Of a DNA stretch of 64,000 bases, positions 1-64,000 are shown piece by piece. The notes under the pieces are model-generated. The model was not told the origin of the DNA. It worked only from the letters and a program-made list of their open reading frames with translations, and searched no databases. The stretch covers positions 130,949 to 194,948 of the forward strand of contig NZ_RDBK01000025.1 of assembly GCF_008042275.1 (NCBI RefSeq), in the 5' to 3' direction. Source of the DNA: Streptomyces sp. OR43. GTDB taxonomy: Bacteria > Actinomycetota > Actinomycetes > Streptomycetales > Streptomycetaceae. The translations under genes were made by a program, and so were the position numbers. Position 1 is the first letter of the stretch. Each line of letters begins with the position of its first letter.

Positions 1-453
1 CAGGACGAGGCGGTTGACGGGGACCTGCGCGCCCAGCAGCCCGAAGGTGCCGGACAGCACCTCGGGCCCGGGGAAGGTCCGTGCGTCCGAGCCCCAGATG
101 CCCGACAGCAGCGCCGGGACGGCGAGCCCCACCCCGACCGTGGCGAGCACCTGTTCGCGCGGCCGGGTGTAGAGCGGGCGGACGACGGCGAGTTCCAGGA
201 GTACGGCGGCCGCGGTGCCCACCGCCGTACCGAACAGGACCGCGAGGACGAAGCCGGCGCCGCCGGGTCCCGCGCCGGGCAGGTTCCCGGACGCCGCCCA
301 CCAGGTGCCGTAGGCGCCGATGGACAGCAGCGCCCCGTGCGCGAAGTTGAGGACGTCCATCAGGCCGAAGATCAGGGAGAGTCCGGACGCGATGAGGAAG
401 TAGAGGGCTCCCAGACCGAGTCCGGTCAGGGTGAGCAGGACGAGGGTGGACAT
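1..453 (-). CDS. livH: LivH-type branched-chain amino acid ABC transporter permease (3' end outside window)
   Basis: This is an inner-membrane permease of the LivH class, which forms the substrate channel of a high-affinity branched-chain-amino-acid-type ABC importer. Reading the reverse strand from the ATG at 453 gives 151 residues. They show hydrophobic helices and the family pattern with 'LIASGLSLIFGLMDVLNFAHGALL' split around an N-F-A-H-G core near residues 36-42, which is characteristic of LivH. The ATG overlaps the livF stop (ATGA), so the two are translationally coupled. The C-terminal half lies beyond the window. The usual LivM partner is not seen and may follow. The true substrate need not be an amino acid, because the operon sits next to a KstR-like lipid regulator. 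Confidence 0.85.
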   Translation of the reverse strand, partial: MSTLVLLTLTGLGLGALYFLIASGLSLIFGLMDVLNFAHGALLSIGAYGTWWAASGNLPGAGPGGAGFVLAVLFGTAVGTAAAVLLELAVVRPLYTRPREQVLATVGVGLAVPALLSGIWGSDARTFPGPEVLSGTFGLLGAQVPVNRLVL

Positions 454-1199
454 CAGGAATCCGCCTCCGCGGTCCGTGGGGTCAGCGGTCCGTGGCCCAC
501 GCCGAGGAGCCTGCGGGCCGCCTCCGCGTCGCCGAGCAGTGCGTCCGCCGGGCCCCGGTGGGCGGTCCGGCCGTCGGCCAGCACCACACAGTGCGCGGCC
601 AGCCGGCGCACGACGGCGAGGTTCTGCTCCACGAGCAGCACCGGCACCGCCTCGGCGGCCCGTTCCAGCACCTGGGCGACCTCGGTGACCACCTTCGGCG
701 CGAGGCCCTTGGTCGGTTCGTCCGCGATGATCAGCCGGTTGGTGTTGAGCAGGGTGCGGCCGATCGCGACCATCTGCTGCTGACCGCCGGACAGCGTTCC
801 GGCCAACTGCCTTGCACGCTGCTTCAGTTCGGGGAAGAGCTCATGGACCAGTGCGTACGCGGGCTCGCCCGCGCCGCGCCGCTCCGCCAGCCGCAGGTTC
901 TCCGCGATGGTCAGTCCGGCGAAGATGCCGCGGTCCTCGGGGGCGTAGCCGATCCCGCGCCTGACCAGCGCGTGCGTGGGCAGCGCCACGGTCTCCTCGC
1001 CGTCGAGGCGGACGCTGCCGCTGCGCGGGACGAGGCCGAGGATGCCCCGTACGGTCGTGGTCTTCCCGGCCCCGTTGCGGCCGAGCAGCGCGGTCACGCC
1101 GTGGGCCGCGACGTCCAGGCCGACGCCGTGCAGGATGTGGCGGCCACCGATCAGGACGCGCAGGTCCCGTACGTCGAGCAGGGTCTGCTCCCTCGTCAC
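453..1199 (-). CDS. livF: LivF-type ABC transporter ATP-binding protein
   Basis: A cytoplasmic ATPase subunit of the Liv-type importer, 248 aa from a GTG start. Visible motifs are Walker A (GRNGAGKTT), the Q-loop region 'GYAPEDRGIFAGLT' typical of LivF, the ABC signature LSGGQQQM, Walker B (LIIADEP) and the switch histidine region 'VLLVEQNLAVV'. The length fits LivF, which is normally 230-250 aa. The GTG start overlaps the livG stop (GTGA), and its own stop overlaps the livH start. That gives a coupled livG-livF-livH chain. The extended reading frame upstream of this start is a shadow of livK and livG. Confidence 0.92.
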   Translation of the reverse strand: MTREQTLLDVRDLRVLIGGRHILHGVGLDVAAHGVTALLGRNGAGKTTTVRGILGLVPRSGSVRLDGEETVALPTHALVRRGIGYAPEDRGIFAGLTIAENLRLAERRGAGEPAYALVHELFPELKQRARQLAGTLSGGQQQMVAIGRTLLNTNRLIIADEPTKGLAPKVVTEVAQVLERAAEAVPVLLVEQNLAVVRRLAAHCVVLADGRTAHRGPADALLGDAEAARRLLGVGHGPLTPRTAEADS

Positions 1200-1969
1200 A
1201 GTCCCTCCCCGAGGTAGGCCTGCTGCACGGTCGGGTCGGCGGTCACGGCTTCGGGGGTGTCCAGGGCGAGGAGGCGCCCGTGGTGCATCACGGCGAGCCG
1301 GTCCGCGAGGCCCAGCAGGACGTCCATGTGGTGCTCGACCATGAGGACCGTGCGGCCCTCCTCCCGGTGCAGGGTGCGGATCAGTTCGGTCAGCGCCGGG
1401 ACCTCCTCGGCGCTCACTCCCGCCATCGGTTCGTCGAGCAGCATCAGCCGGGGCTCGCCGACCAGCAGCACGGCGAGCTCCAGCTTCCGCTTCTCGCCGT
1501 GCGACAGTTCGGCGGCGGTGGCCCGGGCCCGGTGGCCGAGACCGGTGCGCTCCAGGACGCCGGTCACCTCGGCGGTGAACGGGTCGGCGCGCCGCCAGAG
1601 GCGGTACGAGCCGCCCCTTGCGGCCTGCGCGGCCAGCCGGACGTGGTCGGCCACGCTCATCGCCGGCCAGAGGCTGGACGTCTGGAACGTCCGGCCGATC
1701 CCGCGCCGGGCCCGGACGTGCGCGGGCCGGTCCGTGAGGTCGGCGCCGTCCAGAGCGATCGTGCCGGCGGTGGGCAGGGTCAGACCGCTGATCAGGTTGA
1801 ACAGGGAGGTCTTGCCCGCCCCGTTGGGGCCGATGAAGGCGAGGAACTCGCCCTCGCGGACGCTCAGGGTGATGTCCCGGACAATGGTCGCGCCGCCGAC
1901 GGTCCAGCCGATTCCGTCCAGCCGGAGCACGGACGATGCCAGGACCGCCGGGCTGTGGGGTGCGCTCAC
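1196..1969 (-). CDS. livG: LivG-type ABC transporter ATP-binding protein
   Basis: The second ATPase subunit of the importer, 257 aa. Walker A is GPNGAGKTS, followed by the LivG-type 'RRGIGRTFQ' Q-loop, signature LSHGEKRKLEL, Walker B (LMLLDEP) and the LivG hallmark 'EPMAGVSAEE'. The final part contains 'VLMVEHHMDVLL', also typical of LivG. It starts 3 bp after the livK stop, so all four genes form one tight reverse-strand operon. LivG and LivF normally form an ATPase heterodimer under the LivH/LivM membrane pair. Confidence 0.92.
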   Translation of the reverse strand: MSAPHSPAVLASSVLRLDGIGWTVGGATIVRDITLSVREGEFLAFIGPNGAGKTSLFNLISGLTLPTAGTIALDGADLTDRPAHVRARRGIGRTFQTSSLWPAMSVADHVRLAAQAARGGSYRLWRRADPFTAEVTGVLERTGLGHRARATAAELSHGEKRKLELAVLLVGEPRLMLLDEPMAGVSAEEVPALTELIRTLHREEGRTVLMVEHHMDVLLGLADRLAVMHHGRLLALDTPEAVTADPTVQQAYLGEGL

Positions 1970-1972
1970 GGT

Positions 1973-3256
1973 TCAGCCCGCCGAGGGCTTCGCGGGCGGC
2001 GCCACGGTGTCCATCGCCTCGGTGTCCAGCAGTTCCGGCTTCAGGGCGGCGCCCTTGCCGGACAGCCGGGCCACGAACATCGGCTGGAGCAGCGCGTGGT
2101 CCTCGGCCCGGACCCGCTGCTTGCCCTTGGCCCCGTCGAAGGTCCAGCCCTCCAGAGCCTTCACCATCGCGTCCGGGTCCGTGGCGCTGCCCTCGGCGAC
2201 GGCGTGCACGATCATCTGGGCGGCGGTGAAGCCGTCCGGGGTGAAGAGGTCGGGTGTGCCGCCCGCCTTCGTCACCGCGTCGAGCATGGCCTTCTCCACG
2301 GCGTTGCCGCCGCCCGCGCCCGGGAAGTAGTGCGCAAGGAACGACACCTTGGCCCCGGCCGCCCCGAAGACCGGGTACGAGGCGGTCCCGGCGAGTCCGG
2401 TGACGACCTTGCCCGCGCCGAGCACGCCCTGCTGGTCCAGCGCGGTCCACAGCGCCGGGGCGGTCGAACCGGCCCAGGCGACGAAGACCAGGTCGGGCCC
2501 GCCCGCCTTGACCTGCCGGGCGAACGGCGTGAGGTCCGTCGCGCTGGGCGGCGCCAGTACGGAGCCGACCTTCGCGCCCTTCGCGCCGAGCACCGCCTTC
2601 ACGGCGGCGACGTTGGCCTGGCCGAACGTGGAGTCCTGCGCGAGGACCGTGACCTTCTTGCCCTTCGCGTCGCCGAGCATCGCGCCCGCCGTCAGGATGT
2701 CCTGGTAGGACTGCCGGCCCGAGCGGAACGTGTAGTCGTTGATGCCGGTCACCGCGTCGGTGGCCGCCGGGCCGCTGACGTACAGCACCTTGTTCTGTGC
2801 GGCGAGCGGGGCCATCTGGAGGGCGACGCCGGAGTCGGTGGTGCCGGCCAGCACCTTGTAGCCCTTGCCGATCAGGTTCTTCGCGGCGGAGACGGCCTTG
2901 CCGGGGTCGCCCGCGTCGTCCTGCTCGGTGACCTCGATGCGGTGGCCGGCGACCTTGCCGGTGCCCTGCGTCGCGTAGTCCAGGCCCGCCATGAAGCCGT
3001 CGCGGTACTGCTTGCCGTAGTCCGCGAGCAGTCCGGTCCGGGAGTAGACGAGGCCGACCTTCACGGGCGCGTCGGCGGACTTCCCGGACCCGCCGGACCC
3101 GGTGTCGCCCGCCGTGCCGGCGGCGGTGCAGCCGGTCAGCAGCAGACCGGCGGCGGCCAGGACGGCGACGGCACGGATGTCGGTGAGGGATCGGACGGAC
3201 CGGAGAGATCCGCTGGATCTGCTGGCGCTGCTGTCTCGGCTGGCTCTGCGACGCAT
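1973..3256 (-). CDS. livK: LivK-type substrate-binding lipoprotein of ABC transporter
   Basis: An extracytoplasmic solute receptor of 427 aa in the type I periplasmic-binding fold (ANF_receptor/LivK family). I chose the ATG at 3256 because a GAGGAG ribosome site lies about ten bases upstream and the N-terminus is then a classic signal: arginine-rich, hydrophobic (VAVLAAAGLLLTGC) with a lipobox cysteine near residue 37. A Gly/Ser linker leads to 'VKVGLVYSRTGLLADYG', the usual start of the mature receptor. The family covers branched-chain amino acids, amides, urea and aromatic acids. Given the KstR-like regulator just upstream, a lipid- or aromatic-derived ligand is possible but unproven. Confidence 0.88.
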   Translation of the reverse strand: MRRRASRDSSASRSSGSLRSVRSLTDIRAVAVLAAAGLLLTGCTAAGTAGDTGSGGSGKSADAPVKVGLVYSRTGLLADYGKQYRDGFMAGLDYATQGTGKVAGHRIEVTEQDDAGDPGKAVSAAKNLIGKGYKVLAGTTDSGVALQMAPLAAQNKVLYVSGPAATDAVTGINDYTFRSGRQSYQDILTAGAMLGDAKGKKVTVLAQDSTFGQANVAAVKAVLGAKGAKVGSVLAPPSATDLTPFARQVKAGGPDLVFVAWAGSTAPALWTALDQQGVLGAGKVVTGLAGTASYPVFGAAGAKVSFLAHYFPGAGGGNAVEKAMLDAVTKAGGTPDLFTPDGFTAAQMIVHAVAEGSATDPDAMVKALEGWTFDGAKGKQRVRAEDHALLQPMFVARLSGKGAALKPELLDTEAMDTVAPPAKPSAG

Positions 3257-3392
3257 GGTGACCGGCTCCTCGGCGTGTTCCTGTGATGTCGCCGAACCGT
3301 ATGAAGAGCGTGCCGTCGTCGATATGGTGCAGGAAACCCCACCTGACCCGGGAGGCGTGTGGGCGCCACACATGGGCAGGGGCCGGAATGAG

Positions 3393-4013
3393 TCAGGGAG
3401 CCGGATCCGGTGCCGTCAGGTCGATCAGCCGGCAGACCGTCTCGATGTCTATCTTCACCTGCGCGATCGAGGCCCGGCCGGACAGCCAGGTGATCAGCGC
3501 CGAGTGCCAGGTGTGCTCGATGACCCGGACGGCCGAGAGCTGCTCGGGAGACGGATGGTCGAGCCCCATCGCGTCCAGGATGATCGCCGTCGTGAGCCGC
3601 GAGACCGTGTCCACCTCGGGGCTCACGCTGCGGTCCGCGAAGGTCAGCGCCCGCACCATCGCGTCCGCCAGATGCGGTTCGCGCTGCATCGCGCGGAAGG
3701 CCCGCATCAGCGTGTCGGCGACCCGTTCCGCCGCGTCGTCCCCGGCCGGGGGCCGTTTGCGGAGCGTGCCGTGCATGTGCTGGAGCTGGTCCTGCATGGT
3801 GGCGACCAGCAGATGGACCTTGGACGGGAAGTAGCGGTACAGGGTGCCCAGGGCCACCCCCGCGGCCTCCGCCACCTCACGCATCTGGACGGCCTCGAAC
3901 CCGCCCCTGCTGGCGAGCTGCGCGCTGGCGTGCAGGATGCGGCGGCGGCGGGCCTCCTGGCGTTCCGTCAGGGGCGGCGATGCCGGTCTGGCTTCCGCTG
4001 TCATGTGTCCCAT
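3393..4013 (-). CDS. TetR-family regulator, KstR-like
   Basis: A 206-aa TetR repressor that I read as KstR-like. The DNA-binding region has the KstR pattern 'GGFEAVQMREVAEAAGVALG' followed by 'LYRYFPSKVHLLVA', which closely resembles the mycobacterial and rhodococcal cholesterol regulator KstR. The later 'LADAMVRALTFAD' and 'VIEHTWHSALITWLSGRAS' also resemble its ligand domain. KstR responds to steroid-CoA intermediates and represses steroid catabolism genes. The ATG at 4013 is preceded by AGGAG at seven bases. An exact KstR consensus box lies upstream at 4166-4179, which fits autoregulation. The same box precedes two beta-oxidation-like operons in this window. The liv operon follows 136 bp downstream on the same strand. 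Confidence 0.85.
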   Translation of the reverse strand: MGHMTAEARPASPPLTERQEARRRRILHASAQLASRGGFEAVQMREVAEAAGVALGTLYRYFPSKVHLLVATMQDQLQHMHGTLRKRPPAGDDAAERVADTLMRAFRAMQREPHLADAMVRALTFADRSVSPEVDTVSRLTTAIILDAMGLDHPSPEQLSAVRVIEHTWHSALITWLSGRASIAQVKIDIETVCRLIDLTAPDPAP

Positions 4014-4165
4014 CCCGAGGCTCCTGTCCGCGGCCGCGAGGCTGCGGCGGCCGGTCCGGCGGCGCACAGCATGCCAGGGTGTGTGCCGTGGCGCGAATCA
4101 CCTGATCCGGCCGTTGTACCGTTGCTACCTGCCGGTAGATTCGTAGCTCATTGAACCGTCCGGTC

Positions 4166-4179
4166 TATAACTTGTTCTA
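4166..4179. promoter_or_regulatory. KstR-type operator between the TetR gene and the GT operon
   Basis: TATAACTTGTTCTA matches the published KstR consensus TNNAACNNGTTNNA exactly and extends to a nearly perfect 16-bp palindrome. It lies about 150 bp upstream of the regulator start and about 55 bp upstream of the glycosyltransferase start. A plausible promoter toward the glycosyltransferase (TTGTTC, 18-bp spacer, TACGCT at 4196-4201) would have its -35 inside the box. Binding here could therefore control both directions. Confidence 0.75.
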
Positions 4180-4233
4180 GATTAGCGCGAGCGGATACGC
4201 TCCGGCGGACACGCAGTGAGAAGGGGGCCGAGT

Positions 4234-5574
4234 GTGACCGCTGAGGCCATAGAGTCGGGCCCCCGTGCGGGCGTCGCTACGTCGGACGCAGACGCCGCCC
4301 CGGCCGGCGACCGGTCCCTGCGCATCGCGCTCCTCACCTACAAGGGCAATCCCTACTGCGGCGGCCAGGGTGTCTACGTACGCCACCTCGCCCGGGAGCT
4401 CGCCCGTCTCGGCCACAGCGTCGAGGTGATCGGCGCCCAGCCCTACCCCGTGCTCGACGAGGGTGTCCCGCTCACCGAGCTGCCGAGCCTGGACCTCTAC
4501 CGGCAGCCGGACCCGTTCCGCACCCCGAAGCGCGGCGAGTACCGGGACTGGATCGACGCGACCGAGGTCGCCACGATGTGGACCGGCGGCTTCCCCGAAC
4601 CGCTCACCTTCAGCCTCCGCGCCCGGCGCCACCTCGCGGCCCGGCGCGGCGAGTTCGACGTCATCCACGACAACCAGACGCTCGGCTACGGGCTCCTCTC
4701 CGACCTCGGCGCCCCGCTCGTCACCACGATCCACCACCCCATCACCGTCGACCGGCAGCTCGACCTGGACGCCGCCCCGACCCGTCGCCGCCGCCTCTCC
4801 GTACGCCGCTGGTACGCCTTCACCCGCATGCAGAAGCGGGTCGCGCGCAAACTGCCGTCCGTGCTCACCGTCTCCGGCTCCTCCAAGCAGGAGATCGTCG
4901 AGCACCTCGGTGTGGACCCCCGCCGCGTCAGCGTCGTGCACATCGGCGCCGACACCGACCTGTGGTCGCCCGACGCGTCCGTCGCCGAGGTGCCCGGCCG
5001 GATCGTCACCACCTCCAGCGCCGACGTCCCGCTCAAGGGCCTCGTCCACCTCGTCGAGGCGCTGGCCAAGCTCCGTACCGACAACCCCGCGGCGCATCTC
5101 GTGGTCGTCGGCCGCCGCGCCGAGGACGGGCCGGTCGCCCAGGCCATCGAACGGCACGGGCTCGGGGACGCCGTCGAGTTCGTCAAGGGCATCAGCGACG
5201 CCGAACTCGTCGACCTGGTGCGCGGCGCCCAGATCGCCTGCGTCCCCTCCCTGTACGAGGGCTTCTCGCTGCCCGCCGCCGAGGCCATGGCCACCGGCAC
5301 CCCGCTCGTCGCCACCACCGGCGGCGCGATCCCCGAGGTCGCGGGCCCGGACGGCGAAACCTGTCTGGCGGTCCCGCCCGCCGACCCCGGCGCCCTGGCC
5401 GACGCGCTGGGCCGGCTGCTCGGCGACCCGGAGCTGCGCACGCGGCTCGGGGCGGCGGGCCGCGCACGGGTCCTCGCCCGGTTCACCTGGAAGCAGGCGG
5501 CGATCGGCACCGCCGCGCTGTACCGGGAGGCGATCGCGGCCCGCGCCGCCACCGGCCCCGGCGGCCGACGGTGA
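4234..5574 (+). CDS. GT4-family glycosyltransferase
   Basis: A 446-aa retaining GT-B glycosyltransferase of family 4. The N-terminal Rossmann half starts 'IALLTYKGNPYCGGQGVYVRH', the Gly-rich acceptor/donor loop typical of GT4. The C-terminal half carries 'RIVTTSSADVPLKGLVHLVEA' and the sugar-nucleotide-binding E-x7-E motif in 'SLYEGFSLPAAEAMATGTPLV'. I chose the GTG at 4234 because GAAGGGGG lies just upstream. An in-frame GTG at 4216 is an alternative. It heads an operon with a SAM methyltransferase and an alpha/alpha-toroid protein, which suggests assembly of a glycosylated, methylated lipid or terpenoid. The acceptor is unknown. Confidence 0.85.
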   Translation: MTAEAIESGPRAGVATSDADAAPAGDRSLRIALLTYKGNPYCGGQGVYVRHLARELARLGHSVEVIGAQPYPVLDEGVPLTELPSLDLYRQPDPFRTPKRGEYRDWIDATEVATMWTGGFPEPLTFSLRARRHLAARRGEFDVIHDNQTLGYGLLSDLGAPLVTTIHHPITVDRQLDLDAAPTRRRRLSVRRWYAFTRMQKRVARKLPSVLTVSGSSKQEIVEHLGVDPRRVSVVHIGADTDLWSPDASVAEVPGRIVTTSSADVPLKGLVHLVEALAKLRTDNPAAHLVVVGRRAEDGPVAQAIERHGLGDAVEFVKGISDAELVDLVRGAQIACVPSLYEGFSLPAAEAMATGTPLVATTGGAIPEVAGPDGETCLAVPPADPGALADALGRLLGDPELRTRLGAAGRARVLARFTWKQAAIGTAALYREAIAARAATGPGGRR

Positions 5575-5629
5575 CGACGCGCATCCTTCTTCTCCGACTC
5601 CGACCCCTCGACCGCGAAAGCAGGCATTC

Positions 5630-6406
5630 GTGCTGACCGTGGACTTCACCCGCTTCCCGCTCGCCGCAGGCGACCGAGTGCTCGACCTGGGCTGCGGCGC
5701 CGGACGCCACGCCTTCGAGTGCTACCGGCGCGGCGCCCAGGTCGTGGCGCTCGACCAGAACGGCGAGGAGATCCGCGAGGTCGCGAAGTGGTTCGCCGCG
5801 ATGAAGGAGGCGGGAGAGGCGCCCGAGGGCGCCACCGCCACCGCGATGGAGGGCGACGCGCTCAACCTGCCGTTCCCCGACGCCTCCTTCGACGTCGTGA
5901 TCATCTCCGAGGTCATGGAGCACATCCCGGACGACAAGGGCGTGCTCGCCGAAATGGTCCGGGTCCTGAAGCCCGGCGGCCGGATCGCGATCACCGTGCC
6001 GCGCTACGGCCCCGAGAAGGTCTGCTGGACGCTCTCCGACGCCTACCACGAGGTCGAGGGCGGCCACATCCGCATCTACAAGGCCGACGAGCTGCTGGGC
6101 AAGATCCGCGGTGCCGGCCTCAAGCCCTACGGCACCCACCACGCGCACGCCCTGCACGCGCCCTACTGGTGGCTCAAGTGCGCGTTCGGCGTCGACAACG
6201 ACAAGGCGCTGCCGGTGCGGGCGTACCACAAGCTGCTGGTCTGGGACATCATGAAGAAGCCCATGGCCACCCGGGTCGCCGAGCAGTTGCTCAACCCGGT
6301 CGTCGGCAAGTCCTTCGTGGCCTACGCGACCAAGCCGCACCTGCCCGCCGTGGTGACCGACGAGGCCCCCGTGCGCGCCGGCGACTCCGCCAAGGCCGAG
6401 GCGTGA
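5630..6406 (+). CDS. class I SAM-dependent methyltransferase
   Basis: A 258-aa Methyltransf_11-type enzyme. Motif I is 'VLDLGCGAGRHAFE' near residues 17-30, the post-I acidic residue is in 'VVALDQNG', and motif II/III are 'DASFDVVIISEVMEHIPDD' and 'VLKPGGRIAIT'. The GTG at 5630 follows GAAAGCAGG. The long reading frame upstream overlaps the glycosyltransferase in another frame and was discarded. A 55-bp gap separates it from the glycosyltransferase, and its TGA overlaps the start of the next gene (GTGA). The substrate is unknown. By context it acts on the product of the glycosyltransferase or on its lipid acceptor. Confidence 0.85.
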   Translation: MLTVDFTRFPLAAGDRVLDLGCGAGRHAFECYRRGAQVVALDQNGEEIREVAKWFAAMKEAGEAPEGATATAMEGDALNLPFPDASFDVVIISEVMEHIPDDKGVLAEMVRVLKPGGRIAITVPRYGPEKVCWTLSDAYHEVEGGHIRIYKADELLGKIRGAGLKPYGTHHAHALHAPYWWLKCAFGVDNDKALPVRAYHKLLVWDIMKKPMATRVAEQLLNPVVGKSFVAYATKPHLPAVVTDEAPVRAGDSAKAEA

Positions 6407-7476
6407 GTCTTCCCGAGCGGACCGAGCACCTCGTCCTGCCCGGAGTCCTCACCGCCGGGGAGGCCGCCGAGACCGTCGCCGCGGTGCTCGCCGTGCAGTG
6501 CGACGACGGCGCGATCCCGTGGTTCCGCGGCCACCACCTCGACCCGTGGGACCACACCGAGGCCGCCATGGCCCTGGACGCGGCCGGCGAACACGCCGCC
6601 GCGGAGCGGGCGTACGAGTGGCTCGCCCGCAACCAGAACGAGGACGGCTCCTGGTACGCGGCCTACCACGACGGCGACCCGCAGCAGCCGACCGACCGGG
6701 GCCTGGAGACCAACTTCTGCGCCTATGTGGCCGTCGGCGTCTGGCACCACTACCTCGCCACCGGCGACGACGCGTTCGTCGACCGGATGTGGCCGACGGT
6801 CTTCGCCGCCGTCGAGTTCGTCCTGCGGCTCCAGCAGCCCGGCGGGCAGATCGGTTGGAAGCAGGAGGCCGACGGCACTCACGTGACCGACGCGCTGCTG
6901 ACCGGCTCCTCCTCCATCCACCAGGCCCTGCGCTGCGCACTCGCCCTCGCCGAGAGCCGTGAAGAGCCGCAGCCCGACTGGGAGTTGGCGACCGGGGCGC
7001 TGGGACACGCGATCCGCAGCCACCCGGAGCGCTTCCTCGACAAGAGCCACTACTCGATGGACTGGTACTACCCGGTCCTCGGCGGCGCGGTCAGCGGGCC
7101 GGCGGCCCAGCAGCGGATCGACGAGGGCTGGGACCGCTTCGTGGTCCCGGGCCTCGGTGTGCGCTGCGTGCTGCCCAACCCGTGGGTGACCGGCGGCGAG
7201 AGCTGCGAGCTGGCCCTGGCCCTCTGGGTGATGGGGGAGTCCGACCGGGCCCTGGAGATCCTCCAGTCGATCCAGCACCTGCGGGCCGAGGGCGGGATGT
7301 ACTGGACGGGATACGTCTTCGAGGGCGACCGGGCGTTCTGGCCCGAGGAGCACACCGCCTGGACGGCGGGCTCCCTCCTGCTGGCGGTGGCCGCCCTCGG
7401 GGGGGACGAGGCGACCACCGCGGTCTTCAGCGGGGAGAGGCTGCCGAAGGGACTTGAGCCCGACTGCTGCGGCTGA
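6403..7476 (+). CDS. prenyltransferase/squalene-cyclase-like alpha/alpha-toroid protein
   Basis: A 357-aa protein built of helical repeats that I assign to the prenyltransferase/squalene-oxidase-repeat superfamily. Repeat-like segments include 'AYEWLARNQNEDGSWYAAY' near residues 68-86 (a QW-like motif), 'AVEFVLRLQQPGGQIGWK' and 'ALEILQSIQHLRAEGG'. It is shorter than true squalene-hopene cyclases (about 630 aa) and I see no DXDD acid motif. It may therefore be a processing or binding toroid rather than a cyclase. A glycoside-hydrolase-like (alpha/alpha)6 barrel is the alternative. The GTG start overlaps the methyltransferase stop, so it is coupled as the third gene of the operon. Confidence 0.7.
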   Translation: MSLPERTEHLVLPGVLTAGEAAETVAAVLAVQCDDGAIPWFRGHHLDPWDHTEAAMALDAAGEHAAAERAYEWLARNQNEDGSWYAAYHDGDPQQPTDRGLETNFCAYVAVGVWHHYLATGDDAFVDRMWPTVFAAVEFVLRLQQPGGQIGWKQEADGTHVTDALLTGSSSIHQALRCALALAESREEPQPDWELATGALGHAIRSHPERFLDKSHYSMDWYYPVLGGAVSGPAAQQRIDEGWDRFVVPGLGVRCVLPNPWVTGGESCELALALWVMGESDRALEILQSIQHLRAEGGMYWTGYVFEGDRAFWPEEHTAWTAGSLLLAVAALGGDEATTAVFSGERLPKGLEPDCCG

Positions 7477-7499
7477 ACGCCGCGTCCTGTCCCGGCGGG

Positions 7500-7646
7500 C
7501 TCGGTGCCGGAGGCGCCCGGCCACCGTACGACGGCGAACCCGCCGGCTTCCCCGGCGCGCTCAGTGCCGGATGCGTCCGGCCACCGTACGACGGTGAACC
7601 CGTCGGCTTCCCCGGCGCGCTCAGTGCCGGATGCGTCCGGCCACCG
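7500..7646. repeat. 60-bp tandem repeat, about 2.45 copies, extending from a gene's 3' end
   Basis: Two near-identical 60-bp units (7500-7559 and 7560-7619) are followed by a partial third copy (7620-7646) that is the last codons of the reverse-strand membrane-protein gene. The units differ at a handful of positions. Each begins CTCRGTGCCGGA and ends CTTCCCCGGCGCG. Each unit repeats the reverse-strand coding tail with its stop codon. The array fills most of the gap after the toroid gene. Confidence 0.85.
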
Positions 7647-7911
7647 CGTGCCCGACGAACAGGTACACCACGGCCGCCAGACCGTATCCGCAGACGACCC
7701 GGGCCCATGCCGCGTCGAAGGTGAACAGGTCGTACGACCAGCCGGCGAGCCACCGGGCGCTGTGCTGCACGAAGTCGACCAGGTCGTTGCCCCGGTTGGC
7801 GTCGAGCAGGTACATCAGGATCCACAGGCCGATGATGAAAGCCATGATGTCGGCCACCACGGCTATGACACGTGCTGCGGTACTGCTTCCGTTGCCTCGT
7901 CTGTAAGACAT
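7621..7911 (-). CDS. small integral membrane protein
   Basis: A 96-aa protein starting MSYRRGNG with two predicted transmembrane segments: 'VIAVVADIMAFIIGLWILMY' near residues 14-33 and 'VVCGYGLAAVVYLFVGHAVAG' near 71-91. They are joined by an acidic, aromatic loop. It resembles conserved uncharacterised actinomycete membrane proteins. I do not recognise a function. The upstream extension of the frame is GC-rich shadow, and the ATG at 7911 starts the plausible protein. Its last codons form the first member of the 60-bp tandem repeat. Confidence 0.65.
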   Translation of the reverse strand: MSYRRGNGSSTAARVIAVVADIMAFIIGLWILMYLLDANRGNDLVDFVQHSARWLAGWSYDLFTFDAAWARVVCGYGLAAVVYLFVGHAVAGRIRH

Positions 7912-8052
7912 GGACTGCGGGTTGCCGCTTTCCGCCGTACGAAACCCGGACGGCGGTCCCGGGGTGGCGGGGCCGGGCCACCGGCGCCAGCCTGACGGGG
8001 GAGTGCCGGGACCCGGCACCCACCGTGATGTCCCCGGTCAGGGAGGCCCGCC

Positions 8053-8493
8053 GTGCCCCGTTCCGTACCGCTCCGCCGACTGCTGGTCGCGCTGTTGCTG
8101 TCCTGCTCCGTGCTGGTGGGCACCACCGCATGCGGGAGCGATGACGGCAACAGCACGAGCAGCGCGTACCGCGCCGGGAAGTTCAAGAAGGGCGCGGACG
8201 GCCGGACCTTCGCTCTCGTCAAGGCCGGGCTCGCGGGCGGCTTCGCCTACAACCGGCTCAAGGCCGCCACGGAGAACGCCAAGGGCGACCCGCTGCTGTC
8301 GAAGGCCGTCGCGCCGCTGACCGCGGGCATCGCGTCCCTCAAGGGCATGGCCACCAAGCTCCGCAAGGGCGAGGTGGGCGACGGGGACGTCGGCGCGTTC
8401 GAGAGCGTCATCAACGACATCAAGGACGCCGGCAAGAGCGCGGGGGCCGAGGTCAAGGACAAGGTGCCGTCCGCCTCGCAGCTCGGCGGATAA
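8053..8493 (+). CDS. secreted lipoprotein of unknown function
   Basis: A 146-aa predicted lipoprotein. The GTG at 8053 has GGGAGG seven bases upstream. The signal is 'LLVALLLSCSVLVGTTAC' with the lipobox cysteine near residue 27. The mature part is mostly helical with many Lys, Ala and Asp residues ('FALVKAGLAGGFAYNRLKAA', 'IASLKGMATKLRKGEVGDGD'). I recognise no enzymatic motif. The spacing of polar and apolar residues would suit a small cell-envelope helical bundle. The strong palindrome directly after the stop could terminate its transcript. Confidence 0.6.
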   Translation: MPRSVPLRRLLVALLLSCSVLVGTTACGSDDGNSTSSAYRAGKFKKGADGRTFALVKAGLAGGFAYNRLKAATENAKGDPLLSKAVAPLTAGIASLKGMATKLRKGEVGDGDVGAFESVINDIKDAGKSAGAEVKDKVPSASQLGG

Positions 8494-8501
8494 CCGCATG
8501 T

Positions 8502-8545
8502 GGGGGTGGTCATGCCCGCACTAGAGTGCGGGCATGACCACCCCC
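8502..8545. promoter_or_regulatory. perfect 20-bp inverted repeat spanning the MDMPI start codon
   Basis: Arms 8502-8521 and 8526-8545 are perfect reverse complements with a 4-base centre (TAGA). It may terminate the upstream lipoprotein transcript. The right arm contains the ATG of the next gene at 8534. TAGAGT at 8522-8527 is six bases from that ATG, the spacing expected of a -10 box for a leaderless mRNA. I see no Shine-Dalgarno sequence. Confidence 0.7.
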
Positions 8546-9313
8546 CTCGCGCATGAGCGCTACTGCGACGAAATCGTCCGGCTGACCGACGTGTTGAGGT
8601 CGACGATCAGCGGCGTGGACCTCGAAGCGACCGTCCCGACCTGCCCCGAGTGGACGCTGCGCGAGCTCGCCGTCCACATCGGCGGCGCCCACCGCTGGGC
8701 CGGCGAGATCGTCCGCACCCGGGCCACCGAGGAGGTCCCGGACGAAGACGTGCCGGCGTTCACCCCCGAAGGCGACGACCCCGCCGTGCTCGACGCCTGG
8801 CTGGCGGCCGGTGCCGCCGGCACCGCCGAGGCGCTGCGGGAAGCGGGCCCGGACACGGAGGTCTGGTCCTGGTACCGGGACCGTAGCGCGGGCTTCTGGG
8901 CGCGCCGGATGGCCATCGAGACGGTCGTCCACCTGGCGGACGCCTCCCTGGCCGCGAAGGTCCCGTACACGATGGCGCCCGAGCTGGCCGCCGACACGAT
9001 CGACGAGTGGCTGGAGATCGTCGCCCACGCCCAGGCCGAGGGCGACCCGGAGGCCGCGGAGCTGCGCGGCGGAGGCCGCTCCCTGCATCTGCACGCCACC
9101 GACGCAGCGGACGCCGAGTGGCTCATCGAGTTCGGCGAGGACGGCTTCACCTGGCGCCGCGCGCACGGCAAGGCGACCGTGGCGCTGCGGGGCCCGCTCA
9201 CCGACCTGATGCTGGTCTTCAACCGCCGCCTGGCCCCGGACAGCGACCGGGTCGAGGTGCTGGGCGACGCGGAACTGCTGGACTTCTGGCTGGCCCGGTC
9301 CTCCTTCGGCTGA
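8534..9313 (+). CDS. maleylpyruvate-isomerase-family (MDMPI/DinB-like) mycothiol-dependent protein
   Basis: A 259-aa protein of the mycothiol-dependent maleylpyruvate isomerase superfamily. The N-terminal four-helix DinB-like domain has the conserved 'VPTCPEWTLRELAVHIGGAHRWAGE' region (residues about 34-58), with the histidine expected to bind metal. A second conserved histidine is in 'MAIETVVHLADAS'. A C-terminal beta-rich MDMPI_C-like domain follows, with 'GPLTDLMLVFNRR'. Most family members are uncharacterised thiol-dependent enzymes, so the exact reaction is unknown. The start codon sits inside a perfect palindrome and is probably leaderless. Confidence 0.85.
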   Translation: MTTPLAHERYCDEIVRLTDVLRSTISGVDLEATVPTCPEWTLRELAVHIGGAHRWAGEIVRTRATEEVPDEDVPAFTPEGDDPAVLDAWLAAGAAGTAEALREAGPDTEVWSWYRDRSAGFWARRMAIETVVHLADASLAAKVPYTMAPELAADTIDEWLEIVAHAQAEGDPEAAELRGGGRSLHLHATDAADAEWLIEFGEDGFTWRRAHGKATVALRGPLTDLMLVFNRRLAPDSDRVEVLGDAELLDFWLARSSFG

Positions 9314-9402
9314 CCGGTGCCACGGCACTTCCGGTGTGCGGGCGGGGCGGGCCTGGGCCAAGCTGGACGGGAAACGTGCCTGATTTCCCCCAGGAGGTGC
9401 CG

Positions 9403-10443
9403 ATGGATCCGGTCCGGGCCCTGGAGCGGATCGCCTTCCTGCTGGAGCGCGGCAGGGGCGAGACGTACCGCGTCCAGGCCTTCCGCACCGCCGCCCGCAC
9501 GGTGGCGGCGATGCCGGACGGCGAGGCCGTGGAGCGGGTCACGAACGGCTCCCTGGAACGCGTCAAGGGCATCGGCCCCCGCACCGCCCAGGTGATCCGC
9601 GAGGCGGTCGCCGGACAGACGCCCGCCTACCTGGAGCGCCTGGAGACCGAGGCGTCGCAGAACGGCCCGCTCGCCGAGGGCGGTGAACGCCTGCTCGCCC
9701 TGCTGCGCGGCGACTGCCATCTGCACTCCGACTGGTCGGACGGCGGCAGCACCATCGAGGAGATGGGCCGTACGGCGGCGGAGCTCGGCCACGACTGGGC
9801 GGTCCTCACGGACCACTCGCCCCGCCTGACGGTCGCGAACGGCCTCTCGCCCGAGCGGCTGCGGGAACAGCTCGACGTGGTGGCCGAACTCAACGAGCGC
9901 TGGGCGCCGTTCCGGCTGCTGACCGGCATCGAGTGCGACATCCACCTCGACGGCTCCCTGGACCAGGAGGAGGAGTTGCTGGAACGGCTGGACGTCGTCG
10001 TGGTCTCCGTCCACTCCAAACTGCGGATGGACCCCGCCCCGATGACCCGCCGCCTCCTCGCCGCGGTCCGCCACCCTCAGGCGAACATCCTCGGCCACTG
10101 CACCGGCCGCCTGCTCACGGGCCGCGGCCGCCCCGAATCACAGTTCGACGCGGACGAGGTCTTCGCCGCCTGCGCCGAGGCGGGCACGGCCGTGGAGATC
10201 AACAGCAGGCCCGAGCGACTGGACCCGCCCCGGCGGCTGCTGCGTCAAGCCGTGGACGCGGGCACGCTGTTCGCCGTCGACACGGACGCGCACGCCCCGG
10301 GCCAACTGGCCTGGCAGGCCTACGGCTGCGCCCGCGCGGAGGAGTGCGGGGTCCCGCCGGAGCGCGTCGTCACGACGTGGACGGCGGACGAACTGCTGGG
10401 CTGGACACGGGAGGGGCGGGTGCCGGGCGGGGCGAGGGCGTGA
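9403..10443 (+). CDS. PHP-domain phosphoesterase with helix-hairpin-helix (PolX-like C-terminal type)
   Basis: A 346-aa protein with two parts. The first 100 residues are a PolX-like helix-hairpin-helix region ('ERIAFLLERGRGETYRVQAFR', 'RVKGIGPRTAQVI') that normally contacts DNA. The rest is a PHP metallophosphoesterase: 'HLHSDWSDG', 'LTDHSPRL', 'ECDIHLDG', 'SVHSKL', 'GHCTGR' and 'DTDAHAP' supply the trinuclear-metal ligands. No polymerase catalytic domain is present, so it looks like the 3'-nuclease half of PolX standing alone. The start is well placed, with AGGAGG seven bases before the ATG. A repair nuclease or phosphoesterase role is likely. A histidinol-phosphatase-like activity is less likely. 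Confidence 0.85.
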   Translation: MDPVRALERIAFLLERGRGETYRVQAFRTAARTVAAMPDGEAVERVTNGSLERVKGIGPRTAQVIREAVAGQTPAYLERLETEASQNGPLAEGGERLLALLRGDCHLHSDWSDGGSTIEEMGRTAAELGHDWAVLTDHSPRLTVANGLSPERLREQLDVVAELNERWAPFRLLTGIECDIHLDGSLDQEEELLERLDVVVVSVHSKLRMDPAPMTRRLLAAVRHPQANILGHCTGRLLTGRGRPESQFDADEVFAACAEAGTAVEINSRPERLDPPRRLLRQAVDAGTLFAVDTDAHAPGQLAWQAYGCARAEECGVPPERVVTTWTADELLGWTREGRVPGGARA

Positions 10444-10620
10444 GGCCGCGCTTCGCTCGTCCGGTGGGCGGCGGACTGGGCTCGAGAGCGCCATCTCTCC
10501 GACCGCGGCCCACGCGGGCACCAGAGGGAAGGTCTTGCTGAGGTCAGGGGAGATCTCCTGTGGGCGGGAGAGGGCTCACGGGACGAGCGCGGTCCGTGAG
10601 GCGACTGGTATGACTGGTGC

Positions 10621-10998
10621 ATGCAAGAAGAGACTGCGCGGTCCGCGATCGACACGTTCATCTCCGCGTTCAACGCCTCGGACGACAGCTATGTGACTGC
10701 GCTGCTCTCCCAGGCCCTCACCTCGGACGTGGTCTTCTGGGGACCGTTGGGCCGCAGTGAGGGGATCGAGGCGGTCGAGCGGTTCGTGCTGGACATCCGG
10801 CGCCACCCCGCGGGGGCCGGCACGATGGTGCGCTGTTCGGGGGTGGACATGCCGGACGAGTGGGCCCGGTACCAGTGGGTGTTCACGACGCCGGACGGAG
10901 GCCCCCGCCTGGCGGGAACGGACGTCGTCCATCTGCGACGGAGCCTCATCGACCAGGTCATCGTCTTCGCGGGGGAGATCGAGCCGTTCGCCTCTTGA
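10621..10998 (+). CDS. SnoaL-like/NTF2-fold protein
   Basis: A 125-aa protein of the SnoaL-like (nuclear transport factor 2) fold. It begins with the usual helix 'ARSAIDTFISAFNASDDSYV', then 'LTSDVVFWGPLGRSEG', 'GVDMPDEWARYQWVFTTPDGG' and 'GTDVVHLRRSLIDQVIVFAGE', the expected cone-shaped helix-sheet order. Such proteins are often small isomerases, hydrolases or ligand-binding proteins. No substrate can be deduced here. A possible ribosome site is weak, so the start is inferred from family length. It is flanked by unremarkable spacers of 177 and 201 bp in which I see no other gene. Confidence 0.75.
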   Translation: MQEETARSAIDTFISAFNASDDSYVTALLSQALTSDVVFWGPLGRSEGIEAVERFVLDIRRHPAGAGTMVRCSGVDMPDEWARYQWVFTTPDGGPRLAGTDVVHLRRSLIDQVIVFAGEIEPFAS

Positions 10999-11199
10999 GC
11001 CATTCTGCTCGGGCGCCGTGCTTCTCCTGAACCGGCCCCGTTCGGGGCGGGTTGCGCCGGCCGGCTTCGTCAGGTCCAGCGGTCCTGTCAGGGGCGGGAA
11101 CACTGTCTGATCGCGTGGCAAGGGCCGGCCGACCGCCCCGGCGCCGGAGGCGGGCCGCCAGTAGAGTCGGTCCGAAGAGAGCGTGGGTCTGGGGGACTT

Positions 11200-11931
11200 A
11201 TGACGGCTGTGGACGCACCGCCCCTCGTCTTCGTACACGGGACGCGGTTCAGTGCGGGGCAATGGAGCACACAACTCGCCGCGCTTGAGGCCGATTTCCG
11301 GGTAGTCGCCGTCGACCTGCCGGGACACGGCGCGCGGGCCGCTCAGCCCTGGAGTCTGGACGCGGCGACGGAGATCATCGCTTCCGCGGTGGACTCGCTC
11401 GACCACGGGCCGGCTCTCGTCGTCGGGCACTCGCTCGGCGGATACGCCTCGCTGGAGTTCGCGCGGCGCTGCCCGGAGCAGTTGCGGGGGCTGGTTCTTG
11501 CGGGGGCCAGCGCATCGACGCGGGGCCCGTGGGCAACGCCGTACCGGTGGGCTGCCGGGCTTGTGCCCCGGATACCGGCGGACCGGTTGACCCGCTGGAA
11601 CGACAGGTTGCTGCGCCGGCTCTATGCCCCCGAGGTGGTGGATGCCACCATCCGCGGCGGCTACGCCTTCCATGCTCTGCCGGCCGCCTGGGGAGAGGTG
11701 ATCGGCCGCTTCGACGCGGATGCGATGCGCCAGGTGGCGGCTCCCGTGCTCATCCTGAACGGCGAGAAGGACACCGTCTTCCGGTCCGGCGAGAAGGACT
11801 TCGTCCACGCGCATCCGCACGCCCGCATCGAGTTGATCCCGCGGGCGAGGCATCTCGCGAACTTCGACGATCCGGCTGCCTTCACCGATGCCGTCCGCCG
11901 CTTCGCCCTGCAACTGCCTGCTCACGCCTGA
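11200..11931 (+). CDS. alpha/beta-hydrolase
   Basis: A 243-aa alpha/beta-hydrolase. The oxyanion region is 'LVFVHGTRFSAGQW', the nucleophile elbow is 'VVGHSLGGYASLEF' (Ser near residue 76), the acid is likely in 'ILNGEKDTVF' and the catalytic His in 'PRARHLANFDDP'. A short lid lies between about 100 and 160. The closest named types are esterase and carboxylesterase-like BioH proteins. The substrate is unknown. The ATG follows GGGGGA, a usable ribosome site. It is transcribed alone and followed by the rsgA leader region. Confidence 0.85.
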   Translation: MTAVDAPPLVFVHGTRFSAGQWSTQLAALEADFRVVAVDLPGHGARAAQPWSLDAATEIIASAVDSLDHGPALVVGHSLGGYASLEFARRCPEQLRGLVLAGASASTRGPWATPYRWAAGLVPRIPADRLTRWNDRLLRRLYAPEVVDATIRGGYAFHALPAAWGEVIGRFDADAMRQVAAPVLILNGEKDTVFRSGEKDFVHAHPHARIELIPRARHLANFDDPAAFTDAVRRFALQLPAHA

Positions 11932-12103
11932 GCGCGCCGGTGGCAGGGGTCCGCCAGGTCTCCCGGAGCGCAGGAGGGCCGCGAAGGCTCGGGCCGGCTG
12001 TCGTCGCGGATCGGCTGGGTGACGTCGCCACGGGTGCTCGGTGGCCGACTGCCCCATCGGGTGATATCCTGCTGGAGGATTTTTTCGGCTTGTGACTATG
12101 TGA

Positions 12104-12172
12104 GGGAGGTGAGGTTAATGACCGCGGTAGAGATCGCTGCTGTCGGCAGCGCCCGGGCCATCCTCACGTCCC
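12104..12172 (+). promoter_or_regulatory. leader RNA stem that can sequester the leader-peptide ribosome site
   Basis: GGGA (12104-12107), TGAGG (12110-12114) and ATG (12118-12120) can pair in order with TCCC (12169-12172), CCTCA (12162-12166) and CAT (12159-12161). An inner CGCTGC/GCAGCG stem lies between. TGAGGG at 12101-12106 could instead pair with CCCTCA just before the rsgA ribosome site. I identified this by eye, without an energy calculation. Confidence 0.4.
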
Positions 12173-12186
12173 GGGTCCCGGTCTGA
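12118..12186 (+). CDS. 22-codon leader peptide upstream of rsgA
   Basis: A short open frame encodes MTAVEIAAVGSARAILTSRV followed by PV and TGA. It is preceded by GGGAGGTGAGG at a good distance from the ATG, a far stronger ribosome site than that of rsgA itself. It ends 96 bp before the rsgA TTG start. The 350-bp stretch between the hydrolase and rsgA contains no other gene. The arrangement fits ribosome-mediated attenuation: a stalled ribosome on the leader would change RNA pairing and expose the downstream gene. This is inference. An accidental short frame is possible, though the ribosome site argues against it. Confidence 0.6.
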   Translation: MTAVEIAAVGSARAILTSRVPV

Positions 12187-12282
12187 CGTTCGTTCCTCCA
12201 CCCTGCTGTGAGCGTGTCCGTGTCCGCTCGTTCGGTGGTGGTGTGACGTCCTGACGGGGCCCTCACTCAAAGGTCTCTCACG

Positions 12283-13392
12283 TTGTCATCCTCCTTCTTC
12301 ACCTCCTCTGCTTCGTCATCCGGGTCGGCCGGTTCCACGCCGGCCGCGTACGGGTGGGACGAAGCGTTCGACCGTGATTTCGCCGCACATCGCGCCGCCG
12401 GGCTGGTTCCGGCCCGGATCGTGCGGGTGGATCGCGGTCAGTGTGACGTGATCACCGAGTCCGGCCCCGTGCGGGCGGGCTCCCCGGCGGTGTCCTCGCC
12501 GGACCCCGTCTCCTCCCCCTGCACCGGCGACTGGGCCGCTCTGCGGACCGGCTCCGATCCGCTGCTGGTGGCCCTGCTGCCACGGCGCAGCGCCATCGTG
12601 CGCTCCGCCGCCGGCCGCTCCTCACACGGGCAGGCACTCGCCGCCAACATCGACATCGTGGTCGTCGCCGTCTCCCTGGCGGCCCCGCTGAATCCGGGCC
12701 GGATCGAGCGGCTGCTCGCACTGGCCTGGGACAGCGGTGCCCGGCCCGTGCTCGCCCTCACCAAGCAGGACCTCGCGGACCCGGCCGATGCCGACGCCGC
12801 GCGGGCCGAGGTCGCCACGCTGGCGCCGGGCGTCGACACCGTGGTCACCAGCGCCACCACCGGCGCCGGCCTGGATGTCCTGACCGCGCTGGCCCATGGC
12901 ACCACCGTGCTGCTCGGTCCCTCGGGCGCGGGCAAGTCCACGCTGGCCAACGCGCTGCTCGGCGCGGAGGTTCTGGCAACGGGCGCGGTCCGGGCCCAGG
13001 ACGGCAAGGGCCGGCACACCACCGTTCACCGCGAGCTGCTCCCGCTGCCCGGCGGCGGCGTACTCATCGACACCCCGGGATTGCGCGGGATCGGCCTGCA
13101 GGATGCCGCCGACGGCCTGGAGCAGGTCTTCGCCGAGATCGAGCAGCTCGCCGAGGGGTGCGGGTTCCGGGACTGCGGTCACGACCGCGAGCCCGGCTGT
13201 GCGGTCCAGCAGGCGATCCACACCGGCGAGTTGAGCGAACGCCGCCTGGCGAGCTATCGCAAGCTGCTGCGCGAGAGCGACTGGGCGGCCTCCCGCAGCG
13301 ATGCCCGTAACCGGGCGGGCCGTACTGACCAGCAGAAGTCCATCACCCGCCATCTGCGCGCGACCTACCGCTTCCGCGAGCGCCAGCAGTGA
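12283..13392 (+). CDS. rsgA: RsgA, small-ribosomal-subunit biogenesis GTPase
   Basis: A 369-aa circularly permuted GTPase of the RsgA/YjeQ family, which helps 30S subunit maturation and release of late assembly factors. An N-terminal OB-fold (about 45-110) precedes GTPase motifs in permuted order: G4 'ALTKQDL', G5 'TSATTGAG', G1 'GPSGAGKST' and G3 'DTPGLRG'. A C-terminal zinc knuckle reads 'CGFRDCGHDREPGC'. I took the TTG at 12283 because AAAGG lies nine bases upstream and no ATG or GTG fits better. The Ser-rich N-terminus is expected for actinobacterial members. It is preceded by a leader peptide and overlaps the next gene by GTGA. Confidence 0.9.
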   Translation: MSSSFFTSSASSSGSAGSTPAAYGWDEAFDRDFAAHRAAGLVPARIVRVDRGQCDVITESGPVRAGSPAVSSPDPVSSPCTGDWAALRTGSDPLLVALLPRRSAIVRSAAGRSSHGQALAANIDIVVVAVSLAAPLNPGRIERLLALAWDSGARPVLALTKQDLADPADADAARAEVATLAPGVDTVVTSATTGAGLDVLTALAHGTTVLLGPSGAGKSTLANALLGAEVLATGAVRAQDGKGRHTTVHRELLPLPGGGVLIDTPGLRGIGLQDAADGLEQVFAEIEQLAEGCGFRDCGHDREPGCAVQQAIHTGELSERRLASYRKLLRESDWAASRSDARNRAGRTDQQKSITRHLRATYRFRERQQ

Positions 13393-13976
13393 CGGCGCAC
13401 GAGATCGCCGCGCACACCTCCGCCCCCTTTCCTCTTCGCGAAACGGACCAGCCTCTCCTCATGAACAACGCCCTCACCTGGACCACCCGTCCCGAAACGG
13501 CCGCCGACATCGGCGCGATCCGCGAGGTCAACCTCGGCGCGTTCCCGACCCCGTTGGAGGCCGGCCTTGTCGAGGCCCTGCGTACCGACCCGGCCTGGAT
13601 TCCCGGCCTCTCCCTGGTCGCGGAAGCGCCGGACGGCACCGTCGCGGGCTTCGCGCTGCTGACCCGCTGCCACATCGACGACAGTCCAGCCCTCGTACTG
13701 GGGCCGTGCGCGGTCCTTCCCGCGTACCAGAAGACGGGAGCGGGATCCGCCGCGATCCGTGCCGCCCTCGACGCCGCCCGCGACCGGGGCGAGAACCTCG
13801 TCACCTGCCTGGGACACCCGGACTACTACCCGCGGTTCGGGTTCACCCCGGCCTCGGGGCACGGCATCCGCCCCACCTTCGAGGTTCCCGACGAGGCCAT
13901 GATGGTCCTCGCCCTCGATGCCACCGCTCCCGTCCCGACGGGCACCATCCACTACCCGGCGCCCTTCGGCGTCTGA
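13389..13976 (+). CDS. GNAT N-acetyltransferase, YhbS-like
   Basis: A GNAT acetyltransferase of the YhbS type, 195 aa from a GTG that overlaps the rsgA stop. The core reads 'TWTTRPETAADIGAIREVN', 'GFALLTRCHIDD', the acetyl-CoA-binding segment 'LGPCAVLPAYQKTGAGSAAIR' and 'VTCLGHPDYYPRFGFTPAS', a strong YhbS-like signature. The first 24 residues are not conserved-looking, and an internal ATG at 13461 (MNNALTW) may be the real start. The acceptor is unknown. Coupling to rsgA suggests co-expression but not necessarily a shared function. Confidence 0.8.
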   Translation: MTAHEIAAHTSAPFPLRETDQPLLMNNALTWTTRPETAADIGAIREVNLGAFPTPLEAGLVEALRTDPAWIPGLSLVAEAPDGTVAGFALLTRCHIDDSPALVLGPCAVLPAYQKTGAGSAAIRAALDAARDRGENLVTCLGHPDYYPRFGFTPASGHGIRPTFEVPDEAMMVLALDATAPVPTGTIHYPAPFGV

Positions 13977-14193
13977 CGGACCCGGGAATCCGGTCGGCCC
14001 ATCGCGTGACGGCGGTGGGCCGGTACCGGCCGTGGTGGACCGCGCCGACCGAGGTCCTCGGCCGACAAATCGCGCTGAACAAGTGCCTGTCGTGCTATAT
14101 CTCCCTTCAAATTGGTTGACATTCAGGGGTGGAATGTCGGACGTTCAGCCCTGACTCGGCCATGCGCCACAGGAACGGAGAGATCGCACGCAG

Positions 14194-15300
14194 ATGACTT
14201 TCGAAGGAGGAATCCCGAATCCGGACCGCGGGAGGCGCCCGGTGGTCCCCGTGGCGGTGGACGAGGACCCGAGGCACGAACTGAGGCAGGCGGTCCCCGT
14301 GAAGCGTGTGCTGGAGCAGGTACACACCGCAGGGCGGGTCAGGGACCTGGGGGAGACGGTGCAGTTCAGCTGGCCCGGGGTGTATTTCGAGGGCCGCTTC
14401 CGCGGGACCGGAATCGGGGTGGTGCTCGACTGCGCGGCCGCCGACTACGAGGTCCAGATCGACGGAGCCACCGTCGCCACCCTCGTCACACCCGGCGGCA
14501 TCACGCACTGGATCGACGGCCTGCGGGACGGCGAGCACACGGTCCGGGTCGTCAAACGCAACGACACCCCGGGGGACACCAGCACGTTCGGGGGCTTCGC
14601 CGCCGCGCCCGGGGGTGCCGTACTGGGCAAGCCGGCGCCCCGGAGCCGCCAGATCGAGTTCATCGGGGACTCCCTCACGGTGGGCTACGGCAATGTCTCG
14701 GGCACCCGCGCCTGCGATCCCGAGCAGCTCAAGCGGAACACCAACGCCGACGTGAGCCACGGCGCCCTCACCGCCCGGCGGTTGGGCGCCGACTACCAGA
14801 TCAACGGCCTCTCCGGCCTCGGCATGGTGCGCAACGTCGCCGGTATCTGCCCGGACCTCACGTACCGGACCTACTACGACCGCGCCCTGCTGAACGTGGA
14901 GGGCGACGTCTGGCAGAACCCGGGGACGTGGCGCCCGCAGATCGTGGTGGTCAACCTCGGCTCCAACGACTTCACCGACCTCACCCCCGGTGAACCGTGG
15001 ACGCCCGACAGCCTCGCGGCCGCCTTCCGCACCGCCTACGGCGAGTTCCTCCGGAATCTGCGGACTCGCTACGGTTCCGGCACCACCCTCGTGGCCGTCG
15101 GCTTCGACAGAAACGCCGAGCAGGTGCGGCAGGTGGTCGAGGCGCGCAACGACGCCGGTGACAGCGGGGTCCGCTCCTGGTACCTCGAACAGTCGGGCCT
15201 GGACTTCCTCGGATGTGACGGGCACACCTCGGCCCGGGACGACCGGTTGATCGCCGACCGGCTTGCCGCGTTCCTCGGGAGCCTGCCGACGGGATGGTGA
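14194..15300 (+). CDS. SGNH/GDSL hydrolase, CE2-like acetyl esterase
   Basis: A 368-aa esterase resembling carbohydrate esterase family 2. Residues about 45-145 form a jelly-roll ('VQFSWPGVYFEGRFRGTGIG', 'YEVQIDGATVATLVTPGG'). The SGNH hydrolase follows: block I 'IEFIGDSLTVGYG' with the nucleophile Ser, block III 'VVNLGSNDFTD' with the Asn, and 'CDGHTSARDDRLIADRLAAF' with the catalytic His. CE2 enzymes deacetylate plant polysaccharides. No signal peptide is obvious at the chosen start, so export is uncertain. The 217-bp gap upstream contains TTGACA at 14116, but I could not find a convincing -10. Confidence 0.82.
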   Translation: MTFEGGIPNPDRGRRPVVPVAVDEDPRHELRQAVPVKRVLEQVHTAGRVRDLGETVQFSWPGVYFEGRFRGTGIGVVLDCAAADYEVQIDGATVATLVTPGGITHWIDGLRDGEHTVRVVKRNDTPGDTSTFGGFAAAPGGAVLGKPAPRSRQIEFIGDSLTVGYGNVSGTRACDPEQLKRNTNADVSHGALTARRLGADYQINGLSGLGMVRNVAGICPDLTYRTYYDRALLNVEGDVWQNPGTWRPQIVVVNLGSNDFTDLTPGEPWTPDSLAAAFRTAYGEFLRNLRTRYGSGTTLVAVGFDRNAEQVRQVVEARNDAGDSGVRSWYLEQSGLDFLGCDGHTSARDDRLIADRLAAFLGSLPTGW

Positions 15301-15484
15301 TCCGACGCGAGGACCGCCGGACCTCGGACAGTGCCCTGAGCTGGGGTCGTTTCCCTCTGCTTCCTTCCTGGGCAGGGCAGTTGCCTCCCATTCGGGCTGG
15401 TGCGGATGATGTTGGTGAGTCAGCATGGGTGTGCGCGGTACGGGGGTCGTGCGCGCAACCTGATGTGCGACTTGATGAGGGCCC

Positions 15485-16285
15485 ATGACTGACGAGCAAG
15501 GCACCCAGACGCCGGTGGACGTATTCGACACGGGCACGCCGCATTCGGCGCGGGTGTGGAACTACTGGCTGGGCGGCAAGGACAACTACGAGGTGGACCG
15601 CCGGCTCGGGGCGACGATGGAGGAGCTGTACCCGCAGATCATCGACATAGCGCGCGCCTCCCGGGCGTTCCAGGCGCGGGCCGTGCGTTATCTGGCCGGT
15701 GAGGCGGGGATACGGCAGTTCCTGGACCTCGGTACCGGGCTGCCGACGGCGAACGCGACGCACGAGGTCGCCCAGGACGTCGAGCCGACGGCGCGCATCG
15801 TGTACGTCGACCATGACCCGATCGTCCTGGCGCACGCGCGGGCCCTGCTGACCAGCCGCCCCGAAGGCAAGACGGACTACGTGCACGCTGACCTGAGGGA
15901 CGCGAAGACGGTGCTGCGCGAGGCCGCGCGGACGCTGGACCTCGACAAGCCGGTCGCCGTGATGGTGCTCTCGACGCTGGGACACGTCGCGGACTCGGAC
16001 GAGGCCGCGGCGCTGCTCCGCAGCTACCTGGACGCGCTGCCCGTGGGCAGCTATCTGATGCAGTGCGACACGATCGGGACCCCGGAGACCGAGGCCGGGT
16101 CCGAGGAGTACGCCAGTGGCGGCGCCATGCCGTACATCTCGCGGCCCAAGGAGATCATGGCGACCTTCGCGGACGGACTCGAGCTGGTGGAGCCGGGCTT
16201 CGGCTCGATCAGCCTGTGGCGGCCCGAGGAGCCCGTCGTCGGTGAGCCGGTCGACCAGTGGGGGTTTGTCGCCGCCAAGCGGTAG
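15485..16285 (+). CDS. DUF574-family S-adenosyl-methionine methyltransferase
   Basis: A 266-aa member of the actinomycete-specific SAM methyltransferase family (DUF574). The family start 'TPHSARVWNYWLGGKDNYEVDR' near residues 19-40 is diagnostic. The Rossmann motif I is 'QFLDLGTGLPTANATHEVAQ' and motif II is 'RIVYVDHDPIVLAHARALL'. Streptomyces genomes carry many paralogues, and no substrate is known for most. It starts at the ATG with GGGCCC upstream and no clear ribosome site. The 184 bp before it contain no gene that I can see. It converges on the LLM gene 18 bp away. Confidence 0.92.
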   Translation: MTDEQGTQTPVDVFDTGTPHSARVWNYWLGGKDNYEVDRRLGATMEELYPQIIDIARASRAFQARAVRYLAGEAGIRQFLDLGTGLPTANATHEVAQDVEPTARIVYVDHDPIVLAHARALLTSRPEGKTDYVHADLRDAKTVLREAARTLDLDKPVAVMVLSTLGHVADSDEAAALLRSYLDALPVGSYLMQCDTIGTPETEAGSEEYASGGAMPYISRPKEIMATFADGLELVEPGFGSISLWRPEEPVVGEPVDQWGFVAAKR

Positions 16286-16303
16286 GGGCGGTGGTAGCGG
16301 TCG

Positions 16304-17314
16304 TTACTGGTTGAGTTCTGCGAGTACGCGCAGGGTGTGGGGGTCCGGTGCCGTCACCAGGAGGTCGGTGACCGGGCCCTTGCGCCACAACTCCAGTCTC
16401 TCCGCGATGCGTTCACGAGGCCCGACCAGCGAGATCTCGTCGGCGAACGCGTCCGGGACGGCGAGCACCGCCTCCTGTCTGCGGCCGTCCAGGAACAGCT
16501 GCTGGATGTGCCGCGCCTCCTCCGCGAAGCCCATCCGCGCCATCAGGTCCGCGTGGAAGTTGCGGGCCGCCGCGCCCATGCCGCCGATGTAGAAGCCGAG
16601 CATCGCCTTCACCGGCAGCAGGCCCTCCGCGACGTCGTCGCAGACGTGTGCCCGGGCCATCGGCGCGACCATGAACCCCTCGGGGAGATCGCTCAGCGAC
16701 GCCTCGTACACGTCCGTGCGCATCGGCGACCAGTACAGCGGCAGCCAGCCGTCCGCGATCCGGGTGGTCTGGGCGATGTTCTTCGGGCCCTCCGCCCCCA
16801 GCAGCACCGGGAGTCCGGCGCGCAGCGGATGGGTGATCGGCTTCAGCGGCTTGCCGAGCCCGGTGGCGTCCGGGCCGTTGTACGGATGGGAGTGGAACCG
16901 CCCGTCCAGGGCGACGGGCGCCTCGCGGCGGAGGACCTGGCGCACCACGTCGACGTACTCGCGGGTCGCGGTGAGCGGGCTGCGGGGGAACGGCCGCCCG
17001 TACCAGCCCTCCACGACCTGGGGACCGGACAATCCGAGGCCGAGCACCATCCGGCCGCCGGAGAGGTGGTCCAGGGTCAGGGCGTGCATCGCGGTGGCGG
17101 TCGGGGTGCGGGCCGCCATCTGGGCGATGGCGGTGCCCAGACGGATACGGGAGGTGTGGGCGGCGATCCAGGTCAGCGGGGTGAAGGCGTCCGAACCCCA
17201 GGCCTCCGCCGTCCACACCGAGGCGTAGCCGAGGTCCTCCGCCTCGCGGGCGAGGTCCAGGTGGGCCGGGTTCGGGCCGCGGCCCCAGTAGCCGAGAGCG
17301 AGTCCGAGCCGCAT
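16304..17314 (-). CDS. LLM-class F420-dependent oxidoreductase
   Basis: A 336-aa luciferase-like flavin/F420 oxidoreductase with a TIM barrel. It starts 'MRLGLALGYWGRGPNPAHLDLA', continues with 'EDLGYASVWTAEAWGSDAFTPL' and 'LGTAIAQMAARTPTATAMHAL', and has the F420-type 'RMVLGLGLSGPQVVEGWYG' motif. The C-terminal part 'LSGPRERIAERLELW' lies in its usual place as 'LVGPRERIAERLELW'. Actinobacterial LLM proteins of this subtype are often linked to lipid or xenobiotic oxidation, but no direct evidence appears here. It is monocistronic, convergent with the DUF574 gene, and its 5' side faces a strong terminator. Confidence 0.85.
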   Translation of the reverse strand: MRLGLALGYWGRGPNPAHLDLAREAEDLGYASVWTAEAWGSDAFTPLTWIAAHTSRIRLGTAIAQMAARTPTATAMHALTLDHLSGGRMVLGLGLSGPQVVEGWYGRPFPRSPLTATREYVDVVRQVLRREAPVALDGRFHSHPYNGPDATGLGKPLKPITHPLRAGLPVLLGAEGPKNIAQTTRIADGWLPLYWSPMRTDVYEASLSDLPEGFMVAPMARAHVCDDVAEGLLPVKAMLGFYIGGMGAAARNFHADLMARMGFAEEARHIQQLFLDGRRQEAVLAVPDAFADEISLVGPRERIAERLELWRKGPVTDLLVTAPDPHTLRVLAELNQ

Positions 17315-17374
17315 GTTCGCCGCCTCCCACGAACCGGATGCCTGACGGGGGGTCAGGTGTAGTCGGAGGGTACG

Positions 17375-17413
17375 ACAGCGGCCCCCCGCCCGGAAGGGGC
17401 GGGGGGCCGCTGT
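17375..17413 (-). terminator. strong hairpin downstream of the DUF5336 gene
   Basis: A perfect 17-bp inverted repeat (17375-17391 with 17397-17413) encloses a 5-base loop. It lies 33 bp past the stop of the reverse-strand DUF5336 gene, where a rho-independent-like terminator is expected. It would also insulate the LLM gene from upstream read-through. Confidence 0.8.
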
Positions 17414-17446
17414 CGCTGATGCGTGGGCGCCGTCGCGCCTTCGCCG

Positions 17447-18250
17447 TCAGCCGCGCTGGATGCCCGTGGTGTCCTGGAGCACACCGCGACGGCCGTCCTG
17501 CGTCTGGGCGATGAGGCCCGGGCCGCGCTGCTCGACCGCCAGGTACCAGGTACCCGGAGCCAGTTCGGCGATCGGGGACGGCGAACCGTCCTCGCCGTAC
17601 AGCGGACGGGCCACCGGCACGGCGAACCAGAACGGGGTGAAGTCCCCGGCGGGCGCCGCCTGCTGGGCCGGAGCCTGCTGCGGGTCGGGCTGGCCGGGCT
17701 GCTGCGGCTGGCCGCCGAACGCCGGCGCCTGGCCACCGTACGAGGGCTGCTGGGCGCCCGGGTAGCCGTAGCCCTGGCCGGGATGACCGGGCTGGCCACC
17801 GTACGGCGGCTGCACGGCCTGCGGCTTCGGGGCGCCCGCCAGCGGGGCCTTGAGCGCCGGAAGCAGCGGCGAGGCGACCGCACCCGCGGCCAGCGCCAGC
17901 GAGGCGATCAGGCCGAGGATCAGGCCGGCACCGGCATCGATCTGACCGAGGTCGATGATCGTCCAGAACAGGCTCCACGCGGTGAACACCGTGGCGGCGA
18001 CACCGAACTGGGCCAGGTCGAGACCGACGACCTTGCGCGGCTGCGGCTGCGAACGGGACAGCACGATCAGTGCGGCACCGATCACACCGACCATGTAGAC
18101 ACCGATCGCGTTACCCAGGGAGTCCCAGGAGTTCGGCGCGTCGACGCTGGTGCTTCCGTAGTCGAAGTAGTCGAGGAAAGAGGCGATGAACAGCACGACC
18201 GCTGCTCCGATCACCACGCCATCGCCTCGAGTGAGGGAGCGGATATTCAC
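17447..18250 (-). CDS. DUF5336-family membrane protein with YGGQ-rich linker
   Basis: A 267-aa protein. Four hydrophobic segments occupy roughly residues 9-150 ('GVVIGAAVVLFIASFLDYFDY', 'NAIGVYMVGVIGAALIVLS', 'AATVFTAWSLFWTIIDLG', 'GLILGLIASLALAAGAVA'), matching the DUF5336 membrane core. A low-complexity region of Gly, Gln, Pro and Tyr (about 155-210, repeated YGGQ/FGGQ) follows, then a small C-terminal domain with 'APGTWYLAVEQRGPGLIAQTQ'. GTG at 18250 is preferred because AAGGA lies six bases upstream. The upstream in-frame extension lacks a ribosome site. The function is unknown. A scaffold or sensor at the membrane is plausible. Confidence 0.75.
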   Translation of the reverse strand: MNIRSLTRGDGVVIGAAVVLFIASFLDYFDYGSTSVDAPNSWDSLGNAIGVYMVGVIGAALIVLSRSQPQPRKVVGLDLAQFGVAATVFTAWSLFWTIIDLGQIDAGAGLILGLIASLALAAGAVASPLLPALKAPLAGAPKPQAVQPPYGGQPGHPGQGYGYPGAQQPSYGGQAPAFGGQPQQPGQPDPQQAPAQQAAPAGDFTPFWFAVPVARPLYGEDGSPSPIAELAPGTWYLAVEQRGPGLIAQTQDGRRGVLQDTTGIQRG

Positions 18251-18436
18251 GTGAAGGTCCTTAGTCGGTCGTCTCGTCGGGGCGGTCGTCGCTGCCACCG
18301 GTACGGTGGGTACGGCGCGAAGCTCGGGAGCGGCCCCCCATCGTACGGATGAATCTATCGTCTGCCCGGGCGGGTTGTGTCCCTGCCCGGTCCTTGGGCG
18401 GGCATCCTCCCGAATTCATCGCAGAACCACCTCTTA

Positions 18437-19390
18437 CTACCCGTTGAGGTAGCTGCTGATGCCGTCCGCGATGCCCTGGGCGGCCTTCTGACGCCAGCCC
18501 GCGCTGGTGAGCAGGGCGGCGTCCTTCGGATCACGCATATTGCCGCATTCGATGAAGACTTTGGGCACGGTCGACAAATTGAGTCCGCCGAGATCCTTGC
18601 GGGTGTCCAGACCGGTATTCCCGCCGATGTAATTGGAAGGCGCGCTTCCGGTAGCGCGTACGAAAAGCCCGGCGATCCGGGTGCCCAGATCGCGTGAGGG
18701 GCCCACGATCTTCGAGGTGTCCGCGCCGCCGCCGCGCACGGATGCGGGGAGAATCACATGGAAGCCGCGATTGCCCACCGCCGAGCCGTCCGCGTGGACG
18801 GAGACGACGGCATCCGCTCCGGCCTTGTTGCCGATCCGGGCCCGCTCGTCGACACAGGGCCCGAACGCCCGGTCGCCGTCGTACGTCAGGACCACCTTCG
18901 CGCCCTGGGCCTGGAGCAGGGTCCGCAGCCGGTGCGAGACGTCGAGCGTGAACCGGGCCTCCGCGTAACCGGAGTTGGTGGAGGTGCCGGTGGTGTCGCA
19001 CTCCTTGTGCGTGGTACCGATGTCCACCTGGCGGTTGATCTCGGCGGTGTGCAGGCGGTTGTCGGGGTTGTGGCCCGGGTCGATGACGACCGTCTTCCCG
19101 GACAGCGGCCCGGTCGCCGTCTCCGGCGTGGAGGGGGAGGGCGTGGCGGTCTTCTTCGGCGGGGCCGGGCTCGTCCGCGCCGGTGACGGCGTCGCCGGGG
19201 AGGCCTTCGGCGGTGCGGACGCGGACGTCGAGGACGGGGCCGGGTCGCCGCCCTTCCCGGGCTGCGCCTGCGCACCGCTGTCGCCGCCGCAGCCGGAGAG
19301 GCCGATGCCCAGGCACAGCACGGTCAGCGCCGCCGCGGCGGCCGGCTTCGGGCGGCGGGGGGTGGGGGGAACACTCTCGTCGTGACGCAC
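18437..19390 (-). CDS. N-acetylmuramoyl-L-alanine amidase, lipoprotein
   Basis: A 317-aa exported amidase_3-family zinc hydrolase that cleaves the amide between MurNAc and the stem peptide. The signal 'AAALTVLCLGIGLSGC' ends in a lipobox cysteine near residue 34, followed by a Pro/Ser/Thr/Ala-rich linker to about residue 95. The catalytic domain shows 'VVIDPGHNPDNR' (zinc His), 'EARFTLDVSHRLRTLL', 'VVSVHADGS' (zinc His) and 'VFIECGNMRDPKDA' (catalytic Glu). An insertion with two cysteines (about 128 and 180) may form a disulfide. The GTG start is supported by the signal peptide rather than by a strong ribosome site. Confidence 0.88.
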   Translation of the reverse strand: MRHDESVPPTPRRPKPAAAAALTVLCLGIGLSGCGGDSGAQAQPGKGGDPAPSSTSASAPPKASPATPSPARTSPAPPKKTATPSPSTPETATGPLSGKTVVIDPGHNPDNRLHTAEINRQVDIGTTHKECDTTGTSTNSGYAEARFTLDVSHRLRTLLQAQGAKVVLTYDGDRAFGPCVDERARIGNKAGADAVVSVHADGSAVGNRGFHVILPASVRGGGADTSKIVGPSRDLGTRIAGLFVRATGSAPSNYIGGNTGLDTRKDLGGLNLSTVPKVFIECGNMRDPKDAALLTSAGWRQKAAQGIADGISSYLNG

Positions 19391-19521
19391 CCGGCGATGC
19401 TATCCGGGAGCCCGCACGCTGTCCGGGGCGCTCGGATTTCCGCCCCGGCGTGCTCGGGGGGCCTGCCGGGGCATGTCGAGGGGCCGGCTCCCGCCCCGGG
19501 CGCCAGGCCCCGGGGAGCCTG

Positions 19522-19640
19522 CCGCGGGGTGCGGAGCGCCCGGGTTCCCGTCCCGGTCCGCCGCAGCGAACCGGAGCCGCGGGGTGCGGGGTGCTGAGCG
19601 CCGGGGTTCCCGCCCCGGCGCCCCCCGTAGCGAACCGGAG
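19522..19640. repeat. two imperfect GC-rich tandem copies of about 55-64 bp
   Basis: Segments 19522-19576 and 19577-19640 both start CCGCGGGGTGCGG and end GCGAACCGGAG, with insertions of a few bases between. They fill most of the gap upstream of the amidase gene and directly follow the stop of the methyltransferase. I see no gene in the 253-bp gap. Confidence 0.6.
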
Positions 19641-19643
19641 CGC

Positions 19644-20288
19644 TCAGATGCCCGTCCCGGTACGCCGCAGCACGCGCAGCGAGTCCGTGACGGAGATCTC
19701 GGTGAACGCACCCGAGGCCAGCGCCCGCAGATACACCCGGTACGGGGCCTGGCCGCCGTGCGCCGGGTCCGGGAACACGTCGTGGATGACCAGCAGCCCG
19801 CCCTCGGCGACATGCGGGGCCCAGCCCTCGTAGTCGCCGTTCGCGTGCTCGTCCGTGTGACCGCCGTCGATGAATACGAGGCCGACCGGGCCGCCCCAGA
19901 CGGCCGCCACCTGCGGGGAACGTCCCACGAGCGCCACCACGTGGTCCTCCAGGCCGGCCGCGTGCAGTGTCCGGCGGAACGTGGGCAGCGTGTCCATCCG
20001 GCCCACCTCGGGGTCCACCACCGTGGGGTCGTGGTACTCCCAGCCGGGCTGCTGCTCCTCGCTGCCCCGGTGATGGTCGACCGTGAGCGCCGTCACGCCC
20101 GCCGCACGCGCCGCGTCGGCGAGCAGGAGGGTGGAGCGCCCGCAGTACGTGCCCACCTCCAGCAGCGGCAGACCTAGCGCGGCCGCCTCGGTTGCGGCGG
20201 CGTACAGCGCGAGTCCCTCGACCACCGGCATGAAGCCCTTGGCGGCCTGGAACGCGGCGAGAATCTCCGGCTTGGGCTCGGCGGCCAC
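19644..20288 (-). CDS. class I SAM-dependent methyltransferase
   Basis: A 214-aa Methyltransf_24-type protein. The SAM-binding motif is 'LLEVGTYCGRSTLLLADAAR', followed by 'ALTVDHHRGSEEQQPGW' and the acidic 'LVFIDGGHTDEH' segment seen in O-methyltransferase-like enzymes. It ends 'EGGLLVIHDVFPDPAHGG'. I chose the GTG at 20288 because AGGAGG lies six bases upstream. The frame extends further but without a ribosome site and through the terminator palindrome region. The substrate is unknown. Neighbouring genes do not suggest one. Confidence 0.75.
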   Translation of the reverse strand: MAAEPKPEILAAFQAAKGFMPVVEGLALYAAATEAAALGLPLLEVGTYCGRSTLLLADAARAAGVTALTVDHHRGSEEQQPGWEYHDPTVVDPEVGRMDTLPTFRRTLHAAGLEDHVVALVGRSPQVAAVWGGPVGLVFIDGGHTDEHANGDYEGWAPHVAEGGLLVIHDVFPDPAHGGQAPYRVYLRALASGAFTEISVTDSLRVLRRTGTGI

Positions 20289-20334
20289 GGGTTCCTCCTG
20301 GTGGGACGGGGCGATGCGACGGCGCCCCATCGTG

Positions 20335-20373
20335 CCGTACACCCCCGCCGACCACGTCGGCGGGGGTGTACGG
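20335..20373 (-). terminator. hairpin terminator after the M20 hydrolase gene
   Basis: A perfect 18-bp inverted repeat (20335-20352 with 20356-20373) has a CAC loop. It lies 20 bp after the stop of the reverse-strand M20 gene and ahead of the next reverse-strand gene, the place expected for the operon's terminator. Confidence 0.85.
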
Positions 20374-20393
20374 CTACGCGAGAGGGGACGGGG

Positions 20394-21722
20394 TCAGCAG
20401 CTCTGCCAGAGCCGCGTCATGACGCGGACGCCGAAGCGCAGGCCCTCCAGCGGGACGCGCTCGTCCACGCCGTGGAAGAGCCGCCCGTAGTCCAGGTCGT
20501 GCGGGAGCTTCAGGCCCTTGAAGCCGAAGCAGCGGATGCCCAGGTGGGTGAACGCCTTGGCGTCGGTGCCGCCCGGGTTGCAGTACGGCACCGGGTGGCC
20601 GTCCGGGTCCTCGGCGCGTACCGCGTCGCACATGGCCTCGACGAGCGGGCCGTCGAACGTCGTCTCCATCGCGATGTCGTGGTTGACCCACTCCCGGCTG
20701 ACGGAAGGCAGCAGCAGCTTGTCGATCGTGTCGATCAGCTCCTGCTCGTGTCCGGGCAGGAAGCGGCCGTCGACGCGGGCGGTCGCCTTCCCGGGGATCA
20801 CGTTCGTCTGGTAGCCGGCGTTGAACATGGTGGGGTTCGCCGAGTTGCGCAGGACCACCTGCATGAAGTCGGAGACCGGGCCGAGCTTCGCGAGGCTGCC
20901 CTCGATGTCGTTCTCGTCGAACTCGACGCCGTAGAGGCGGGCGGCCTCCTCCAGCAGCGCGCGGACCGGCTCGATCAGCCGGATCGGGAAGGTCTCGCGG
21001 CCGATCCGGGTCAGCGACTCCGCGAGGTCGGTGACCGCGTTCTCGTCGTTGGGGGACGAGCCGTGGCCGGCCCGGCCGGTCGCGGTGAGCTCCATCCAGG
21101 CCATACCGCGCTGGGCGTTCTCGATCGGGTAGAGGCGACGGGTGTCGTCGAGGGCGAAGGAGAACCCGCCGCCCTCCCCGATCGCCTCGGTGACCCCGGC
21201 GAACAGCTCCGGGCGGTGCTCGACCAGCCAGTGGGCGCCGAACTTGCCGCCCGCCTCCTCATCGGCGAGGAAGGCCAGGACCAGGTCCCGGGAGGGCTGC
21301 GTACCGGTGCGGGCGAAGTGGCGGGCGGTGGCCAGCATGACGGCCACCGTGTCCTTCATGTCGATCGCGCCGCGGCCCCAGAGGTAGCCGTCCCGGATCT
21401 CGCCGGAGAACGGCGGCACCTGCCACTCGGAGGCGTCCGCGGGGACCACGTCCAGATGGCCGTGGACCAGGAGGGCGCCGCGCTCGGGGTCGCGGCCCGC
21501 GATCCGGGCGATGACGCTGGCCCGGCCGGGGGCGGACTCGATCAGCGCGGACTCGATGCCCACCTCGGCGAGGCGGCCCACCACCCACTCGGCGCTCGCG
21601 CGCTCGTTGCTCGTCGGGTTGGAGGTGTCGAAGCGGATCAGCTCGGCGCAGAGGTCGACGACTTCTGCCTGGGCCTCGTCGGAGGCCGGGACCAGAGGGG
21701 TGCGGTCGGGGGTGGTGCTCAT
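20394..21722 (-). CDS. M20-family metallohydrolase (dipeptidase/acetylornithine-deacetylase-like)
   Basis: A 442-aa M20/M25/M40 di-zinc hydrolase of peptide or N-acyl-amino-acid bonds. Metal ligands and catalytic residues are visible in 'LLVHGHLDVVP', 'LWGRGAIDMKD', 'LAFLADEEAGGKFG' and 'LFHGVDERVPLEG'. The dimerisation lid contains 'GRAGHGSSPNDENAVTDL'. The ATG at 21722 overlaps the permease stop (ATGA), and GGGAG lies five bases before it. The frame's long upstream extension is a shadow of the permease. It ends the DUF1177-permease-M20 operon and would cleave whatever the permease brings in. Confidence 0.88.
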   Translation of the reverse strand: MSTTPDRTPLVPASDEAQAEVVDLCAELIRFDTSNPTSNERASAEWVVGRLAEVGIESALIESAPGRASVIARIAGRDPERGALLVHGHLDVVPADASEWQVPPFSGEIRDGYLWGRGAIDMKDTVAVMLATARHFARTGTQPSRDLVLAFLADEEAGGKFGAHWLVEHRPELFAGVTEAIGEGGGFSFALDDTRRLYPIENAQRGMAWMELTATGRAGHGSSPNDENAVTDLAESLTRIGRETFPIRLIEPVRALLEEAARLYGVEFDENDIEGSLAKLGPVSDFMQVVLRNSANPTMFNAGYQTNVIPGKATARVDGRFLPGHEQELIDTIDKLLLPSVSREWVNHDIAMETTFDGPLVEAMCDAVRAEDPDGHPVPYCNPGGTDAKAFTHLGIRCFGFKGLKLPHDLDYGRLFHGVDERVPLEGLRFGVRVMTRLWQSC

Positions 21723-23107
21723 GCTGCTCCCACTGAGGTGGTGGTGCGGGCGGCGGGGAGCTCGGCGTCCTCGTCGTCCAGGGTGGAGGTGCCGTACGGC
21801 CTCACCCAGCCCAGCAGGCCGAGGACGCTGTACAGGACGAAGGCGGTGGCCAGCGAGTTCAGGGCCGGGATGCCGCCGTCGTAGAACTTGCCGACGCAGA
21901 AGGCGACGATCCAGATGACGATCGACATCGGGACCCAGGTCGGCGAGGTCTTCGGCAGGGTCTCGGACTCCCGGGTGTCGTCGAGCGGCTTGCGCATCTT
22001 CTTCACGACCCAGTACTCGGCCACGATGATGCCGCCGATCGGCGGGATGGCGACGCCGAGGATCGTCAGGAACTCGGTGAAGTGGGTCATGATCCCGACC
22101 GCGGACAGGAGCGTGCCCGCGATGCCGAGGACGATCGTGACCGCGCCTCGGTGGACGCGCTTGCCGAAGACGACCTGGAAGAAGTTGACGACGCCGAGCG
22201 AGGAGCCGTACAGGTTCCAGTCGTTGATCTTGGCGGTGGACATCAGGACCACGATCACGCCGAAGGCGCCGGAGGTGGAGAGCACGATGTGCGAGACCTC
22301 GTTGCTCTTGACCAGGTGGCCGAGCAGCACACCGGTCAGACCGACGATGTACTCGGACAGGATCATGGACGAGGCGCTCTGCAGGAAGACGTGCGAGCCG
22401 CGCTTGTTGTAGCGGGTCATCTCCGGGGAGACGATGGCGCCCGTCATGTAGCCGCCCGCGATGGCGGTGGCGGCGACGGCCAGCGGGATCGTCTCGCCGG
22501 GCGGCGGCGAGTGGATCAGGTCGCTGAACGAGTGGTCGTTGAGCGTGGTGATGACGGACCACGCGACCATCGCGAAGAAGAGCGGGGTGACGATCTTCGC
22601 GAAGTTCGCCATGTACTTGAAGCCGAAGATCACCAGGGCGGTGATGGCGATGCCGGCGAACACGCACCACATCCAGGACGGTCCGCCGACCAGTGCCGAG
22701 ACGCTGTTGCCGAAGATCGTGTTCTGCACGCCGAACCAGCCGACGAGGCTGACCGCGATGACGAAGCTGACCAGGGCGGAGCCGTTGCGGCCGAAGCCCA
22801 CCCAGCGGGTCAGCATCGGCGTCGCGAGACCCTCACGCATGCCGGCCAGGCCGATCGCGAAGATCACGACCTCCAGGATCACCGCGCCGAGCGTGAACGC
22901 GAGGAAGGCGTCGCCGAAGGTCATGCCGACGCCGATGGTGGCGCCCAGCGTGAACTGGGAGATCGAACCGGACTGGGCCAGCCACTGGAGCAGCATGGAC
23001 CAGAAGCCGAACCGCTTGTCGCGCGGGACGCGCGAGAGCGAGTAGTCGTCGCTGCCGATGCTCTTGGTCTCCTGGACCACGGCGTCGGCCTGCGGGGCGG
23101 CTGCCAT
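21719..23107 (-). CDS. NCS1 purine/cytosine-type permease
   Basis: A 462-aa membrane transporter with about 12 transmembrane helices, from the nucleobase-cation symporter-1 family. Typical features are 'DKRFGFWSMLLQWLAQSGSIS' before helix 1, 'LGATIGVGMTFGDAFLAF', 'GLAGMREGLATPMLTRWVGFG' and 'SPEMTRYNKRGSHVFLQSAS'. NCS1 carriers move nucleobases, hydantoins, allantoin or related vitamins with H+ or Na+. Here the carrier lies between a DUF1177 gene and an M20 hydrolase, so an N-carbamoyl- or amide-type substrate is plausible. It is coupled to both neighbours by ATGA overlaps. Confidence 0.88.
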   Translation of the reverse strand: MAAAPQADAVVQETKSIGSDDYSLSRVPRDKRFGFWSMLLQWLAQSGSISQFTLGATIGVGMTFGDAFLAFTLGAVILEVVIFAIGLAGMREGLATPMLTRWVGFGRNGSALVSFVIAVSLVGWFGVQNTIFGNSVSALVGGPSWMWCVFAGIAITALVIFGFKYMANFAKIVTPLFFAMVAWSVITTLNDHSFSDLIHSPPPGETIPLAVAATAIAGGYMTGAIVSPEMTRYNKRGSHVFLQSASSMILSEYIVGLTGVLLGHLVKSNEVSHIVLSTSGAFGVIVVLMSTAKINDWNLYGSSLGVVNFFQVVFGKRVHRGAVTIVLGIAGTLLSAVGIMTHFTEFLTILGVAIPPIGGIIVAEYWVVKKMRKPLDDTRESETLPKTSPTWVPMSIVIWIVAFCVGKFYDGGIPALNSLATAFVLYSVLGLLGWVRPYGTSTLDDEDAELPAARTTTSVGAA

Positions 23108-24060
23108 CAGGACTCCTGGGGGGTGCGGCCGAAGGTCTGCAGGTGAGCCAGCGACCCGTAGCGGTTGACGAGGTTGTCGAACTCCACCGCGTCGTGGAAG
23201 TCCAGGTGGCCGCCGCCGTAGGCCTTGGCGACCTCCACGGCGTAGCGGGCGGCGGACGCGATGTCGCTCTCGTGACTCGCGCCGGTGCCGCAGCCCGGCA
23301 CCGCGGCGGCCGAGGTGATGGCCAGGCCGATGACGGGGGCGGCCGTCGCGGTGGAGGGCTGGAGGATCGAATTGATGTGGTGTGCCCCATTACCGTACGG
23401 GGTGATGTCCTGGGTGGTCACGGGGTACGTGACCAACGGCTCACCCGTCACCACGGCCAGCAGCTCGCCCAGCTGCTCGTTGACGCGGAGCACCCAGCCC
23501 TCCTTGACGGTGGGCGACAGGGCGAGGCCCTTGTGGTTGATGATCCGGTTGCCCTTGGTGGTGTCGATGGAGAGCACGGCCTCCATGTCGCCGGTCACCT
23601 CGTGCCGGTTCATGGTGGCGATGTCCACGGGCGAGCCCATGAAAGGCACCGGGTCGTGCGGCTCGGTCGGCGCGTTCGGGCAGATGTGGGTGGCGACGAT
23701 CACATCGCCGGGCAGCACGTCGCCGCGGCGGCGCATGTCGAGCAGCTTGGCGGCGGTGGCGACGGCCGAGACCGCGCCGTCGGCGTCGGAGACCATGCCG
23801 GTCACCTCGGGCCGGGCGCCGATGCCGCCGAGCCGGCCGACGACGCCCAGGGTGCGGGCGGTGCCTCCGGCCGTACGTCCCCGGGAGCCGGGGATGCGGA
23901 CCATCACGAAGTCCGTCGAACCCCGCTCACCGGCGACCGTGGTGACCTCCGCGGACGAGCCCTCGGCCCCAGCCACGGAGTCGAGGTACTCGACGACCGT
24001 CTTGCCGTTGGCCTGGGGATCGTCGAGGAGACCGACGACGTCCAGTACGTACTTCAACAT
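23107..24060 (-). CDS. DUF1177-family protein
   Basis: A 317-aa DUF1177 protein, the first gene of a three-gene operon. It starts 'MLKYVLDVVGLLDDPQANG' and contains the conserved 'THICPNAPTEPHDPVPFMGSP', 'VLSIDTTKGNRIINHKGLALS' and 'HHINSILQPSTATAAPVIGL' blocks. Some DUF1177 members are related to M20/M42-like peptidases, with His and Asp clusters that could bind metal, but the activity is not established. An AAAGG ribosome site precedes the ATG at 24060. It is divergent from the IclR gene across a 147-bp promoter region. Confidence 0.85.
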   Translation of the reverse strand: MLKYVLDVVGLLDDPQANGKTVVEYLDSVAGAEGSSAEVTTVAGERGSTDFVMVRIPGSRGRTAGGTARTLGVVGRLGGIGARPEVTGMVSDADGAVSAVATAAKLLDMRRRGDVLPGDVIVATHICPNAPTEPHDPVPFMGSPVDIATMNRHEVTGDMEAVLSIDTTKGNRIINHKGLALSPTVKEGWVLRVNEQLGELLAVVTGEPLVTYPVTTQDITPYGNGAHHINSILQPSTATAAPVIGLAITSAAAVPGCGTGASHESDIASAARYAVEVAKAYGGGHLDFHDAVEFDNLVNRYGSLAHLQTFGRTPQES

Positions 24061-24187
24061 GGGGGGCCTTTCTCGCGCATCCGTCACACCCGTCCGGCGC
24101 CCGGCAGGGAGTGGGGCGCCGGACGGGGTGCTGAGAGCAGATTCGGGATCGGATAGCGTTGAGCGCAACAGTTTCCCGTTATCTGCA

Positions 24188-24201
24188 ATTCAGGTCTGAA
24201 T
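24188..24201. promoter_or_regulatory. candidate IclR operator (ATTCAG-GT-CTGAAT)
   Basis: A perfect 6-bp inverted repeat with a 2-bp centre lies just upstream of the IclR gene in the divergent spacer shared with the DUF1177 operon. IclR proteins bind such short palindromes. The assignment rests on position only. Confidence 0.45.
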
Positions 24202-24207
24202 GGTGAG

Positions 24208-25050
24208 ATGGGTGAGATGACGATGGCGGAGTTCGATCTGGACCGGCGCACCCCCGCCGGAGCGCTGCAAACCGTCGACCGGGCGCTCCTCGTGCTGCTC
24301 GCCTTCGAGCGCACCAGGCCCGACTGGGGCGTCACCGAGGTCGCCGAGGAGTTCGGCTGGGACACCTCGGTGGCGCAGCGGCTGCTCGCCACGCTCGCGG
24401 GGCGCGGCTTCCTGGTCTCCGACCCTGCCACCCGCCGCTACCGCATCGGCCCCGCCGTGCTGCGCCTGGGCCGGCTCTGGGAGCGATCCGGATCGCTGGA
24501 GCTGCTGGCCGGGCCGGTCCTGGAGGAACTGCGCCGGGTCACGGGGGACACCGTGCTGTTCTGTCTGCCGGACAGCTTCCACATGCGGTGCGTGGCCGCC
24601 GAGGAGGGCGAGGCCGGACCGCTGCGCTACTACCCGCTGGTCGGTGAGCTCTACCCGGCGCACGCCGGGGCCACGGCCAAGTCCTACTACGCCTATCTGC
24701 CGGACGAACAGCGCCACCGGCTCTTCCGGGGACGCCCGATGGCCCGGTTCACCGACCGGACCGTCACCGATCCGGACCTGCTGGAGCAGGAGTTCCTGAA
24801 GGTCCGCGCCCAGGGGTACGCCTGGACGGTCGGCGAGTACGACACCGGCATCGCGACCGTCGCCGTGCCGGTCTTCCTCGGGCGCGAACCGTACGGCAGC
24901 CTCAGCCTCGGCGGCGCGAAGGAGCGGTTCGAGGGGGCGCCGGAGAACCGTCTCGACGCGCTGCGGCAGGCCGCCGACCTGCTGGAGAGGCGCCTGACCC
25001 ACCCGCCGCAACGCCCGAAGCCCAAGGCCCGCCGGACCCGGGCCACCTGA
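24208..25050 (+). CDS. IclR-family transcriptional regulator
   Basis: A 280-aa IclR regulator. The N-terminal winged helix covers about residues 18-80 ('LQTVDRALLVLLAFERT', 'WGVTEVAEEFGWDTSVAQRLL', 'RRYRIGPAVLRLG'). The C-terminal effector domain follows with 'GELYPAHAGATAKSYYAYLP' and 'GYAWTVGEYDTGIATVAVPVF'. Several ATG codons occur near the start (24208, 24217, 24223), and the ribosome site does not decide between them. It is divergent from DUF1177-permease-M20 and upstream of pepE, so it most likely controls this peptide/amide cluster. Confidence 0.88.
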   Translation: MGEMTMAEFDLDRRTPAGALQTVDRALLVLLAFERTRPDWGVTEVAEEFGWDTSVAQRLLATLAGRGFLVSDPATRRYRIGPAVLRLGRLWERSGSLELLAGPVLEELRRVTGDTVLFCLPDSFHMRCVAAEEGEAGPLRYYPLVGELYPAHAGATAKSYYAYLPDEQRHRLFRGRPMARFTDRTVTDPDLLEQEFLKVRAQGYAWTVGEYDTGIATVAVPVFLGREPYGSLSLGGAKERFEGAPENRLDALRQAADLLERRLTHPPQRPKPKARRTRAT

Positions 25051-25177
25051 CCCGGGAACAGGCCATCTGCCGCCCGGTCCCGGGCCGGCTGACTCGGCAT
25101 CACGCCATCTGCCGCCGGACCACCTGCCCCGGCTCCCGCGACCTGATCCCAAGAGAACGAACCACAAGAGGAACCCC

Positions 25178-25906
25178 GTGAATCTGCTCCTGCTCTCCAA
25201 CTCCACCCAGCACGGCCGCGGTTACCTGGAACACGCCCTCGACACGGTGACCGCCTTCCTGCCCTCCGGCGCCCGCCTCGCCTTCGTGCCGTACGCGCTC
25301 GCCGACTACACCACATACACCGCACGCGTCCGGGCCGCCCTCGAACCGGCCGGCATCAGCGTCCGCGGCGTCCACGAGAACGCCGACCCGGTCGCCGAAC
25401 TCGCCGCGTCCGACGCCGTGTTCATCGGCGGTGGCAACTCGTTCCGGCTGCTGAGCGCGCTCTACCGGACCGGTCTGCGCGACGCCGTCACCCAGGCGGT
25501 GCGCGAAGGGCTCCCGTACATGGGGGCCAGCGCGGGGACGAACATGGCGGCGCCCACCCTCCGTACGACCAACGACATGCCCATCGTGCAGCCGCCGTCC
25601 TTCGAGACCCTCGGCCTCGTCCCGTTCCAGATCAACCCGCACTACCTGGACCCGGACCCGGCCAGCACCCACAAGGGCGAGACCCGCGAGGAGCGGCTCA
25701 CCGAGTTCCTGGAGGAGAACGACGTCCCCGTGCTCGGTCTGCGCGAGGGCTCATGGCTGCGGGTCGACGGGCGCCAGGCCCGGGTCCAGGGCGCCCGCCC
25801 CGCCCGGCTGTTCACCCGCGGCACGCGGCCGCAGGAACTCCCGGTGGGGGCGGACGTCTCTCATCTGCTCACGACCGCAGCGCGGTTCGACGCTCCGGTG
25901 CGCTGA
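25178..25906 (+). CDS. pepE: dipeptidase PepE (family S51)
   Basis: A 242-aa alpha-aspartyl dipeptidase-like serine peptidase. It begins 'VNLLLLSNSTQHGRGYLEHAL', shows 'AVFIGGGNSFRLLSALY', the nucleophile elbow 'YMGASAGTNMAAPTL' and the His-bearing 'FQINPHYLDPDP'. PepE cleaves Asp-X dipeptides. The GTG at 25178 follows AAGAGGAAC. It shares direction with the IclR gene 127 bp upstream. That spacer holds a 13-bp direct repeat (CCATCTGCCGCC-type) and no gene. Its 3' end overlaps the convergent MFS gene by 38 bp. Confidence 0.88.
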   Translation: MNLLLLSNSTQHGRGYLEHALDTVTAFLPSGARLAFVPYALADYTTYTARVRAALEPAGISVRGVHENADPVAELAASDAVFIGGGNSFRLLSALYRTGLRDAVTQAVREGLPYMGASAGTNMAAPTLRTTNDMPIVQPPSFETLGLVPFQINPHYLDPDPASTHKGETREERLTEFLEENDVPVLGLREGSWLRVDGRQARVQGARPARLFTRGTRPQELPVGADVSHLLTTAARFDAPVR

Positions 25907-27680
25907 GCGTCAGCACCAGATCGGTCGCGCCCTCCGGCCCGTCCGCCGGGTACGAAGCGGGCCGGGCCCGCGGCGCGTATCCGGCGGCCGATCCGGCCAG
26001 GACGAAGCTGCCGCTGCCCGGAGCGGCGAGCGCGTAGCGGCCCTGCGCGTCCGTGGTGGTCAGCCCGGCCTGCCGGCCGTGCCGGTCGATCAGGGTGACG
26101 TTGGCACCGGCCACCGGCGTCCCGTCCGCCTCCAGGACCCGGCCGCGGAAGCCTTCGGAGCCGGTGAAGGGGTGCGGGACGGCGGGCAGCGGCTCACCGG
26201 CCTCGCGGGCGGCGTCGTCGGCCGCGCTGCTCGCCAGCAGCACCGGCGCCGAGGACTTCCGCGGCGACGGCAGGAACGCCGCCAGGACGAGACCGACCAG
26301 CACCGCGCCCGTAGCGATCATGAACGAGGTCCGGAACCCTTCCATGCTGGGCACCGAGACGGATCCCATCCGCACCGAGGTGTTCGCCAGCACCATGCCG
26401 ATCACCGCGCTGGACACCGAGGTGCCGATCGAGCGCATCAGCGTGTTCAGGCCGTTGGCCGCGCCCGTCTCCGAGGCGTCGACCGCCCCGATGATCAGCG
26501 CGGGCAGCGAGGAGTACGCGAGTCCGATACCGGCCCCGAGCAGGACCGCGATCACGATGGTCTGCCAGGCGGCGGACATCAGGCCGAGCCCGGCCCCGTA
26601 GCCGACCGCTATGACCAGCATGCCGAGCATCAGGGTCGTCTTGGGGCCGTACCGGGCGGAGATCCGGGCGTACACCGGGGCGACGAACATCATCGTCAGG
26701 CCGAGCGGGGCCACGCACAGCCCGGCGACCACCATGGACTGGCCGAGCCCGTAACCGGTCGACGTCGGCAGCTGGAGCAGCTGCGGAAGGACCAGCGAGA
26801 CGGCGTAGAAGGCGACCCCGACCATGATCGAGGCGAGGTTGGTGAGCAGCACCTCGCGCCGGGCCGTGGTCCGCAGGTCGACCAGGGGTGCGTCGCTCCG
26901 CAGCTCGAAGAGGCCCCAGAGCACGAGGACCACCAGGGCGGCGGCGATCAGGCCGAGCGTGGTGCCCGAGGTCCAGCCCCAGTCGCTGCCCTTGGTGATC
27001 GGCAGCAGAAGGAGGACCAGGCCGAGCGAGAGCCCGAGCGCGCCCGTGACGTCGAACCGCCCGGGAGCGCGCAGCGAGGTCTCCGGCACCGCGAGCACGG
27101 TCAGGCCCATGGCCAGGACACCGAGACCGGCCGAGCCGAAGAAGAGGGTGTGCCAGTCGGCGTGCTGGGCGACCAGCGCGGCGGCGGGCAGCGCGAGCCC
27201 GCCGCCCACGCCGATCGAGGAACTCATCAGGGCCATCGCCGAGCCGAGCTTCTCGCGCGGCAGCTCGTCCCGCATGATGCCGATGCCGAGCGGGATGGCG
27301 CCCATGGCGAAGCCCTGGAGCGCACGGCCCACGATCATGATCACGAGGTCGTCGGTGAAGGCGCAGATCAGCGAGCCGACCACCATCACGGCGAGGCTGG
27401 CCAGCAGCATCCTCCGCTTGCCGTTGAGGTCCCCGAGCCGCCCCATGATCGGGGTGGCGACGGCTCCGGCGAGCAGGGTGGCGGTCATCACCCAGGTCGC
27501 GTTGGACGGGTCGGTGTGCAGGAGGACGGGCAGGTCCTTGATGACAGGGACGAGCAGGGTCTGCATCACCGCGACGGTGATGCCCGCGAAGGCGAGCACG
27601 GGGACGATCCCGCGGCCCGCCTTCGATGTCCGTGGATCAGGGAGCTCCGCGGCGGGCTGTTCATACGTCGTTCGTGGCAT
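25869..27680 (-). CDS. MFS transporter with C-terminal CarboxypepD_reg-like domain
   Basis: A 603-aa protein. Residues about 20-490 form a drug:H+ antiporter-type MFS core with roughly 14 helices, including 'GRLGDLNGKRRMLLASL' (motif A) and 'GRALQGFAMGAIPLGIGIMR'. After a linker, residues about 510-603 read as a carboxypeptidase-regulatory-like beta-sandwich ('GFRGRVLEADGTPVAGANVTL', 'TTTDAQGRYALAAPG', 'FVLAGSAAGYAPRA'). Such a fusion is unusual for MFS carriers. The ATG at 27680 has GGAGG nine bases upstream, and the frame's first 32 residues were discarded. The substrate is unknown. Confidence 0.85.
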   Translation of the reverse strand: MPRTTYEQPAAELPDPRTSKAGRGIVPVLAFAGITVAVMQTLLVPVIKDLPVLLHTDPSNATWVMTATLLAGAVATPIMGRLGDLNGKRRMLLASLAVMVVGSLICAFTDDLVIMIVGRALQGFAMGAIPLGIGIMRDELPREKLGSAMALMSSSIGVGGGLALPAAALVAQHADWHTLFFGSAGLGVLAMGLTVLAVPETSLRAPGRFDVTGALGLSLGLVLLLLPITKGSDWGWTSGTTLGLIAAALVVLVLWGLFELRSDAPLVDLRTTARREVLLTNLASIMVGVAFYAVSLVLPQLLQLPTSTGYGLGQSMVVAGLCVAPLGLTMMFVAPVYARISARYGPKTTLMLGMLVIAVGYGAGLGLMSAAWQTIVIAVLLGAGIGLAYSSLPALIIGAVDASETGAANGLNTLMRSIGTSVSSAVIGMVLANTSVRMGSVSVPSMEGFRTSFMIATGAVLVGLVLAAFLPSPRKSSAPVLLASSAADDAAREAGEPLPAVPHPFTGSEGFRGRVLEADGTPVAGANVTLIDRHGRQAGLTTTDAQGRYALAAPGSGSFVLAGSAAGYAPRARPASYPADGPEGATDLVLTLSAPERRTALRS

Positions 27681-27885
27681 GCGTGCGGCCTCCGGGCGGC
27701 AGGAGAGGGAGGGGTGTGGGCGGGACGCGGTCCCTGCGGCGGACAGCGCTGACCGCCAAGTGCGTGCACGGTGCAACCTTCCGTATGTCCGAGGTATTCC
27801 GGTGAATTGGGCAAGAACAGGTCAAGGCGGTCTACCCGGATTCCGGTCCGCTCCGAATCCGTGCCCATCTGACCTTCCGTCAGAT

Positions 27886-27899
27886 TGGAACGTGTTCTA
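27886..27899. promoter_or_regulatory. KstR-type operator upstream of the acyl-CoA dehydrogenase operon
   Basis: TGGAACGTGTTCTA matches TNNAACNNGTTNNA exactly and lies 41 bp before the acyl-CoA dehydrogenase start. This is where a repressor would block the promoter. No clear -10/-35 pair was found beside it. Confidence 0.75.
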
Positions 27900-27940
27900 C
27901 TCTTGCGCCGTTCCAGTGGCTGCGACCGGCGAGGATCCGC

Positions 27941-30211
27941 ATGGGCATCGGAATCACCGAAGAACACAGGGAGCTCGCGCAGGCCGTGCGGGGATGGCTG
28001 GCACGCGCCGTACCGCCCGGAGAGATCCGCAAGCTCCTGGACATGGAAGCCTCCGGCGAACGCCCCGCGTACTGGGAGGGTCTCGCCGAGCAAGGGCTGC
28101 TCGGCATCCATCTGCCCGAGGCGTACGGGGGCGGGGGCGGCGATCTCCTCGATCTGGCGGTCGTGCTCGAAGAGGCGGGCCGCGCCGCGCTGCCGGGGCC
28201 GTACCTGGCGAGCGCCCTCGCGTCGGCCGTCCTGCACGAGGCCGTCCCGGACGGGACCGGCCTGCGCGAGGCCGCTGTGCGTGAGGCCGTCGCGCACGGG
28301 TCCGCCGTGGATCAGGCTGTCACGCACGAGGCCGTCCCGGACGCCACGGGCGCCGGTGAGCTGGTGCGCGGCCTGGTGGACGGCACCCGCATCGGGGCCG
28401 TCGCGCTCGGCCCCGGCACGCTCACCGCCGTCGAGCGCGAGGACGGCCACCTCCTGGACGGCGAGCTGCCGCCGGTGCTCTCCGGCGCCGAGGCCGACCT
28501 GCTCCTGCTGCCCGCCGCCTCGGCCACCGGCCCGCGCTGGTTCGCCGTCGACACCGCGACGCCGGGCCTCACCGTGCGCCCGCACCGCAGCGCCGACCCC
28601 ACCCGGCCCACCGCCGCGGTCCGCGCCGACGGGGTCCTGGTCCCCGCCGCACGCGCCCTGCCCATCGGCTCCGGGGTCGTCCGCGACCTCGCCGCCGTCC
28701 TCCTCGCCGCCGAGGCCTGCGGCACAGCCGCGCGCTCCCTGGACACGGCCACCGAACACGCCAAGGTCCGCGAACAGTTCGGCCGCCCCATCGGACAGTT
28801 CCAGGGCGTCAAGCATCTGTGCGCCGACATGCTCGTGCGCCTGGAACAGGCCCGCGCCCTGGCCTGGGACGCGGCCCGGGCGGCCGGTGAGCCCGAGGAG
28901 GTACGGGGCCTGGTGGCCGCGCTCGCCGCCGCGACCGCCCTGGACGCCGCGTACGGCTGCGCCAAGGACGCCATCCAGGTCCTCGGCGGCATCGGCTTCA
29001 CCTGGGAGCACGACGCCCATCTGTATCTGCGCCGCGCCGTCGTGGCGCGGCAGCTGCTCGGCGCCGGGGACGACCACCGCCAGCGAGCCGTCCGCCTGGC
29101 CACCGGCGGTGCGCGCCGCGAACTCACCCTGGAACTCCCGCCCCGGGCCGCCGCGCACCGCTCGGCGGCCCGCGACGCCGTCGCCGCCGCCCGCGGCCTC
29201 GATCCGAAGGCCGCCCGCCGGGCCCTCGCCCCCACCGGCTACGCGGCCCCGCACCTGCCCGAGCCGTACGGGCTGGGCGCCGGCCCCGTACAACAACTGG
29301 CTGTGCAGCAGGAGTTGCGCGACCAGGGCGTCACGCTGAGCGGCCTGGGCATCGCCACCTGGGTGGTGCCCTCGCTCATCGCACACGGGACCGCCGCGCA
29401 GCAGGACCGCTACCTCCTGCCCACGCTGCGCGGCGAACTCCTGTGGTGCCAGCTGTTCTCCGAACCCGGCGCCGGCTCCGACCTCGCCTCGCTGCGCACC
29501 CGCGCCGAACGGACCCCCGAGGGCTGGCGGATCAACGGCCAGAAGGTGTGGACGAGCGCCGCCCAGTGGGCCGACCACGGGATCCTGCTCGCCAGGACCG
29601 ACCCGGACGCGCCCAAGCACCAGGGGCTCGGCTACTTCCTGGTGGACATGAAGAACACCGAAGGCATCGACATCCGCCCGCTGAAGGAGATCACCGGCGA
29701 CTCCCTCTTCAACGAGGTGTACTTCGACGACGTCCTGCTGCCCGAGGACGCCCTCGTCGGCGAGGCGGGCGGCGGCTGGCAGGTCGCCCGCAACACCCTG
29801 GGCAACGAACGCGTCCACATGGCCGACCAGGTCGCCTTCGACACCGGCCTGGAGGCCCTGATCGGCCGCGCCGAAGGACTAGACGGCGCCTGCCGGGCCC
29901 GGATCGGGGCGCTGGCCGCCGAGGCGCACGCCCTGGCCTGCATCACCCTGCGCACCACGCTCCAGCAGGTCTCCGGACTGGAACCGGGCGCGGGAGCCTC
30001 CGTACGCAAGCTCGTCCAGACCGTCCACCAGCAGAAGGTCGCCGAACTCGCCCTCGAACTCCTCGGACCCGACGGGGCGGTGTGCGAAGGAGCGGGGGAG
30101 CGGGCGGTGCACGGTTTCCTGATGTCCCGCTGCCTCACCATCGCGGGCGGCACCACCCAGGTTCAGCTCAATGTCGTCGCCGAGCGCATCCTCGGCCTCC
30201 CGCGGGACTGA
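27941..30211 (+). CDS. didomain acyl-CoA dehydrogenase (FadE34-like)
   Basis: A 756-aa protein made of two tandem acyl-CoA dehydrogenase modules, the architecture of mycobacterial FadE34. The first module (about 1-390) has '[21 protein letters not shown]', '[18 protein letters not shown]' and '[21 protein letters not shown]'. The second (about 405-756) has '[21 protein letters not shown]', '[21 protein letters not shown]' and '[21 protein letters not shown]'. FadE34 acts on steroid side-chain CoA esters. Together with the KstR box and the thiolase next to it, that role is likely here. The first module carries a roughly 30-residue Glu/Ala/Val-rich insertion near residues 97-135 that looks like an internal duplication. 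Confidence 0.85.
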
Positions 30212-30222
30212 GAGGAAACGTG

Positions 30223-31419
30223 ATGAAGGCATACATCGTCGGTGTCGGAATGACGAAGTTCGAGAAGCCCGAGACCCGCGACTGGCAGTACTGGGACATG
30301 GTCAAGGAGGCCGGGACCGCGGCGCTGACCGATGCCTCGGTCGCGTACGAGGACATCCAGCAGGCCGCCGTCGGCTACTGCTTCCAGGCCTCCACCGCCG
30401 GGCAGCGCGCCGTCTACGAACTCGGCCTGACCGGCATACCCGTCTACAACGTCAACAACAACTGCGCCACCGGCTCCACCGCCCTGATGATGGCCCGCCA
30501 GTTCGTCGAGGGCGGCGGCAGCGACTGCGTCCTGGCGCTCGGCTTCGAGAAGATGGCGCGCGGATCGCTCGGCGGCGGTGGATCCGACGGTGGCGCGGGC
30601 GACTTCAAGACATCCCCGGTCGCCCGGCACTACGGCATCATGGCCGCCGCCCACGGCTTCGAGATGACCCCGCCCACCGCGCAGATCTTCGGCAACGCCG
30701 CCCGGGAGCACATGGAGCGGTACGGCACCACCGAGGCCCAGCTCGCCGCGGTCGCCGCCAAGAACCACCGCCACTCGGCCGGCAACCCGTACGCCCAGTT
30801 CCAGGACCCTTACACGGTCGACGAGGTGCTGGCCGCCAAACCCATTCACCGCCCCCTCACCCGGCTCCAGTGCTCCCCGACCTCCGACGGGGCGGCGGCG
30901 GCCGTCGTCGTCTCCGAGCGTTTCGTCGAGCGGCACGGCCTCGGCGACCGGGCCGTCGAGATCGCCGCCCAGGCCATGACGACCGACACCGGGGCCTCCT
31001 TCGCCTCCGGGACCTGCATCGACGCGGTCGGACTGCCCATGTCGCGGGAGGCGGCACGGCAGGTGTACGAGAGCGCCGGCATCGGCGCCGACGACCTTGA
31101 CGTCATCGAGCTCCACGACTGCTTCTCCATCAACGAACTGCTCACCTACGAGGCGCTCGGGCTGTGCGGCGAGGGCGAGTCCGGGGCGCTCGTCGAGTCC
31201 GGCGCCACCACCCACGGCGGCCGCTGGGTGGTCAACCCGTCGGGCGGCCTGATCTCCAAGGGCCATCCGCTCGGCGCCACCGGAATCGCCCAGGCCGCCG
31301 AACTCACCTGGCAGCTGCGGGGCGAGGCCGGCCCCCGTCAGGTACCGGACGCCCGGACCGCGCTCGCCCACAACATCGGGCTCGGCGGCGCGGCGGTGGT
31401 GACGCTGCTGCGGCGCTGA
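30223..31419 (+). CDS. SCP-x-type thiolase / lipid-transfer protein
   Basis: A 398-aa thiolase-fold protein of the SCP-x/Ltp type. The nucleophile cysteine is at about residue 81 in '[20 protein letters not shown]', the family motif '[19 protein letters not shown]' is diagnostic, and the His-bearing loop is '[17 protein letters not shown]'. The last loop reads '[11 protein letters not shown]', where classic thiolases have a cysteine. Members remove acetyl- or propionyl-CoA from branched or steroid side chains. Some (Ltp2 type) are aldolases lacking the Cys, but this one keeps it. An ATG at 30223 with a GTG three bases earlier gives a small ambiguity. The gene follows the dehydrogenase by 11 bp. 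Confidence 0.88.
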
Positions 31420-31519
31420 GGCCGACGGTGCGGGACCCGGGTCCTACGCCGATGGTCCGGGGCCGGCACGGTCCGGAAACCGATGTACGGGGCGTGGGGC
31501 GGCTGGGAGTATGACGTTC

Positions 31520-32941
31520 ATGGTTGACGTCTCGACGCCCACACACCGTGGCAGCGCTACCCGGACCCGAACGTGGGCGGTCGTGCTCGCGGCCTGCACG
31601 GGGCAGTTCCTCGTCGTGCTCGACGTGTCCGTCGTCAATGTGGCCCTCCCGTCCATGCGCGCCGATCTGGGGCTGAGTACCGCGGGCCTTCAGTGGGTGC
31701 TCAACGCGTACTCGATCGCCTTCGCCGGTTTCATGCTGCTCGGCGGCCGGGCCGCCGACCTCTACGGCCGCAAGCGGATGTTCCTCGTCGGCCTCGGCCT
31801 GTTCACCGCGGCCTCACTCGCCGGCGGACTCGCCCAGGAGGGCTGGCAGTTGCTCGCCGCCCGGGCCGCCCAGGGGCTCGGCGCGGCCGTGCTGGCCCCC
31901 GCGACCCTCACCCTGCTCACCGCCGCCGTGCCCGAAGGGCCCGCCAGGACCAGGGCGATCGGCACCTGGATGGCCGTCGGCGCAGGCGGGGGCGCGGCCG
32001 GCGGACTGATCGGCGGGGTGCTCACGGACTCCCTGTCGTGGCGGTGGGTCCTGCTCATCAACGTGCCCATCGGGGTGCTCGTCCTGATCGGCGCCGCGCT
32101 GTGGCTCGCCGAGGGCCGGGCCGGCGAGCGCGGCCGGATCGACTTCCTGGGCGCGGTACTCGTCACGGCGGGCCTCGCCTCGGTCGCGTACGGCATCGTG
32201 CAGACCGAGGAGTCGGGCTGGACGGCCGCGGCGACCCTGGTGCCGCTGCTGGGCGGACTCGCGCTGCTCGCGCTGTTCGTCCTGGTGGAGTCCCGGACGG
32301 CGAAGCCGCTGATGCCGCTGCGTGTGCTGGCGGCGCGGGCGGTGGCGTCGGCGAACGTGGCGATGCTCGTGATCGGCTCGGCCACGTTCTCCATGTGGTA
32401 CTTCATGACCGTGTACGCGCAGAACGTGCTGGCGTACTCCGCGCTGGAGGCCGGACTCGCCCTGATGCCCACCTCGGTGGCCATCGTGGTCGGCTCCAAG
32501 TGCGCGCCACGGCTGATGGCGCGCACCGGAGCGAAGAACCTCGCCCTGATCGGCACGGCGATGGCCGCCGCGGGCTTCGGCTGGCAGTCGACGATGACGG
32601 CCGACGGCTCGTACCTCACGGCGGTCTGTCTGCCCGGCGTCCTGATGATGGCCGGCACGGGCCTCGCGGCCACCCCGCTCGCCACCCTGGCCACCTCGGG
32701 CGCGGCTCCCGGCGAAGCGGGCCTGGTCTCCGGCCTCGTCAACACCTCCCGCACGATGGGCGGCGCCCTCGGCCTGGCCGTGCTCTCCACGGTCGCCGCG
32801 GCCCGGACGGACGGCTCCACGGACCCGGTGGAGCTCACGGCCGGTTACGCGCTGGCGTTCCGGACGGCGGGCGGGGTGCTGCTCGGCGGACTGCTGCTGA
32901 TGCTCCTCTGGCTGCCGCGCCACGGGCCGGCGAAGCGCTGA
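31520..32941 (+). CDS. DHA2-family MFS drug efflux transporter
   Basis: A 14-helix drug:H+ antiporter, about 473 aa from the ATG at 31520 (GGGAG ten bases upstream; an ATG at 31511 is closer to it). Family marks are 'FLVVLDVSVVNVALPSMRADL', 'WVLNAYSIAFAGFMLLGGRAA', motif A 'ADLYGRKRMFLVGLGLF' and motif C-like 'WMAVGAGGGAAGGLIGGVLTD'. Such pumps give resistance to dyes, tetracenomycin-type compounds or quaternary ammonium salts. No dedicated regulator is adjacent. It lies 91 bp after the thiolase and may be read through from the KstR-controlled promoter, but it is probably independent. Confidence 0.88.
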   Translation: MVDVSTPTHRGSATRTRTWAVVLAACTGQFLVVLDVSVVNVALPSMRADLGLSTAGLQWVLNAYSIAFAGFMLLGGRAADLYGRKRMFLVGLGLFTAASLAGGLAQEGWQLLAARAAQGLGAAVLAPATLTLLTAAVPEGPARTRAIGTWMAVGAGGGAAGGLIGGVLTDSLSWRWVLLINVPIGVLVLIGAALWLAEGRAGERGRIDFLGAVLVTAGLASVAYGIVQTEESGWTAAATLVPLLGGLALLALFVLVESRTAKPLMPLRVLAARAVASANVAMLVIGSATFSMWYFMTVYAQNVLAYSALEAGLALMPTSVAIVVGSKCAPRLMARTGAKNLALIGTAMAAAGFGWQSTMTADGSYLTAVCLPGVLMMAGTGLAATPLATLATSGAAPGEAGLVSGLVNTSRTMGGALGLAVLSTVAAARTDGSTDPVELTAGYALAFRTAGGVLLGGLLLMLLWLPRHGPAKR

Positions 32942-32957
32942 GGCCCGACGGGGGCGG

Positions 32958-35900
32958 TCAGGACGGCGGTTCCCCCGCGGGAGGCAGCACCAGCTCCGCG
33001 AGGTTCAGGAAGGCCTCCGTGGTGGCCGGCCGCAGACGGCCCAGGTTCCAGGTGGACGACTGGAGCGCGGAGTCGAACGGGACGGGAACCACATGGGCCG
33101 CGTCGATCCGCAGACGGTCGGCCAGGTCGGCGGGAAGCCGCCGCCCTCTGCGGCTGTCGACCTCGGACACCACCACGATCGCCCGGTCCGCCAGGTGGGC
33201 ACGCCCCGTCTCCCTCATGCCCGCGAGCGCCTGCACCGCCGCGTTCAGGGACACCTCGGTGGTGCTGGAACAGACGATCAGGGCGTCGGCGTTGTCGAGG
33301 AGCACGTCCGCCGGCTGGTTCAGGTGCAGCGGGGCCCAGTCGCTCAGCACGAACGAGTAGTACGGCGCCGTCCGGGCCAGCACCTGCACATAGTCCTGCG
33401 CGTGGCGGGGATTCGGGCTGATGTGACCCCGGTGATGAGCGAGCACCTCGAGGCCCGAGGGAAGCCGGGTCGTGCAGGCGCGGACCTCCTCGTACGAGGC
33501 GGAGCGCGGCAGCTCCGCCACGTTGCGCAGGACCGCCCGGCTGCGGTTCACGAGGAACGGGTCGAGGCCCCCCACGGACAGGGCTGCGTCAAGGGCGAGC
33601 ACGGGCTCGCCCCGCACCGCCGCCAGCAGGCTGCCGAGGACCATCGTCGTCGTGGCCCGGCCGCTGTAGTGGTAGGGGCCCACCAGGGCCAGCCGTCGGC
33701 CGTGCGACATCGGGACCCGTAGCCGCTCCAGCCGGCCCTCCGCCGCCCGGCGGGCGGACCCGAACCGGGCGAGGCGCGGCCCCGGCCCGCCGGACGGGGA
33801 CGCCTCGTCGCGCGGGGGCAGGTGGAGCGGAGCGGGCGCCGGACGGCGGGCGGCGGCCGGCGGGGGCAGCGTCCCGGCGTCCTCCCGCTGGGGGCGCGTC
33901 CGGGCGATGTACGTGCCGAGGACCTCCGCGACCTCGCTCGCGCTGGGGCGTCGGGCCGGGGAGGCGTCGAGGCAGCGGAGCACGAGGCGGCGCAGCTGCT
34001 CCCACGTGTCGCCCTGCCACCGGTGCATCCCCTCCGGCATGTTGGGCATCTCCCAGCCGGCCTTGCTGCTGATGAGCTGGAGGAGCCCGCCGAGGGAACG
34101 CACGTTGTCCTCCCGCGTCGGCAGGGGGCCCGGCTCCAGGTACTCCCCGTCCACGGCGCAGTCCGAGAGGTTGGCCAGCATCACCGTGCGGCGCAGCACA
34201 TAGACCCCGTCGGCACCGAAGTCCGCCGGCACCAGCCCGTTGATGTGGCACAGGGCCAGCGCGTTCGCCAGGTGGAAGGAGATGAGGAGCCCGCGCAGCG
34301 TGTCGAACGGGGCCACGGACTCCGCGAGCGCCTGGCTGAAGATCTCGTCGAGCCGCAGGGGCTGGGCGTCCCGGGCGGACGGCTCCGCGATGGTGGTCAT
34401 GGCCAGCCAGGGCGTGGAGCCCAGGGTCCCGGTGGCCAGCAGGGTGGGCGCGTACTGCCCCTGGAGCCGGGCCAGGGCCTCCGCCTCCACCTCGATGAGC
34501 CGGCCGGTCTCCGGCGGCAGATCGGGGCGCGGGACACGCACCGCCGCTTCGTTGTGCTGCGCGTCGAAACCCTGGTACACCACCGTGCGGCGCCCCCGGC
34601 GACGGCCGTGCAGCACGAACGCGCCGATCCGCTCGGGATCCTCGGGCAGCAGCGAACCCCAGCTGTCGGCATCGGGTACCTCCCGCTCGGGAGCCGGCCC
34701 GGGACCGGGCGACCGCTCGCCGAACGACACCCCGAACCGGGTGAGCAGCCGCCGCTCCACACTGGTGAACGGCTGGTGCGAGCCGGGGAGCCGGGCTGAG
34801 CCGTCGGGGTGGGACAGCCAGGCCGGGAAGTCGGGGGAGTGGCCGGCCAGTTCATCGAGGCGGCGGCCGATCCGACGGCTCGTCCGCAGGAGCTCGGCCG
34901 GCGGAATCGCGTCGAGCAGGACGGCCTTGGACTCCTCGGAGAAGTCGAAGACCCGGTGCTTCGCCGGCAGCGGACCCGGCACCGGAGCCGGGTGGGGCCG
35001 CAGGAGACCGCCGAGGAAGACCTCGGCGAGATGAGAGGTGCCGGCCCGCCACGGCACCGCGGTCTGCACCAGCCGCATCACCGGAACCGACAGCGGGGAG
35101 ACCGCCGCGAGATGGGCCGCGAGACGGTACGCCTCCGGAGTGGCCGCGTCCCGGAAGTGCTGGGTACTGCCCGCGTCCCGGGCCGGTGCCACCGCCTCGT
35201 ACGGTCCCGGGCGGACCAGCAGCGGCAGCTCGATGGTCGTGCCGGGCGAGGCGAGCAGCCGGGCCCAGTCACCCAGCGACGCGGGATCCGGCGCCAGGAC
35301 CGGTACCGGTATGCCCGCGAAGCGGGCGATGCCCGGCGGCAGCACCGGATCGACGATCCGCCAGGAGGAGTTGGCACCCCCGATCCGCCGGGTGGTGGCC
35401 TGCCAGAGTTCGGCGGAGATCCCGGACGCCTCCCACATCTGCGAAGGCAGGGTGTGCAGGACCGCGACCGGGCCGCGGGCGGCCCGGTCCGCCAGCAGGT
35501 CGTGCATCGCGCCGGACCGCCACGCCGCGCCCATTCCGTCGCTGACCACCAGCAGCAGCGTCCGCCCCGAGGGGTCGTTGACCGTGCTGAGCGGCAGTCC
35601 GGGGCCGTCGGACCGGAACGGCCGCGCGTGCAGGCCCGGCCGTGCGCCCGTGGTGTCCAGCCCCAGGACGCGGGTGGTGGAAAAGGCGCCCAGGCGCTCC
35701 AGCAGGGTGCGCAGTTCGGCCCCGAGCCGGTGCCACAGCAGCATGGACATGCCGTCGTCGACGAGCAGGACCAGATTCAGCCAGCGCTCCCGCACGGGGC
35801 GCTGCACCACGTCGACCAGTCCGGTCTGCGCGAACTCGGCGGCTGTGAGCTCCTCGTCGATCTCCGTGCGATGACGGCTGTCCCGGCGGCGACGCAACGG

Positions 35901-36305
35901 CCGCAGGGAGCGCCCCAGTTCGAGCTCGTCGGAGAGCGCCTTCTCCTCGGGGACCCGTACCGGCATGGCCTTGCGGGAGCCGCGGCCGGAGGGTGCGGGG
36001 AGCGGCTCCGGCACCGGAGGCGGTTGCCGGGCCGCCGCGTACAGGGACGGGGCGGTCAGGTCCGGCAGATCCGCGTCGTCGGGTTCCGGGCCGGGCCGCT
36101 TGAGGGATACCCGGTCCGGTCCTGGGCCGGGTCCGACGGCGGGCGGACGTGTCTCGGGCCGCTCCCGGTGAAGGGGCGCGCCGGGGCCGGCGGGCAGGCT
36201 GCGGGCCAGCCACAGCACGTCCAGGAGCTGATCCGCGTCCAGGTCGTGGCCGCAGGCCGACAGCACCCGCAGCGCCTCGGCCAGCCGTGCCCCGCCGCCG
36301 GCCAT
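32958..36305 (-). CDS. SAV_2336-like protein: vWA, pseudokinase and degenerate SIMIBI/MinD-like domains
   Basis: A 1115-aa multidomain protein, last in a four-gene operon. After a Pro-rich start, residues about 176-345 are vWA-like ('LNLVLLVDDGMSMLLWHRLG', 'TLLLVVSDGMGAAWRSG'), as in SAV_2336-related proteins. Residues about 560-800 resemble a protein kinase, with the C-lobe ending 'RCLDASPARRPSASEVAEVL', but the catalytic HRD is missing ('CHINGLVPADFGADGVYVL'), so it is a likely pseudokinase. Residues about 868-1110 look like a MinD/ParA fold whose P-loop is replaced by 'LVGPYHYSGRATTTMVLG', lacking the usual lysine pair. It starts one base after the MoxR stop. The role is likely scaffold or effector recruiter in a vWA-MoxR conflict system. 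Confidence 0.75.
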   Translation of the reverse strand: MAGGGARLAEALRVLSACGHDLDADQLLDVLWLARSLPAGPGAPLHRERPETRPPAVGPGPGPDRVSLKRPGPEPDDADLPDLTAPSLYAAARQPPPVPEPLPAPSGRGSRKAMPVRVPEEKALSDELELGRSLRPLRRRRDSRHRTEIDEELTAAEFAQTGLVDVVQRPVRERWLNLVLLVDDGMSMLLWHRLGAELRTLLERLGAFSTTRVLGLDTTGARPGLHARPFRSDGPGLPLSTVNDPSGRTLLLVVSDGMGAAWRSGAMHDLLADRAARGPVAVLHTLPSQMWEASGISAELWQATTRRIGGANSSWRIVDPVLPPGIARFAGIPVPVLAPDPASLGDWARLLASPGTTIELPLLVRPGPYEAVAPARDAGSTQHFRDAATPEAYRLAAHLAAVSPLSVPVMRLVQTAVPWRAGTSHLAEVFLGGLLRPHPAPVPGPLPAKHRVFDFSEESKAVLLDAIPPAELLRTSRRIGRRLDELAGHSPDFPAWLSHPDGSARLPGSHQPFTSVERRLLTRFGVSFGERSPGPGPAPEREVPDADSWGSLLPEDPERIGAFVLHGRRRGRRTVVYQGFDAQHNEAAVRVPRPDLPPETGRLIEVEAEALARLQGQYAPTLLATGTLGSTPWLAMTTIAEPSARDAQPLRLDEIFSQALAESVAPFDTLRGLLISFHLANALALCHINGLVPADFGADGVYVLRRTVMLANLSDCAVDGEYLEPGPLPTREDNVRSLGGLLQLISSKAGWEMPNMPEGMHRWQGDTWEQLRRLVLRCLDASPARRPSASEVAEVLGTYIARTRPQREDAGTLPPPAAARRPAPAPLHLPPRDEASPSGGPGPRLARFGSARRAAEGRLERLRVPMSHGRRLALVGPYHYSGRATTTMVLGSLLAAVRGEPVLALDAALSVGGLDPFLVNRSRAVLRNVAELPRSASYEEVRACTTRLPSGLEVLAHHRGHISPNPRHAQDYVQVLARTAPYYSFVLSDWAPLHLNQPADVLLDNADALIVCSSTTEVSLNAAVQALAGMRETGRAHLADRAIVVVSEVDSRRGRRLPADLADRLRIDAAHVVPVPFDSALQSSTWNLGRLRPATTEAFLNLAELVLPPAGEPPS

Positions 36306-36306
36306 G

Positions 36307-37257
36307 TCACATCGCCCCGGTCAGCTGGTGGAGTACGGCGTCCAGCAGGCCCTCCGCGTCCAGGTCGACCCCGCCGGTGCGCAGGAACACGGCATTGAGC
36401 AGCTGGTCGGTGGCCAGCTCTCCGGGGGCCCGGCGGCGCAGGAACGTCTCGATGAGGTCGTCGGCCGCCCCGAGGGCCGCATCCCCGAGGTGGGCGGCGA
36501 CGATGGCCCGCAGCCGCTCCTCGTCGGGCACGGGCAGGTCGAGCCGTACGCAGCGGCGCAGGAACGCGGGCGGGAAGTCGCGCTCACCGTTGCTGGTGAT
36601 GACGACGACCGGGAACTCCGCGCACTGGACGACACCTTGGTGCACCCGGACCGTCCCCCGGTGGTCGAGGGTCTGCACCTCCACATCGGCCATGTCCTCG
36701 GGGAGCCGGGTCAGCTCCGGAATGTCGTAGACGCCCTCCTCGAAGACCGTCAGCAGATCGTTGGGCAGATCGACGTCACCCTTGTCCATCTCGTCGATGA
36801 GCAGCGCCCGGGGAGTCGCGGACGGCACCAGGGCGGTGCCGAGCGGGCCCAGCCGTACGAACGTGCCGATGGACGGCTCGCGTTCGCCGCGGTCCCGGCT
36901 CAGAGTCGTCTCGCGCAGCCGGCCGATCGCGTCGTACTGGTAGAGGGCGTCCTTCACCGTGGACCGGCTGTTGACCGGCCAGCGCAGCAGCTCGCCCAGC
37001 CGGAGCTCATGGGCGACCGCGTGCGCGAGCGAGGACTTCCCGGTGCCGGCCGGCCCGGTCACCAGGAGCGGCCGGCGCAGGTGCAGGGCCGCGTTCACGA
37101 TGTTCGCGTGCTGTTCCTCGATCACGTAGGGCATGCCGGGATGGACTGCCCGGCCCGGAGTGAACCGGCGCCAGGGCGGGGCCGGAGGCAGGGACACGGC
37201 CCGGGGTTCCCCGTCGCCGCGGAAGAGGCGCCAGTCGGCCTCTGGAGCGGATGTCAT
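36307..37257 (-). CDS. MoxR-type AAA+ ATPase
   Basis: A 316-aa MoxR/RavA-like AAA+ ATPase. Walker A is 'LLVTGPAGTGKSSLAHAVAHE', Walker B 'ALLIDEMDKGDVDLPNDLL', sensor 1 'VVVITSNGERDFPPAFLRRC' with the arginine finger at its end. The MoxR insert contains 'FEEGVYDIPELTRLPED'. MoxR ATPases act with vWA proteins to remodel or activate partners. The ATG at 37257 overlaps the upstream protease gene's stop (ATGA), and its own stop is one base before the SAV_2336-like start. It is therefore the core of the operon. The long upstream frame is a shadow of the protease gene. Confidence 0.9.
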   Translation of the reverse strand: MTSAPEADWRLFRGDGEPRAVSLPPAPPWRRFTPGRAVHPGMPYVIEEQHANIVNAALHLRRPLLVTGPAGTGKSSLAHAVAHELRLGELLRWPVNSRSTVKDALYQYDAIGRLRETTLSRDRGEREPSIGTFVRLGPLGTALVPSATPRALLIDEMDKGDVDLPNDLLTVFEEGVYDIPELTRLPEDMADVEVQTLDHRGTVRVHQGVVQCAEFPVVVITSNGERDFPPAFLRRCVRLDLPVPDEERLRAIVAAHLGDAALGAADDLIETFLRRRAPGELATDQLLNAVFLRTGGVDLDAEGLLDAVLHQLTGAM

Positions 37258-39419
37258 GCGCTCTCCTGTGGTTCGGTCAGGTGCAGCCGGGGCACGGTGC
37301 GGTCGGCGTCCGCCCAGGCGAGGACCGGACGGCCGGGAAACTCGGGCGGGCTCGCCTGGGCGTTCGCCCGGTAGTCGCGTACGCCGTCGGGCAACTCCCG
37401 GGTGGCGACGGCCGCCATGTGCTGCGCGAGGTGCGAGGCCCCGTCCCGGCCGCGGTCCCACACCACTACGGGAATGCCCAGAGCGAGACACGTCTGCACG
37501 ATGCCGTCCCGCGGTCCGGGCGGTACGTCCACACAGACGCGCACCGTGTCGAGTTGGTTGACGAGTTTGAAGTAGAGGGCATCGGGGTCCATCGACTCCG
37601 AGACGACCAGGGTCTTCCCCGAATCCAGCCGGCTCCACCGTCGGCGCCAGTGGGAAATGAACCTCCCGTGCCGGCGCAGCAGTTCGGGGCAGTGTACGAC
37701 CAGGGGGAACTCCACACCGAGCACACCCGGCACGATCTCGCCGGGATCGTGCGCCGCCCACTCGTCGACCGGGAGGTTGAGGCTCGCGCGGTCGACGAGC
37801 ACCTCGACCAGGGGCGGCCGCTCGTCGTCGGCCGGCGGCGTCAGGGAGTCGAGGACGCGCAGCACTTCGCGCGCCCCGTCCGTCGCCGAATAGGTCATGA
37901 GGCTGTCCGTGGAGACCTGGCGGGGCCCCGCTCCCTCGTCGCACCAGATCCGCAGCCGGTGGCGGCCCCGCTCGGCACTCGTCACCTGGACCAGGACCCG
38001 CATGCGCGCGGAGCGGTCACGAACCGAGCGGCCCCAGGCCTGGGCGTCCGACCGGCGCTCGCCCAGGGCCGGCCGGGCTATCCCGAGGCGCTGGGCGATC
38101 CCGTCGGCCCACATGCGCAGTTCCGCCCGCTTCGCCGGGGGACAGAGCACGCCGACGTACTCCAGGACGCGCAGCAGCGCCGGGACCCTGCGCTCCCCGC
38201 TCGTGGAGTGACCGTCCCCGGGCAGTGCCTCGAGCCGGTTCAAAAGCGCGTCCAGCGACTCCCCGCCGGGGAAGGCCGGCACATGGGGCACCGCGGCCCG
38301 TGCGGCCTCGGGAATCCGCGCCAGTACGTCGCGGTCCGTGGCCCGCAGGTGCCTGAGCAGTGCCGCGTACTCCTGCGGTGTCAGCAGCCGCGGGACGTCG
38401 CTGAGGGAACCCGCGGCCAGTACGCGGTCGGCGCGAGCCGGGTCGCTGGAGCGCCGCAGGATTCCCGAGAAGGCGGCGAGGGCCCGCGGGTGCGTGAGCA
38501 CGAACAGGGCGAACTCCTCGGGCGAGGGCGGGGTCACGTCGCTTCCCCAGCCGACACCGCAGGCCTGGGCCAGCCGCTTGGCACAGTCCGAGCGCTCGCT
38601 CGGCGAGTACAGCATGTCCCCGATGGCCTCGGTCAGCAGCAGGAGCGCCGGATCCTCGGGTTCCGGAGCCTGCGGAGGCAGGACCCCGTGCAGGCCCACG
38701 GCGTCCAGTTCGCTCCTGACGCGCTGCCAGGGGATCGCCCAGCTGCGCCGCACGAGGTGCTGCGGGCTGTGCGGAAGGGGCAGCCCGGTGGCGCCGTCCC
38801 GGGGCGGCATGAAATGCGCCACGACCAGTCCGACGACCGCCTGTTCACGCCGGCACCACAGCGGACCCCCGCTGTATCCCGGGCCGACCGCCATGCCGGT
38901 CGCCTCGCCGTCCAGATAGCCCATCGAGGGGTGGAGCGAGGCGACGGTGAGCCGGGCCAGCGTCGCGTCCTCGCCGCTGCCGTGCCAGGCGCTCAGTTTT
39001 TGCTCGGTCGACATGTCGGCACGGTCGGGAGCGGCGGGCAGACCACCGGCCGGCCCGTCGACGCGTAACACGGCCAGGTCGCCGAGCCACTCGTTGTCCC
39101 CCTCGAGCACCGCGCCGCCGTCCCTGGCCCGCGGGGCGACCCAGTGGAGCAGGCGCGCGGAGTACGTCTCCGAGCCGCCGTACCGGTCCGCGTACGCACC
39201 GCGCACCACGACGGAGATCTCCTCCAGCCTCGGGGGCCGGGCTTCGAACATCGGTCGGCCGAGTGCGTCATTGACGACGTGTGCGCAGGTCAGGACCGTG
39301 TCGGGGCCAAGGATGAAGCCCGCGCCCGCCAGACCCCCGTCATCGGCGCGCCGCACCGTCACCACGAGGCGGGAGGGATCGTCGTGGTGCCAGCCGCCCG
39401 TGGCTCCGAACCACCCCAT
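37254..39419 (-). CDS. trypsin-like peptidase fused to a vWA-MoxR-associated (VMAP-C-like) domain
   Basis: A 721-aa protein. Residues about 15-240 are a chymotrypsin-fold peptidase with the triad in 'LTCAHVV' (His47), 'LGDLAVLRV' (Asp114) and 'GYSGGPLW' (Ser183). The usual GDSGGP Asp is Tyr. No signal peptide is seen, so it acts in the cytoplasm. A helical middle (about 265-420) precedes a C-terminal domain (about 450-720, 'LRIWCDEGAGPRQVSTDSLM', 'VEVLVDRASLNLPVDEW', 'PVVVWDRGRDGASHLAQ') that I assign to the VMAP-C type of vWA-MoxR-associated proteins. Codon 118 is a rare TTA. An ATGA overlap couples it to the MoxR gene. Confidence 0.8.
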   Translation of the reverse strand: MGWFGATGGWHHDDPSRLVVTVRRADDGGLAGAGFILGPDTVLTCAHVVNDALGRPMFEARPPRLEEISVVVRGAYADRYGGSETYSARLLHWVAPRARDGGAVLEGDNEWLGDLAVLRVDGPAGGLPAAPDRADMSTEQKLSAWHGSGEDATLARLTVASLHPSMGYLDGEATGMAVGPGYSGGPLWCRREQAVVGLVVAHFMPPRDGATGLPLPHSPQHLVRRSWAIPWQRVRSELDAVGLHGVLPPQAPEPEDPALLLLTEAIGDMLYSPSERSDCAKRLAQACGVGWGSDVTPPSPEEFALFVLTHPRALAAFSGILRRSSDPARADRVLAAGSLSDVPRLLTPQEYAALLRHLRATDRDVLARIPEAARAAVPHVPAFPGGESLDALLNRLEALPGDGHSTSGERRVPALLRVLEYVGVLCPPAKRAELRMWADGIAQRLGIARPALGERRSDAQAWGRSVRDRSARMRVLVQVTSAERGRHRLRIWCDEGAGPRQVSTDSLMTYSATDGAREVLRVLDSLTPPADDERPPLVEVLVDRASLNLPVDEWAAHDPGEIVPGVLGVEFPLVVHCPELLRRHGRFISHWRRRWSRLDSGKTLVVSESMDPDALYFKLVNQLDTVRVCVDVPPGPRDGIVQTCLALGIPVVVWDRGRDGASHLAQHMAAVATRELPDGVRDYRANAQASPPEFPGRPVLAWADADRTVPRLHLTEPQESA

Positions 39420-39427
39420 GCCTTACT

Positions 39428-39847
39428 TCACTCGGAGGCCGGCGGTGCGCCGGCCCCCTGGGACGGCACCGGCCGCCAGCTGGCGGTGACCGTGAGGTGG
39501 GCCTGGCCGTTGCCGCCCACGATGCCCAGCTTGAGGTCCTGTCCGATCTGGACACCGAACGTCACGCTCAGCTCGGTGGGCGGCTCCGGCGTGGCGACCA
39601 CGGCGTCGTGGACCTCCTGGAGCAGCGGGCCGACGGGCTTCAGCGCGCCCCGCAGGGCCCCGACCGCGAAACTGGCGACGGACCGGCCCCCGGCAGCCAC
39701 GGGGACGGCCCGCCCCATGCCCTCGGGAAGGTCGCCGTCCCGCTGCTGAGCGGGCGCCGCGGGAGCGGCCCCGGGCGCGGGTGCGAGCAGGAAGCGGACG
39801 GGCGTGCCGTCGTCGAGTTCGATGTCAGGTGTAGTGGACACGACCAC
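39428..39847 (-). CDS. trypsin-co-occurring domain protein (CU044_2847/trypco1-like)
   Basis: A small protein, 139 aa from a GTG at 39847. A GTG at 39841 and a TTG at 39889 are alternatives, and none has a strong ribosome site. It begins 'PDIELDDGTPVRFLL' and ends 'LSVTFGVQIGQDLKLGI' plus 'HLTVTASWRPV', the beta-rich pattern of the CU044_2847/trypco1 domain that travels with cytosolic trypsin-like peptidases. A helix 'LKPVGPLLQEVHDAVVA' lies between. It is the first gene of the operon, eight bases before the peptidase gene. Its likely role is to dock onto or regulate the peptidase. Confidence 0.7.
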   Translation of the reverse strand: MVVSTTPDIELDDGTPVRFLLAPAPGAAPAAPAQQRDGDLPEGMGRAVPVAAGGRSVASFAVGALRGALKPVGPLLQEVHDAVVATPEPPTELSVTFGVQIGQDLKLGIVGGNGQAHLTVTASWRPVPSQGAGAPPASE

Positions 39848-39971
39848 ATTGTCGCCGGACCGGGGGCGCTGAAACGCTGGGCCGGTCAACTCGGTTATGA
39901 GATCGACGCATTGGGCCGGAAACGGCGCCCGGACCGGTGAGGTGTCGCGGCGCCGGACGCCGGCACGGCCC

Positions 39972-40604
39972 TCAGAGCCAGCCCTGCTGCCGGGCCGCCC
40001 GGACCGCCTCCATCCGGTTGCGGGTGCCGGTCTTTCCGATCGCGGCGGACAGGTAGTTGCGGACGGTCGACTCCGACAGATGCAGCTTCACCGCGATGTC
40101 CGCGACCGTCGCCCCGTCCACCGAGGCGACCAGCGCGTCCCGCTCCCGCGCGGTCAGCGGACTCGGCCCGGCGCTCAGCGCCGCGGCGGCCAGGGCCGGG
40201 TCGATGACGGTCTCCCCGGTCAGCACCCGGCGGATCGCCGACGCGAGCTCCTCGACGGGGCCGTCCTTCACCAGGAACCCCGCCGCCCCCGCCTCCATCG
40301 CGCGCCGCAGATAGCCCGGCCGGCCGAACGTGGTGAGGATCAGCACCCGGCAGTCCGGCACCTCCTCGCGCAGATCGGCGGCCGCGTCCAGCCCGCTGCG
40401 GCCCGGGAGCTCGATGTCCAGGAGCGCCACATCGGGCCGCGACGTCAGTGCGGCAGGCACGATCTCGTCGCCCGCGCCCACCTGGGCGACCACCTCGATA
40501 TCGGGTTCCAGCCCGAGCAGCAGGGCGAGCGCGCCGCGCATCATGCCCTGGTCCTCGGCGAGCAGTACCCGCACGGACTTGGTCGGCCGGTGATCCTGCG
40601 GCAT
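39972..40604 (-). CDS. DesR-like NarL/LuxR-family response regulator (orphan here)
   Basis: A 210-aa response regulator. The receiver has 'RVLLAEDQGMMRGALALLL', the phospho-acceptor in 'DVALLDIELPGRSGLDAA', the Thr in 'LILTTFGRPGYLRRAMEAG' and the Lys in 'GFLVKDG'. The C-terminal LuxR-type HTH reads 'LTARERDALVASVDGATVADI' and 'HLSESTVRNYLSAAIGKTG'. An ATG at 40604 or a GTG at 40613 may start it. The long upstream frame is discarded. No kinase is adjacent. A DesK-type kinase with an ABC exporter lies 9 kb away on the same strand and lacks its own regulator, so the two may belong together. Confidence 0.85.
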   Translation of the reverse strand: MPQDHRPTKSVRVLLAEDQGMMRGALALLLGLEPDIEVVAQVGAGDEIVPAALTSRPDVALLDIELPGRSGLDAAADLREEVPDCRVLILTTFGRPGYLRRAMEAGAAGFLVKDGPVEELASAIRRVLTGETVIDPALAAAALSAGPSPLTARERDALVASVDGATVADIAVKLHLSESTVRNYLSAAIGKTGTRNRMEAVRAARQQGWL

Positions 40605-40613
40605 CTCGTTCAC

Positions 40614-41063
40614 GGGGAGCAGCCTAACGACCTCGTGCCCCGCCCTACGCGGCGAGGATCCGGCAATCGCGCTTATCCCGGGGGTGTGCGTGTTCTGCTT
40701 CGCCAAGGACAAGCAGACCGCGCGGACGGCCGGGGAGTTCTGTCCCGGGCCATCAAAGTCATGCGCGGTGCCGAGGCCCTTTCCGCGTACGCCCCCATCA
40801 ACAAGTCGGAAAGGTTCCGTGCGAGAAGGCAAAGCTCCTGCGGATGCCTGCGCCGAAGCCCCTCACCGCGCGAACGGGGCAAAACTTCCAATATTGACAG
40901 TGTGGGATGGACGAACGACGTGGAAGCAGAGGCGCCCCTCGTTTTGACGGTTCGATCTGTGTCGCAAAATCGCCCTCTGTGTTTCGTGAGGCCATTAAGA
41001 TCCGCACGCAGTCAATTGAGTTGCGCCGGTCAATCTGTGCCATGGACCATCGGGGACAAGATC
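40614..41063. other. 450-bp gene-free stretch with AT-rich segments
   Basis: I see no gene here. Compared with the surroundings it is relatively AT-rich from about 40880 to 41040, with runs such as CAATATTGACAG and GCCATTAAGATCC. It contains TTGACA and TTTTGACG boxes, but no matching -10 could be fixed. It lies between the orphan response regulator and the first TIR gene and is the likely left edge of transferred DNA. Confidence 0.5.
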
Positions 41064-43898
41064 TTGGAACGCGACGCCTTCATCTCCTACAGCCATACCA
41101 GAGATGTACCGCTGGCAGAAGCCCTCCAGAAAGGGCTGCAGGGCATCCTGCGAACACCGTGGCTGCACCGTGCGGGAGCGAAGGTCTTCCGGGACACAAC
41201 CAGCCTCGCCGCCGGCCACGACCTGGGCGGGTCGATCAAGGCGGCGCTGGCTTCGTCCCGCTACTTCATCTGCCTGGCTTCCCCCGAAGCCGCGGAGTCG
41301 CGGTGGGTCCGCGAGGAGATCGAGTACTGGCGCACTAACCACGGCATGGAGAACTTCCTCATCGCGGTCAGTGAGGGCACCATCGTCTGGGATCCCGTCG
41401 CGGGTGACTTCGACTGGAACCGGACCAATGCCCTGCCTCCGGTGCTGCGCGGCGCCTTCGTCACCGAACCGCTATGGGTGGACCTCCGGCCGTTCCGCGA
41501 CGCCGACGACCGCTCCATGGCACCAGGCAGCCCGTTCCGCGACAGGGTGGCCAGCCTCGCCGCACCCTTGCACGGCCTGGCGAAAGACGCCTTGGACAGT
41601 GCTGACCTGCGTATGCAGCGTCGCGCCGTCCGCGTCCTCCGAAACTTCGTGGCCGCCCTCACTGTGGTATCACTGCTGGCCGTCGGCGCCGGTGTCTACG
41701 CCTGGCAGAAGCGCGGAGAGGCACTCGCCCGTGCCCGTACCTCCGCCTCGCAGGCGCTGGCGGCCCGCGCACTCGACACGGTCGCCCGGGACCCGCGCAA
41801 GGCCGCGCAGTTCGCGCTGTACGCCCACGAGGTCCAGCCCACGGGCGAGTCGGCGCAGGCGATGGCTCAGGCCGTCGTGGCCAACGGAAGCGTGACCCGG
41901 CACCTCCAGGCCGGAAACGAGAAGGTAGCCAACTTCCACGGAGTGGCGCACGTCAACGCGACCAAGGTTGCCGTCAGCCCGGACGGGAGCGTGCTGGCGT
42001 ACTACTCGGACTTCGATACCGATGCGTCCGGCGAGAAAACACACATCCACCTTTACGACATCGGTGCCGGCAAAGCGCTCCCGAACTTGGAAGGAGGGAG
42101 CTGGCCGCAGGACGGCGGCTGGATGCAGTTCAGTGCGGACGGGAAGTCGCTGGCGGTGGAGGGGCCCTACAACCGGATCGACATCTGGGACGTGGATGCT
42201 CGCCGACGGGTCCGGACCATCGTGACCGGAAAGGGAGAGGACCTGGCCGGCGCCTTCAAGCACCTTTGGGCGTTCTCCTTCTCCCGCGACGGACAACTTG
42301 TCGCCGCCGCGTTCTACACGCCCGACGAGCCCGAATACCGGTTCCATGTGGCCGTCTGGAATGCGAGGACCGGACGCCTGCTGAGCGACGAGACCGGCGG
42401 CACCGTGAATGTGGCCCTCGGTTTCGACGGTTCGGACAGCCTTCTTGCCCTCGACTCCCGGGTCGGTGCGGTCCGTGACTTCCGGCGGGGCGGTGCCTCC
42501 TGGAGCGCCTGGCGGAAGATCCCTGGCTTCCCCGTCGGTGAGAGAAGGCAGGTCACGCTCTCCCCAGACGGATCGAGGGCGTACGTCGGTGAGAAGCGCC
42601 AACTCTGGGATCTGATCGCGGGCCGGAAACTGGCCAGCACCGCCGAGCAGGACATCGGGGCGATTGTGGTGCCTGGCGCACAGGGCGAAGACGCCTACGC
42701 CGCCGCGGGCCGTAGGGTGGGTGTGTACGACGCGGCTCTGCGCCGTACACGTGTCCTCGGCTCCTTCACCTGGCCGGTGTCGAGCGTCTCCGCCTCCTCG
42801 GACGGACAGTGGGTGGCCGCCGGCTCAGGGGACGGCGCCGTCTCCCTCTTCTCAGCCACCAACCTCCGGTTGGGCGTCCCGCTCCAGAACAAACCGCGCG
42901 TCAAGCCCGCCGAACTGGCCGCAGACGATCGCACGGCCTCCCGCACCACGGGATCCGGAACACAGGTGTGGTCCGTCACCGCCGACGGAGTCCGGGAGCT
43001 CGGGCGTCTGCCCCTGCGACTCGTGAGACGATCCCTGCGCCAGGACACCGTCATCGCCTCCCCGAACGGCACCCGTGCGGTGGTGGCCCAAGAGGGCGCG
43101 GTGTCGCTCTGGGATCTGCGCGACGGGAGCCGGACAGGTCGGACGGCGACACTCGACGGCGCGTTCGTGCCCGTGACCTTTCTGCCTGACGGCGACCACG
43201 TGGTCGGAACGACCGACGACGCGGTGCAGGTGGTCGACACCCGGGCGTGGCAGGTCGTCCAGTCCGTACCGTTCGCCCGAGAGGACGTCGATATGGCCAT
43301 CTCTACCAGTCTGGACCGTACGACCCTGGCCCTCGTTCACAACACCGAACTGACGGTATGGAAGTGGACCGTCGAGAAGAATTACCGCCAGGTACGCAAG
43401 GTCCCCATCGAACCCGTCTGGACCATGTACGGGCACCAGGTCGTGGTCAGTGCAAAGGGGGAGAGAGCCGCTGTGATCAACTTCGACGGTCTCATCTCCG
43501 TGCTCGACGTGGACACGGGAGAGTTCGTACCCGGCACGACCGCGTCGAGCGGCATGACGGATCTCGCTTTCAGCAGCGACACGTCCCTCCTCGTCCAGCC
43601 CACCGGTTCAGCTGCGGAGCGGGGCCTGCAGTTCTGGGACGCGGCCACCCTCGAGTCCCGAGGCTCCTGGACGCTTCCGAGTCAGGAGTCCGGTCAGGAC
43701 ACCACGGTCGCACGTCTGCTGGCCGGCGAGGACGGCACCGTGACCACGTTCGACACGGACGGCGGCTTGGTGCGTCGCACCATGGACGTGGCTGCCTGGC
43801 AGAGGACCCTCTGCGATCTGGCGTCCAGCGCGCTCCCGCAGGCGGAGTACGACCGGTACCTGAGTGGTCTGGACGTGGACGCCCCCTGCCCTCGATGA
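41064..43898 (+). CDS. TIR-domain protein with transmembrane helix and beta-propeller
   Basis: A 944-aa protein. Residues 1-145 are a TIR domain: 'ERDAFISYSHTRDVPLAEAL', 'AGAKVFRDTTSLAAGHDLGG', 'YFICLASPEAAESRWVREEIE'. The Trp81-x3-Glu85 pair fits the catalytic glutamate of TIR NADases. A single transmembrane helix occupies about 194-214 ('NFVAALTVVSLLAVGAGVYAW'). The remaining 700 residues are degenerate WD40-like blades ('VAVSPDGSVLAYYSD', 'LSPDGSRAYVGEKRQLWD'). I chose the TTG at 41064 because GGGGA lies upstream and the protein then starts right at the TIR domain. A GTG at 41037 is the alternative. The likely role is sensing outside or at the membrane with a cytoplasmic NAD-cleaving or scaffolding TIR. 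Confidence 0.85.
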   Translation: MERDAFISYSHTRDVPLAEALQKGLQGILRTPWLHRAGAKVFRDTTSLAAGHDLGGSIKAALASSRYFICLASPEAAESRWVREEIEYWRTNHGMENFLIAVSEGTIVWDPVAGDFDWNRTNALPPVLRGAFVTEPLWVDLRPFRDADDRSMAPGSPFRDRVASLAAPLHGLAKDALDSADLRMQRRAVRVLRNFVAALTVVSLLAVGAGVYAWQKRGEALARARTSASQALAARALDTVARDPRKAAQFALYAHEVQPTGESAQAMAQAVVANGSVTRHLQAGNEKVANFHGVAHVNATKVAVSPDGSVLAYYSDFDTDASGEKTHIHLYDIGAGKALPNLEGGSWPQDGGWMQFSADGKSLAVEGPYNRIDIWDVDARRRVRTIVTGKGEDLAGAFKHLWAFSFSRDGQLVAAAFYTPDEPEYRFHVAVWNARTGRLLSDETGGTVNVALGFDGSDSLLALDSRVGAVRDFRRGGASWSAWRKIPGFPVGERRQVTLSPDGSRAYVGEKRQLWDLIAGRKLASTAEQDIGAIVVPGAQGEDAYAAAGRRVGVYDAALRRTRVLGSFTWPVSSVSASSDGQWVAAGSGDGAVSLFSATNLRLGVPLQNKPRVKPAELAADDRTASRTTGSGTQVWSVTADGVRELGRLPLRLVRRSLRQDTVIASPNGTRAVVAQEGAVSLWDLRDGSRTGRTATLDGAFVPVTFLPDGDHVVGTTDDAVQVVDTRAWQVVQSVPFAREDVDMAISTSLDRTTLALVHNTELTVWKWTVEKNYRQVRKVPIEPVWTMYGHQVVVSAKGERAAVINFDGLISVLDVDTGEFVPGTTASSGMTDLAFSSDTSLLVQPTGSAAERGLQFWDAATLESRGSWTLPSQESGQDTTVARLLAGEDGTVTTFDTDGGLVRRTMDVAAWQRTLCDLASSALPQAEYDRYLSGLDVDAPCPR

Positions 43899-44037
43899 GG
43901 GAGGTCTTGAAGGTCTTGTTCCGGCCATTCGCCCGGTCGGGACGCGAGGCGGCGGCATCTCCGTTGCTCCTCGGGGCCGTTGGGGCGGTCGCCTGACCTC
44001 GGGCTGTGCCGACCGGCCGCGCTGCCGTCCCGCTCGC

Positions 44038-46821
44038 TCACTTCGGGCAGAGCGGGCGGGACGCGGGTCCCGTGGGCACACCCTCGTGCCACCGGTCGGC
44101 GGTGAACGCGCCGCCGGCCCACGCGCACAGTGTCCGAACCGGATCCACCGTCGCTTCGACGTTCCACAGCCGGGCCGTGCCGTCGTCGGCCCAGCTGATT
44201 AACGTCCTACCGCTGGGGGCGAAGCCCACACCGGTGACACCCGCACCATGTCCTTCCAGCGGATCGCCGATCTGGCGCCCGGTGGCGATGTCCCAGAGCC
44301 GGACCGTGTGGTCGTGGCCCCCGGTGGCCAGGGTGTTCCCGTCAGGGCTGAACATCACGGACAGGACGCCGCCGCGATGGCCCCGCAGCGGGGCTCCGAT
44401 CCGCTCGCGCGTGGTTGCGTCCCAGAGTCGAACGGTGTCGTCACGGCTCGCGGTGGCGAGCGTCGTGCCGTCCGGGCTCCAGGCCACCGCCGCTATCTGC
44501 GCGGTGTGATCAATCGGGGTCTCGCCGATTCGGCGGCGTGTGGCCATGTCCCAGAACGCCACGGTGTCGTCCTCCGTGACAGTGGCCAGGGTGCGGCCGT
44601 CCGATCTCACCGCGACGCTGACGGAAGAGGGTCCGAGTACCGTGCCTGTGGGAGGCTGCGCCGCCAGGTCCCATACGTGTACGGACTCCGGACCGCCGCT
44701 GACGAGGGTCTTGCCGTCCGGGCTGAACGTCAGCGCACCGGCCTCGCCCGTGTCGAGCAGTGGTTCGCCCACGGGCCGGCGGGCCGCGACATCCTGGAGC
44801 CGTAGCCCGTCGGACCCGATTGCGAGCACCGCGCCGTCGGGGCGGAACGCGAGGCTGGGGCTGAGCTCGTGGGCATCGCGGGCCACCGGGCCGGCGGCCC
44901 GGCGTCGTGTGACGAGGTTCCAGAGGCGCACGTCCTCCTTGGAGTCCACGACCGCCAAAGCCCGCCCGTCCGGGCTGAGCGCTGCCGCGCTCTGTGACCC
45001 CGTGTCGATCGGTGCTCCGGTCTGGTGCAGCGTACGGATGTCCCAGAGACGGACCGTGGTGTCCTCGCTCGAACTGGCCAGGACCGATCCGTCCGGACTG
45101 AAGGCGACGGCACGGGCCGTAGTGCTGTGACCGATGAGCGGGCCGCCCACCAGGCCGCTCCGCCGGAGGTCCCAGAGCCGCACACCACCGTCCTTGTACG
45201 CGGCGGCGAGCATCGCGCTGTCGGGGCTGAAGGTGATCGAACTGATCCCCGGAGAATGGGAAGCGACCGGCTCGCCGATCGGGGTCCTGGCCTCGGCGTC
45301 CCACAGCTGGAGGCCGCCGTCGAAGTCGGCGACCGCGAAGACCTTGCCGTCGGGGCTGAAGGAGAGCGACGTGACGATGCCGCCGCGGCTCTGCAGTACT
45401 CCTCCGACCTGTCTACGGGAGGCGATGTCCCATAGCTGTACGCCGTCCTGGACCGCTCTGGATCCCACACTTCCCTCGGAGTTCATGGCGAGGAACTGTC
45501 CCGGACCGCTGAGCGGCCGGCCGATCTGGCGGTGGGTCGCCAGGTCCCATTCCCGTATGGTCCCCGAGTCGTCCTCGTCCACGGTGACGAGTGTCCTGCC
45601 GTAACGGCTGAAGGCGACTGAAAGAACCGCCCCGGCGGCGGTGACGAAGGGGGCGCCGATCTGGGTGCGGCTAGCGACGTCCCAGAGCCGGACGGTTCCG
45701 TCGAAGCCTGAGCTGGCCAGCGTCCTGCCGTCCGGCGTGAAGGCGATCGACGTGATGCTCTGGTGATGCCCAATGAGGGGTTGCCCCGCCGCCTGCTGCG
45801 TCCTCGTCCTCCAGAGTCTCACCACCCCGTCACCACCGCCGGAGGCGACAGTCCTGCCATCGGGACTGAAAGCCACCGCCTCCACGGGCACCGAATGGGT
45901 GAGCACCCCGGACGCCGGATTGGCCAATGCGTCGAGAACCGCGAAACGGGTCTCCGGAGAAGGACTGATCCGCCACGCGGCCAATGCCTTCAACCGGGCG
46001 GCGAACGGGTCCCGTCCCGCGAGCAAAGAGCTCTGGGTGATCAGTTGTTGGACGACAGCCTGGTCACGCTGTCGGGCGGCCTCGGCACGTGATCGGATTG
46101 CCACCACCGACAGGGTGCTCGCGACCAGCAGCAGAGCGCCCAACGCGGCGGCGACCGCCCTGGCCGTCCGCAGGTTGCGCCGGGTGTCGCGGAGCCCTTC
46201 TGAGCGGAGTTCGTCCTCGGAGAGGCCACGCACGACCGATGCGATACCGAAGGCGACACCTTCGACGTCGGGAGAGAACCCCATGTCACCGTCGGGGAGG
46301 AGGGCCACGGACTTCCAGACGGGTTGCTGCTCGAACTTTCCCCCCAGCCGGGCCGGCAGCGCCGTCGACCGGTGGGGGTCCCAGTCGCCCCGCCGCTCGT
46401 CCCACACCAACTGCCCTGCTGTGACGACGAGCAGGACGGTGTGCACCGACTTGTGCTCCAACCACCACGCGATTTCCCGGTCGACCCACACCGAGGACCT
46501 CGCCTCCGGCGAGGCCAGGACCACGAGCCAGTCGGAACGGTCGAGACCGGCCTCGATCTTGCCCCACAGCTCCGGCCCGATCGACACACCCGTCCGGTCG
46601 AGAAAGACCCGGATACGTGGCGGCTTGTACCAAGGCCGGGACTGCTTCTCGATCACCTGTCGCAGACGCGGCAGCCAGCTCCGGTCGCGCCCGCCGCTGT
46701 AGGACAGGAAGACGCCGTACCCCAGCTCGGTCCTGACCGGTCCGCGGTCGGCCACGGCGGACCGAAGCCAGGCCGATGCCGTACCGAGAGCCCGCCCGCA
46801 CGGCAACCAGCGCGCCGGCAT
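44038..46821 (-). CDS. TIR-domain protein with transmembrane helix and 14-blade WD40 region
   Basis: A 927-aa protein convergent with the first TIR gene. The TIR domain covers about 34-170 ('GYGVFLSYSGGRDRSWLPRL', 'RIRVFLDRTGVSIGPELWG', 'LASPEARSSVWVDREIAWWLE', Trp112 and Glu116 aligned with the NADase position). A helix at about 221-242 spans the membrane. From about 300 onward fourteen WD40-type repeats ('FSPDGRTVASGGGDGVVRLW' and variants) suggest two seven-bladed propellers. The ATG overlaps the lipoprotein stop (ATGA). Leu874 is encoded by TTA at 44200-44202, making translation bldA-dependent in Streptomyces. The biological role is probably defence or signalling. Confidence 0.87.
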   Translation of the reverse strand: MPARWLPCGRALGTASAWLRSAVADRGPVRTELGYGVFLSYSGGRDRSWLPRLRQVIEKQSRPWYKPPRIRVFLDRTGVSIGPELWGKIEAGLDRSDWLVVLASPEARSSVWVDREIAWWLEHKSVHTVLLVVTAGQLVWDERRGDWDPHRSTALPARLGGKFEQQPVWKSVALLPDGDMGFSPDVEGVAFGIASVVRGLSEDELRSEGLRDTRRNLRTARAVAAALGALLLVASTLSVVAIRSRAEAARQRDQAVVQQLITQSSLLAGRDPFAARLKALAAWRISPSPETRFAVLDALANPASGVLTHSVPVEAVAFSPDGRTVASGGGDGVVRLWRTRTQQAAGQPLIGHHQSITSIAFTPDGRTLASSGFDGTVRLWDVASRTQIGAPFVTAAGAVLSVAFSRYGRTLVTVDEDDSGTIREWDLATHRQIGRPLSGPGQFLAMNSEGSVGSRAVQDGVQLWDIASRRQVGGVLQSRGGIVTSLSFSPDGKVFAVADFDGGLQLWDAEARTPIGEPVASHSPGISSITFSPDSAMLAAAYKDGGVRLWDLRRSGLVGGPLIGHSTTARAVAFSPDGSVLASSSEDTTVRLWDIRTLHQTGAPIDTGSQSAAALSPDGRALAVVDSKEDVRLWNLVTRRRAAGPVARDAHELSPSLAFRPDGAVLAIGSDGLRLQDVAARRPVGEPLLDTGEAGALTFSPDGKTLVSGGPESVHVWDLAAQPPTGTVLGPSSVSVAVRSDGRTLATVTEDDTVAFWDMATRRRIGETPIDHTAQIAAVAWSPDGTTLATASRDDTVRLWDATTRERIGAPLRGHRGGVLSVMFSPDGNTLATGGHDHTVRLWDIATGRQIGDPLEGHGAGVTGVGFAPSGRTLISWADDGTARLWNVEATVDPVRTLCAWAGGAFTADRWHEGVPTGPASRPLCPK

Positions 46822-47534
46822 CAGCCGGTCGGCAGGTAGTCGTGACCGTTCCAGCGCAAGGTCACCTTGGCGGTGGCGCCTTCGGCACAGGAGGGATCAC
46901 ACCCCTTGATGGATTGGACGATCGCGTATGCGCCGTCCTTTCCGGGGCCGACCGGCCTCGCGTGGTAGAAGGCGAATCTGCCGCCGCTGTAGTGGTCTTC
47001 CGCGCTCCTCCAGCTGATGTCCGCGAATCCGTCCGCAGTGGGCACGAGTACCAGAACACCGTCGTAGCGACCGGGGTTGTAGACGACGAAGACGTTCCTG
47101 GTGGAGTCGGTCGCCGGAGAGGCGAATCGCAACGGACCCTCCATGCTCCAGTTGGCGTCCACCTCCACGGGTGCCAGCGCGCGCCCCCTTCCGGTGACGG
47201 CCGCCACGCATCCCTGCGGCCGAACGCCGGATACGGGCCGCTGGACCAGAAATACGCGGACCGGCCCGAGGTCCGGATGCCGGATGTCCCGGTGGTCGAG
47301 CGGCCTTCCGGCACACCCGGCGGCGAGGGGCGGGCTCGTTGGGAACGAGGCGTTCGAGGGAGCCGACGCGGTTGACCTGCTCTCAGCCGAGCCACTGCGG
47401 GCCGGCCCGCCCGTATCCGCGCATCCCGCGACGGCCACTGCCGCCAGGGCGGCCGACATCAGCAGGGAGGCCCGAGCCCCGGCAGGGCCACGCCGGAAGA
47501 ACTGTCGGCGTAAAGGCGATGAACTGGAAGACAT
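46821..47534 (-). CDS. lipoprotein of unknown function, coupled to TIR-WD40 gene
   Basis: A 237-aa predicted lipoprotein. An arginine-rich start (residue 8 is encoded by a rare TTA at 47511-47513) precedes 'ASLLMSAALAAVAVAGC', with the lipobox cysteine near residue 38, then a Ser/Ala-rich linker and a domain with several cysteines (about 74, 109, 213, 217). 'VFVVYNPGRYDGVLVLVPTAD' and 'KVTLRWNGHDYLPTG' are the clearest segments. I recognise no family. It is the first gene of an operon with the second TIR gene (ATGA overlap), so it may be the outer-surface partner of that receptor. GAGGGAAC precedes the ATG. Confidence 0.65.
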   Translation of the reverse strand: MSSSSSPLRRQFFRRGPAGARASLLMSAALAAVAVAGCADTGGPARSGSAESRSTASAPSNASFPTSPPLAAGCAGRPLDHRDIRHPDLGPVRVFLVQRPVSGVRPQGCVAAVTGRGRALAPVEVDANWSMEGPLRFASPATDSTRNVFVVYNPGRYDGVLVLVPTADGFADISWRSAEDHYSGGRFAFYHARPVGPGKDGAYAIVQSIKGCDPSCAEGATAKVTLRWNGHDYLPTG

Positions 47535-47823
47535 GGGTTCCCTCTGTTTCGGGACGAGACCGATCAGGTGGAAAGGCCCCGGATTCTATCGCGCGTGCGC
47601 GCGGAGGGGCGATGCGCCCGCGTGGGTGGGCTTCCGCGTGCTCCGGCCTACAGCCTCCAGTTCCCCGCCCACGCGCGGAAGGAAGAGTTGGCCAACACCG
47701 CGTCCAGGTCGCCTCTTTGGACCCGCGCCCCAGCCGTTTGGCGATATGTTCGTGCTCACCGGTCACGTCGCCGGGAGGTGCATCGCACCGTTGCACAGGG
47801 ACACGAGGGGCCGGTGGGAGCGG

Positions 47824-48603
47824 ATGAGCGCAGTGCAGCCCGGAGGGGGACCGAACCAGAGGTTGAGGGTCCTGAAGGGTACGACGCTCCGGCTGTTGGG
47901 CGCGGCGTTCATCGGGGCGCTCACCGGGCTTGCCGTCTTCAGCCTGACCCAGGTCACCAGCCGCAGCCTGTTCGTCATCACCGGTGGCGTGGCGGGGGCG
48001 GCGGCCGTGCTGGCGGTCCAGTGGTACCAGCGCACCGCCCGTCTTACCGAGGTAAAGGTGACGGTCCCCCAGCTGAGCGAGCTGACCTTCACCGTCAACA
48101 ACGATTCCCGGCAGGTGGCCTGGCAACTGTTCGTGGAGACGGTGACGAGGGTCTCCACCCAGCCGCTCGCCAGCGACCAGGGGGTGATCCGGGAGGCGCT
48201 AGGCTCGATGTATGGGCTCTTCGCCACGACGCGCGAGACGCTCAAGGCCAGTCGCCCTTCTGCCGCTGTGCCGAGCGGGCAGACGGTGGAGTACCTGGCC
48301 ATCACGATGCTCAACCAGGCGCTTAGGCCCTACCTTTCCCACTGGCACCCTCGTCTGCAGGAGTTCGAGAGAGAACACCCGGACGGCCAGGAGTCGGCGT
48401 GGTCGCAGAACGCGGCGTGCCGGGCCGCGATGCGGGAGGTCCAACGCGACCTCTACGACTACGCGATCGGCTTCGCCCGCCTCGCGGGTGTACGTGAGGC
48501 CGAGGCGCTGATCGGCGTTGTTCCCGCCCCACGCTCACCCGAGGGCGGGCCGGTCAGCGGCCCCAGGCCCCCGACGGGCGGCGCCACACGTACCCGGGGC
48601 TGA
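47824..48603 (+). CDS. two-TM membrane protein of unknown function
   Basis: A 259-aa protein starting at the ATG after GGGAG. Two transmembrane helices lie near residues 21-40 ('LRLLGAAFIGALTGLAVFSL') and 49-67 ('LFVITGGVAGAAAVLAVQW'). The remaining 190 residues form a soluble, mainly helical domain ('AWQLFVETVTRVSTQPLAS', 'YLAITMLNQALRPYLSHWH', 'AAMREVQRDLYDYAIGFARL'). I do not recognise the family. It is divergent from the lipoprotein-TIR operon across 289 bp and converges on the GT39 gene, overlapping it by 145 bp. The neighbourhood suggests part of the conflict block. Confidence 0.6.
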   Translation: MSAVQPGGGPNQRLRVLKGTTLRLLGAAFIGALTGLAVFSLTQVTSRSLFVITGGVAGAAAVLAVQWYQRTARLTEVKVTVPQLSELTFTVNNDSRQVAWQLFVETVTRVSTQPLASDQGVIREALGSMYGLFATTRETLKASRPSAAVPSGQTVEYLAITMLNQALRPYLSHWHPRLQEFEREHPDGQESAWSQNAACRAAMREVQRDLYDYAIGFARLAGVREAEALIGVVPAPRSPEGGPVSGPRPPTGGATRTRG

Positions 48604-49553
48604 GGGGCCTTTCGCCGGGCGGGCGCGATCCGGGCCGCCCGCAGGACGATCAACAGGGCGAGGCCGAGGTGGCTGAACAGGACGTAGCGGGGGCGGACAA
48701 GGGGGTCCGCGAGCAGCAGGAGTTGGGGGACGGCCAGCAGTGGCAGGGCCGCCGAGGTAAGCGTGGTTCGGGTACCGAGGGGCGTGCGACGGTCCTTCCC
48801 CGGGCGCGCGAGCCAGGCGCACAGCGCGCCCGTGAGCAGGGTCAGCGCGAGAGCGACCAGCGCGTTCCGGCGGACCTGGGGAATCCAGGCGACCTGCGCT
48901 GTCTGGGTCCCGCTCACCATGATGAGGGGCAGCGTCCCGACCACGGCGGTGGCTGCGGCGACCGCCCAGCGCAGGACTGCCGTGCGTAGCGGACGGGCGA
49001 GGGCCAGCGTGACCGCGTGTGCGCACAGCACCAGGAGCGAGAACCAGTTGAGTAGTGCGGCCGCCAGTACGGTCGTGCCGTACGCCGCCCAGCGGCCCGC
49101 GCCCGGTCTGTCGACCGCCGCGACCAGCAGCAGGCAGGCCAGTGCCACGCAGGCGGTCACCAGAGCGTACGAACGCCCCTCCTGCGCGTACTGCTGGACT
49201 GCGGGGATCAGGGCGAAGGACAGGCCCGCGGCCAGACCGGTGCACGATCCGGCCAGCCGAGTACCCAGAAGGGTAACCAGGGCGGTGGCGCCGGAGATGG
49301 CCAGGACGGAGGGCAGTCGCAGGGAGAGCAGGCTGGCTCCGAAGACGGCGAAGACGCGGTGCATGAACAGGTAGTAGAGGCCGTGGACGACATCGGCCGT
49401 GCCCAGCAGGTGCCAGATCTCGGGAACGGCTCTGTGGGACACCTGCCAAGTCGCGGCCTCATCACGCCACATGCTGTTTCCGCGGGTGATTCCCCACAGG
49501 CCGCATAGGAGGGTGAGTGCGGCTGGACCGGCGGCGCACAACCTCCTGGGCAT
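48459..49553 (-). CDS. GT39-type membrane glycosyltransferase, apparently 3'-truncated
   Basis: A polytopic protein of the PMT/GT39 type. The first loop carries 'MWRDEAATWQVSHRAVPEIW', with the acidic residue expected to bind lipid-linked sugar, and helices continue to 'RYVLFSHLGLALLI' about residue 310. From memory, streptomycete homologues continue for another 100-150 residues after this helix. Here the frame turns into a Pro/Arg-rich tail read antisense to the two-TM gene. I infer that the natural C-terminus has been lost at about 48,600. The start is uncertain: ATG at 49553 (364 aa) or GTG at 49637 (392 aa), neither with a strong ribosome site. Confidence 0.6.
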   Translation of the reverse strand: MPRRLCAAGPAALTLLCGLWGITRGNSMWRDEAATWQVSHRAVPEIWHLLGTADVVHGLYYLFMHRVFAVFGASLLSLRLPSVLAISGATALVTLLGTRLAGSCTGLAAGLSFALIPAVQQYAQEGRSYALVTACVALACLLLVAAVDRPGAGRWAAYGTTVLAAALLNWFSLLVLCAHAVTLALARPLRTAVLRWAVAAATAVVGTLPLIMVSGTQTAQVAWIPQVRRNALVALALTLLTGALCAWLARPGKDRRTPLGTRTTLTSAALPLLAVPQLLLLADPLVRPRYVLFSHLGLALLIVLRAARIAPARRKAPQPRVRVAPPVGGLGPLTGPPSGERGAGTTPISASASRTPARRAKPIA

Positions 49554-49750
49554 GGCGAAGCTACGCGTCGGCGAAAGAGGGAGGGAACGATCCGAACGCC
49601 CGGCTGCTGCCGGGCCGTTCCGATCACCTCCAGCCACGCTAGACGGCGGGGGTGAGCAGGAGCGTCACCTGAACCGACGACCCGCGGGGTCCTTCGCAGG
49701 ATCTACGCTGGGTGCGACTCGGCCGTGCGGCGTAGTCCTCCGGTGCCGGG

Positions 49751-50941
49751 CTACGGGTCTGGGGTGCCGTCCCCGCCTGAGCCTCCACCAGCGTCCGCCG
49801 GAAGCTCCGCCGTGACCACGAAGCCGCCCGCCGGCCCCGGTCCCGCCTCCAGGGAGCCGCCGGCCACCGCGAGGCGTTCGGTGAGGCCCTTCAGGCCGGT
49901 GCCGCCGATGCCCGGGGCGGGCGGGGCAGCCGGGGTCCGGCCGTCGTCGGTGACCGTGAGGCGGACCCGGCCGGAGGCGCCCTCGACGACGAACGCGCAG
50001 GTGGTCGCGGTGGAGTGGCGGACGACGTTGGTGACGGACTCCCGAACCACCCAGCCCAGCAGTGCCTCGGTCTGCGGGGCGAGCGGGGGACCCGAGCGGC
50101 GGACCGAGGGTTCGATGCCGGCGGCGGTCAGCGCGGACCTGGCCCGGTCGAGTTCGGTGGCCAGGCTGCCTTCGCGGTAGCCCGTGACGGCCTCGCGGAT
50201 CTCGGTCAGTGCCTGCCGGCCCACGGACTCGATGTCGGCGACCTGCGAGAGCGCCGCGTCCATGTCGCGCGGCGCGAGCCTGCGCGCCGCCTCCGACTTG
50301 ACGACGATCACCGAGAGCGTGTGCCCCAGCAGGTCGTGCAGATCGCGGGAGAAGCGCAGGCGCTCCTTCTCGACGGCTGTGCGGGCCAGCTCCTGCCGGG
50401 TGGAGCGCAGTTCCATCACCGTCTCCGACAGGGTGAGGATCGCGGCGGTCACCGCACCCGAGATGAAGGTCCCGTAGCCCAGGGTCCACGGTGTGGACGT
50501 GCTGTCGTCGCGCCACACCGCGATCAGACAGGCCGCCACGGCGAGGCCGAGCAGTCCGGCGGCGAGCCAGCGGTGGCGCAGGATGGTGCCGCACGCCAGG
50601 GAGAGCAGCGGGAAGAAGAGCAGCCAGCTGCCGCCGTAGCCGATCGCCAGTCCGAAGGTGATGGCGGCCATCGCGCCCAGCAGGACGTACGACACCGGGC
50701 TCTCGCGCTTCTCCTTGACGAAGCCCCGGAACACCACCGAGACGTAGAGGGAGTTGAAGGCGAGCAGCCCCAGTCCGCCGATCCACGGGCTGGGGGTCTC
50801 GCCCTGGAAGAGGTTGGAGAAGGACCCCAGCCCCATCAGCAGCCAGGGCAGCAGGGCGTAGGGTCCCGGCGGTCCGGGGCGGCGCCCCTCCTTCCGCAGT
50901 CGGCGCCGTTCCTTCCGGGCCGCTCTTCCGTTCCCGCACAT
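49751..50941 (-). CDS. DesK-like sensor histidine kinase (HisKA_3)
   Basis: A 396-aa membrane kinase. About five hydrophobic helices occupy residues 25-165 ('YALLPWLLMGLGSFSNLF', 'SYVLLGAMAAITFGLAIGYG', 'LAAGLLGLAVAACLIAVW'). The dimerisation helix carries the phospho-acceptor in 'FSRDLHDLLGHTLSVIVVKSE', and the ATPase domain has 'WVVRESVTNVVRHSTAT' (N box) and 'GIGGTGLKGLTERLAVAGG' (G boxes). The ATG at 50941 has GGGAG six bases upstream. It lies directly after the ABC permease gene. The regulator gene normally found next is absent here. Confidence 0.88.
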   Translation of the reverse strand: MCGNGRAARKERRRLRKEGRRPGPPGPYALLPWLLMGLGSFSNLFQGETPSPWIGGLGLLAFNSLYVSVVFRGFVKEKRESPVSYVLLGAMAAITFGLAIGYGGSWLLFFPLLSLACGTILRHRWLAAGLLGLAVAACLIAVWRDDSTSTPWTLGYGTFISGAVTAAILTLSETVMELRSTRQELARTAVEKERLRFSRDLHDLLGHTLSVIVVKSEAARRLAPRDMDAALSQVADIESVGRQALTEIREAVTGYREGSLATELDRARSALTAAGIEPSVRRSGPPLAPQTEALLGWVVRESVTNVVRHSTATTCAFVVEGASGRVRLTVTDDGRTPAAPPAPGIGGTGLKGLTERLAVAGGSLEAGPGPAGGFVVTAELPADAGGGSGGDGTPDP

Positions 50942-50952
50942 GGCCACTCCCG

Positions 50953-51675
50953 TCACACGGTCCTCGCGGACCGACGGTACGAGATCACGGCGTATGCGCC
51001 GAACAGCAGCAGCCAGGCGGCGAGTACACCGACCGTCGTGACGCCGGGCGCACGGCCGTCCGTGGCCGCCCAGCCCAGGTCGGCGAACCGGTTGGCCGGG
51101 GTGAACCTGCCGACGGAACGCAGCCACCCGGGCAGCAGCTCCAGCGGGAACCACAGCCCGCCGACGACCCCGAAGCCCATCAGGCACGCGACGTTGACGA
51201 CTCCGGTGCCCTGCGGGGTGAGGCGGAAGCCGTTGCCCAGGCCGAGCAGGGTGAAGGGCAGGGCGCCGGTCCACAGCAGCAGGACGAGGGCGGCCCACTG
51301 CCAGGCGGCCAGCCGTACGCCGTTCAGCAGACCGCCCGCGAGGAGCACCGTCAGGATCGTGGGCAGCACGGTCACCGAACCGCTGACCGCCCGGCCCACG
51401 ACCGCGTGCGTGGGGGACAGCGGGGTGATCCGCAGCTGCTGGAGCCAGCCCAGGGACTTGTCGGAGGCGACACCCGTACCGATCGACATGGCGGAGCCGA
51501 GTGCTCCGTACGCGGCCATGCCGACCATCGAGGCGGTCTTCCAGCCGTCGGCCCCGTCACCGCCGCCGATGTTCGTGAAGATCAGGTACATCATCACGGG
51601 CATGCCGGTGCCGAAGATCAGGAAGGTGCCGTCGCGCAGGGTGCGGCGGGTTTCGAGCAGGATGTAGCGGTACAT
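50953..51675 (-). CDS. ABC-2-type transporter permease
   Basis: A 240-aa permease with six predicted helices, of the ABC-2 drug/lipid exporter class. It starts 'MYRYILLETRRTLRDGTFLIF' and includes 'MVGMAAYGALGSAMSIGTGVA', 'LQQLRITPLSPTHAVVGRAVS', the conserved loop before helix 3, and 'GGLWFPLELLPGWLRSVGRF'. It pairs with the ATPase upstream (ATGA overlap) and precedes the DesK-like kinase by 11 bp. Such ABC plus DesK/DesR modules export antibiotics or respond to membrane stress in streptomycetes. Confidence 0.87.
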   Translation of the reverse strand: MYRYILLETRRTLRDGTFLIFGTGMPVMMYLIFTNIGGGDGADGWKTASMVGMAAYGALGSAMSIGTGVASDKSLGWLQQLRITPLSPTHAVVGRAVSGSVTVLPTILTVLLAGGLLNGVRLAAWQWAALVLLLWTGALPFTLLGLGNGFRLTPQGTGVVNVACLMGFGVVGGLWFPLELLPGWLRSVGRFTPANRFADLGWAATDGRAPGVTTVGVLAAWLLLFGAYAVISYRRSARTV

Positions 51676-52619
51676 CAGACGGTCTCCTTCTCGGGCCTGG
51701 GGGCGCCGGCGGCCGGCGAGGTGAGGGAGAGGAAGGCGGCCTCCAGCGTCGCCAGGGACACCTGGAGGCCGCGGATCCGGCCGAGCCGGGCGAGCTCCAC
51801 CACGGTGGCGTCCGAGTCGTCCGTGTGCAGTACCGCCCGGTCGCCGGTCACCTCGACCGTCACGACACCGGGCAGCAGTTCCAGGCCCTCGGTGGAGCGG
51901 CCCGCCAGATCGAAGGAGACCTGGCTGTGGCCGGCCGCGGCCTTGATGGCCTCACCGCTGCCGTCCGCGACGATCCGGCCGCGGTCGACGACGACGATCC
52001 GGTCGGCGTTCTCGTCGGCCTCCTCCAGGTAGTGGGTGGAGAAGAGCACGGTGTTGCCGCGCCGGGCATAGGCCCGCATGGACTCCCAGAACGCGTGCCG
52101 CCCCTCCACGTCCAGGGCGGCGGTCGGCTCGTCCAGCACGATCAGCTCCGGATTCCCGGCCAGCGCGACGGCGAACCGGACGCGCTGGATCTGACCGCCG
52201 GACAGCTTGTCGATCCGCCGGTTCGCATACTCGGTCACGCCCGCCAGGGCCAGCGCCTCAGGGACCGGCAGCGGCTTCGGGTAGGTGGAGGCGACGAACG
52301 TGATGAGCTCGCGGACCGTGACCCGCTGGATGGGCCGTCCGTCCTGGAGCATGGCCCCGACCAGGCCCGCCCGTACGGCCTGATCGGGTGTGCGGCCCAG
52401 CACCCGCACCGTGCCGGCGTCCGGCTCGTTCAGCCCGAGCAGCAGGCTGATCGCGGTGGACTTTCCCGCGCCGTTGCGCCCGAGCAGGGCGACGGTCTCG
52501 CCCCGCTCGACGGTCAGCGCGATCCCGTCCACGGCCCGCACCCGCTGTCCGGGCCTGCCGAAGGTCTTCACCGCGCCGGTGAAGACCACCGCGGCCCCGT
52601 TCCCCGTCGTCCTCGTCAT
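51675..52619 (-). CDS. ABC-2-type exporter ATP-binding protein
   Basis: A 314-aa ATPase of the DrrA/daunorubicin-resistance type. Walker A is 'LLGRNGAGKSTAISLLLGL', the Q-loop region 'VGAMLQDGRPIQRVTVRELI', signature 'KLSGGQIQRVRFAVALAG', Walker B 'LIVLDEPTAALDVEGRHAFW' and switch 'VLFSTHYLEEADENADRIVV'. A C-terminal extension (about 235-300) is typical for exporters. The ATG at 52619 is preferred over an upstream frame start at 52685 that would run through the palindromic operator. It heads the ATPase-permease-kinase operon. Confidence 0.88.
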   Translation of the reverse strand: MTRTTGNGAAVVFTGAVKTFGRPGQRVRAVDGIALTVERGETVALLGRNGAGKSTAISLLLGLNEPDAGTVRVLGRTPDQAVRAGLVGAMLQDGRPIQRVTVRELITFVASTYPKPLPVPEALALAGVTEYANRRIDKLSGGQIQRVRFAVALAGNPELIVLDEPTAALDVEGRHAFWESMRAYARRGNTVLFSTHYLEEADENADRIVVVDRGRIVADGSGEAIKAAAGHSQVSFDLAGRSTEGLELLPGVVTVEVTGDRAVLHTDDSDATVVELARLGRIRGLQVSLATLEAAFLSLTSPAAGAPRPEKETV

Positions 52620-52678
52620 GCATACGACGCTACGGAGCCCGGACCCGCCGCGGCAGAGGCTCGTGTACGCACTCCGCG

Positions 52679-52692
52679 ATGACAAATGTCAT
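52679..52692. promoter_or_regulatory. palindrome ATGACA-AA-TGTCAT upstream of the ABC/kinase operon
   Basis: A perfect 6-bp inverted repeat with an AA centre lies 60 bp before the ATPase start. It includes TTGTCA on the reverse strand, which could serve as a -35 element. It is a good candidate operator for the DesR-like regulator of this system. The divergent MaoC promoter starts 60 bp away. Confidence 0.5.
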
Positions 52693-52751
52693 TGCCGCGG
52701 CGAAGGGCGAAAGGACTGCCGACGACTGGATCTGACGAGATGTCAGCAGTC

Positions 52752-52780
52752 TTCACAAGTGCTGGGAGCTGCGTTATACA
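52752..52780 (+). promoter_or_regulatory. sigma70-like promoter of the MaoC operon
   Basis: TTCACA (52752-52757), a 17-bp spacer and TATACA (52775-52780) form a good vegetative promoter. Transcription would start near 52787. The KstR box at 52795-52808 would then lie just downstream, at about +8 to +21, where a bound repressor blocks the polymerase. Confidence 0.6.
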
Positions 52781-52794
52781 TAGGGCCAACCGGC

Positions 52795-52808
52795 TAGAAC
52801 GCGTTCTA
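52795..52808. promoter_or_regulatory. KstR-type operator of the MaoC/ADH/SDR operon
   Basis: TAGAACGCGTTCTA is a perfect palindrome matching TNNAACNNGTTNNA, extended to 16 bp by the flanking C and G. It is the best of the three KstR boxes in the window and sits between the promoter and the MaoC start. Confidence 0.85.
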
Positions 52809-52904
52809 GAACGGGCGTGGTCACCGGTCCCCGCACGACCTCGGTGCGGCCGACGGTGCGGACGGCCGCACCGAGGTCTTTCACCGTCGAGGAGCAGCTT
52901 CCCC

Positions 52905-53777
52905 ATGCCCATTGATGCCGAAAAAGCTCTCGCTGCCGAACCCCGGACCAGCCACATCAGCTGGGACCACAAGGACGTCCAGCTCTACCACCTGGGGATC
53001 GGGGCGGGCGCCCGCCCCGATCTGGCCGACCCCGCCGTCGACCCCGGCGAGCTGAGCTACACGCTGGAGTCGCGGCTCCAGGTACTGCCCTCCTTCGCCA
53101 CGGTCGCGGGCGCCGGCACGGCCATGGCCGGCGGTCTCTCCGCACCCGGAGTCGACATCGACCTCGCGGCCGTCCTGCACGGCGGGCAGAGCGTCCGGGT
53201 GCACCGGCCGCTCCCGGTGAAGGGCAGCGCCGTGACCACCACGAAGGTCGCCGCGGTGTACGACAAGGTCAAGGCGGCCGTGCTGGTGCTGCGTACCGAG
53301 GCCGCCGACGAGGACGGTCCGCTGTGGACCAACGAATCCGAGATCTTCGTGCGCGGCGAGGGCGGTTTCGGCGGTGAGCGCGGACCCTCCGGGCGCGGGG
53401 TCTATCCCGCCATCGCCGGTGACCGCGTGGTGGAGCGGCCGGTCCGCCCCGACCAGGCGCTGCTCTACCGGCTCTCCGGGGACTGGAACCCGCTCCACGC
53501 CGACCCCGGGTTCGCCGCGCTGGCCGGCTTCGACCGGCCGATCCTGCACGGCCTGTGCACCTACGGCATGGCGCTCAAGGCCGTCACCGACACGGTGCTC
53601 GGCGGCGATGCGAGCCGTATTCGCTCCTACCGCGCCCGGTTCACCGGGGTCGTCTTCCCCGGCGAGACCCTCCGCATCGAGATGTGGACCGGCGGGAACG
53701 AGGTGCGGGTCGATGTGCGGGCCGTGGAGCGGAACAACGCCACGGTCCTCAGCGACGCCTTCGTCGAGCATTCCTGA
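52905..53777 (+). CDS. MaoC-like (R)-specific 2-enoyl-CoA hydratase
   Basis: A 290-aa double hot-dog hydratase of the MaoC/17-beta-HSD4 hydratase type, which adds water to trans-2-enoyl-CoA in beta-oxidation. The diagnostic hydratase-2 motif is 'LSGDWNPLHADPGFAALAGF' followed by 'PILHGLCTYGMALKAV' (catalytic Asp and His). The N-terminal hot-dog is degenerate ('YHLGIGAGARPDLADPAVD', 'LPSFATVAGAG'). The ATG at 52905 has GAGGAG about 11 bases upstream. It leads an operon with a dehydrogenase pair and sits behind a KstR box, so the likely substrate is a steroid side chain or branched acyl-CoA. Confidence 0.88.
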   Translation: MPIDAEKALAAEPRTSHISWDHKDVQLYHLGIGAGARPDLADPAVDPGELSYTLESRLQVLPSFATVAGAGTAMAGGLSAPGVDIDLAAVLHGGQSVRVHRPLPVKGSAVTTTKVAAVYDKVKAAVLVLRTEAADEDGPLWTNESEIFVRGEGGFGGERGPSGRGVYPAIAGDRVVERPVRPDQALLYRLSGDWNPLHADPGFAALAGFDRPILHGLCTYGMALKAVTDTVLGGDASRIRSYRARFTGVVFPGETLRIEMWTGGNEVRVDVRAVERNNATVLSDAFVEHS

Positions 53778-53831
53778 ACCGAATCCGAACCGAATTCAAG
53801 AGCACCACAGGCCCGTGAGGGGAGCCGCACC

Positions 53832-54908
53832 ATGCGCGCAGCCGTACTGCACGAGATCGGCCAGGACAAACTCGAAGTACTCGACGACGTCGAGGCGGTG
53901 GGCTTCGGCCCCGGCAAGGTGAAGCTGCGGGTCCGGGCCACCGGGCTGTGCCACTCCGACATCTCCGCGATGAGCGGTGTGCTGCCGCAGCCCGCCCCCT
54001 TCATCCCCGGCCACGAGGGCGCCGGTGAGGTCATCGACGTCGGTGACGGGGTGACCGGGCTGGGCGTGGGGGACCGGGTGCTGGTCTGCTGGCTGCCGGC
54101 CTGCGGCACCTGTCCGTCCTGCAAGCGCGGCCAGACCCACCTGTGCCTCGCCGGTTTCATGAACGCGGGCACCCCCAACTTCAAGCGCCCGGGCGGTGAT
54201 GTCTTCGGATTCGCCGGCACCGGCACCTTCACGGAGGAGGTCGTCGTTGGCGCCGGCTGCGCCGTTCCGATCCCCGACGACGTGCCGTTCGAGATCGCCG
54301 CGCTGATCGGCTGCGGGGTCACCACCGGTCTCGGTGCCGCCATCAACACCGCTCAGGTGGAAGCCGGTTCGTCGGTCGCCGTGATCGGCTGCGGCGGCGT
54401 GGGCATCTCCACGATCCAGGGCGCCAGGGTGCAGGGCGCCGCCCAGATCGTCGCGGTGGACCCGGTGGCCTCCCGGCGTGAGGCGGCGCTGCGGTTCGGT
54501 GCGACGGAGGCGGTCTCGCCCGACGAGTTCGCCGACGCCAAGCAGCGGATCACCGCGGGCGAGGGCTTCGACTACGTCTTCGAGGTCGTCGGCAAGTCCG
54601 CCACGGCCCGCACGGCGTACGAGCAGACCCGGCGCGGCGGCACCCTCTGCATCGTCGGCGCGGGCGCGATGGACGACAACTTCCAGGTCAACATGTTCGA
54701 GCTGTTCTTCGACGAGAAGCGGATCCTGCCCTCCATGTACGGGGGCGGCGACGTGCTCCGGTCGTACGAGCGGGCCATCGCGCTCTGGCGGGCCGGCCGG
54801 ATCGACCTGGAGTCGATGATCACCCACCGGGTGCGGCTCGACGGCATCAACGACGCCCTCGACCAGATGCGGACCGGCGAGTCGCTGCGAACCTGCATCG
54901 AACTCTGA
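53832..54908 (+). CDS. zinc-dependent alcohol dehydrogenase
   Basis: A 358-aa medium-chain dehydrogenase. Catalytic zinc ligands are in 'ATGLCHSD' (Cys40) and 'PGHEGAGEV' (His61), and structural zinc is held by the cysteine cluster 'CGTCPSCKRGQTHLC'. The cofactor site is 'VAVIGCGGVGISTIQGARVQG', and 'IVAVDPVASRREAALRFGATE' has the acidic residue expected for NAD. It is the class-III/benzyl-alcohol-like subgroup common in lipid and steroid clusters. It lies 54 bp after the MaoC gene. It probably oxidises an alcohol formed in the same pathway. Confidence 0.88.
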   Translation: MRAAVLHEIGQDKLEVLDDVEAVGFGPGKVKLRVRATGLCHSDISAMSGVLPQPAPFIPGHEGAGEVIDVGDGVTGLGVGDRVLVCWLPACGTCPSCKRGQTHLCLAGFMNAGTPNFKRPGGDVFGFAGTGTFTEEVVVGAGCAVPIPDDVPFEIAALIGCGVTTGLGAAINTAQVEAGSSVAVIGCGGVGISTIQGARVQGAAQIVAVDPVASRREAALRFGATEAVSPDEFADAKQRITAGEGFDYVFEVVGKSATARTAYEQTRRGGTLCIVGAGAMDDNFQVNMFELFFDEKRILPSMYGGGDVLRSYERAIALWRAGRIDLESMITHRVRLDGINDALDQMRTGESLRTCIEL

Positions 54909-54956
54909 CGCCCCGCCGCATCGCCCCGCCCCCTCCCGAGAGGACCCCGAGAACCG

Positions 54957-55898
54957 ATGTCACTTCCCCTGGACGGACTGACCGCGATCGTCACCGGAGC
55001 GGGCCGCGGCCTGGGACGGGCCGAAGCGCTGGAACTGGCGCGGCTCGGCGCGGCCGTCGTCGTCAACGACTACGGGCAGCCGGGCCGCGACGGTTCGGGC
55101 GAGGCGTCCGCCGCACCCGCCGAGGAGGTCGCCGAGGAGATCCGGGCCGGCGGCGGCCGGGCGGTCGCGCACCTCGGCGACGTCTCCGACCACGAACAGG
55201 CCCGCGCCCTGGTGGCGCTGGCCGTCGAGACGTACGGCCGGCTCGACATCCTGGTCAACAACGCGGGCATCCTGCGCGACCGGATGATCTTCTCGATGAC
55301 CGAGGACGAGTGGGACTCGGTCATGCGGGTGCATCTCAAGGGCCACTTCAACACCACGCACTTCGCCGCCGCCCACTGGCGGTCGAGGTCCAAGGAGGCC
55401 GGCGGCCCGGTCTACGGCCGGATCGTCAACACCTCGTCGGAGGCCTTCCTGGCCGGTTCGGCGGGCCAGCCCAACTACGCGGCGGCCAAGGGCGGCATCG
55501 TCGGGCTGACCACCTCCACCGCGCTGGCGCTGGCCAAGTACGGCGTCACCGCCAACGCCATCTGCCCGCGCGCCCGGACCCGGATGACGGAGGACGTCTT
55601 CGCGGGGTTCGAGGAGCCGCAGGACGGGCGGCTCGACGCGCTCGCGCCCGAGCACGTCTCGCCGCTCGTCGGCTATCTGGCCTCCCCGGCGGCCGCCAAG
55701 GTCAACGGACAGCTGCTGGTCGTGCACGGCGGGATGGTCGCGATCGTCGAACGCCCCAAGGTGGCGGCCAAGTTCGACGCGGCGAAGGAGGCGTTCTCCT
55801 TCGGTGAACTGGACGAGCTGCTCTCCCCGTACTACGAGGACCGGCCGCCGAACGAGACGTTCGCGGCGGCGGAGGTGCTGGGCCTCAAGCGCGGCTGA
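54957..55898 (+). CDS. SDR (3R)-hydroxyacyl-CoA dehydrogenase (17-beta-HSD4-like)
   Basis: A 313-aa short-chain dehydrogenase. The cofactor motif is 'AIVTGAGRGLGRAEALELAR', followed by 'ILVNNAGILRDRMIFSM' and the active-site 'IVNTSSEAFLAGSAGQPNYAAAKGG' region with Ser, Tyr and Lys (Tyr-x3-Lys). The long 'VVVNDYGQPGRDGSGEASAAP' insertion resembles the dehydrogenase unit of the peroxisomal multifunctional enzyme type 2. Beside a MaoC hydratase it completes the R-specific beta-oxidation pair that is fused in eukaryotes. The operon ends with a strong hairpin 20 bp downstream. Confidence 0.88.
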   Translation: MSLPLDGLTAIVTGAGRGLGRAEALELARLGAAVVVNDYGQPGRDGSGEASAAPAEEVAEEIRAGGGRAVAHLGDVSDHEQARALVALAVETYGRLDILVNNAGILRDRMIFSMTEDEWDSVMRVHLKGHFNTTHFAAAHWRSRSKEAGGPVYGRIVNTSSEAFLAGSAGQPNYAAAKGGIVGLTTSTALALAKYGVTANAICPRARTRMTEDVFAGFEEPQDGRLDALAPEHVSPLVGYLASPAAAKVNGQLLVVHGGMVAIVERPKVAAKFDAAKEAFSFGELDELLSPYYEDRPPNETFAAAEVLGLKRG

Positions 55899-55918
55899 CC
55901 GCAGGCCGGACACGCACG

Positions 55919-55960
55919 GAGGAGGGCCCCCGCAGCCGGCCGGCTGCGGGGGCCCTCCTC
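55919..55960 (+). terminator. 42-bp perfect palindrome after the SDR gene
   Basis: Arms 55919-55939 and 55940-55960 are perfect complements with no spacer, very GC-rich and followed by TCCCTCGTTC. It ends the MaoC/ADH/SDR operon and could also stop transcription from the right. Confidence 0.85.
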
Positions 55961-55984
55961 TCCCTCGTTCGCATTCCTGGGCGG

Positions 55985-56158
55985 TCAGGCCGCCCTGCTG
56001 CCACCTTCGGCGGGGCGGCGGTGGCGGCCGTGCGGTTGAGCCGCCGAGTCGTCCGTCGCCACACCCCCTCGGTGTTTTCCGGAGCCGCCGGCTTCGGCCC
56101 GTTGCGTGTCCGCCCCCGGCGGACGCGTCTGGGTCGTGTCGGATCGCGCCTCAGACAT
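55985..56158 (-). CDS. possible 57-aa disordered peptide (doubtful)
   Basis: In the 318-bp gap between the terminator and the next gene, a frame from the ATG at 56158 gives a polar, Gly/Arg/His/Thr-rich peptide with no recognisable domain. Its third positions are G or C in most codons but less so than in neighbouring genes, and the ribosome site (GGGGTGA) is weak. It may be a real small protein or just open by chance. Nothing else is visible in the gap. Confidence 0.2.
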   Translation of the reverse strand: MSEARSDTTQTRPPGADTQRAEAGGSGKHRGGVATDDSAAQPHGRHRRPAEGGSRAA

Positions 56159-56278
56159 CTGGGAAGTCACCCCGTTGTGATCGCTTACGTGCTGGTCTCC
56201 GGGGCCTCGCGCCACCGCCCGGGAACGGTCACCGTCGGCGACCGCGGTGCGCGATTGCGTGAGATCCCCGGCTCAACT

Positions 56279-57565
56279 CTAGTCAGACCCCGTACGCCCC
56301 ATGAGAGGCGCCTGCCCCAGGGGGACGGGTCTGCACACAGGAGGATGCGGGACGGTGGCGGAGGGTTGCGTACCGCTTTCCGCGCAGGCTCCCGGGGCCG
56401 CTTCGGCGGGCGGCTCCAGGTCGGCGGGGGCCGTCAGGAACGCCACCGCGCACGCCGTGTCCTCGTTCGCGTACGGCAGTCCCAGCACGCCGTCGCGCGA
56501 CCAGGACCCGCTGCCGGCCAGCCAGCCCTCGGGCGCGGCGAGCTGATGCAGCCGGCGGCCCGACGGGCGCCAGATGCCGGCCCAGCTGCCTGCCGCCCCG
56601 TCGATCCGCAGGGCCACCGCGCAGCTCTCCGGCATCAGCATCTGCCCGGGCTGCACGGCGAACGGCGTCACGGCGGCATCCGGCAGCCGCAGGCACTCCG
56701 GGAATCGCACCGGCAGACAGCTGCCCAGCACTCCCCAGCCGAGCCGGTCGTGCCCCGGCGCGTCGGAGCGGATCAGCAGCAGACCGCTGTCCGGATCGGC
56801 GAGCAGCAGCCGGTCGTTGCTGTCCGGTGCGATCTGGAGCAGGGGCGTCATCTCGGCGTCCCGCCCCAGGTCCACCGCGACCGCCTTCACCGGGCCGCCG
56901 CCCGCCGGTTCCCGGTCCAGGGCCAGCAGCCGGCCCGCCCGGTCCAGCCAGACCCCGCCGGAGCAGCGTCCCGGCAGGTCCGCGAGGTGTTCCGGTCCGC
57001 ACGCGCCCCCCGCCACCCGCCAGAGCCCGGTGGAGTAAGCGCCGGTGGACAGGGCGTACGCGCTGACGCCGTCCGGTGCGGGCGGCAGCAGCGTCAGCTC
57101 GGCGCATTCGACGGCGCCCAGCGGGAGTTCGCCGGTGCCGGGCCCGGTCGGGTAGAGCAGCGAGAGGGTGTGGTGGTCCGCGACCCGGCGCCGGATCAGG
57201 ACCCGGCCGTCGGCGAGCGGCAGCACCTGCGAGCCGGCGTCCTCCGGCCGGTCCAGCGGGAGCGGTACGGCGTACGGCTCGGGGCCGTCCAGCGTCCAGC
57301 GCTCCACGTACCGGGCGGTCTCCGTCCCGGTGACGGCGTCGCGGGCGGCCGTGAGCCGTGCCGCGTAGGCGCCGTCGGCCGTGAGCGTGAGCGCGGGCAA
57401 AACCGTTTCGCCAGGGGCCCGCCCCAGCGGCTCCGGCAGCTCCGCCGCGTCCCCGGCCGGGTCCGGTGTCTCCTCGGCCCCGTCCGGCTCGTCGGACTCC
57501 GGCTCCACCGTCTCGCCGGTTCCGGCCGCCTCAGCGGCCTCGTCCTCGATGGCACAGGCAGTCAT
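56279..57565 (-). CDS. hypothetical protein, beta-propeller-like
   Basis: A 428-aa protein without a signal peptide. An acidic, disordered start (about 1-45, Glu/Asp/Ala/Pro) is followed by repeated short beta-strand segments such as 'LPLADGRVLIRRRVADH', 'GGVWLDRAGRLLALDREPAGG', 'LLLADPDSGLLLIRSDA' and 'GSGSWSRDGVLGLPY', which look like propeller blades. It carries several cysteines. I do not recognise the family. The start is well supported: GGAGGTGA seven bases before the ATG. It is divergent from the iron-binding lipoprotein gene and may share that regulatory gap. Confidence 0.65.
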   Translation of the reverse strand: MTACAIEDEAAEAAGTGETVEPESDEPDGAEETPDPAGDAAELPEPLGRAPGETVLPALTLTADGAYAARLTAARDAVTGTETARYVERWTLDGPEPYAVPLPLDRPEDAGSQVLPLADGRVLIRRRVADHHTLSLLYPTGPGTGELPLGAVECAELTLLPPAPDGVSAYALSTGAYSTGLWRVAGGACGPEHLADLPGRCSGGVWLDRAGRLLALDREPAGGGPVKAVAVDLGRDAEMTPLLQIAPDSNDRLLLADPDSGLLLIRSDAPGHDRLGWGVLGSCLPVRFPECLRLPDAAVTPFAVQPGQMLMPESCAVALRIDGAAGSWAGIWRPSGRRLHQLAAPEGWLAGSGSWSRDGVLGLPYANEDTACAVAFLTAPADLEPPAEAAPGACAESGTQPSATVPHPPVCRPVPLGQAPLMGRTGSD

Positions 57566-57709
57566 CGACTCGTCACCTCCGGCAACCGAAGCTAGTTTTC
57601 GTACGCGATGCCGAACAACACGAGCCTGGCCACTTCACACATAAGGGTGGTGATGCCCGGATTCACCTGAGGGGGTGGGGGTGGCTGTGCTGGGGGTGTC
57701 GGGGATGTC

Positions 57710-57728
57710 TAAGGTTAGGCATTCCTAA
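57710..57728 (+). promoter_or_regulatory. DmdR-type iron box
   Basis: TAAGGTTAGGCATTCCTAA matches the streptomycete iron box TTAGGTTAGGCTCACCTAA at 15 of 19 positions, including both half-sites. It lies 35 bp before the siderophore-binding gene. This predicts repression by the DtxR-family DmdR1 with iron. Confidence 0.8.
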
Positions 57729-57762
57729 GTGTTACCTGTGAGAACCTCGACTGGAGCAAGTG

Positions 57763-58797
57763 ATGTCCCTTCGTCGCCGCGGCGCTGCCGCAGTCGGCCT
57801 GGCCGTAGTGGCCGCCCTCTCCCTGTCGGCCTGCGGGAGCGATGACGGCGGGTCGGACGCCTCCGAGTCCGGGGGCGACAAGAAGGCCGCGGTCGCGACC
57901 GGCGGCAAGGACTTCGGCGACGCGGCGAAGAAGACCGCCGAGTACGGCACCGACGCCCCGGCGGGCACGTTCCCGCGCACCGTCACGCACGCCATGGGCA
58001 AGACCGAGCTCAAGGCGGCGCCCAAGCGGGTCGTCGTCCTCGACGTCGGCGAGTTCGACAACGTCGTCTCGCTCGGTGTGAAGCCGGTGGGCTACGCCCC
58101 CTCCGAGGGCGACGCGGCGATCCCGTCGTACCTGAAGAAGGACGCGGGCGACCCCAAGAACGTCGGCACGATCAACAACCTCAACCTCGAGGCGATCGCC
58201 GGACTCAAGCCCGACCTGATCCTCGGCAGCCAGCTGCGCGCCGCGGACAAGTATGACGAGCTGTCGAAGATCGCGCCGACCGTGTTCTCCATCCGTCCGG
58301 GCTTCACCTGGAAGGAGAACTACCTCCTCAACGCCGCGGCGCTCGACAAGACCGCCAAGGCGAAGTCGTTGCTCGGCGCCTACGAGGCCAACGCGAAGAA
58401 GCTCGGCGAGGACATCGGCCCCAAGAAGCCGGTCATCTCCATGGTCCGCTACCTGCCGGACAAGATCCGCCTCTACGCCAAGGCCTCCTTCATCGGCACG
58501 ATCCTCGACGACGCCGGCCTGCCGCGGCCCAAGAACCAGCAGATCGACGAGCTCGCCGCGGAGATCAGCCCGGAGAAGATCGACGAGGCCGACGCCGACT
58601 GGATCTTCACCGGTGTGTACGGCGACGTGAAGGCCACCAAGCGCGACACCACCCAGGCCAACCCGCTGTGGAAGAACCTGACCGCCGTCAAGGAGGGCCG
58701 CGCCAAGAACGTCTCCGACGAGACCTGGTACCTGGGCCTGGGCGTCACGGCCGCGAACCTGGTCCTCGACGACCTGCGCGCCGACCTCGTCAAGTAG
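57763..58797 (+). CDS. iron-siderophore ABC transporter substrate-binding lipoprotein
   Basis: A 344-aa class III binding protein (FecB/CeuE type). The signal 'AVGLAVVAALSLSAC' ends in a lipobox cysteine near residue 24, then a Gly/Ser/Lys-rich linker. The two lobes carry 'RVVVLDVGEFDNVVSLGVK', 'NLEAIAGLKPDLILGSQLR', 'AKASFIGTILDDAGLPRPK' and 'VSDETWYLGLGVTAANLVL'. It binds Fe3+-siderophore at the cell surface. No permease or ATPase is adjacent, so it must share a transporter encoded elsewhere. The iron box in front indicates iron repression. GTG-ATG are adjacent, and I used the ATG. Confidence 0.9.
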   Translation: MSLRRRGAAAVGLAVVAALSLSACGSDDGGSDASESGGDKKAAVATGGKDFGDAAKKTAEYGTDAPAGTFPRTVTHAMGKTELKAAPKRVVVLDVGEFDNVVSLGVKPVGYAPSEGDAAIPSYLKKDAGDPKNVGTINNLNLEAIAGLKPDLILGSQLRAADKYDELSKIAPTVFSIRPGFTWKENYLLNAAALDKTAKAKSLLGAYEANAKKLGEDIGPKKPVISMVRYLPDKIRLYAKASFIGTILDDAGLPRPKNQQIDELAAEISPEKIDEADADWIFTGVYGDVKATKRDTTQANPLWKNLTAVKEGRAKNVSDETWYLGLGVTAANLVLDDLRADLVK

Positions 58798-58955
58798 CGA
58801 GGGCGCGGACCCGTCCGGGAGCGGTGGCGCGGACCCGTTCGGCTGCGCGGGCGTGGACCCTGTGACGTAACGATTCGTGACCGGCCCGCGGTCCGACGGC
58901 ACGGGTCCGACCGGCCATGGGATGTGGGGCACGGAGGCCAGGTAGCCTTTCCTCC

Positions 58956-59792
58956 GTGCCCCGTCTGTCTGAAGTCATCGCCGAGCTCGACGCCCTGTGG
59001 CCGCCCGGGCGGGCCGAAGGATGGGACGCGGTCGGCACCGTCTGCGGTGATCCGGACACCGAGGTCGACCGGGTGCTGTTCGCCGTCGACCCCGTACAGG
59101 AGATCGCGGACGAGGCACTGAAGCTCGGCGCCCAGCTGATCGTCACCCACCACCCGCTCTATCTGCGCGGTACGACGACGGTCGCGGCCGGCACCTTCAA
59201 GGGCCGGGTCGTGCACACCCTCATCAAGCACGGCGTCGCCCTGCACGTGGCCCACACCAACGCGGACTCCGCGGACCCCGGCGTCTCCGACGCCCTGGCC
59301 GGTGCCCTCGACCTGCGCGTCGAGCGGCCCCTCGTCCCGGACCCCACCGACCCCGCGGGCCGCCGCGGCCTCGGCCGGATCTGCACGCTCGACCACCCCG
59401 AGACCCTCGGCGCCTTCGCCGCCCGCGCCGCCGCCCGGCTGCCCGCCACCGCGCAGGGCATCCGCATGGCCGGCGACCCGGAGGCCCTCGTGCGGACCGT
59501 CGCGGTGAGCGGCGGATCGGGCGACAGCCTCTTCGACGCGGTGCGCGCCGCCGGTGTCGACGCCTTCCTCACCGCGGACCTGCGCCACCACCCGGCCTCC
59601 GAGGCCGTCCAGCACTCGCCGCTCGGCCTGGTCGATGCCGCACACTGGGCCACCGAGTGGCCGTGGTGCGAACAGGCCGCCGCACAGCTCGACGCGATTT
59701 CCGACCGCCACGGATGGGACCTGCGGGTCCACGTCTCGAAGCAGGTCACCGACCCCTGGACCACCCACCACTCTTCTGGAGCCCCCAACTGA
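58956..59792 (+). CDS. Nif3-like dinuclear metal-center protein
   Basis: A 278-aa Nif3/YbgI family protein, a toroidal hexamer with two metals per subunit. Motifs are 'IVTHHPLYLRGTTTV' (His pair), 'ALHVAHTNADSADPGVSDAL' and 'LVDAAHWATEWPWCEQAA' (late His and Glu ligands). The GTG at 58956 is preferred because the protein then begins at the conserved 'PRLSEVIAELDALWP'. TAGCCT lies seven bases upstream, so a leaderless start is possible. The biochemical role is unsettled in the family (GTP cyclohydrolase I type 2-like annotation is common). It begins a coupled three-gene operon. Confidence 0.9.
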   Translation: MPRLSEVIAELDALWPPGRAEGWDAVGTVCGDPDTEVDRVLFAVDPVQEIADEALKLGAQLIVTHHPLYLRGTTTVAAGTFKGRVVHTLIKHGVALHVAHTNADSADPGVSDALAGALDLRVERPLVPDPTDPAGRRGLGRICTLDHPETLGAFAARAAARLPATAQGIRMAGDPEALVRTVAVSGGSGDSLFDAVRAAGVDAFLTADLRHHPASEAVQHSPLGLVDAAHWATEWPWCEQAAAQLDAISDRHGWDLRVHVSKQVTDPWTTHHSSGAPN

Positions 59793-60532
59793 ACGCCGCG
59801 CCCGCCGACCAGATCCGACTCCTCGACGTCCAGGCCCTCGACCAGCGCCTCTCCCAGCTCGCGCACCGGCGCAACTCCCTGCCCGAGCACGCCGAGATCG
59901 AGTCGCTCACGGCCGACCTCGCCCAGCTCCGTGACCTCCTCGTCGCCTCGACGACCGAGGAGAGCGACACCGCCCGCGAGCAGACCAAGGCGGAGCACGA
60001 CGTCGACCAGGTGCGCCAGCGCGCCGCCCGCGACCAGCAGCGCCTGGACTCCGGCGCGGTCACCTCGCCCAAGGACCTGGAGAGCCTCCAGCGCGAGATC
60101 GTCTCCCTCGCCAAGCGCCAGGGCGACCTGGAGGACGTCGTCCTCGAGGTCATGGAGCGCCGCGAGTCCGCCCAGGAGCGGGTCGCCGAGCTGACCGACC
60201 GGGTCGCCGCCGTGCAGGCCAAGGTCGACGACGCCACCGCCCGCCGGGACGCCGCGACCCAGGAGATCGACACGGAGACCGCGACGGTCACCAAGGAGCG
60301 CGAGGTCGTCGCCGGCTCCGTCCCCGCCGACCTGCTCAAGCTCTACGAGAAGCTCCGCGTCCAGCAGGGCGGGGTGGGCGCCGCCCGCCTCTACCAGCGC
60401 CGCTGCGAGGGCTGCCGGCTCGAGCTCAACATCACCGAGGTCAACAACGTGAAGGCCGCGTCCCCCGACACGGTGCTGCGCTGCGAGAACTGCCACCGCA
60501 TCCTGGTCCGCACCGCCGACTCGGGTCTGTAA
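59789..60532 (+). CDS. coiled-coil protein with C4-type zinc ribbon
   Basis: A 247-aa protein. A long coiled coil runs from about residue 20 to 170 ('LAHRRNSLPEHAEIESLTADL', 'LESLQREIVSLAKRQGDLED', 'ESAQERVAELTDRVAAVQAK') and ends in a zinc ribbon with 'CEGCRLEL' and 'CENCHRILV'. The family is widely linked to RNA or nucleic-acid metabolism (CT398-like). The natural N-terminus 'NAAPADQIRLLDVQALDQRL' begins right after a CTG at 59789 that overlaps the Nif3 stop as CTGA, with GGAG eight bases upstream. No ATG, GTG or TTG lies nearby, so a CTG start is likely. Its TAA overlaps the next ATG. Confidence 0.85.
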   Translation: MNAAPADQIRLLDVQALDQRLSQLAHRRNSLPEHAEIESLTADLAQLRDLLVASTTEESDTAREQTKAEHDVDQVRQRAARDQQRLDSGAVTSPKDLESLQREIVSLAKRQGDLEDVVLEVMERRESAQERVAELTDRVAAVQAKVDDATARRDAATQEIDTETATVTKEREVVAGSVPADLLKLYEKLRVQQGGVGAARLYQRRCEGCRLELNITEVNNVKAASPDTVLRCENCHRILVRTADSGL

Positions 60533-61788
60533 TGACGCAGCCGCGCCGGTTCGTCGTCGAGGCCGACGGCGGCTCCCGGGGCAACCCGGGGCCCGCCGGC
60601 TACGGCGCGGTCGTCATCGACCCGGCGACGGGGGAGACCCTGGCCGAGGCCGCCGAGTACATCGGCGTCGCGACGAACAACGTCGCCGAGTACAGGGGCC
60701 TCATCGCCGGACTCCGCGCCGTGCGCGCGCTGCTGCCCGACGGGCCCACGGACGGCGGGCCGCAGGTCCGCGTCCGGATGGACTCCAAGCTGGTCGTGGA
60801 ACAGATGTCGGGACGCTGGAAGATCAAGCACCCCGACATGAAGCCGCTCGCCGCCGAGGCCGCGCGCGTCCTGCCCGCCTCCGCCGTCACCTACGAGTGG
60901 ATCCCGCGCGAGCAGAACAAGCACGCGGACCGGCTCGCCAACGAGGCGATGGACGCGGGCAGGCGCGGCCGGCAGTGGGAGCCGTCCGCCTCGACGGCGG
61001 ACCTCGACACCCCGAGGTCCTCGGTGGCCGACGCGCTGCCGCCGGTCTCCGGACCGCCCGGCGACGCGGCGGCCGGTGCGGCGAGGGCCCGGGCGGCGCT
61101 GAACCGTCCCGCCCCCACCGCCACGGCCACCCCGCAGGTCGGCTGGGGCGCGGCCCCGGACCTCGGAGCGCCCGCCACCTTTGTGCTGCTCCGCCACGGC
61201 GAGACGGCCCTCACGCCGGAGAAGCGGTTCTCCGGAAGCGGCGGCACCGACCCCGAGCTCTCCGCCGTCGGCCGCGGGCAGGCCCAGCGTGCCGCTGACG
61301 CCTGTGCGGCCCGGGGGACGGTCCAGGAGATCGTCAGCTCCCCGCTGCGCCGCTGCCGCGAGACGGCCGGCGCCGTCGCGGCCCGGCTGGGTCTGGAGGT
61401 CCGGATCGAGGAAGGGCTGCGCGAGACGGACTTCGGTGCCTGGGAGGGCCTGACGTTCGGCGAGGTCAGGGAGCGGTACGGCGCCGATCTGGACGCCTGG
61501 CTGGCCTCCGCGAAGGCGGCCCCCACCGGAGGCGGCGAGAGCTTCGCCGAGGTTTCCCGCCGCGTCGCCGCCACCCGTGACCGCCTCGTCAGCCGCTACG
61601 CCGGCCGTACGGTCCTCGTGGTCACCCACGTCACGCCCATCAAGACCCTGGTCCGGCTGGCCCTGGGCGCACCGCCGGAGTCGCTGTTCCGGATGGAGCT
61701 CTCCGCCGCCTCCGTGTCGGCCGTGGCCTACTACGCGGACGGCAACGCCTCCGTACGGCTGCTGAACGACACGTCCCACTTGCGCTGA
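60532..61788 (+). CDS. bifunctional RNase H / acid phosphatase
   Basis: A 418-aa two-domain enzyme like mycobacterial Rv2228c. Residues about 5-145 are RNase HI ('FVVEADGGSRGNPGPAGYG', 'GVATNNVAEYRGLIAGL', 'RVRMDSKLVVEQMSGRW', 'REQNKHADRLANEAMDAG'), providing the DEDD residues. After a Pro/Ala linker, residues about 215-418 are a histidine phosphatase ('FVLLRHGETALTPEKRFSG', 'VSSPLRRCRETAGAVA', 'LVVTHVTPIKTLVRLALG'), similar to CobC. It removes RNA from RNA-DNA hybrids, and the phosphatase may act on alpha-ribazole phosphate. It is coupled by TAATG to the zinc-ribbon gene. Confidence 0.92.
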   Translation: MTQPRRFVVEADGGSRGNPGPAGYGAVVIDPATGETLAEAAEYIGVATNNVAEYRGLIAGLRAVRALLPDGPTDGGPQVRVRMDSKLVVEQMSGRWKIKHPDMKPLAAEAARVLPASAVTYEWIPREQNKHADRLANEAMDAGRRGRQWEPSASTADLDTPRSSVADALPPVSGPPGDAAAGAARARAALNRPAPTATATPQVGWGAAPDLGAPATFVLLRHGETALTPEKRFSGSGGTDPELSAVGRGQAQRAADACAARGTVQEIVSSPLRRCRETAGAVAARLGLEVRIEEGLRETDFGAWEGLTFGEVRERYGADLDAWLASAKAAPTGGGESFAEVSRRVAATRDRLVSRYAGRTVLVVTHVTPIKTLVRLALGAPPESLFRMELSAASVSAVAYYADGNASVRLLNDTSHLR

Positions 61789-61841
61789 GCGGTGGTCGGG
61801 CGCCCGCCGACCGGCCGCCTCCAAGGTCGTGCGGACGGCAC

Positions 61842-61877
61842 TCGGCCCCGTCGGCGGGGGGAGGCCGACGGGGCCGA
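61842..61877 (+). terminator. hairpin terminator after the RNase H gene
   Basis: A perfect 14-bp inverted repeat (61842-61855 with 61864-61877) has an 8-base loop. It lies 54 bp after the operon's last stop, and the convergent aldolase gene ends 130 bp later. Confidence 0.75.
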
Positions 61878-62008
61878 GGCGGTTCCGGAAGGCTGGGGGA
61901 TGGCCTGCCGGAACCCGGGTCACCCGGAGTCCGGGTCACGTGTCCCTGAGGGTCTCGTGCCCCGGCTGCCGGGGAGCATGCACGCGAAACCGCGCGAGTT
62001 CGTGGCGT

Positions 62009-62629
62009 TCAGCCGCGCAGCGCCGCCGCCTCGGCGGCCAGCCGCTCCACCCGGGACCAGTCACGGGCCGCCACCGCGTCACCGGGGACCATCCAACTGC
62101 CGCCCACACAGCCGACGTTCGGCAGGGCCAGGTAGGAAGGGGCCGAGGCGAGGGAGACGCCGCCGGTCGGGCAGAACCGCGCCTGGGGGAGCGGGGCGGA
62201 CAGCGCCTTGAGGTAGGCCGTGCCCCCCGCCGCCTCCGCCGGGAAGAACTTCATGTCGGTGACCCCGCGCTCCAGCAGCGCGACCACCTCGGACGTCGTC
62301 GAGACACCCGGCAGGAACGGCACGCCCGACGCCTTCATCGCGTCCAGCAGCACGTCCGTCCAGCCCGGACTCACCAGGAACCGGGCGCCCGCGGCCACGG
62401 TGTCCGAGACGTTCCGCGCCGTGATCACCGTGCCGGCGCCGACCACCGCGTCCGGGACCTCCGCCGCGATCGCCCTGATCGCGTCCAGGGCGGCGGCGGT
62501 CCGCAGCGTCACCTCGATCGCCGGAAGCCCGCCCGCGACCAGGGCCCGGGCGAGCGGCACCGCGTCGGCGGCGTCCTCCAGCACGACGACGGGCATGACG
62601 GGGGCAAGGTCCAGTACGGAGGAGGTCAT
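62009..62629 (-). CDS. eda: KDPG/KHG aldolase
   Basis: A 206-aa bifunctional 4-hydroxy-2-oxoglutarate / 2-dehydro-3-deoxy-phosphogluconate aldolase. It is a class I aldolase with the Schiff-base Lys in 'VTDMKFFPAEAAGG', the catalytic Glu in 'LPAIEVTLRTAAALDAIRAI', the phosphate loop in 'FCPTGGVSLASAPSYL' and 'GAGTVITARNVSDTVAAGAR'. It splits KDPG to pyruvate and glyceraldehyde-3-phosphate. The ATG at 62629 is used because the frame's upstream part is a shadow and AAGGG is close by. It stands alone, 74 bp from the yaaA gene, and no Entner-Doudoroff partner is present. Confidence 0.9.
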   Translation of the reverse strand: MTSSVLDLAPVMPVVVLEDAADAVPLARALVAGGLPAIEVTLRTAAALDAIRAIAAEVPDAVVGAGTVITARNVSDTVAAGARFLVSPGWTDVLLDAMKASGVPFLPGVSTTSEVVALLERGVTDMKFFPAEAAGGTAYLKALSAPLPQARFCPTGGVSLASAPSYLALPNVGCVGGSWMVPGDAVAARDWSRVERLAAEAAALRG

Positions 62630-62703
62630 GCCCTTATCCTGCCCCGCACACCGCACCGTACGCAACGAGCGTTGCGCATGATGCAACGCGCTCCTCCGTC
62701 AGG

Positions 62704-63504
62704 TCAGTGGATCTCCGTCACCACCACGTCGAGCTCCCACGTCCGCCCGGACCGTGCGGGCGCCTCGGCCTCCACCATGTAACCCAGGTCCCGCAGGGCC
62801 GTCACCAGCTCCGCCGGCCCCTTCGGCCGGGCGCCGGCCCGCAGCAGATCGCGGACCATCCGCCCCTTCGTCGCCTTGTTGAAGTGGCTGACCACCGACC
62901 GCTTCTCCACCCCGTCCACCAGCTGGGAGTGCAGCACCCGCACGCTCGCCGTGCGCTCCGCCACCGCGCCCTTCGGCTTCCACGCCGCGGTGTACGCGGA
63001 CGACCTCAGGTCCAGCACCAGACCGTCCCCGGCCGCCTCCGGCATGACCTCCGCCATCGGCTCGCGCCAGAACGCCCCGAGCGCGCCGAGCCCCGGCAGC
63101 TTCACCCCCATCGCACAGCGGTACGGCGGAATCCGGTTGCCCACCCGCACCGCGCCCCACAGCCCGGAGAACACCAGCAGCGACTTCCCGGCCCGGCGGC
63201 GGGCCGCCGTGTCCAGGGACGCCAGGTCCAGCGCGTCGTACAGCACCCCCGTGTAGAGCTCGCCGGCCGGACGCGCACCCGCGGTCCGCAGTTCGAGGTT
63301 CTTCGCGACCTCGCCCCGCAGCCCTTCGCTGAGCCCCAGCACCAGACGGGCCTTCTCCTCGTCCGCCTCGCACAGCTCCACCAGCGCGTCCAGCACAGCG
63401 GCCCGCGCCCCCGCCAGCCCCGGCAGCGAGAGGGACTCGGGCTTCAGCGGTGCTCCGCGCCCCGCGGCGGCCTTTCCTTCGGAGGGCGGCAACAGCACGA
63501 GCAC
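62704..63504 (-). CDS. yaaA: YaaA-family peroxide stress protein
   Basis: A 266-aa YaaA/DUF328 protein. It begins 'VLVLLPPSEGKAAAGRGAPL' (the conserved PPSEGK), continues 'LYTGVLYDALDLASLD', 'LLVFSGLWGAVRVGNRIPPYR', 'DLRSSAYTAAWKP' and 'VVSHFNKATKGRMVRDLL'. In E. coli YaaA limits intracellular iron during H2O2 stress and is a DNA-binding protein. The GTG at 63504 has GAAGGAG six bases upstream. A longer frame start at 63642 lacks a ribosome site and would add a Gly/Arg-rich tail. Confidence 0.92.
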   Translation of the reverse strand: MLVLLPPSEGKAAAGRGAPLKPESLSLPGLAGARAAVLDALVELCEADEEKARLVLGLSEGLRGEVAKNLELRTAGARPAGELYTGVLYDALDLASLDTAARRRAGKSLLVFSGLWGAVRVGNRIPPYRCAMGVKLPGLGALGAFWREPMAEVMPEAAGDGLVLDLRSSAYTAAWKPKGAVAERTASVRVLHSQLVDGVEKRSVVSHFNKATKGRMVRDLLRAGARPKGPAELVTALRDLGYMVEAEAPARSGRTWELDVVVTEIH

Positions 63505-63653
63505 GGCGGTTCTCCTTCGTACGTACGGAAAAGGGGCCCCGGCCCGCTCACGCGACCCGGCGGCAACCCCTCGTGCCAGCGTACGGGGAACCGGCGACCG
63601 CCCCTTCCGCCACCCGGGATGCCGCCCGGCCCGCCCCGCCATACGCTCGGTCC

Positions 63654-64000
63654 ATGCCTCGCCGCCAGCTCCATATGACCGGCGCAGCCGACACCCCGCT
63701 GCGGGCGGCCCTGCACGCGCTGCGCACCGAACTCGGACTCCCCGACGGCTTCCCGGCCGATGTGCTCGCCGAAGCGGCCGACGCGGCGCGCGATCCGGTG
63801 GTCTCCGGGCACGAGGACGCCACGGATCTGCCGTTCCTCACCATCGACCCGCCCGACTCCACGGACCTCGACCAGGCCATGCACCTGGAACGCCGGCCCC
63901 ACGGCTACCGCGTGCACTACGCCATCGCCGACGTCGCCGCCTTCGTCCGCCCCGGCGGCGCGCTCGACACCGAGGCCCACCACCGGGTGACCACGCTCTA
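63654..64000 (+). CDS. RNase II/R-family (RNB domain) exoribonuclease, 3' end outside window
   Basis: The first 115 residues of an RNB-family 3'-to-5' exoribonuclease. After a short N-terminal helical part ('LRAALHALRTELGLPDGFP') comes the catalytic site 'LTIDPPDSTDLDQAMHLERR', which holds the metal-binding aspartates, and 'VHYAIADVAAFVRPGG'. No cold-shock domain precedes the RNB, unlike RNase R, which fits the short actinobacterial subtype. TACGCT lies six bases before the ATG at 63654, compatible with a leaderless transcript. I see no ribosome site. Confidence 0.85.
   Translation, partial: MPRRQLHMTGAADTPLRAALHALRTELGLPDGFPADVLAEAADAARDPVVSGHEDATDLPFLTIDPPDSTDLDQAMHLERRPHGYRVHYAIADVAAFVRPGGALDTEAHHRVTTL

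Follow-up and report, generated by a model that had tools for sequence, protein, structure and literature searches.

Introduction

Two adjacent genes of Streptomyces sp. OR43, here called A and B, encode proteins in which an N-terminal TIR domain is joined through a transmembrane helix (TM) to a long propeller part. The locus raises three questions: whether the TIR domains are likely to be enzymes, on which side of the membrane the propellers lie, and whether the two genes and their neighbours belong together. The window is the whole stretch of DNA that was analysed (64,000 nucleotides). Coordinates are those of the window; related loci are designated by L and a number.

Domain architecture of the two proteins

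Gene A (41064..43898, + strand) has a TTG start and encodes 944 aa. The protein comprises a TIR domain with W81/E85 (residues 1-190; 41064..41633, +), a TM (about residues 189-213; 41628..41702, +) that is part of a longer predicted helix (174-239), two WD40 propellers of degenerate sequence (276-600 and 601-906; 41889..43781, +) and a C-terminal tail (43782..43898, +) containing C917/C942, the invariant Cys pair. Gene B (44038..46821, - strand) has an ATG start and encodes 927 aa: a TIR domain with W112/E116 (residues 34-218; 46168..46722, -), a TM (about residues 224-242; 46096..46152, -) and 14 WD40 repeats (about 297-890; 44152..45933, -); a Cys pair lies in the tail beyond the repeats. 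The initial annotation had both genes at the correct coordinates and strands, and its Trp-x3-Glu motifs are found at the positions that it gave.

The Pfam TIR_2 profile scores 38.4 bits in A and 39.9 bits in B (cut-off 28), the ThsB_TIR profile is likewise above its cut-off in both, and one hydrophobic helix lies at the end of each TIR domain; the arrangement proposed initially, an N-terminal TIR domain and a single TM in both proteins, is thus borne out. Family members with a TM starting at the TIR end are found in several phyla. In L085 and L090 (two Nonomuraea species), one member of a divergent pair has a larger distance between TIR match and predicted TM than the other family members. L069:1036-3873 is an A-type member with no clear TM at the hydrophobicity threshold used.

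The propeller part of B matches PF00400 (WD40) at 290.6 bits. Its repeats have a period of about 42 residues and number exactly 14, the count already proposed; its best PDB match is 2ymu, a highly repetitive propeller structure. One B relative in a draft genome (L049, about 9200-9500) is broken by a frameshift in the propeller, which may be an assembly error or decay. In A, the Pfam WD40 profile scores 30.7 bits (cut-off 27). The blades of A had been described as degenerate; this holds for the sequence, but AlphaFold2 nonetheless gives two WD40 propellers. The model of A (mean pLDDT 85.1) consists of strands and helices that alternate in a TIR-like manner, the long helix and the two propellers. 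In a fold search with this model, PkwA's WD40 domain (5yzv) fits the first propeller (Z 24.3, rmsd 3.1 over 279 residues), and the Apaf-1 double propeller gives a looser superposition with the propeller part as a whole. The full-model search is filled by propeller matches and therefore gives no TIR rows; the TIR assignment is founded on profiles and predicted secondary structure.

Family, selection and distribution

The source genome (9.1 Mb) belongs to a genus whose other members were searched for relatives. TIR-TM-propellers occur patchily, in about 6% of the Streptomyces genomes searched. Named relatives are mostly from Streptomyces; a few are plasmid-borne (Streptomyces longwoodensis included). 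Related proteins outside actinobacteria are found in Pseudomonadota, Acidobacteriota, Planctomycetota, Bacteroidota and Myxococcota. No relatives of TIR-TM-propellers were found in the phage records and viral contigs searched, and a phage origin is rejected on this ground.

Over TIR-TM, identity between A and B is 34-35%, and a tree of 63 TIR domains places them in separate supported clades (98/92 and 100/97), the B branch being long; as had been supposed, they are not a simple tandem duplication. Between A and its relative L036, identity is 74% in the TIR domain and 52-58% in the propellers, so the TIR domain is the slower-evolving part. Homologues exist for both genes with dN/dS of 0.34-0.40 between relatives. 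On this comparison A and B are under purifying selection; they are functional genes and their frames are not due to chance.

The putative catalytic site

At the NADase position, Glu is found in 63 of 63 family members and Trp in 62 of 63; some of these loci were collected with a pattern that includes some of W-x3-E, which inflates conservation there, and the remaining ones were first found by searches without that pattern. The pattern-type search used a six-row profile because the full family profile has no stretch conserved enough to scan. By sequence, the TIR domains match solved structures weakly (best E 0.00045). The best PDB matches of the family profile are nearly all TIR domains, known NADases among them, and the alignments shown pass through W-x3-E. 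A and B are likely to have NADase activity, to judge from these matches and the motif. The same Glu at the W-x3-E position occurs in the TIR NADases TcpB/BtpA, AbTIR and, in animals, SARM1; these are soluble or otherwise fused, whereas in A and B a TM and a double propeller directly follow the TIR domain and partner genes are present.

Partner genes

The initial annotation recognized the pair of genes but overlooked a lipoprotein gene, a gene for a protein with two TM helices, and the Cys and charge pattern described below. The lipoprotein gene (46821..47534, -; 237 aa, lipobox ..VAGC) is operonic with B and overlaps it: the ATG of B overlaps the lipoprotein stop codon (TGATG) and the two genes are translationally coupled. 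A lipoprotein gene adjoins the B relative at every locus examined (L038, L048, L049, L210, L211 and L215), and overlap with the start codon of B is also seen in relatives. Beside A-type genes it is often absent; those of L036, L039 and L065 have no recognised partner gene.

The second gene (47824..48603, +) encodes a 259-aa protein (2TM-DOM) with two TM helices and an undescribed helical domain (DOM). No confident match was found in Pfam, PHROGs, PADLOC or NCBIfam, the last scanned with a longer frame containing the protein. The predicted fold of DOM is a beta hairpin and a four-helix bundle (pLDDT 86-96 in much of the core). Its PDB matches are generic four-helix bundles, none specific, and the fold therefore indicates no function. 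In 199 genomes, standalone DOM genes number about 21, and 18 of these have a TIR gene next to them or close by. The TIR protein is a TIR-TM-propeller for six; for the others it is of another kind, mostly a TIR-NTPase-like protein whose own C-terminus bears a second DOM. An independent draw of 20 DOM loci gave 15 with a clear TIR neighbour and 1 with a weak one; with both samples pooled, a TIR gene adjoins at about 33 of 41 loci. The DOM family offers an easily applied genomic marker of TIR systems, along with a partner that can be tested.

The 2TM gene was considered as a SLATT gene and rejected: it has no SLATT Pfam match, and DOM also exists without TM segments. The existence of TM-less DOM proteins leaves a pore role of the 2TM protein unsupported. 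In other clades a 2TM protein with SLATT_3 and SLATT_1 matches occupies the same place, and SLATT genes lie beside ten other family members. The type of partner tracks the tree (0 of 500 shuffles gave a value as low). Together, the lipoprotein and SLATT associations indicate concrete components.

A dedicated, adaptor-like DOM accompanying TIR genes would also suit a TIR domain that cleaves no NAD+ and instead acts as a non-enzymatic scaffold, gathering DOM or SLATT proteins at the membrane to signal in development or under envelope stress. Assembly through TIR-TIR contacts is common among TIR domains (PMC7075850), which fits such a role. The Glu invariant throughout the family goes beyond the expected need of a scaffold, and this explanation is considered quite improbable.

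Membrane topology

All 48 actinobacterial members have a C-terminal Cys pair, spaced by about 25 residues in most. In 43 of these 48, an even number of Cys residues follows the TM; the binomial p of 7e-9 overstates independence, since the sequences are related and the effective sample is below 48. Before the TM the total is even in 28 and odd in 20 of the same members, without bias. The tail pair and the even count are also present in 15 of 15 proteins that share the TM-linker-propeller module and have other N-terminal heads. One of the actinobacterial trypsin-nSTAND1-TM-WD40 proteins with this module and Cys pair is encoded in the same genome (L147); as classified by Pfam, it bears a trypsin-nSTAND NTPase head where A and B carry TIR. 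Net charge is higher in the pre-TM part (predicted inside) than in the post-TM part (predicted outside) in 37 of the 43 members where the two differ.

The simplest reading of the Cys pattern is a disulfide that would form outside the membrane. Because of the even post-TM Cys count, the C-terminal pair and the positive-inside charge, the TIR domain is probably cytosolic and the propeller extracellular. For B, the lipoprotein bears on the same point: it is predicted to be exported, so contact with B would be possible only outside the membrane.

To our knowledge, the bacterial TIR proteins of known antiphage function (Thoeris, TIR-STING) act in intracellular sensing and defence. A and B could accordingly be sensors whose TM is a tether only, with propellers inside the cell that bind phage proteins and TIR domains that deplete NAD+ (abortive infection). 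The patchy spread, the plasmid-borne relatives and the sharing of the DOM partner with TIR-NTPase proteins are consistent with this. It is nevertheless held to be unlikely, given the Cys pattern and charge distribution; if B had no outside part, it would also be difficult to account for a coupled lipoprotein that is exported. The topology preferred here remains that of external propellers.

Pairing and gene order

Two adjacent TIR-propellers are found in 7 of the 11 multi-copy Streptomyces genomes, where random placement expects far less than 1. Relatives are arranged singly, in tandem, divergently or convergently; among pairs, the orientation is convergent in the window and L072, divergent in the two Nonomuraea species and tandem in most others. 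The convergence emphasized initially is therefore rejected as a conserved feature and carries little meaning.

Cassettes of B, lipoprotein and 2TM genes adjoin a second TIR-propeller in several genomes. The cassette of L210 is [B, lipoprotein, 2TM-DOM]; that of L211 is [B, lipoprotein, second lipoprotein, second TIR-propeller, 2TM-DOM]. In L038, A is found with [2TM-DOM, lipoprotein, B], the block being reversed relative to A by comparison with the window. Between the window and L038, identity is 43% for the A proteins, which belong to different A subclades, and 81-88% for B, lipoprotein and DOM; this difference indicates that the second receptor is interchangeable. A-type genes occur alone in L036, L039 and L065 and B-lipoprotein genes alone in L048 and L215, so neither type requires the other.

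These same observations would be expected if A and B were independent conflict genes accumulated side by side, each working alone. Such an origin, which is compatible with a receptor function, is given a chance somewhat below even. The frequency of adjacent pairs, far above random placement, and the presence of often one 2TM-DOM gene in a two-receptor locus (L038, L211, L213) speak against it. The pairing of TIR-propellers is real; an exact partnership of A with B is unproven. The earlier suggestion that the two may act as partners is thus sustained indirectly, in that adjacent pairs of different TIR-propellers recur and B-lipoprotein-2TM cassettes adjoin a second one, and weakened by the solitary A-type and B-type genes.

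Near two TIR-propellers in Nocardia takedensis, L095:1595-5755 is a 1386-aa ORF with a DUF4062-like start (by eye). An FO-synthase-like gene (by its N-terminus alone) is close to TIR-propellers of two different types in L037 and L045, possibly a shared insertion site.

Proposed mechanism and comparison with known receptors

The proposal starts from features that can be read directly in the sequences (domain order, TM position, Cys pattern, conserved Glu, partner genes and recurrence of pairs). As a whole, A and B as single-pass receptors that convert an envelope signal into cytosolic TIR NADase activity, with dedicated partners, is judged slightly more probable than its negation. Confidence in clustering, ligand sensing, the roles of the partners and the biological outcome is weak to moderate.

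A and B would be paralogous membrane receptors with the N-terminus inside and the C-terminus outside. The double propeller, closed by the C-terminal disulfide, would bind an envelope or extracellular signal outside the membrane; for B, the co-translated lipoprotein may be a co-receptor, a ligand holder or an inhibitor. Binding might cluster the receptors and bring the cytosolic TIR domains together. These would then cleave NAD+ at the conserved Glu, and the resulting NAD+ loss, ADP-ribose-type signal or both could lead to cell arrest or death. 2TM-DOM may be a dedicated membrane adaptor or the output of TIR, for which the SLATT 2TM protein would substitute in sister clades.

With this layout and these partners, the genes may encode a bacterial receptor system that partly resembles the Toll-like receptors of animals. 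In Toll-like and IL-1 receptors, one TM likewise separates an extracellular recognition domain from a cytosolic TIR domain, if the topology predicted here is correct. The present proteins differ in their N-terminal TIR domain (opposite polarity), in their WD40 propellers in place of LRR or Ig domains, and in the invariant Glu at the NADase position; no evidence was found for common descent of the whole architecture. More broadly, bacteria might widely possess an equivalent of Toll-like receptors in this family: TIR NADases that sense at the surface, often as hetero-pairs, with a lipoprotein co-receptor and a DOM or SLATT membrane partner. This extension is tentative and rather doubtful. If the sensor of these TIR receptors does lie outside the membrane, bacteria would trigger NAD+-based responses from surface cues, in an outside-TM-TIR arrangement shared with animal innate receptors. 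No published description of a TIR-TM-propeller system was found in the literature searched, which is weak evidence (few subscription papers, some narrow queries).

Neighbouring genes and known defence systems

PADLOC found no defence system for the pair, and an antiphage role of A and B is a guess. Thoeris (ThsB/ThsA) is rejected: similarity of the TIR domains to ThsB is weak, the scores are far under the curated cut-off (NCBIfam ThcB4, 20 bits vs 220; PADLOC ThsB, 17 bits) and no ThsA-like gene is present among the scanned window neighbours. A STAND or nSTAND receptor is also rejected, as the TM directly follows TIR and neither A nor B has an NTPase match.

Kaur et al. 2020 (PMC7159879) described the logic of effector-associated domains and the SLATT pairing of conflict systems. 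The present loci resemble those systems in having a non-enzymatic domain in neighbouring genes, one copy being fused to TIR, and SLATT beside TIR effectors; they differ in that DOM has no confident database match and that no MoxR-VMAP core accompanies the TIR-propellers of relatives.

A VMAP-type conflict system lies beside the pair (32958-39889, -) and is unlinked in related TIR loci. It includes Trypco1 (39428-39889, -), trypsin-VMAP-C (37254-39419, -), a MoxR-like AAA gene (from 36307, -) and a gene for a SAV_2336 N-terminal-domain protein (32958-36305, -). A MoxR-vWA-VMAP ternary system was rejected as a part of the TIR-propeller system: it is adjacent in the window and absent from 67 related loci. 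A LuxR/NarL-type response regulator gene (39972-40832, -) is divergent from gene A; similar regulators are near only 4 of the 67 related loci.

Follow-up and report, generated by a model that had tools for sequence, protein, structure and literature searches.

A lipoprotein gene overlapping and co-occurring with a TIR-TM-WD40 gene in Streptomyces: a candidate surface partner of a TIR receptor

The window analyzed here, a 64,000-nucleotide stretch of the Streptomyces sp. OR43 genome, was found to carry a lipoprotein gene (FAM2) followed directly by a gene for a protein with a TIR domain, one transmembrane (TM) segment and WD40 repeats (TIR1). A second TIR-TM-WD40 gene (TIR2), for which no lipoprotein neighbor was found, and a gene for a two-TM protein (FAM1) lie close by (Table 1). 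A conflict locus encoding a VMAP-C/trypsin protein, Trypco1 and an AAA_5 ATPase was located at positions 36307-39718 of the window, and this locus together with TIR2 and the FAM2/TIR1 pair looks like a conflict island.

Table 1. Features of the FAM2/TIR1 locus and its neighbors (window positions)
Feature	Coordinates	Strand	Remarks
Lipoprotein gene (FAM2)	46821..47534	-	237 aa; ORF, orthologues, dN/dS < 1
FAM2 lipidation cysteine codon, Cys38 in lipobox AVAGC	47421..47423	-	Lipobox in 10/10 orthologues, own included
FAM2 predicted all-beta extracytoplasmic domain, residues ~61-237	46821..47354	-	AlphaFold2; Cys74, Cys109, Cys212, Cys216
TIR-TM-WD40 gene (TIR1)	44038..46821	-	927 aa ORF
TIR_2 domain of TIR1, residues 37-126	46444..46713	-	Pfam TIR_2 6.3e-10
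WxxxE-type Glu116 of TIR1	46474-46476	-	Motif position
Single TM segment of TIR1, residues 222-242	46096..46158	-	Hydropathy 2.39 over 21 residues
14 WD40-like blades of TIR1, ~42-residue spacing	44143..45879	-	Probably two 7-bladed propellers
C-terminal cysteine pair of TIR1	44047..44130	-	Conserved across TIR-TM-WD40 family
Second TIR-TM-WD40 gene (TIR2)	41037..43898	+	Convergent with TIR1, different clade
Divergent 2TM protein (FAM1)	47824..48603	+	Recurrent TIR-TM-WD40 neighbor; HMM placement

The FAM2 product has an arginine-rich start, which is followed by a hydrophobic stretch and then by the lipobox with Cys38. Nine orthologues with identities of 59-86% were obtained from Streptomyces, and dN/dS ranged from 0.22 to 0.61 over the 45 pairs (Nei-Gojobori); the orthologues, the dN/dS values and the lipobox ruled out a chance ORF. 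The twin-arginine motif RR-x-[FL]-[FLVMI] was present in only 3 of the 10 sequences, and twin-arginine export is therefore not claimed. The original prediction had called the lipoprotein unrecognized. This was true of the family collections, as no Pfam family was obtained at E-values up to 1 and nothing was obtained from NCBIfam and PADLOC at E-values up to 0.01, but the FAM2 domain itself was also found at the end of lipoproteins from Gordonia and Rhodococcus. No solved structure matched the FAM2 profile at E-values up to 5, and none of the phage records matched the lipoprotein.

Of 296 genomes searched across the class, three had a match to the FAM2 profile, the genome of the window being one of them. 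In plasmids of Gordonia and Rhodococcus the domain was placed at the end of larger proteins, and it also ends larger proteins in two genomes of another family, one of the latter proteins being a VWA_2-containing lipoprotein. The Gordonia and Rhodococcus records showed no TIR1 relative in the 12-15 kb examined, and neither did the 12.4 kb examined in Gordonia malaquae; the domain is therefore not TIR-specific. When the TIR-TM stretch was used, a match was observed in 5 genomes, again counting our own, out of 256 searched within the class, and the DNA examined from the four non-Streptomyces genomes contained neither FAM2 nor the second lipoprotein family described below (FAM3).

Modeling of FAM2 with AlphaFold2 from 13 sequences predicted an all-beta domain beginning at about residue 61, with a mean pLDDT of 72.9 (44.4 to 72.9 across five models). 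The ten-residue means were 79-95 over residues 61-170 and 45-81 beyond. In the model the domain has 12 strands, which we grouped into three sets of four. The best VIA-align match had a Z-score of 9.1 with an rmsd of 5.6, where the top hit is stated to lie typically at 7-8, and no match stood out from those ranked below it; the best E-value from Foldseek was 0.046. The structure matches were mostly parts of propellers, barely over the stated background.

In TIR1, the TIR_2 profile scored 40 bits (cut-off 28) and ThsB_TIR 26.2 bits (cut-off 21.2). The WxxxE-type motif was identified as SPEARSSVWVDRE, its glutamate being Glu116, and such a motif was present in 37 of 41 TIR-TM proteins. The WxxxE-type glutamate is the catalytic residue of TIR NADases, and Glu116 was aligned to a glutamate of 7uxr by a weak phmmer match (E 0.48). 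NAD+ is probably cleaved by the TIR domain of TIR1. The blades were counted as 11 stretches with Pfam WD40, as 14 motifs by eye and as 12 by pattern; the 14, spaced about 42 residues apart, make two seven-bladed propellers probable.

A lipoprotein stop overlapping the TIR gene start had been predicted, and the TGA of FAM2 (46823-46821) was indeed found to have one base in common with the ATG of TIR1, giving TGATG. The two had further been described as translationally fused; the genes overlap and are possibly translationally coupled, but two separate proteins are encoded. The overlap is usual but neither universal nor obligatory: an NTG lay over the FAM2 stop in 8 of 10 loci (seven ATG, one GTG), the G307 locus had ACG and no NTG at this position, and in the S. 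mutomycini locus the frame at the overlap point differed from the TIR frame. The overlapping ATG is a putative start of TIR1, and the GTG at 46755 is an alternative.

The co-occurrence of the two genes was surveyed in the same 392 Streptomyces genomes for FAM2 and for the TIR-TM stretch, with 6-7 candidates fully scored per genome, so that additional, more remote copies may have escaped detection. FAM2 gave matches in 15 genomes at E-values up to 1e-3. True relatives were present in eight of them, own included (E at most 8e-75), while the seven further matches were short (46 to 111 residues; E 4.6e-5 to 6.2e-4) and were dropped as chance matches, L016 being the only one inspected. A smaller search in 60 relatives plus the own genome had given no other match because of sampling, and seven more were then obtained from the genus-wide search. 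The TIR-TM stretch was found in 41 genes from 25 genomes. Eight of these genes formed a group with 72-100% identity (the TIR1 clade), all others being at 40% or less, and this group was present in exactly the eight FAM2 genomes, neither gene occurring without the other. In all eight, as judged by stop positions, HMM placement and reading of the sequence, FAM2 was directly upstream of the TIR1-clade gene in the same order and on the same strand, with its stop 86 bases ahead of the start of the TIR match. A scan with one genome per species gave five FAM2 loci, two of them in genomes already counted, and FAM2 and TIR1 were paired in both additional Streptomyces species, S. mutomycini and Streptomyces sp. 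JHA26; the fifth locus was that of Gordonia malaquae, with the domain. Co-occurrence, whose absence outside this genome would have counted against the original prediction, was thus observed in every lipoprotein-bearing genome of the 392, that is in seven genomes besides our own, and in two more species. The eight paired genomes are related and therefore do not represent eight independent events.

The flanks of 10 Streptomyces loci were compared through their gene calls over some 3 to 7 kb, leaving out the TIR and lipoprotein families. An ordinary flanking gene set was common to only 1 of 45 locus pairs (G141/G269), an ABC ATPase was common to one and FAM1 to ten. As the flanks mostly differ, FAM2 and TIR1 stay together amid changing surroundings. 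It could be argued that both are merely cargo of one mobile defense cassette and act separately, since the loci vary, other conflict genes are nearby and the FAM2 domain lives apart from TIR1 elsewhere. However, order, strand and closeness are constant, with FAM2 directly upstream in 8/8, whereas the other neighbors mostly change, and a second, unrelated lipoprotein goes with another clade, so we regard co-inheritance without joint action as quite improbable.

A tree built from all 41 TIR-TM stretches placed the FAM2-paired genes, eight in number, in one clade with a support of 100/100 (clade A), in line with the earlier suggestion that the pairing defines a TIR subclass. Eleven rather than eight TIR genes were found within 2.3 kb of FAM2, because three belonging to other clades are tandem neighbors of a clade-A gene. 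A second clade of nine TIR genes (clade B; support 99/100) had the lipoprotein FAM3 downstream in 9/9. The FAM3 profile was made from the neighbors of the very TIR genes counted, so this count is not independent and the back-search is the better check. Searching the 392 Streptomyces genomes with FAM3 gave 15 matches in 13 genomes. Nine of these, in 7 genomes, were at 40% identity or more; eight adjoin a TIR gene, and the ninth was at a contig start and could not be placed. The six weaker matches (32-37%) were elsewhere, and no TIR-WD40 gene was present among the gene calls at the five examined. Between FAM2 and FAM3 no profile similarity was obtained (hhalign probability 0.8%, 0.2 and 0.3%).

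Beside the other 24 TIR genes, a same-strand lipoprotein was called only in G109, where it overlaps the TIR end; with no adjacent same-strand call at the remaining 23, this receptor type can apparently manage without one. The gene caller placed lipoproteins at no fewer than 6/8 clade A, 6/9 clade B and 1/24 other genes, against a background of at least 11 lipobox-bearing genes among 242 unrelated genes of the same loci; all these counts are lower bounds because the caller trims starts, and it missed the lipobox in the window's own gene and in G307.

Other neighbors were also recurrent. A SLATT-family gene was located within 840 bases of seven TIR genes, six of which were in one group of seven with weak support (81/78), and the two of the seven SLATT genes that were run against Pfam gave SLATT_3+SLATT_1. 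No SLATT-family gene was clustered beside clade A. FAM1 was clustered in at least 15 of 36 loci, the true number being higher since the window's copy escaped the caller, and more were found by HMM. Three called FAM1 copies were without the TM part, perhaps from trimmed starts. No Pfam family reached its cut-off with FAM1, and the fold search, performed with a low-confidence model (mean pLDDT 68.2), gave nothing clear of background.

The topology of the receptor was considered from the lysine and arginine residues in the 15 residues flanking the TM segment. These were more numerous on the TIR side than on the propeller side in 37 of 41 proteins; two proteins tied, one of them TIR2, and two were reversed, one of the latter being a truncated gene without the TM segment. 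Two cysteines near the C-terminus were present in 37 of 38 full-length proteins, three short ones being left out. The charge bias, the cysteine pair and the repeated pairing with lipoproteins all point, indirectly, to a propeller outside the membrane, and our data favor a topology with the TIR domain inside and the propeller outside, which is the first of the two arrangements that the original prediction had considered. If the propeller were instead cytoplasmic, FAM2 might report the state of the membrane or wall by an indirect route. Many WD40 proteins are cytoplasmic, and TIR1 itself has 5 such residues on the TIR side and 4 on the other side, but the same family-wide charge bias, cysteine pair and lipoprotein pairing speak against this arrangement, and we consider it very unlikely.

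With the propellers placed outside, we infer, at about even confidence, that FAM2 is a lipid-anchored accessory subunit of an outside-sensing TIR1 receptor, the two working as one membrane unit. TIR1 would have a cytoplasmic TIR domain and two WD40 propellers outside, and the lipoprotein would be anchored through Cys38 on the outer side of the membrane that TIR1 spans, beside the propellers. FAM2 could serve as a co-sensor presenting a ligand or as a restraint released by a ligand. A signal from outside, e.g., phage, a rival or wall damage, would engage the FAM2/TIR1 pair, the TIR domains would then cluster, and NAD+ would be cleaved, leading to death or a second-messenger response. In some loci a 2TM protein encoded nearby, either FAM1 or, in another group, SLATT, may act as a membrane-permeabilizing responder. 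Weighing against this reading are the FAM2 domains that occur apart from TIR1, the TIR genes with no lipoprotein called beside them, the two loci lacking the overlap, and the G142 locus, where an intact FAM2 accompanies a TIR1 match broken into three frames.

FAM2 might instead be a dedicated inhibitor on the outer face which keeps the receptor off in the manner of an antitoxin. Its gene comes first and mostly overlaps, and overlapping translation would supply the restraint ahead of the dangerous TIR protein; the pairing is strict, and in G142 an intact FAM2 was found beside a TIR1 match spread over three frames. Such a guard-first order does not fit clade B, where the lipoprotein is downstream in 9/9, and no inhibitor fold stood out in the structure searches. 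We therefore hold a dedicated inhibitor to be unlikely in comparison with the accessory subunit.

Among known systems, TIR has been described as a conflict effector in VMAP, iSTAND and AP-ATPase systems, SLATT 2TM effectors have been tied to TIR, and TM segments as well as extracellular domains have been reported in conflict systems (Kaur et al., 2020; PMC7159879). The FAM2/TIR1 type of pair is not mentioned in the passages of that article consulted. TIR1 resembles the TIR conflict effectors in its TIR_2 and ThsB_TIR matches, its WxxxE-type glutamate and the VMAP-type locus nearby, but differs from them in having the TIR domain, one TM segment and a double propeller in a single polypeptide together with a lipoprotein partner. 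With regard to Thoeris, TIR1 had no PADLOC ThsB match at an E-value of 0.01, TIR2 matched the PADLOC ThsB models weakly, and no ThsA was found among those window proteins that were run against PADLOC. A likeness to SLATT effectors is seen in one TIR-TM-WD40 group near SLATT_3+SLATT_1 proteins, whereas several clade-A loci have FAM1 instead, which is below the Pfam cut-offs. LppP/LprE (Pfam Lipoprotein_21, PF14041) are likewise lipoproteins, and FAM3 matches this family weakly, below the cut-off, but FAM2 differs in having no match at E-values up to 1. No such lipoprotein/TIR pairing was described among the papers listed by title and abstract opening, with bioRxiv preprints and most subscription journals outside that scope. 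FAM2/TIR1 most probably represents a new form of the TIR conflict systems.

An analogy may be drawn with the animal Toll-like receptors, which also have TIR inside, repeats outside and a lipid-anchored accessory protein; CD14 is a lipid-anchored helper of animal TLR4. These receptors have leucine-rich repeats, whereas TIR1 has a WD40 propeller and an N-terminal TIR domain, and homology is not claimed. As a tentative and somewhat doubtful proposal, the family may include a Toll-type counterpart in which a double WD40 propeller faces outward and a TIR NADase inward, with one TM helix and an obligate lipid-anchored co-receptor, for which different clades would have independently recruited FAM2, FAM3 and the G109 lipoprotein; the FAM2 domain, with its predicted three four-stranded sheets, may dock on or complete the propeller.

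The best-known bacterial TIR defense proteins answer signals inside the cell. If a clade keeps a lipoprotein partner on the outer face, bacterial TIR domains would also report events at the cell surface. FAM2/TIR1 provides a small unit of two genes for which a clade to compare is already at hand, and the question becomes what FAM2 binds.

The TIR-TM-WD40 genes were repeatedly neighboured across loci by FAM1, a two-transmembrane (2TM) protein, and in some loci FAM1 was present on the same strand immediately upstream of the TIR-TM-WD40 gene. A Pfam search with FAM1 gave nothing above the cut-off, and its AlphaFold model was of low confidence. A separate group of TIR-TM-WD40 genes was adjoined by proteins of the SLATT_3+SLATT_1 type.

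A second lipoprotein family, FAM3, was also found to be linked to TIR genes; the motifs YGDxxGDxRxEA and CC were conserved in it, and its likeness to LppP/LprE fell below the cut-off. The further lipoprotein of L080 matched Lipoprotein_21, the Pfam family of LppP/LprE lipoproteins, at an E-value of 8e-4, again below the cut-off. In the group of the second TIR-TM-WD40 gene of the window, no lipoprotein neighbours were found by the gene caller.

The domain of FAM2, the lipoprotein paired with TIR1, was also carried by a VWA_2 lipoprotein, and no TIR gene was seen among the gene calls of the 11-kb stretch that contains it. In L002, the lipoprotein partner was intact beside a TIR1 orthologue broken across three frames, a split reflecting either decay or sequencing error.

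Features of the window and of loci from other genomes
Feature	Sequence	Position	Strand
VMAP-C/trypsin, Trypco1 and AAA_5 ATPase genes	window	36307-39718	-
Second TIR-TM-WD40 gene, convergent with TIR1	window	41037-43898	+
FAM1, 2TM protein	window	47824-48603	+
FAM3 lipoprotein	L062	8692-9417	
FAM3 lipoprotein	L062	12308-13054	
FAM3 lipoprotein	L059	6484-7167	
Further lipoprotein, overlapping end of TIR-WD40 gene	L080	1704-2345	-
VWA_2 lipoprotein, FAM2 domain at its end	L119	4315-5949	
TIR1 orthologue in three frames	L002	6711-9420	
SLATT_3+SLATT_1 protein	L064	9313-10104	
SLATT_3+SLATT_1 protein	L070	5659-6561	

The 1115-aa ORF (32958-36305) adjoining the VMAP-C/trypsin locus had no Pfam matches at E 0.01, and the VMAP-M0 match of the VMAP-C/trypsin protein itself fell below the cut-off. 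Together with the Trypco1 and AAA_5 genes, this protein constitutes a conflict system of an already described type.
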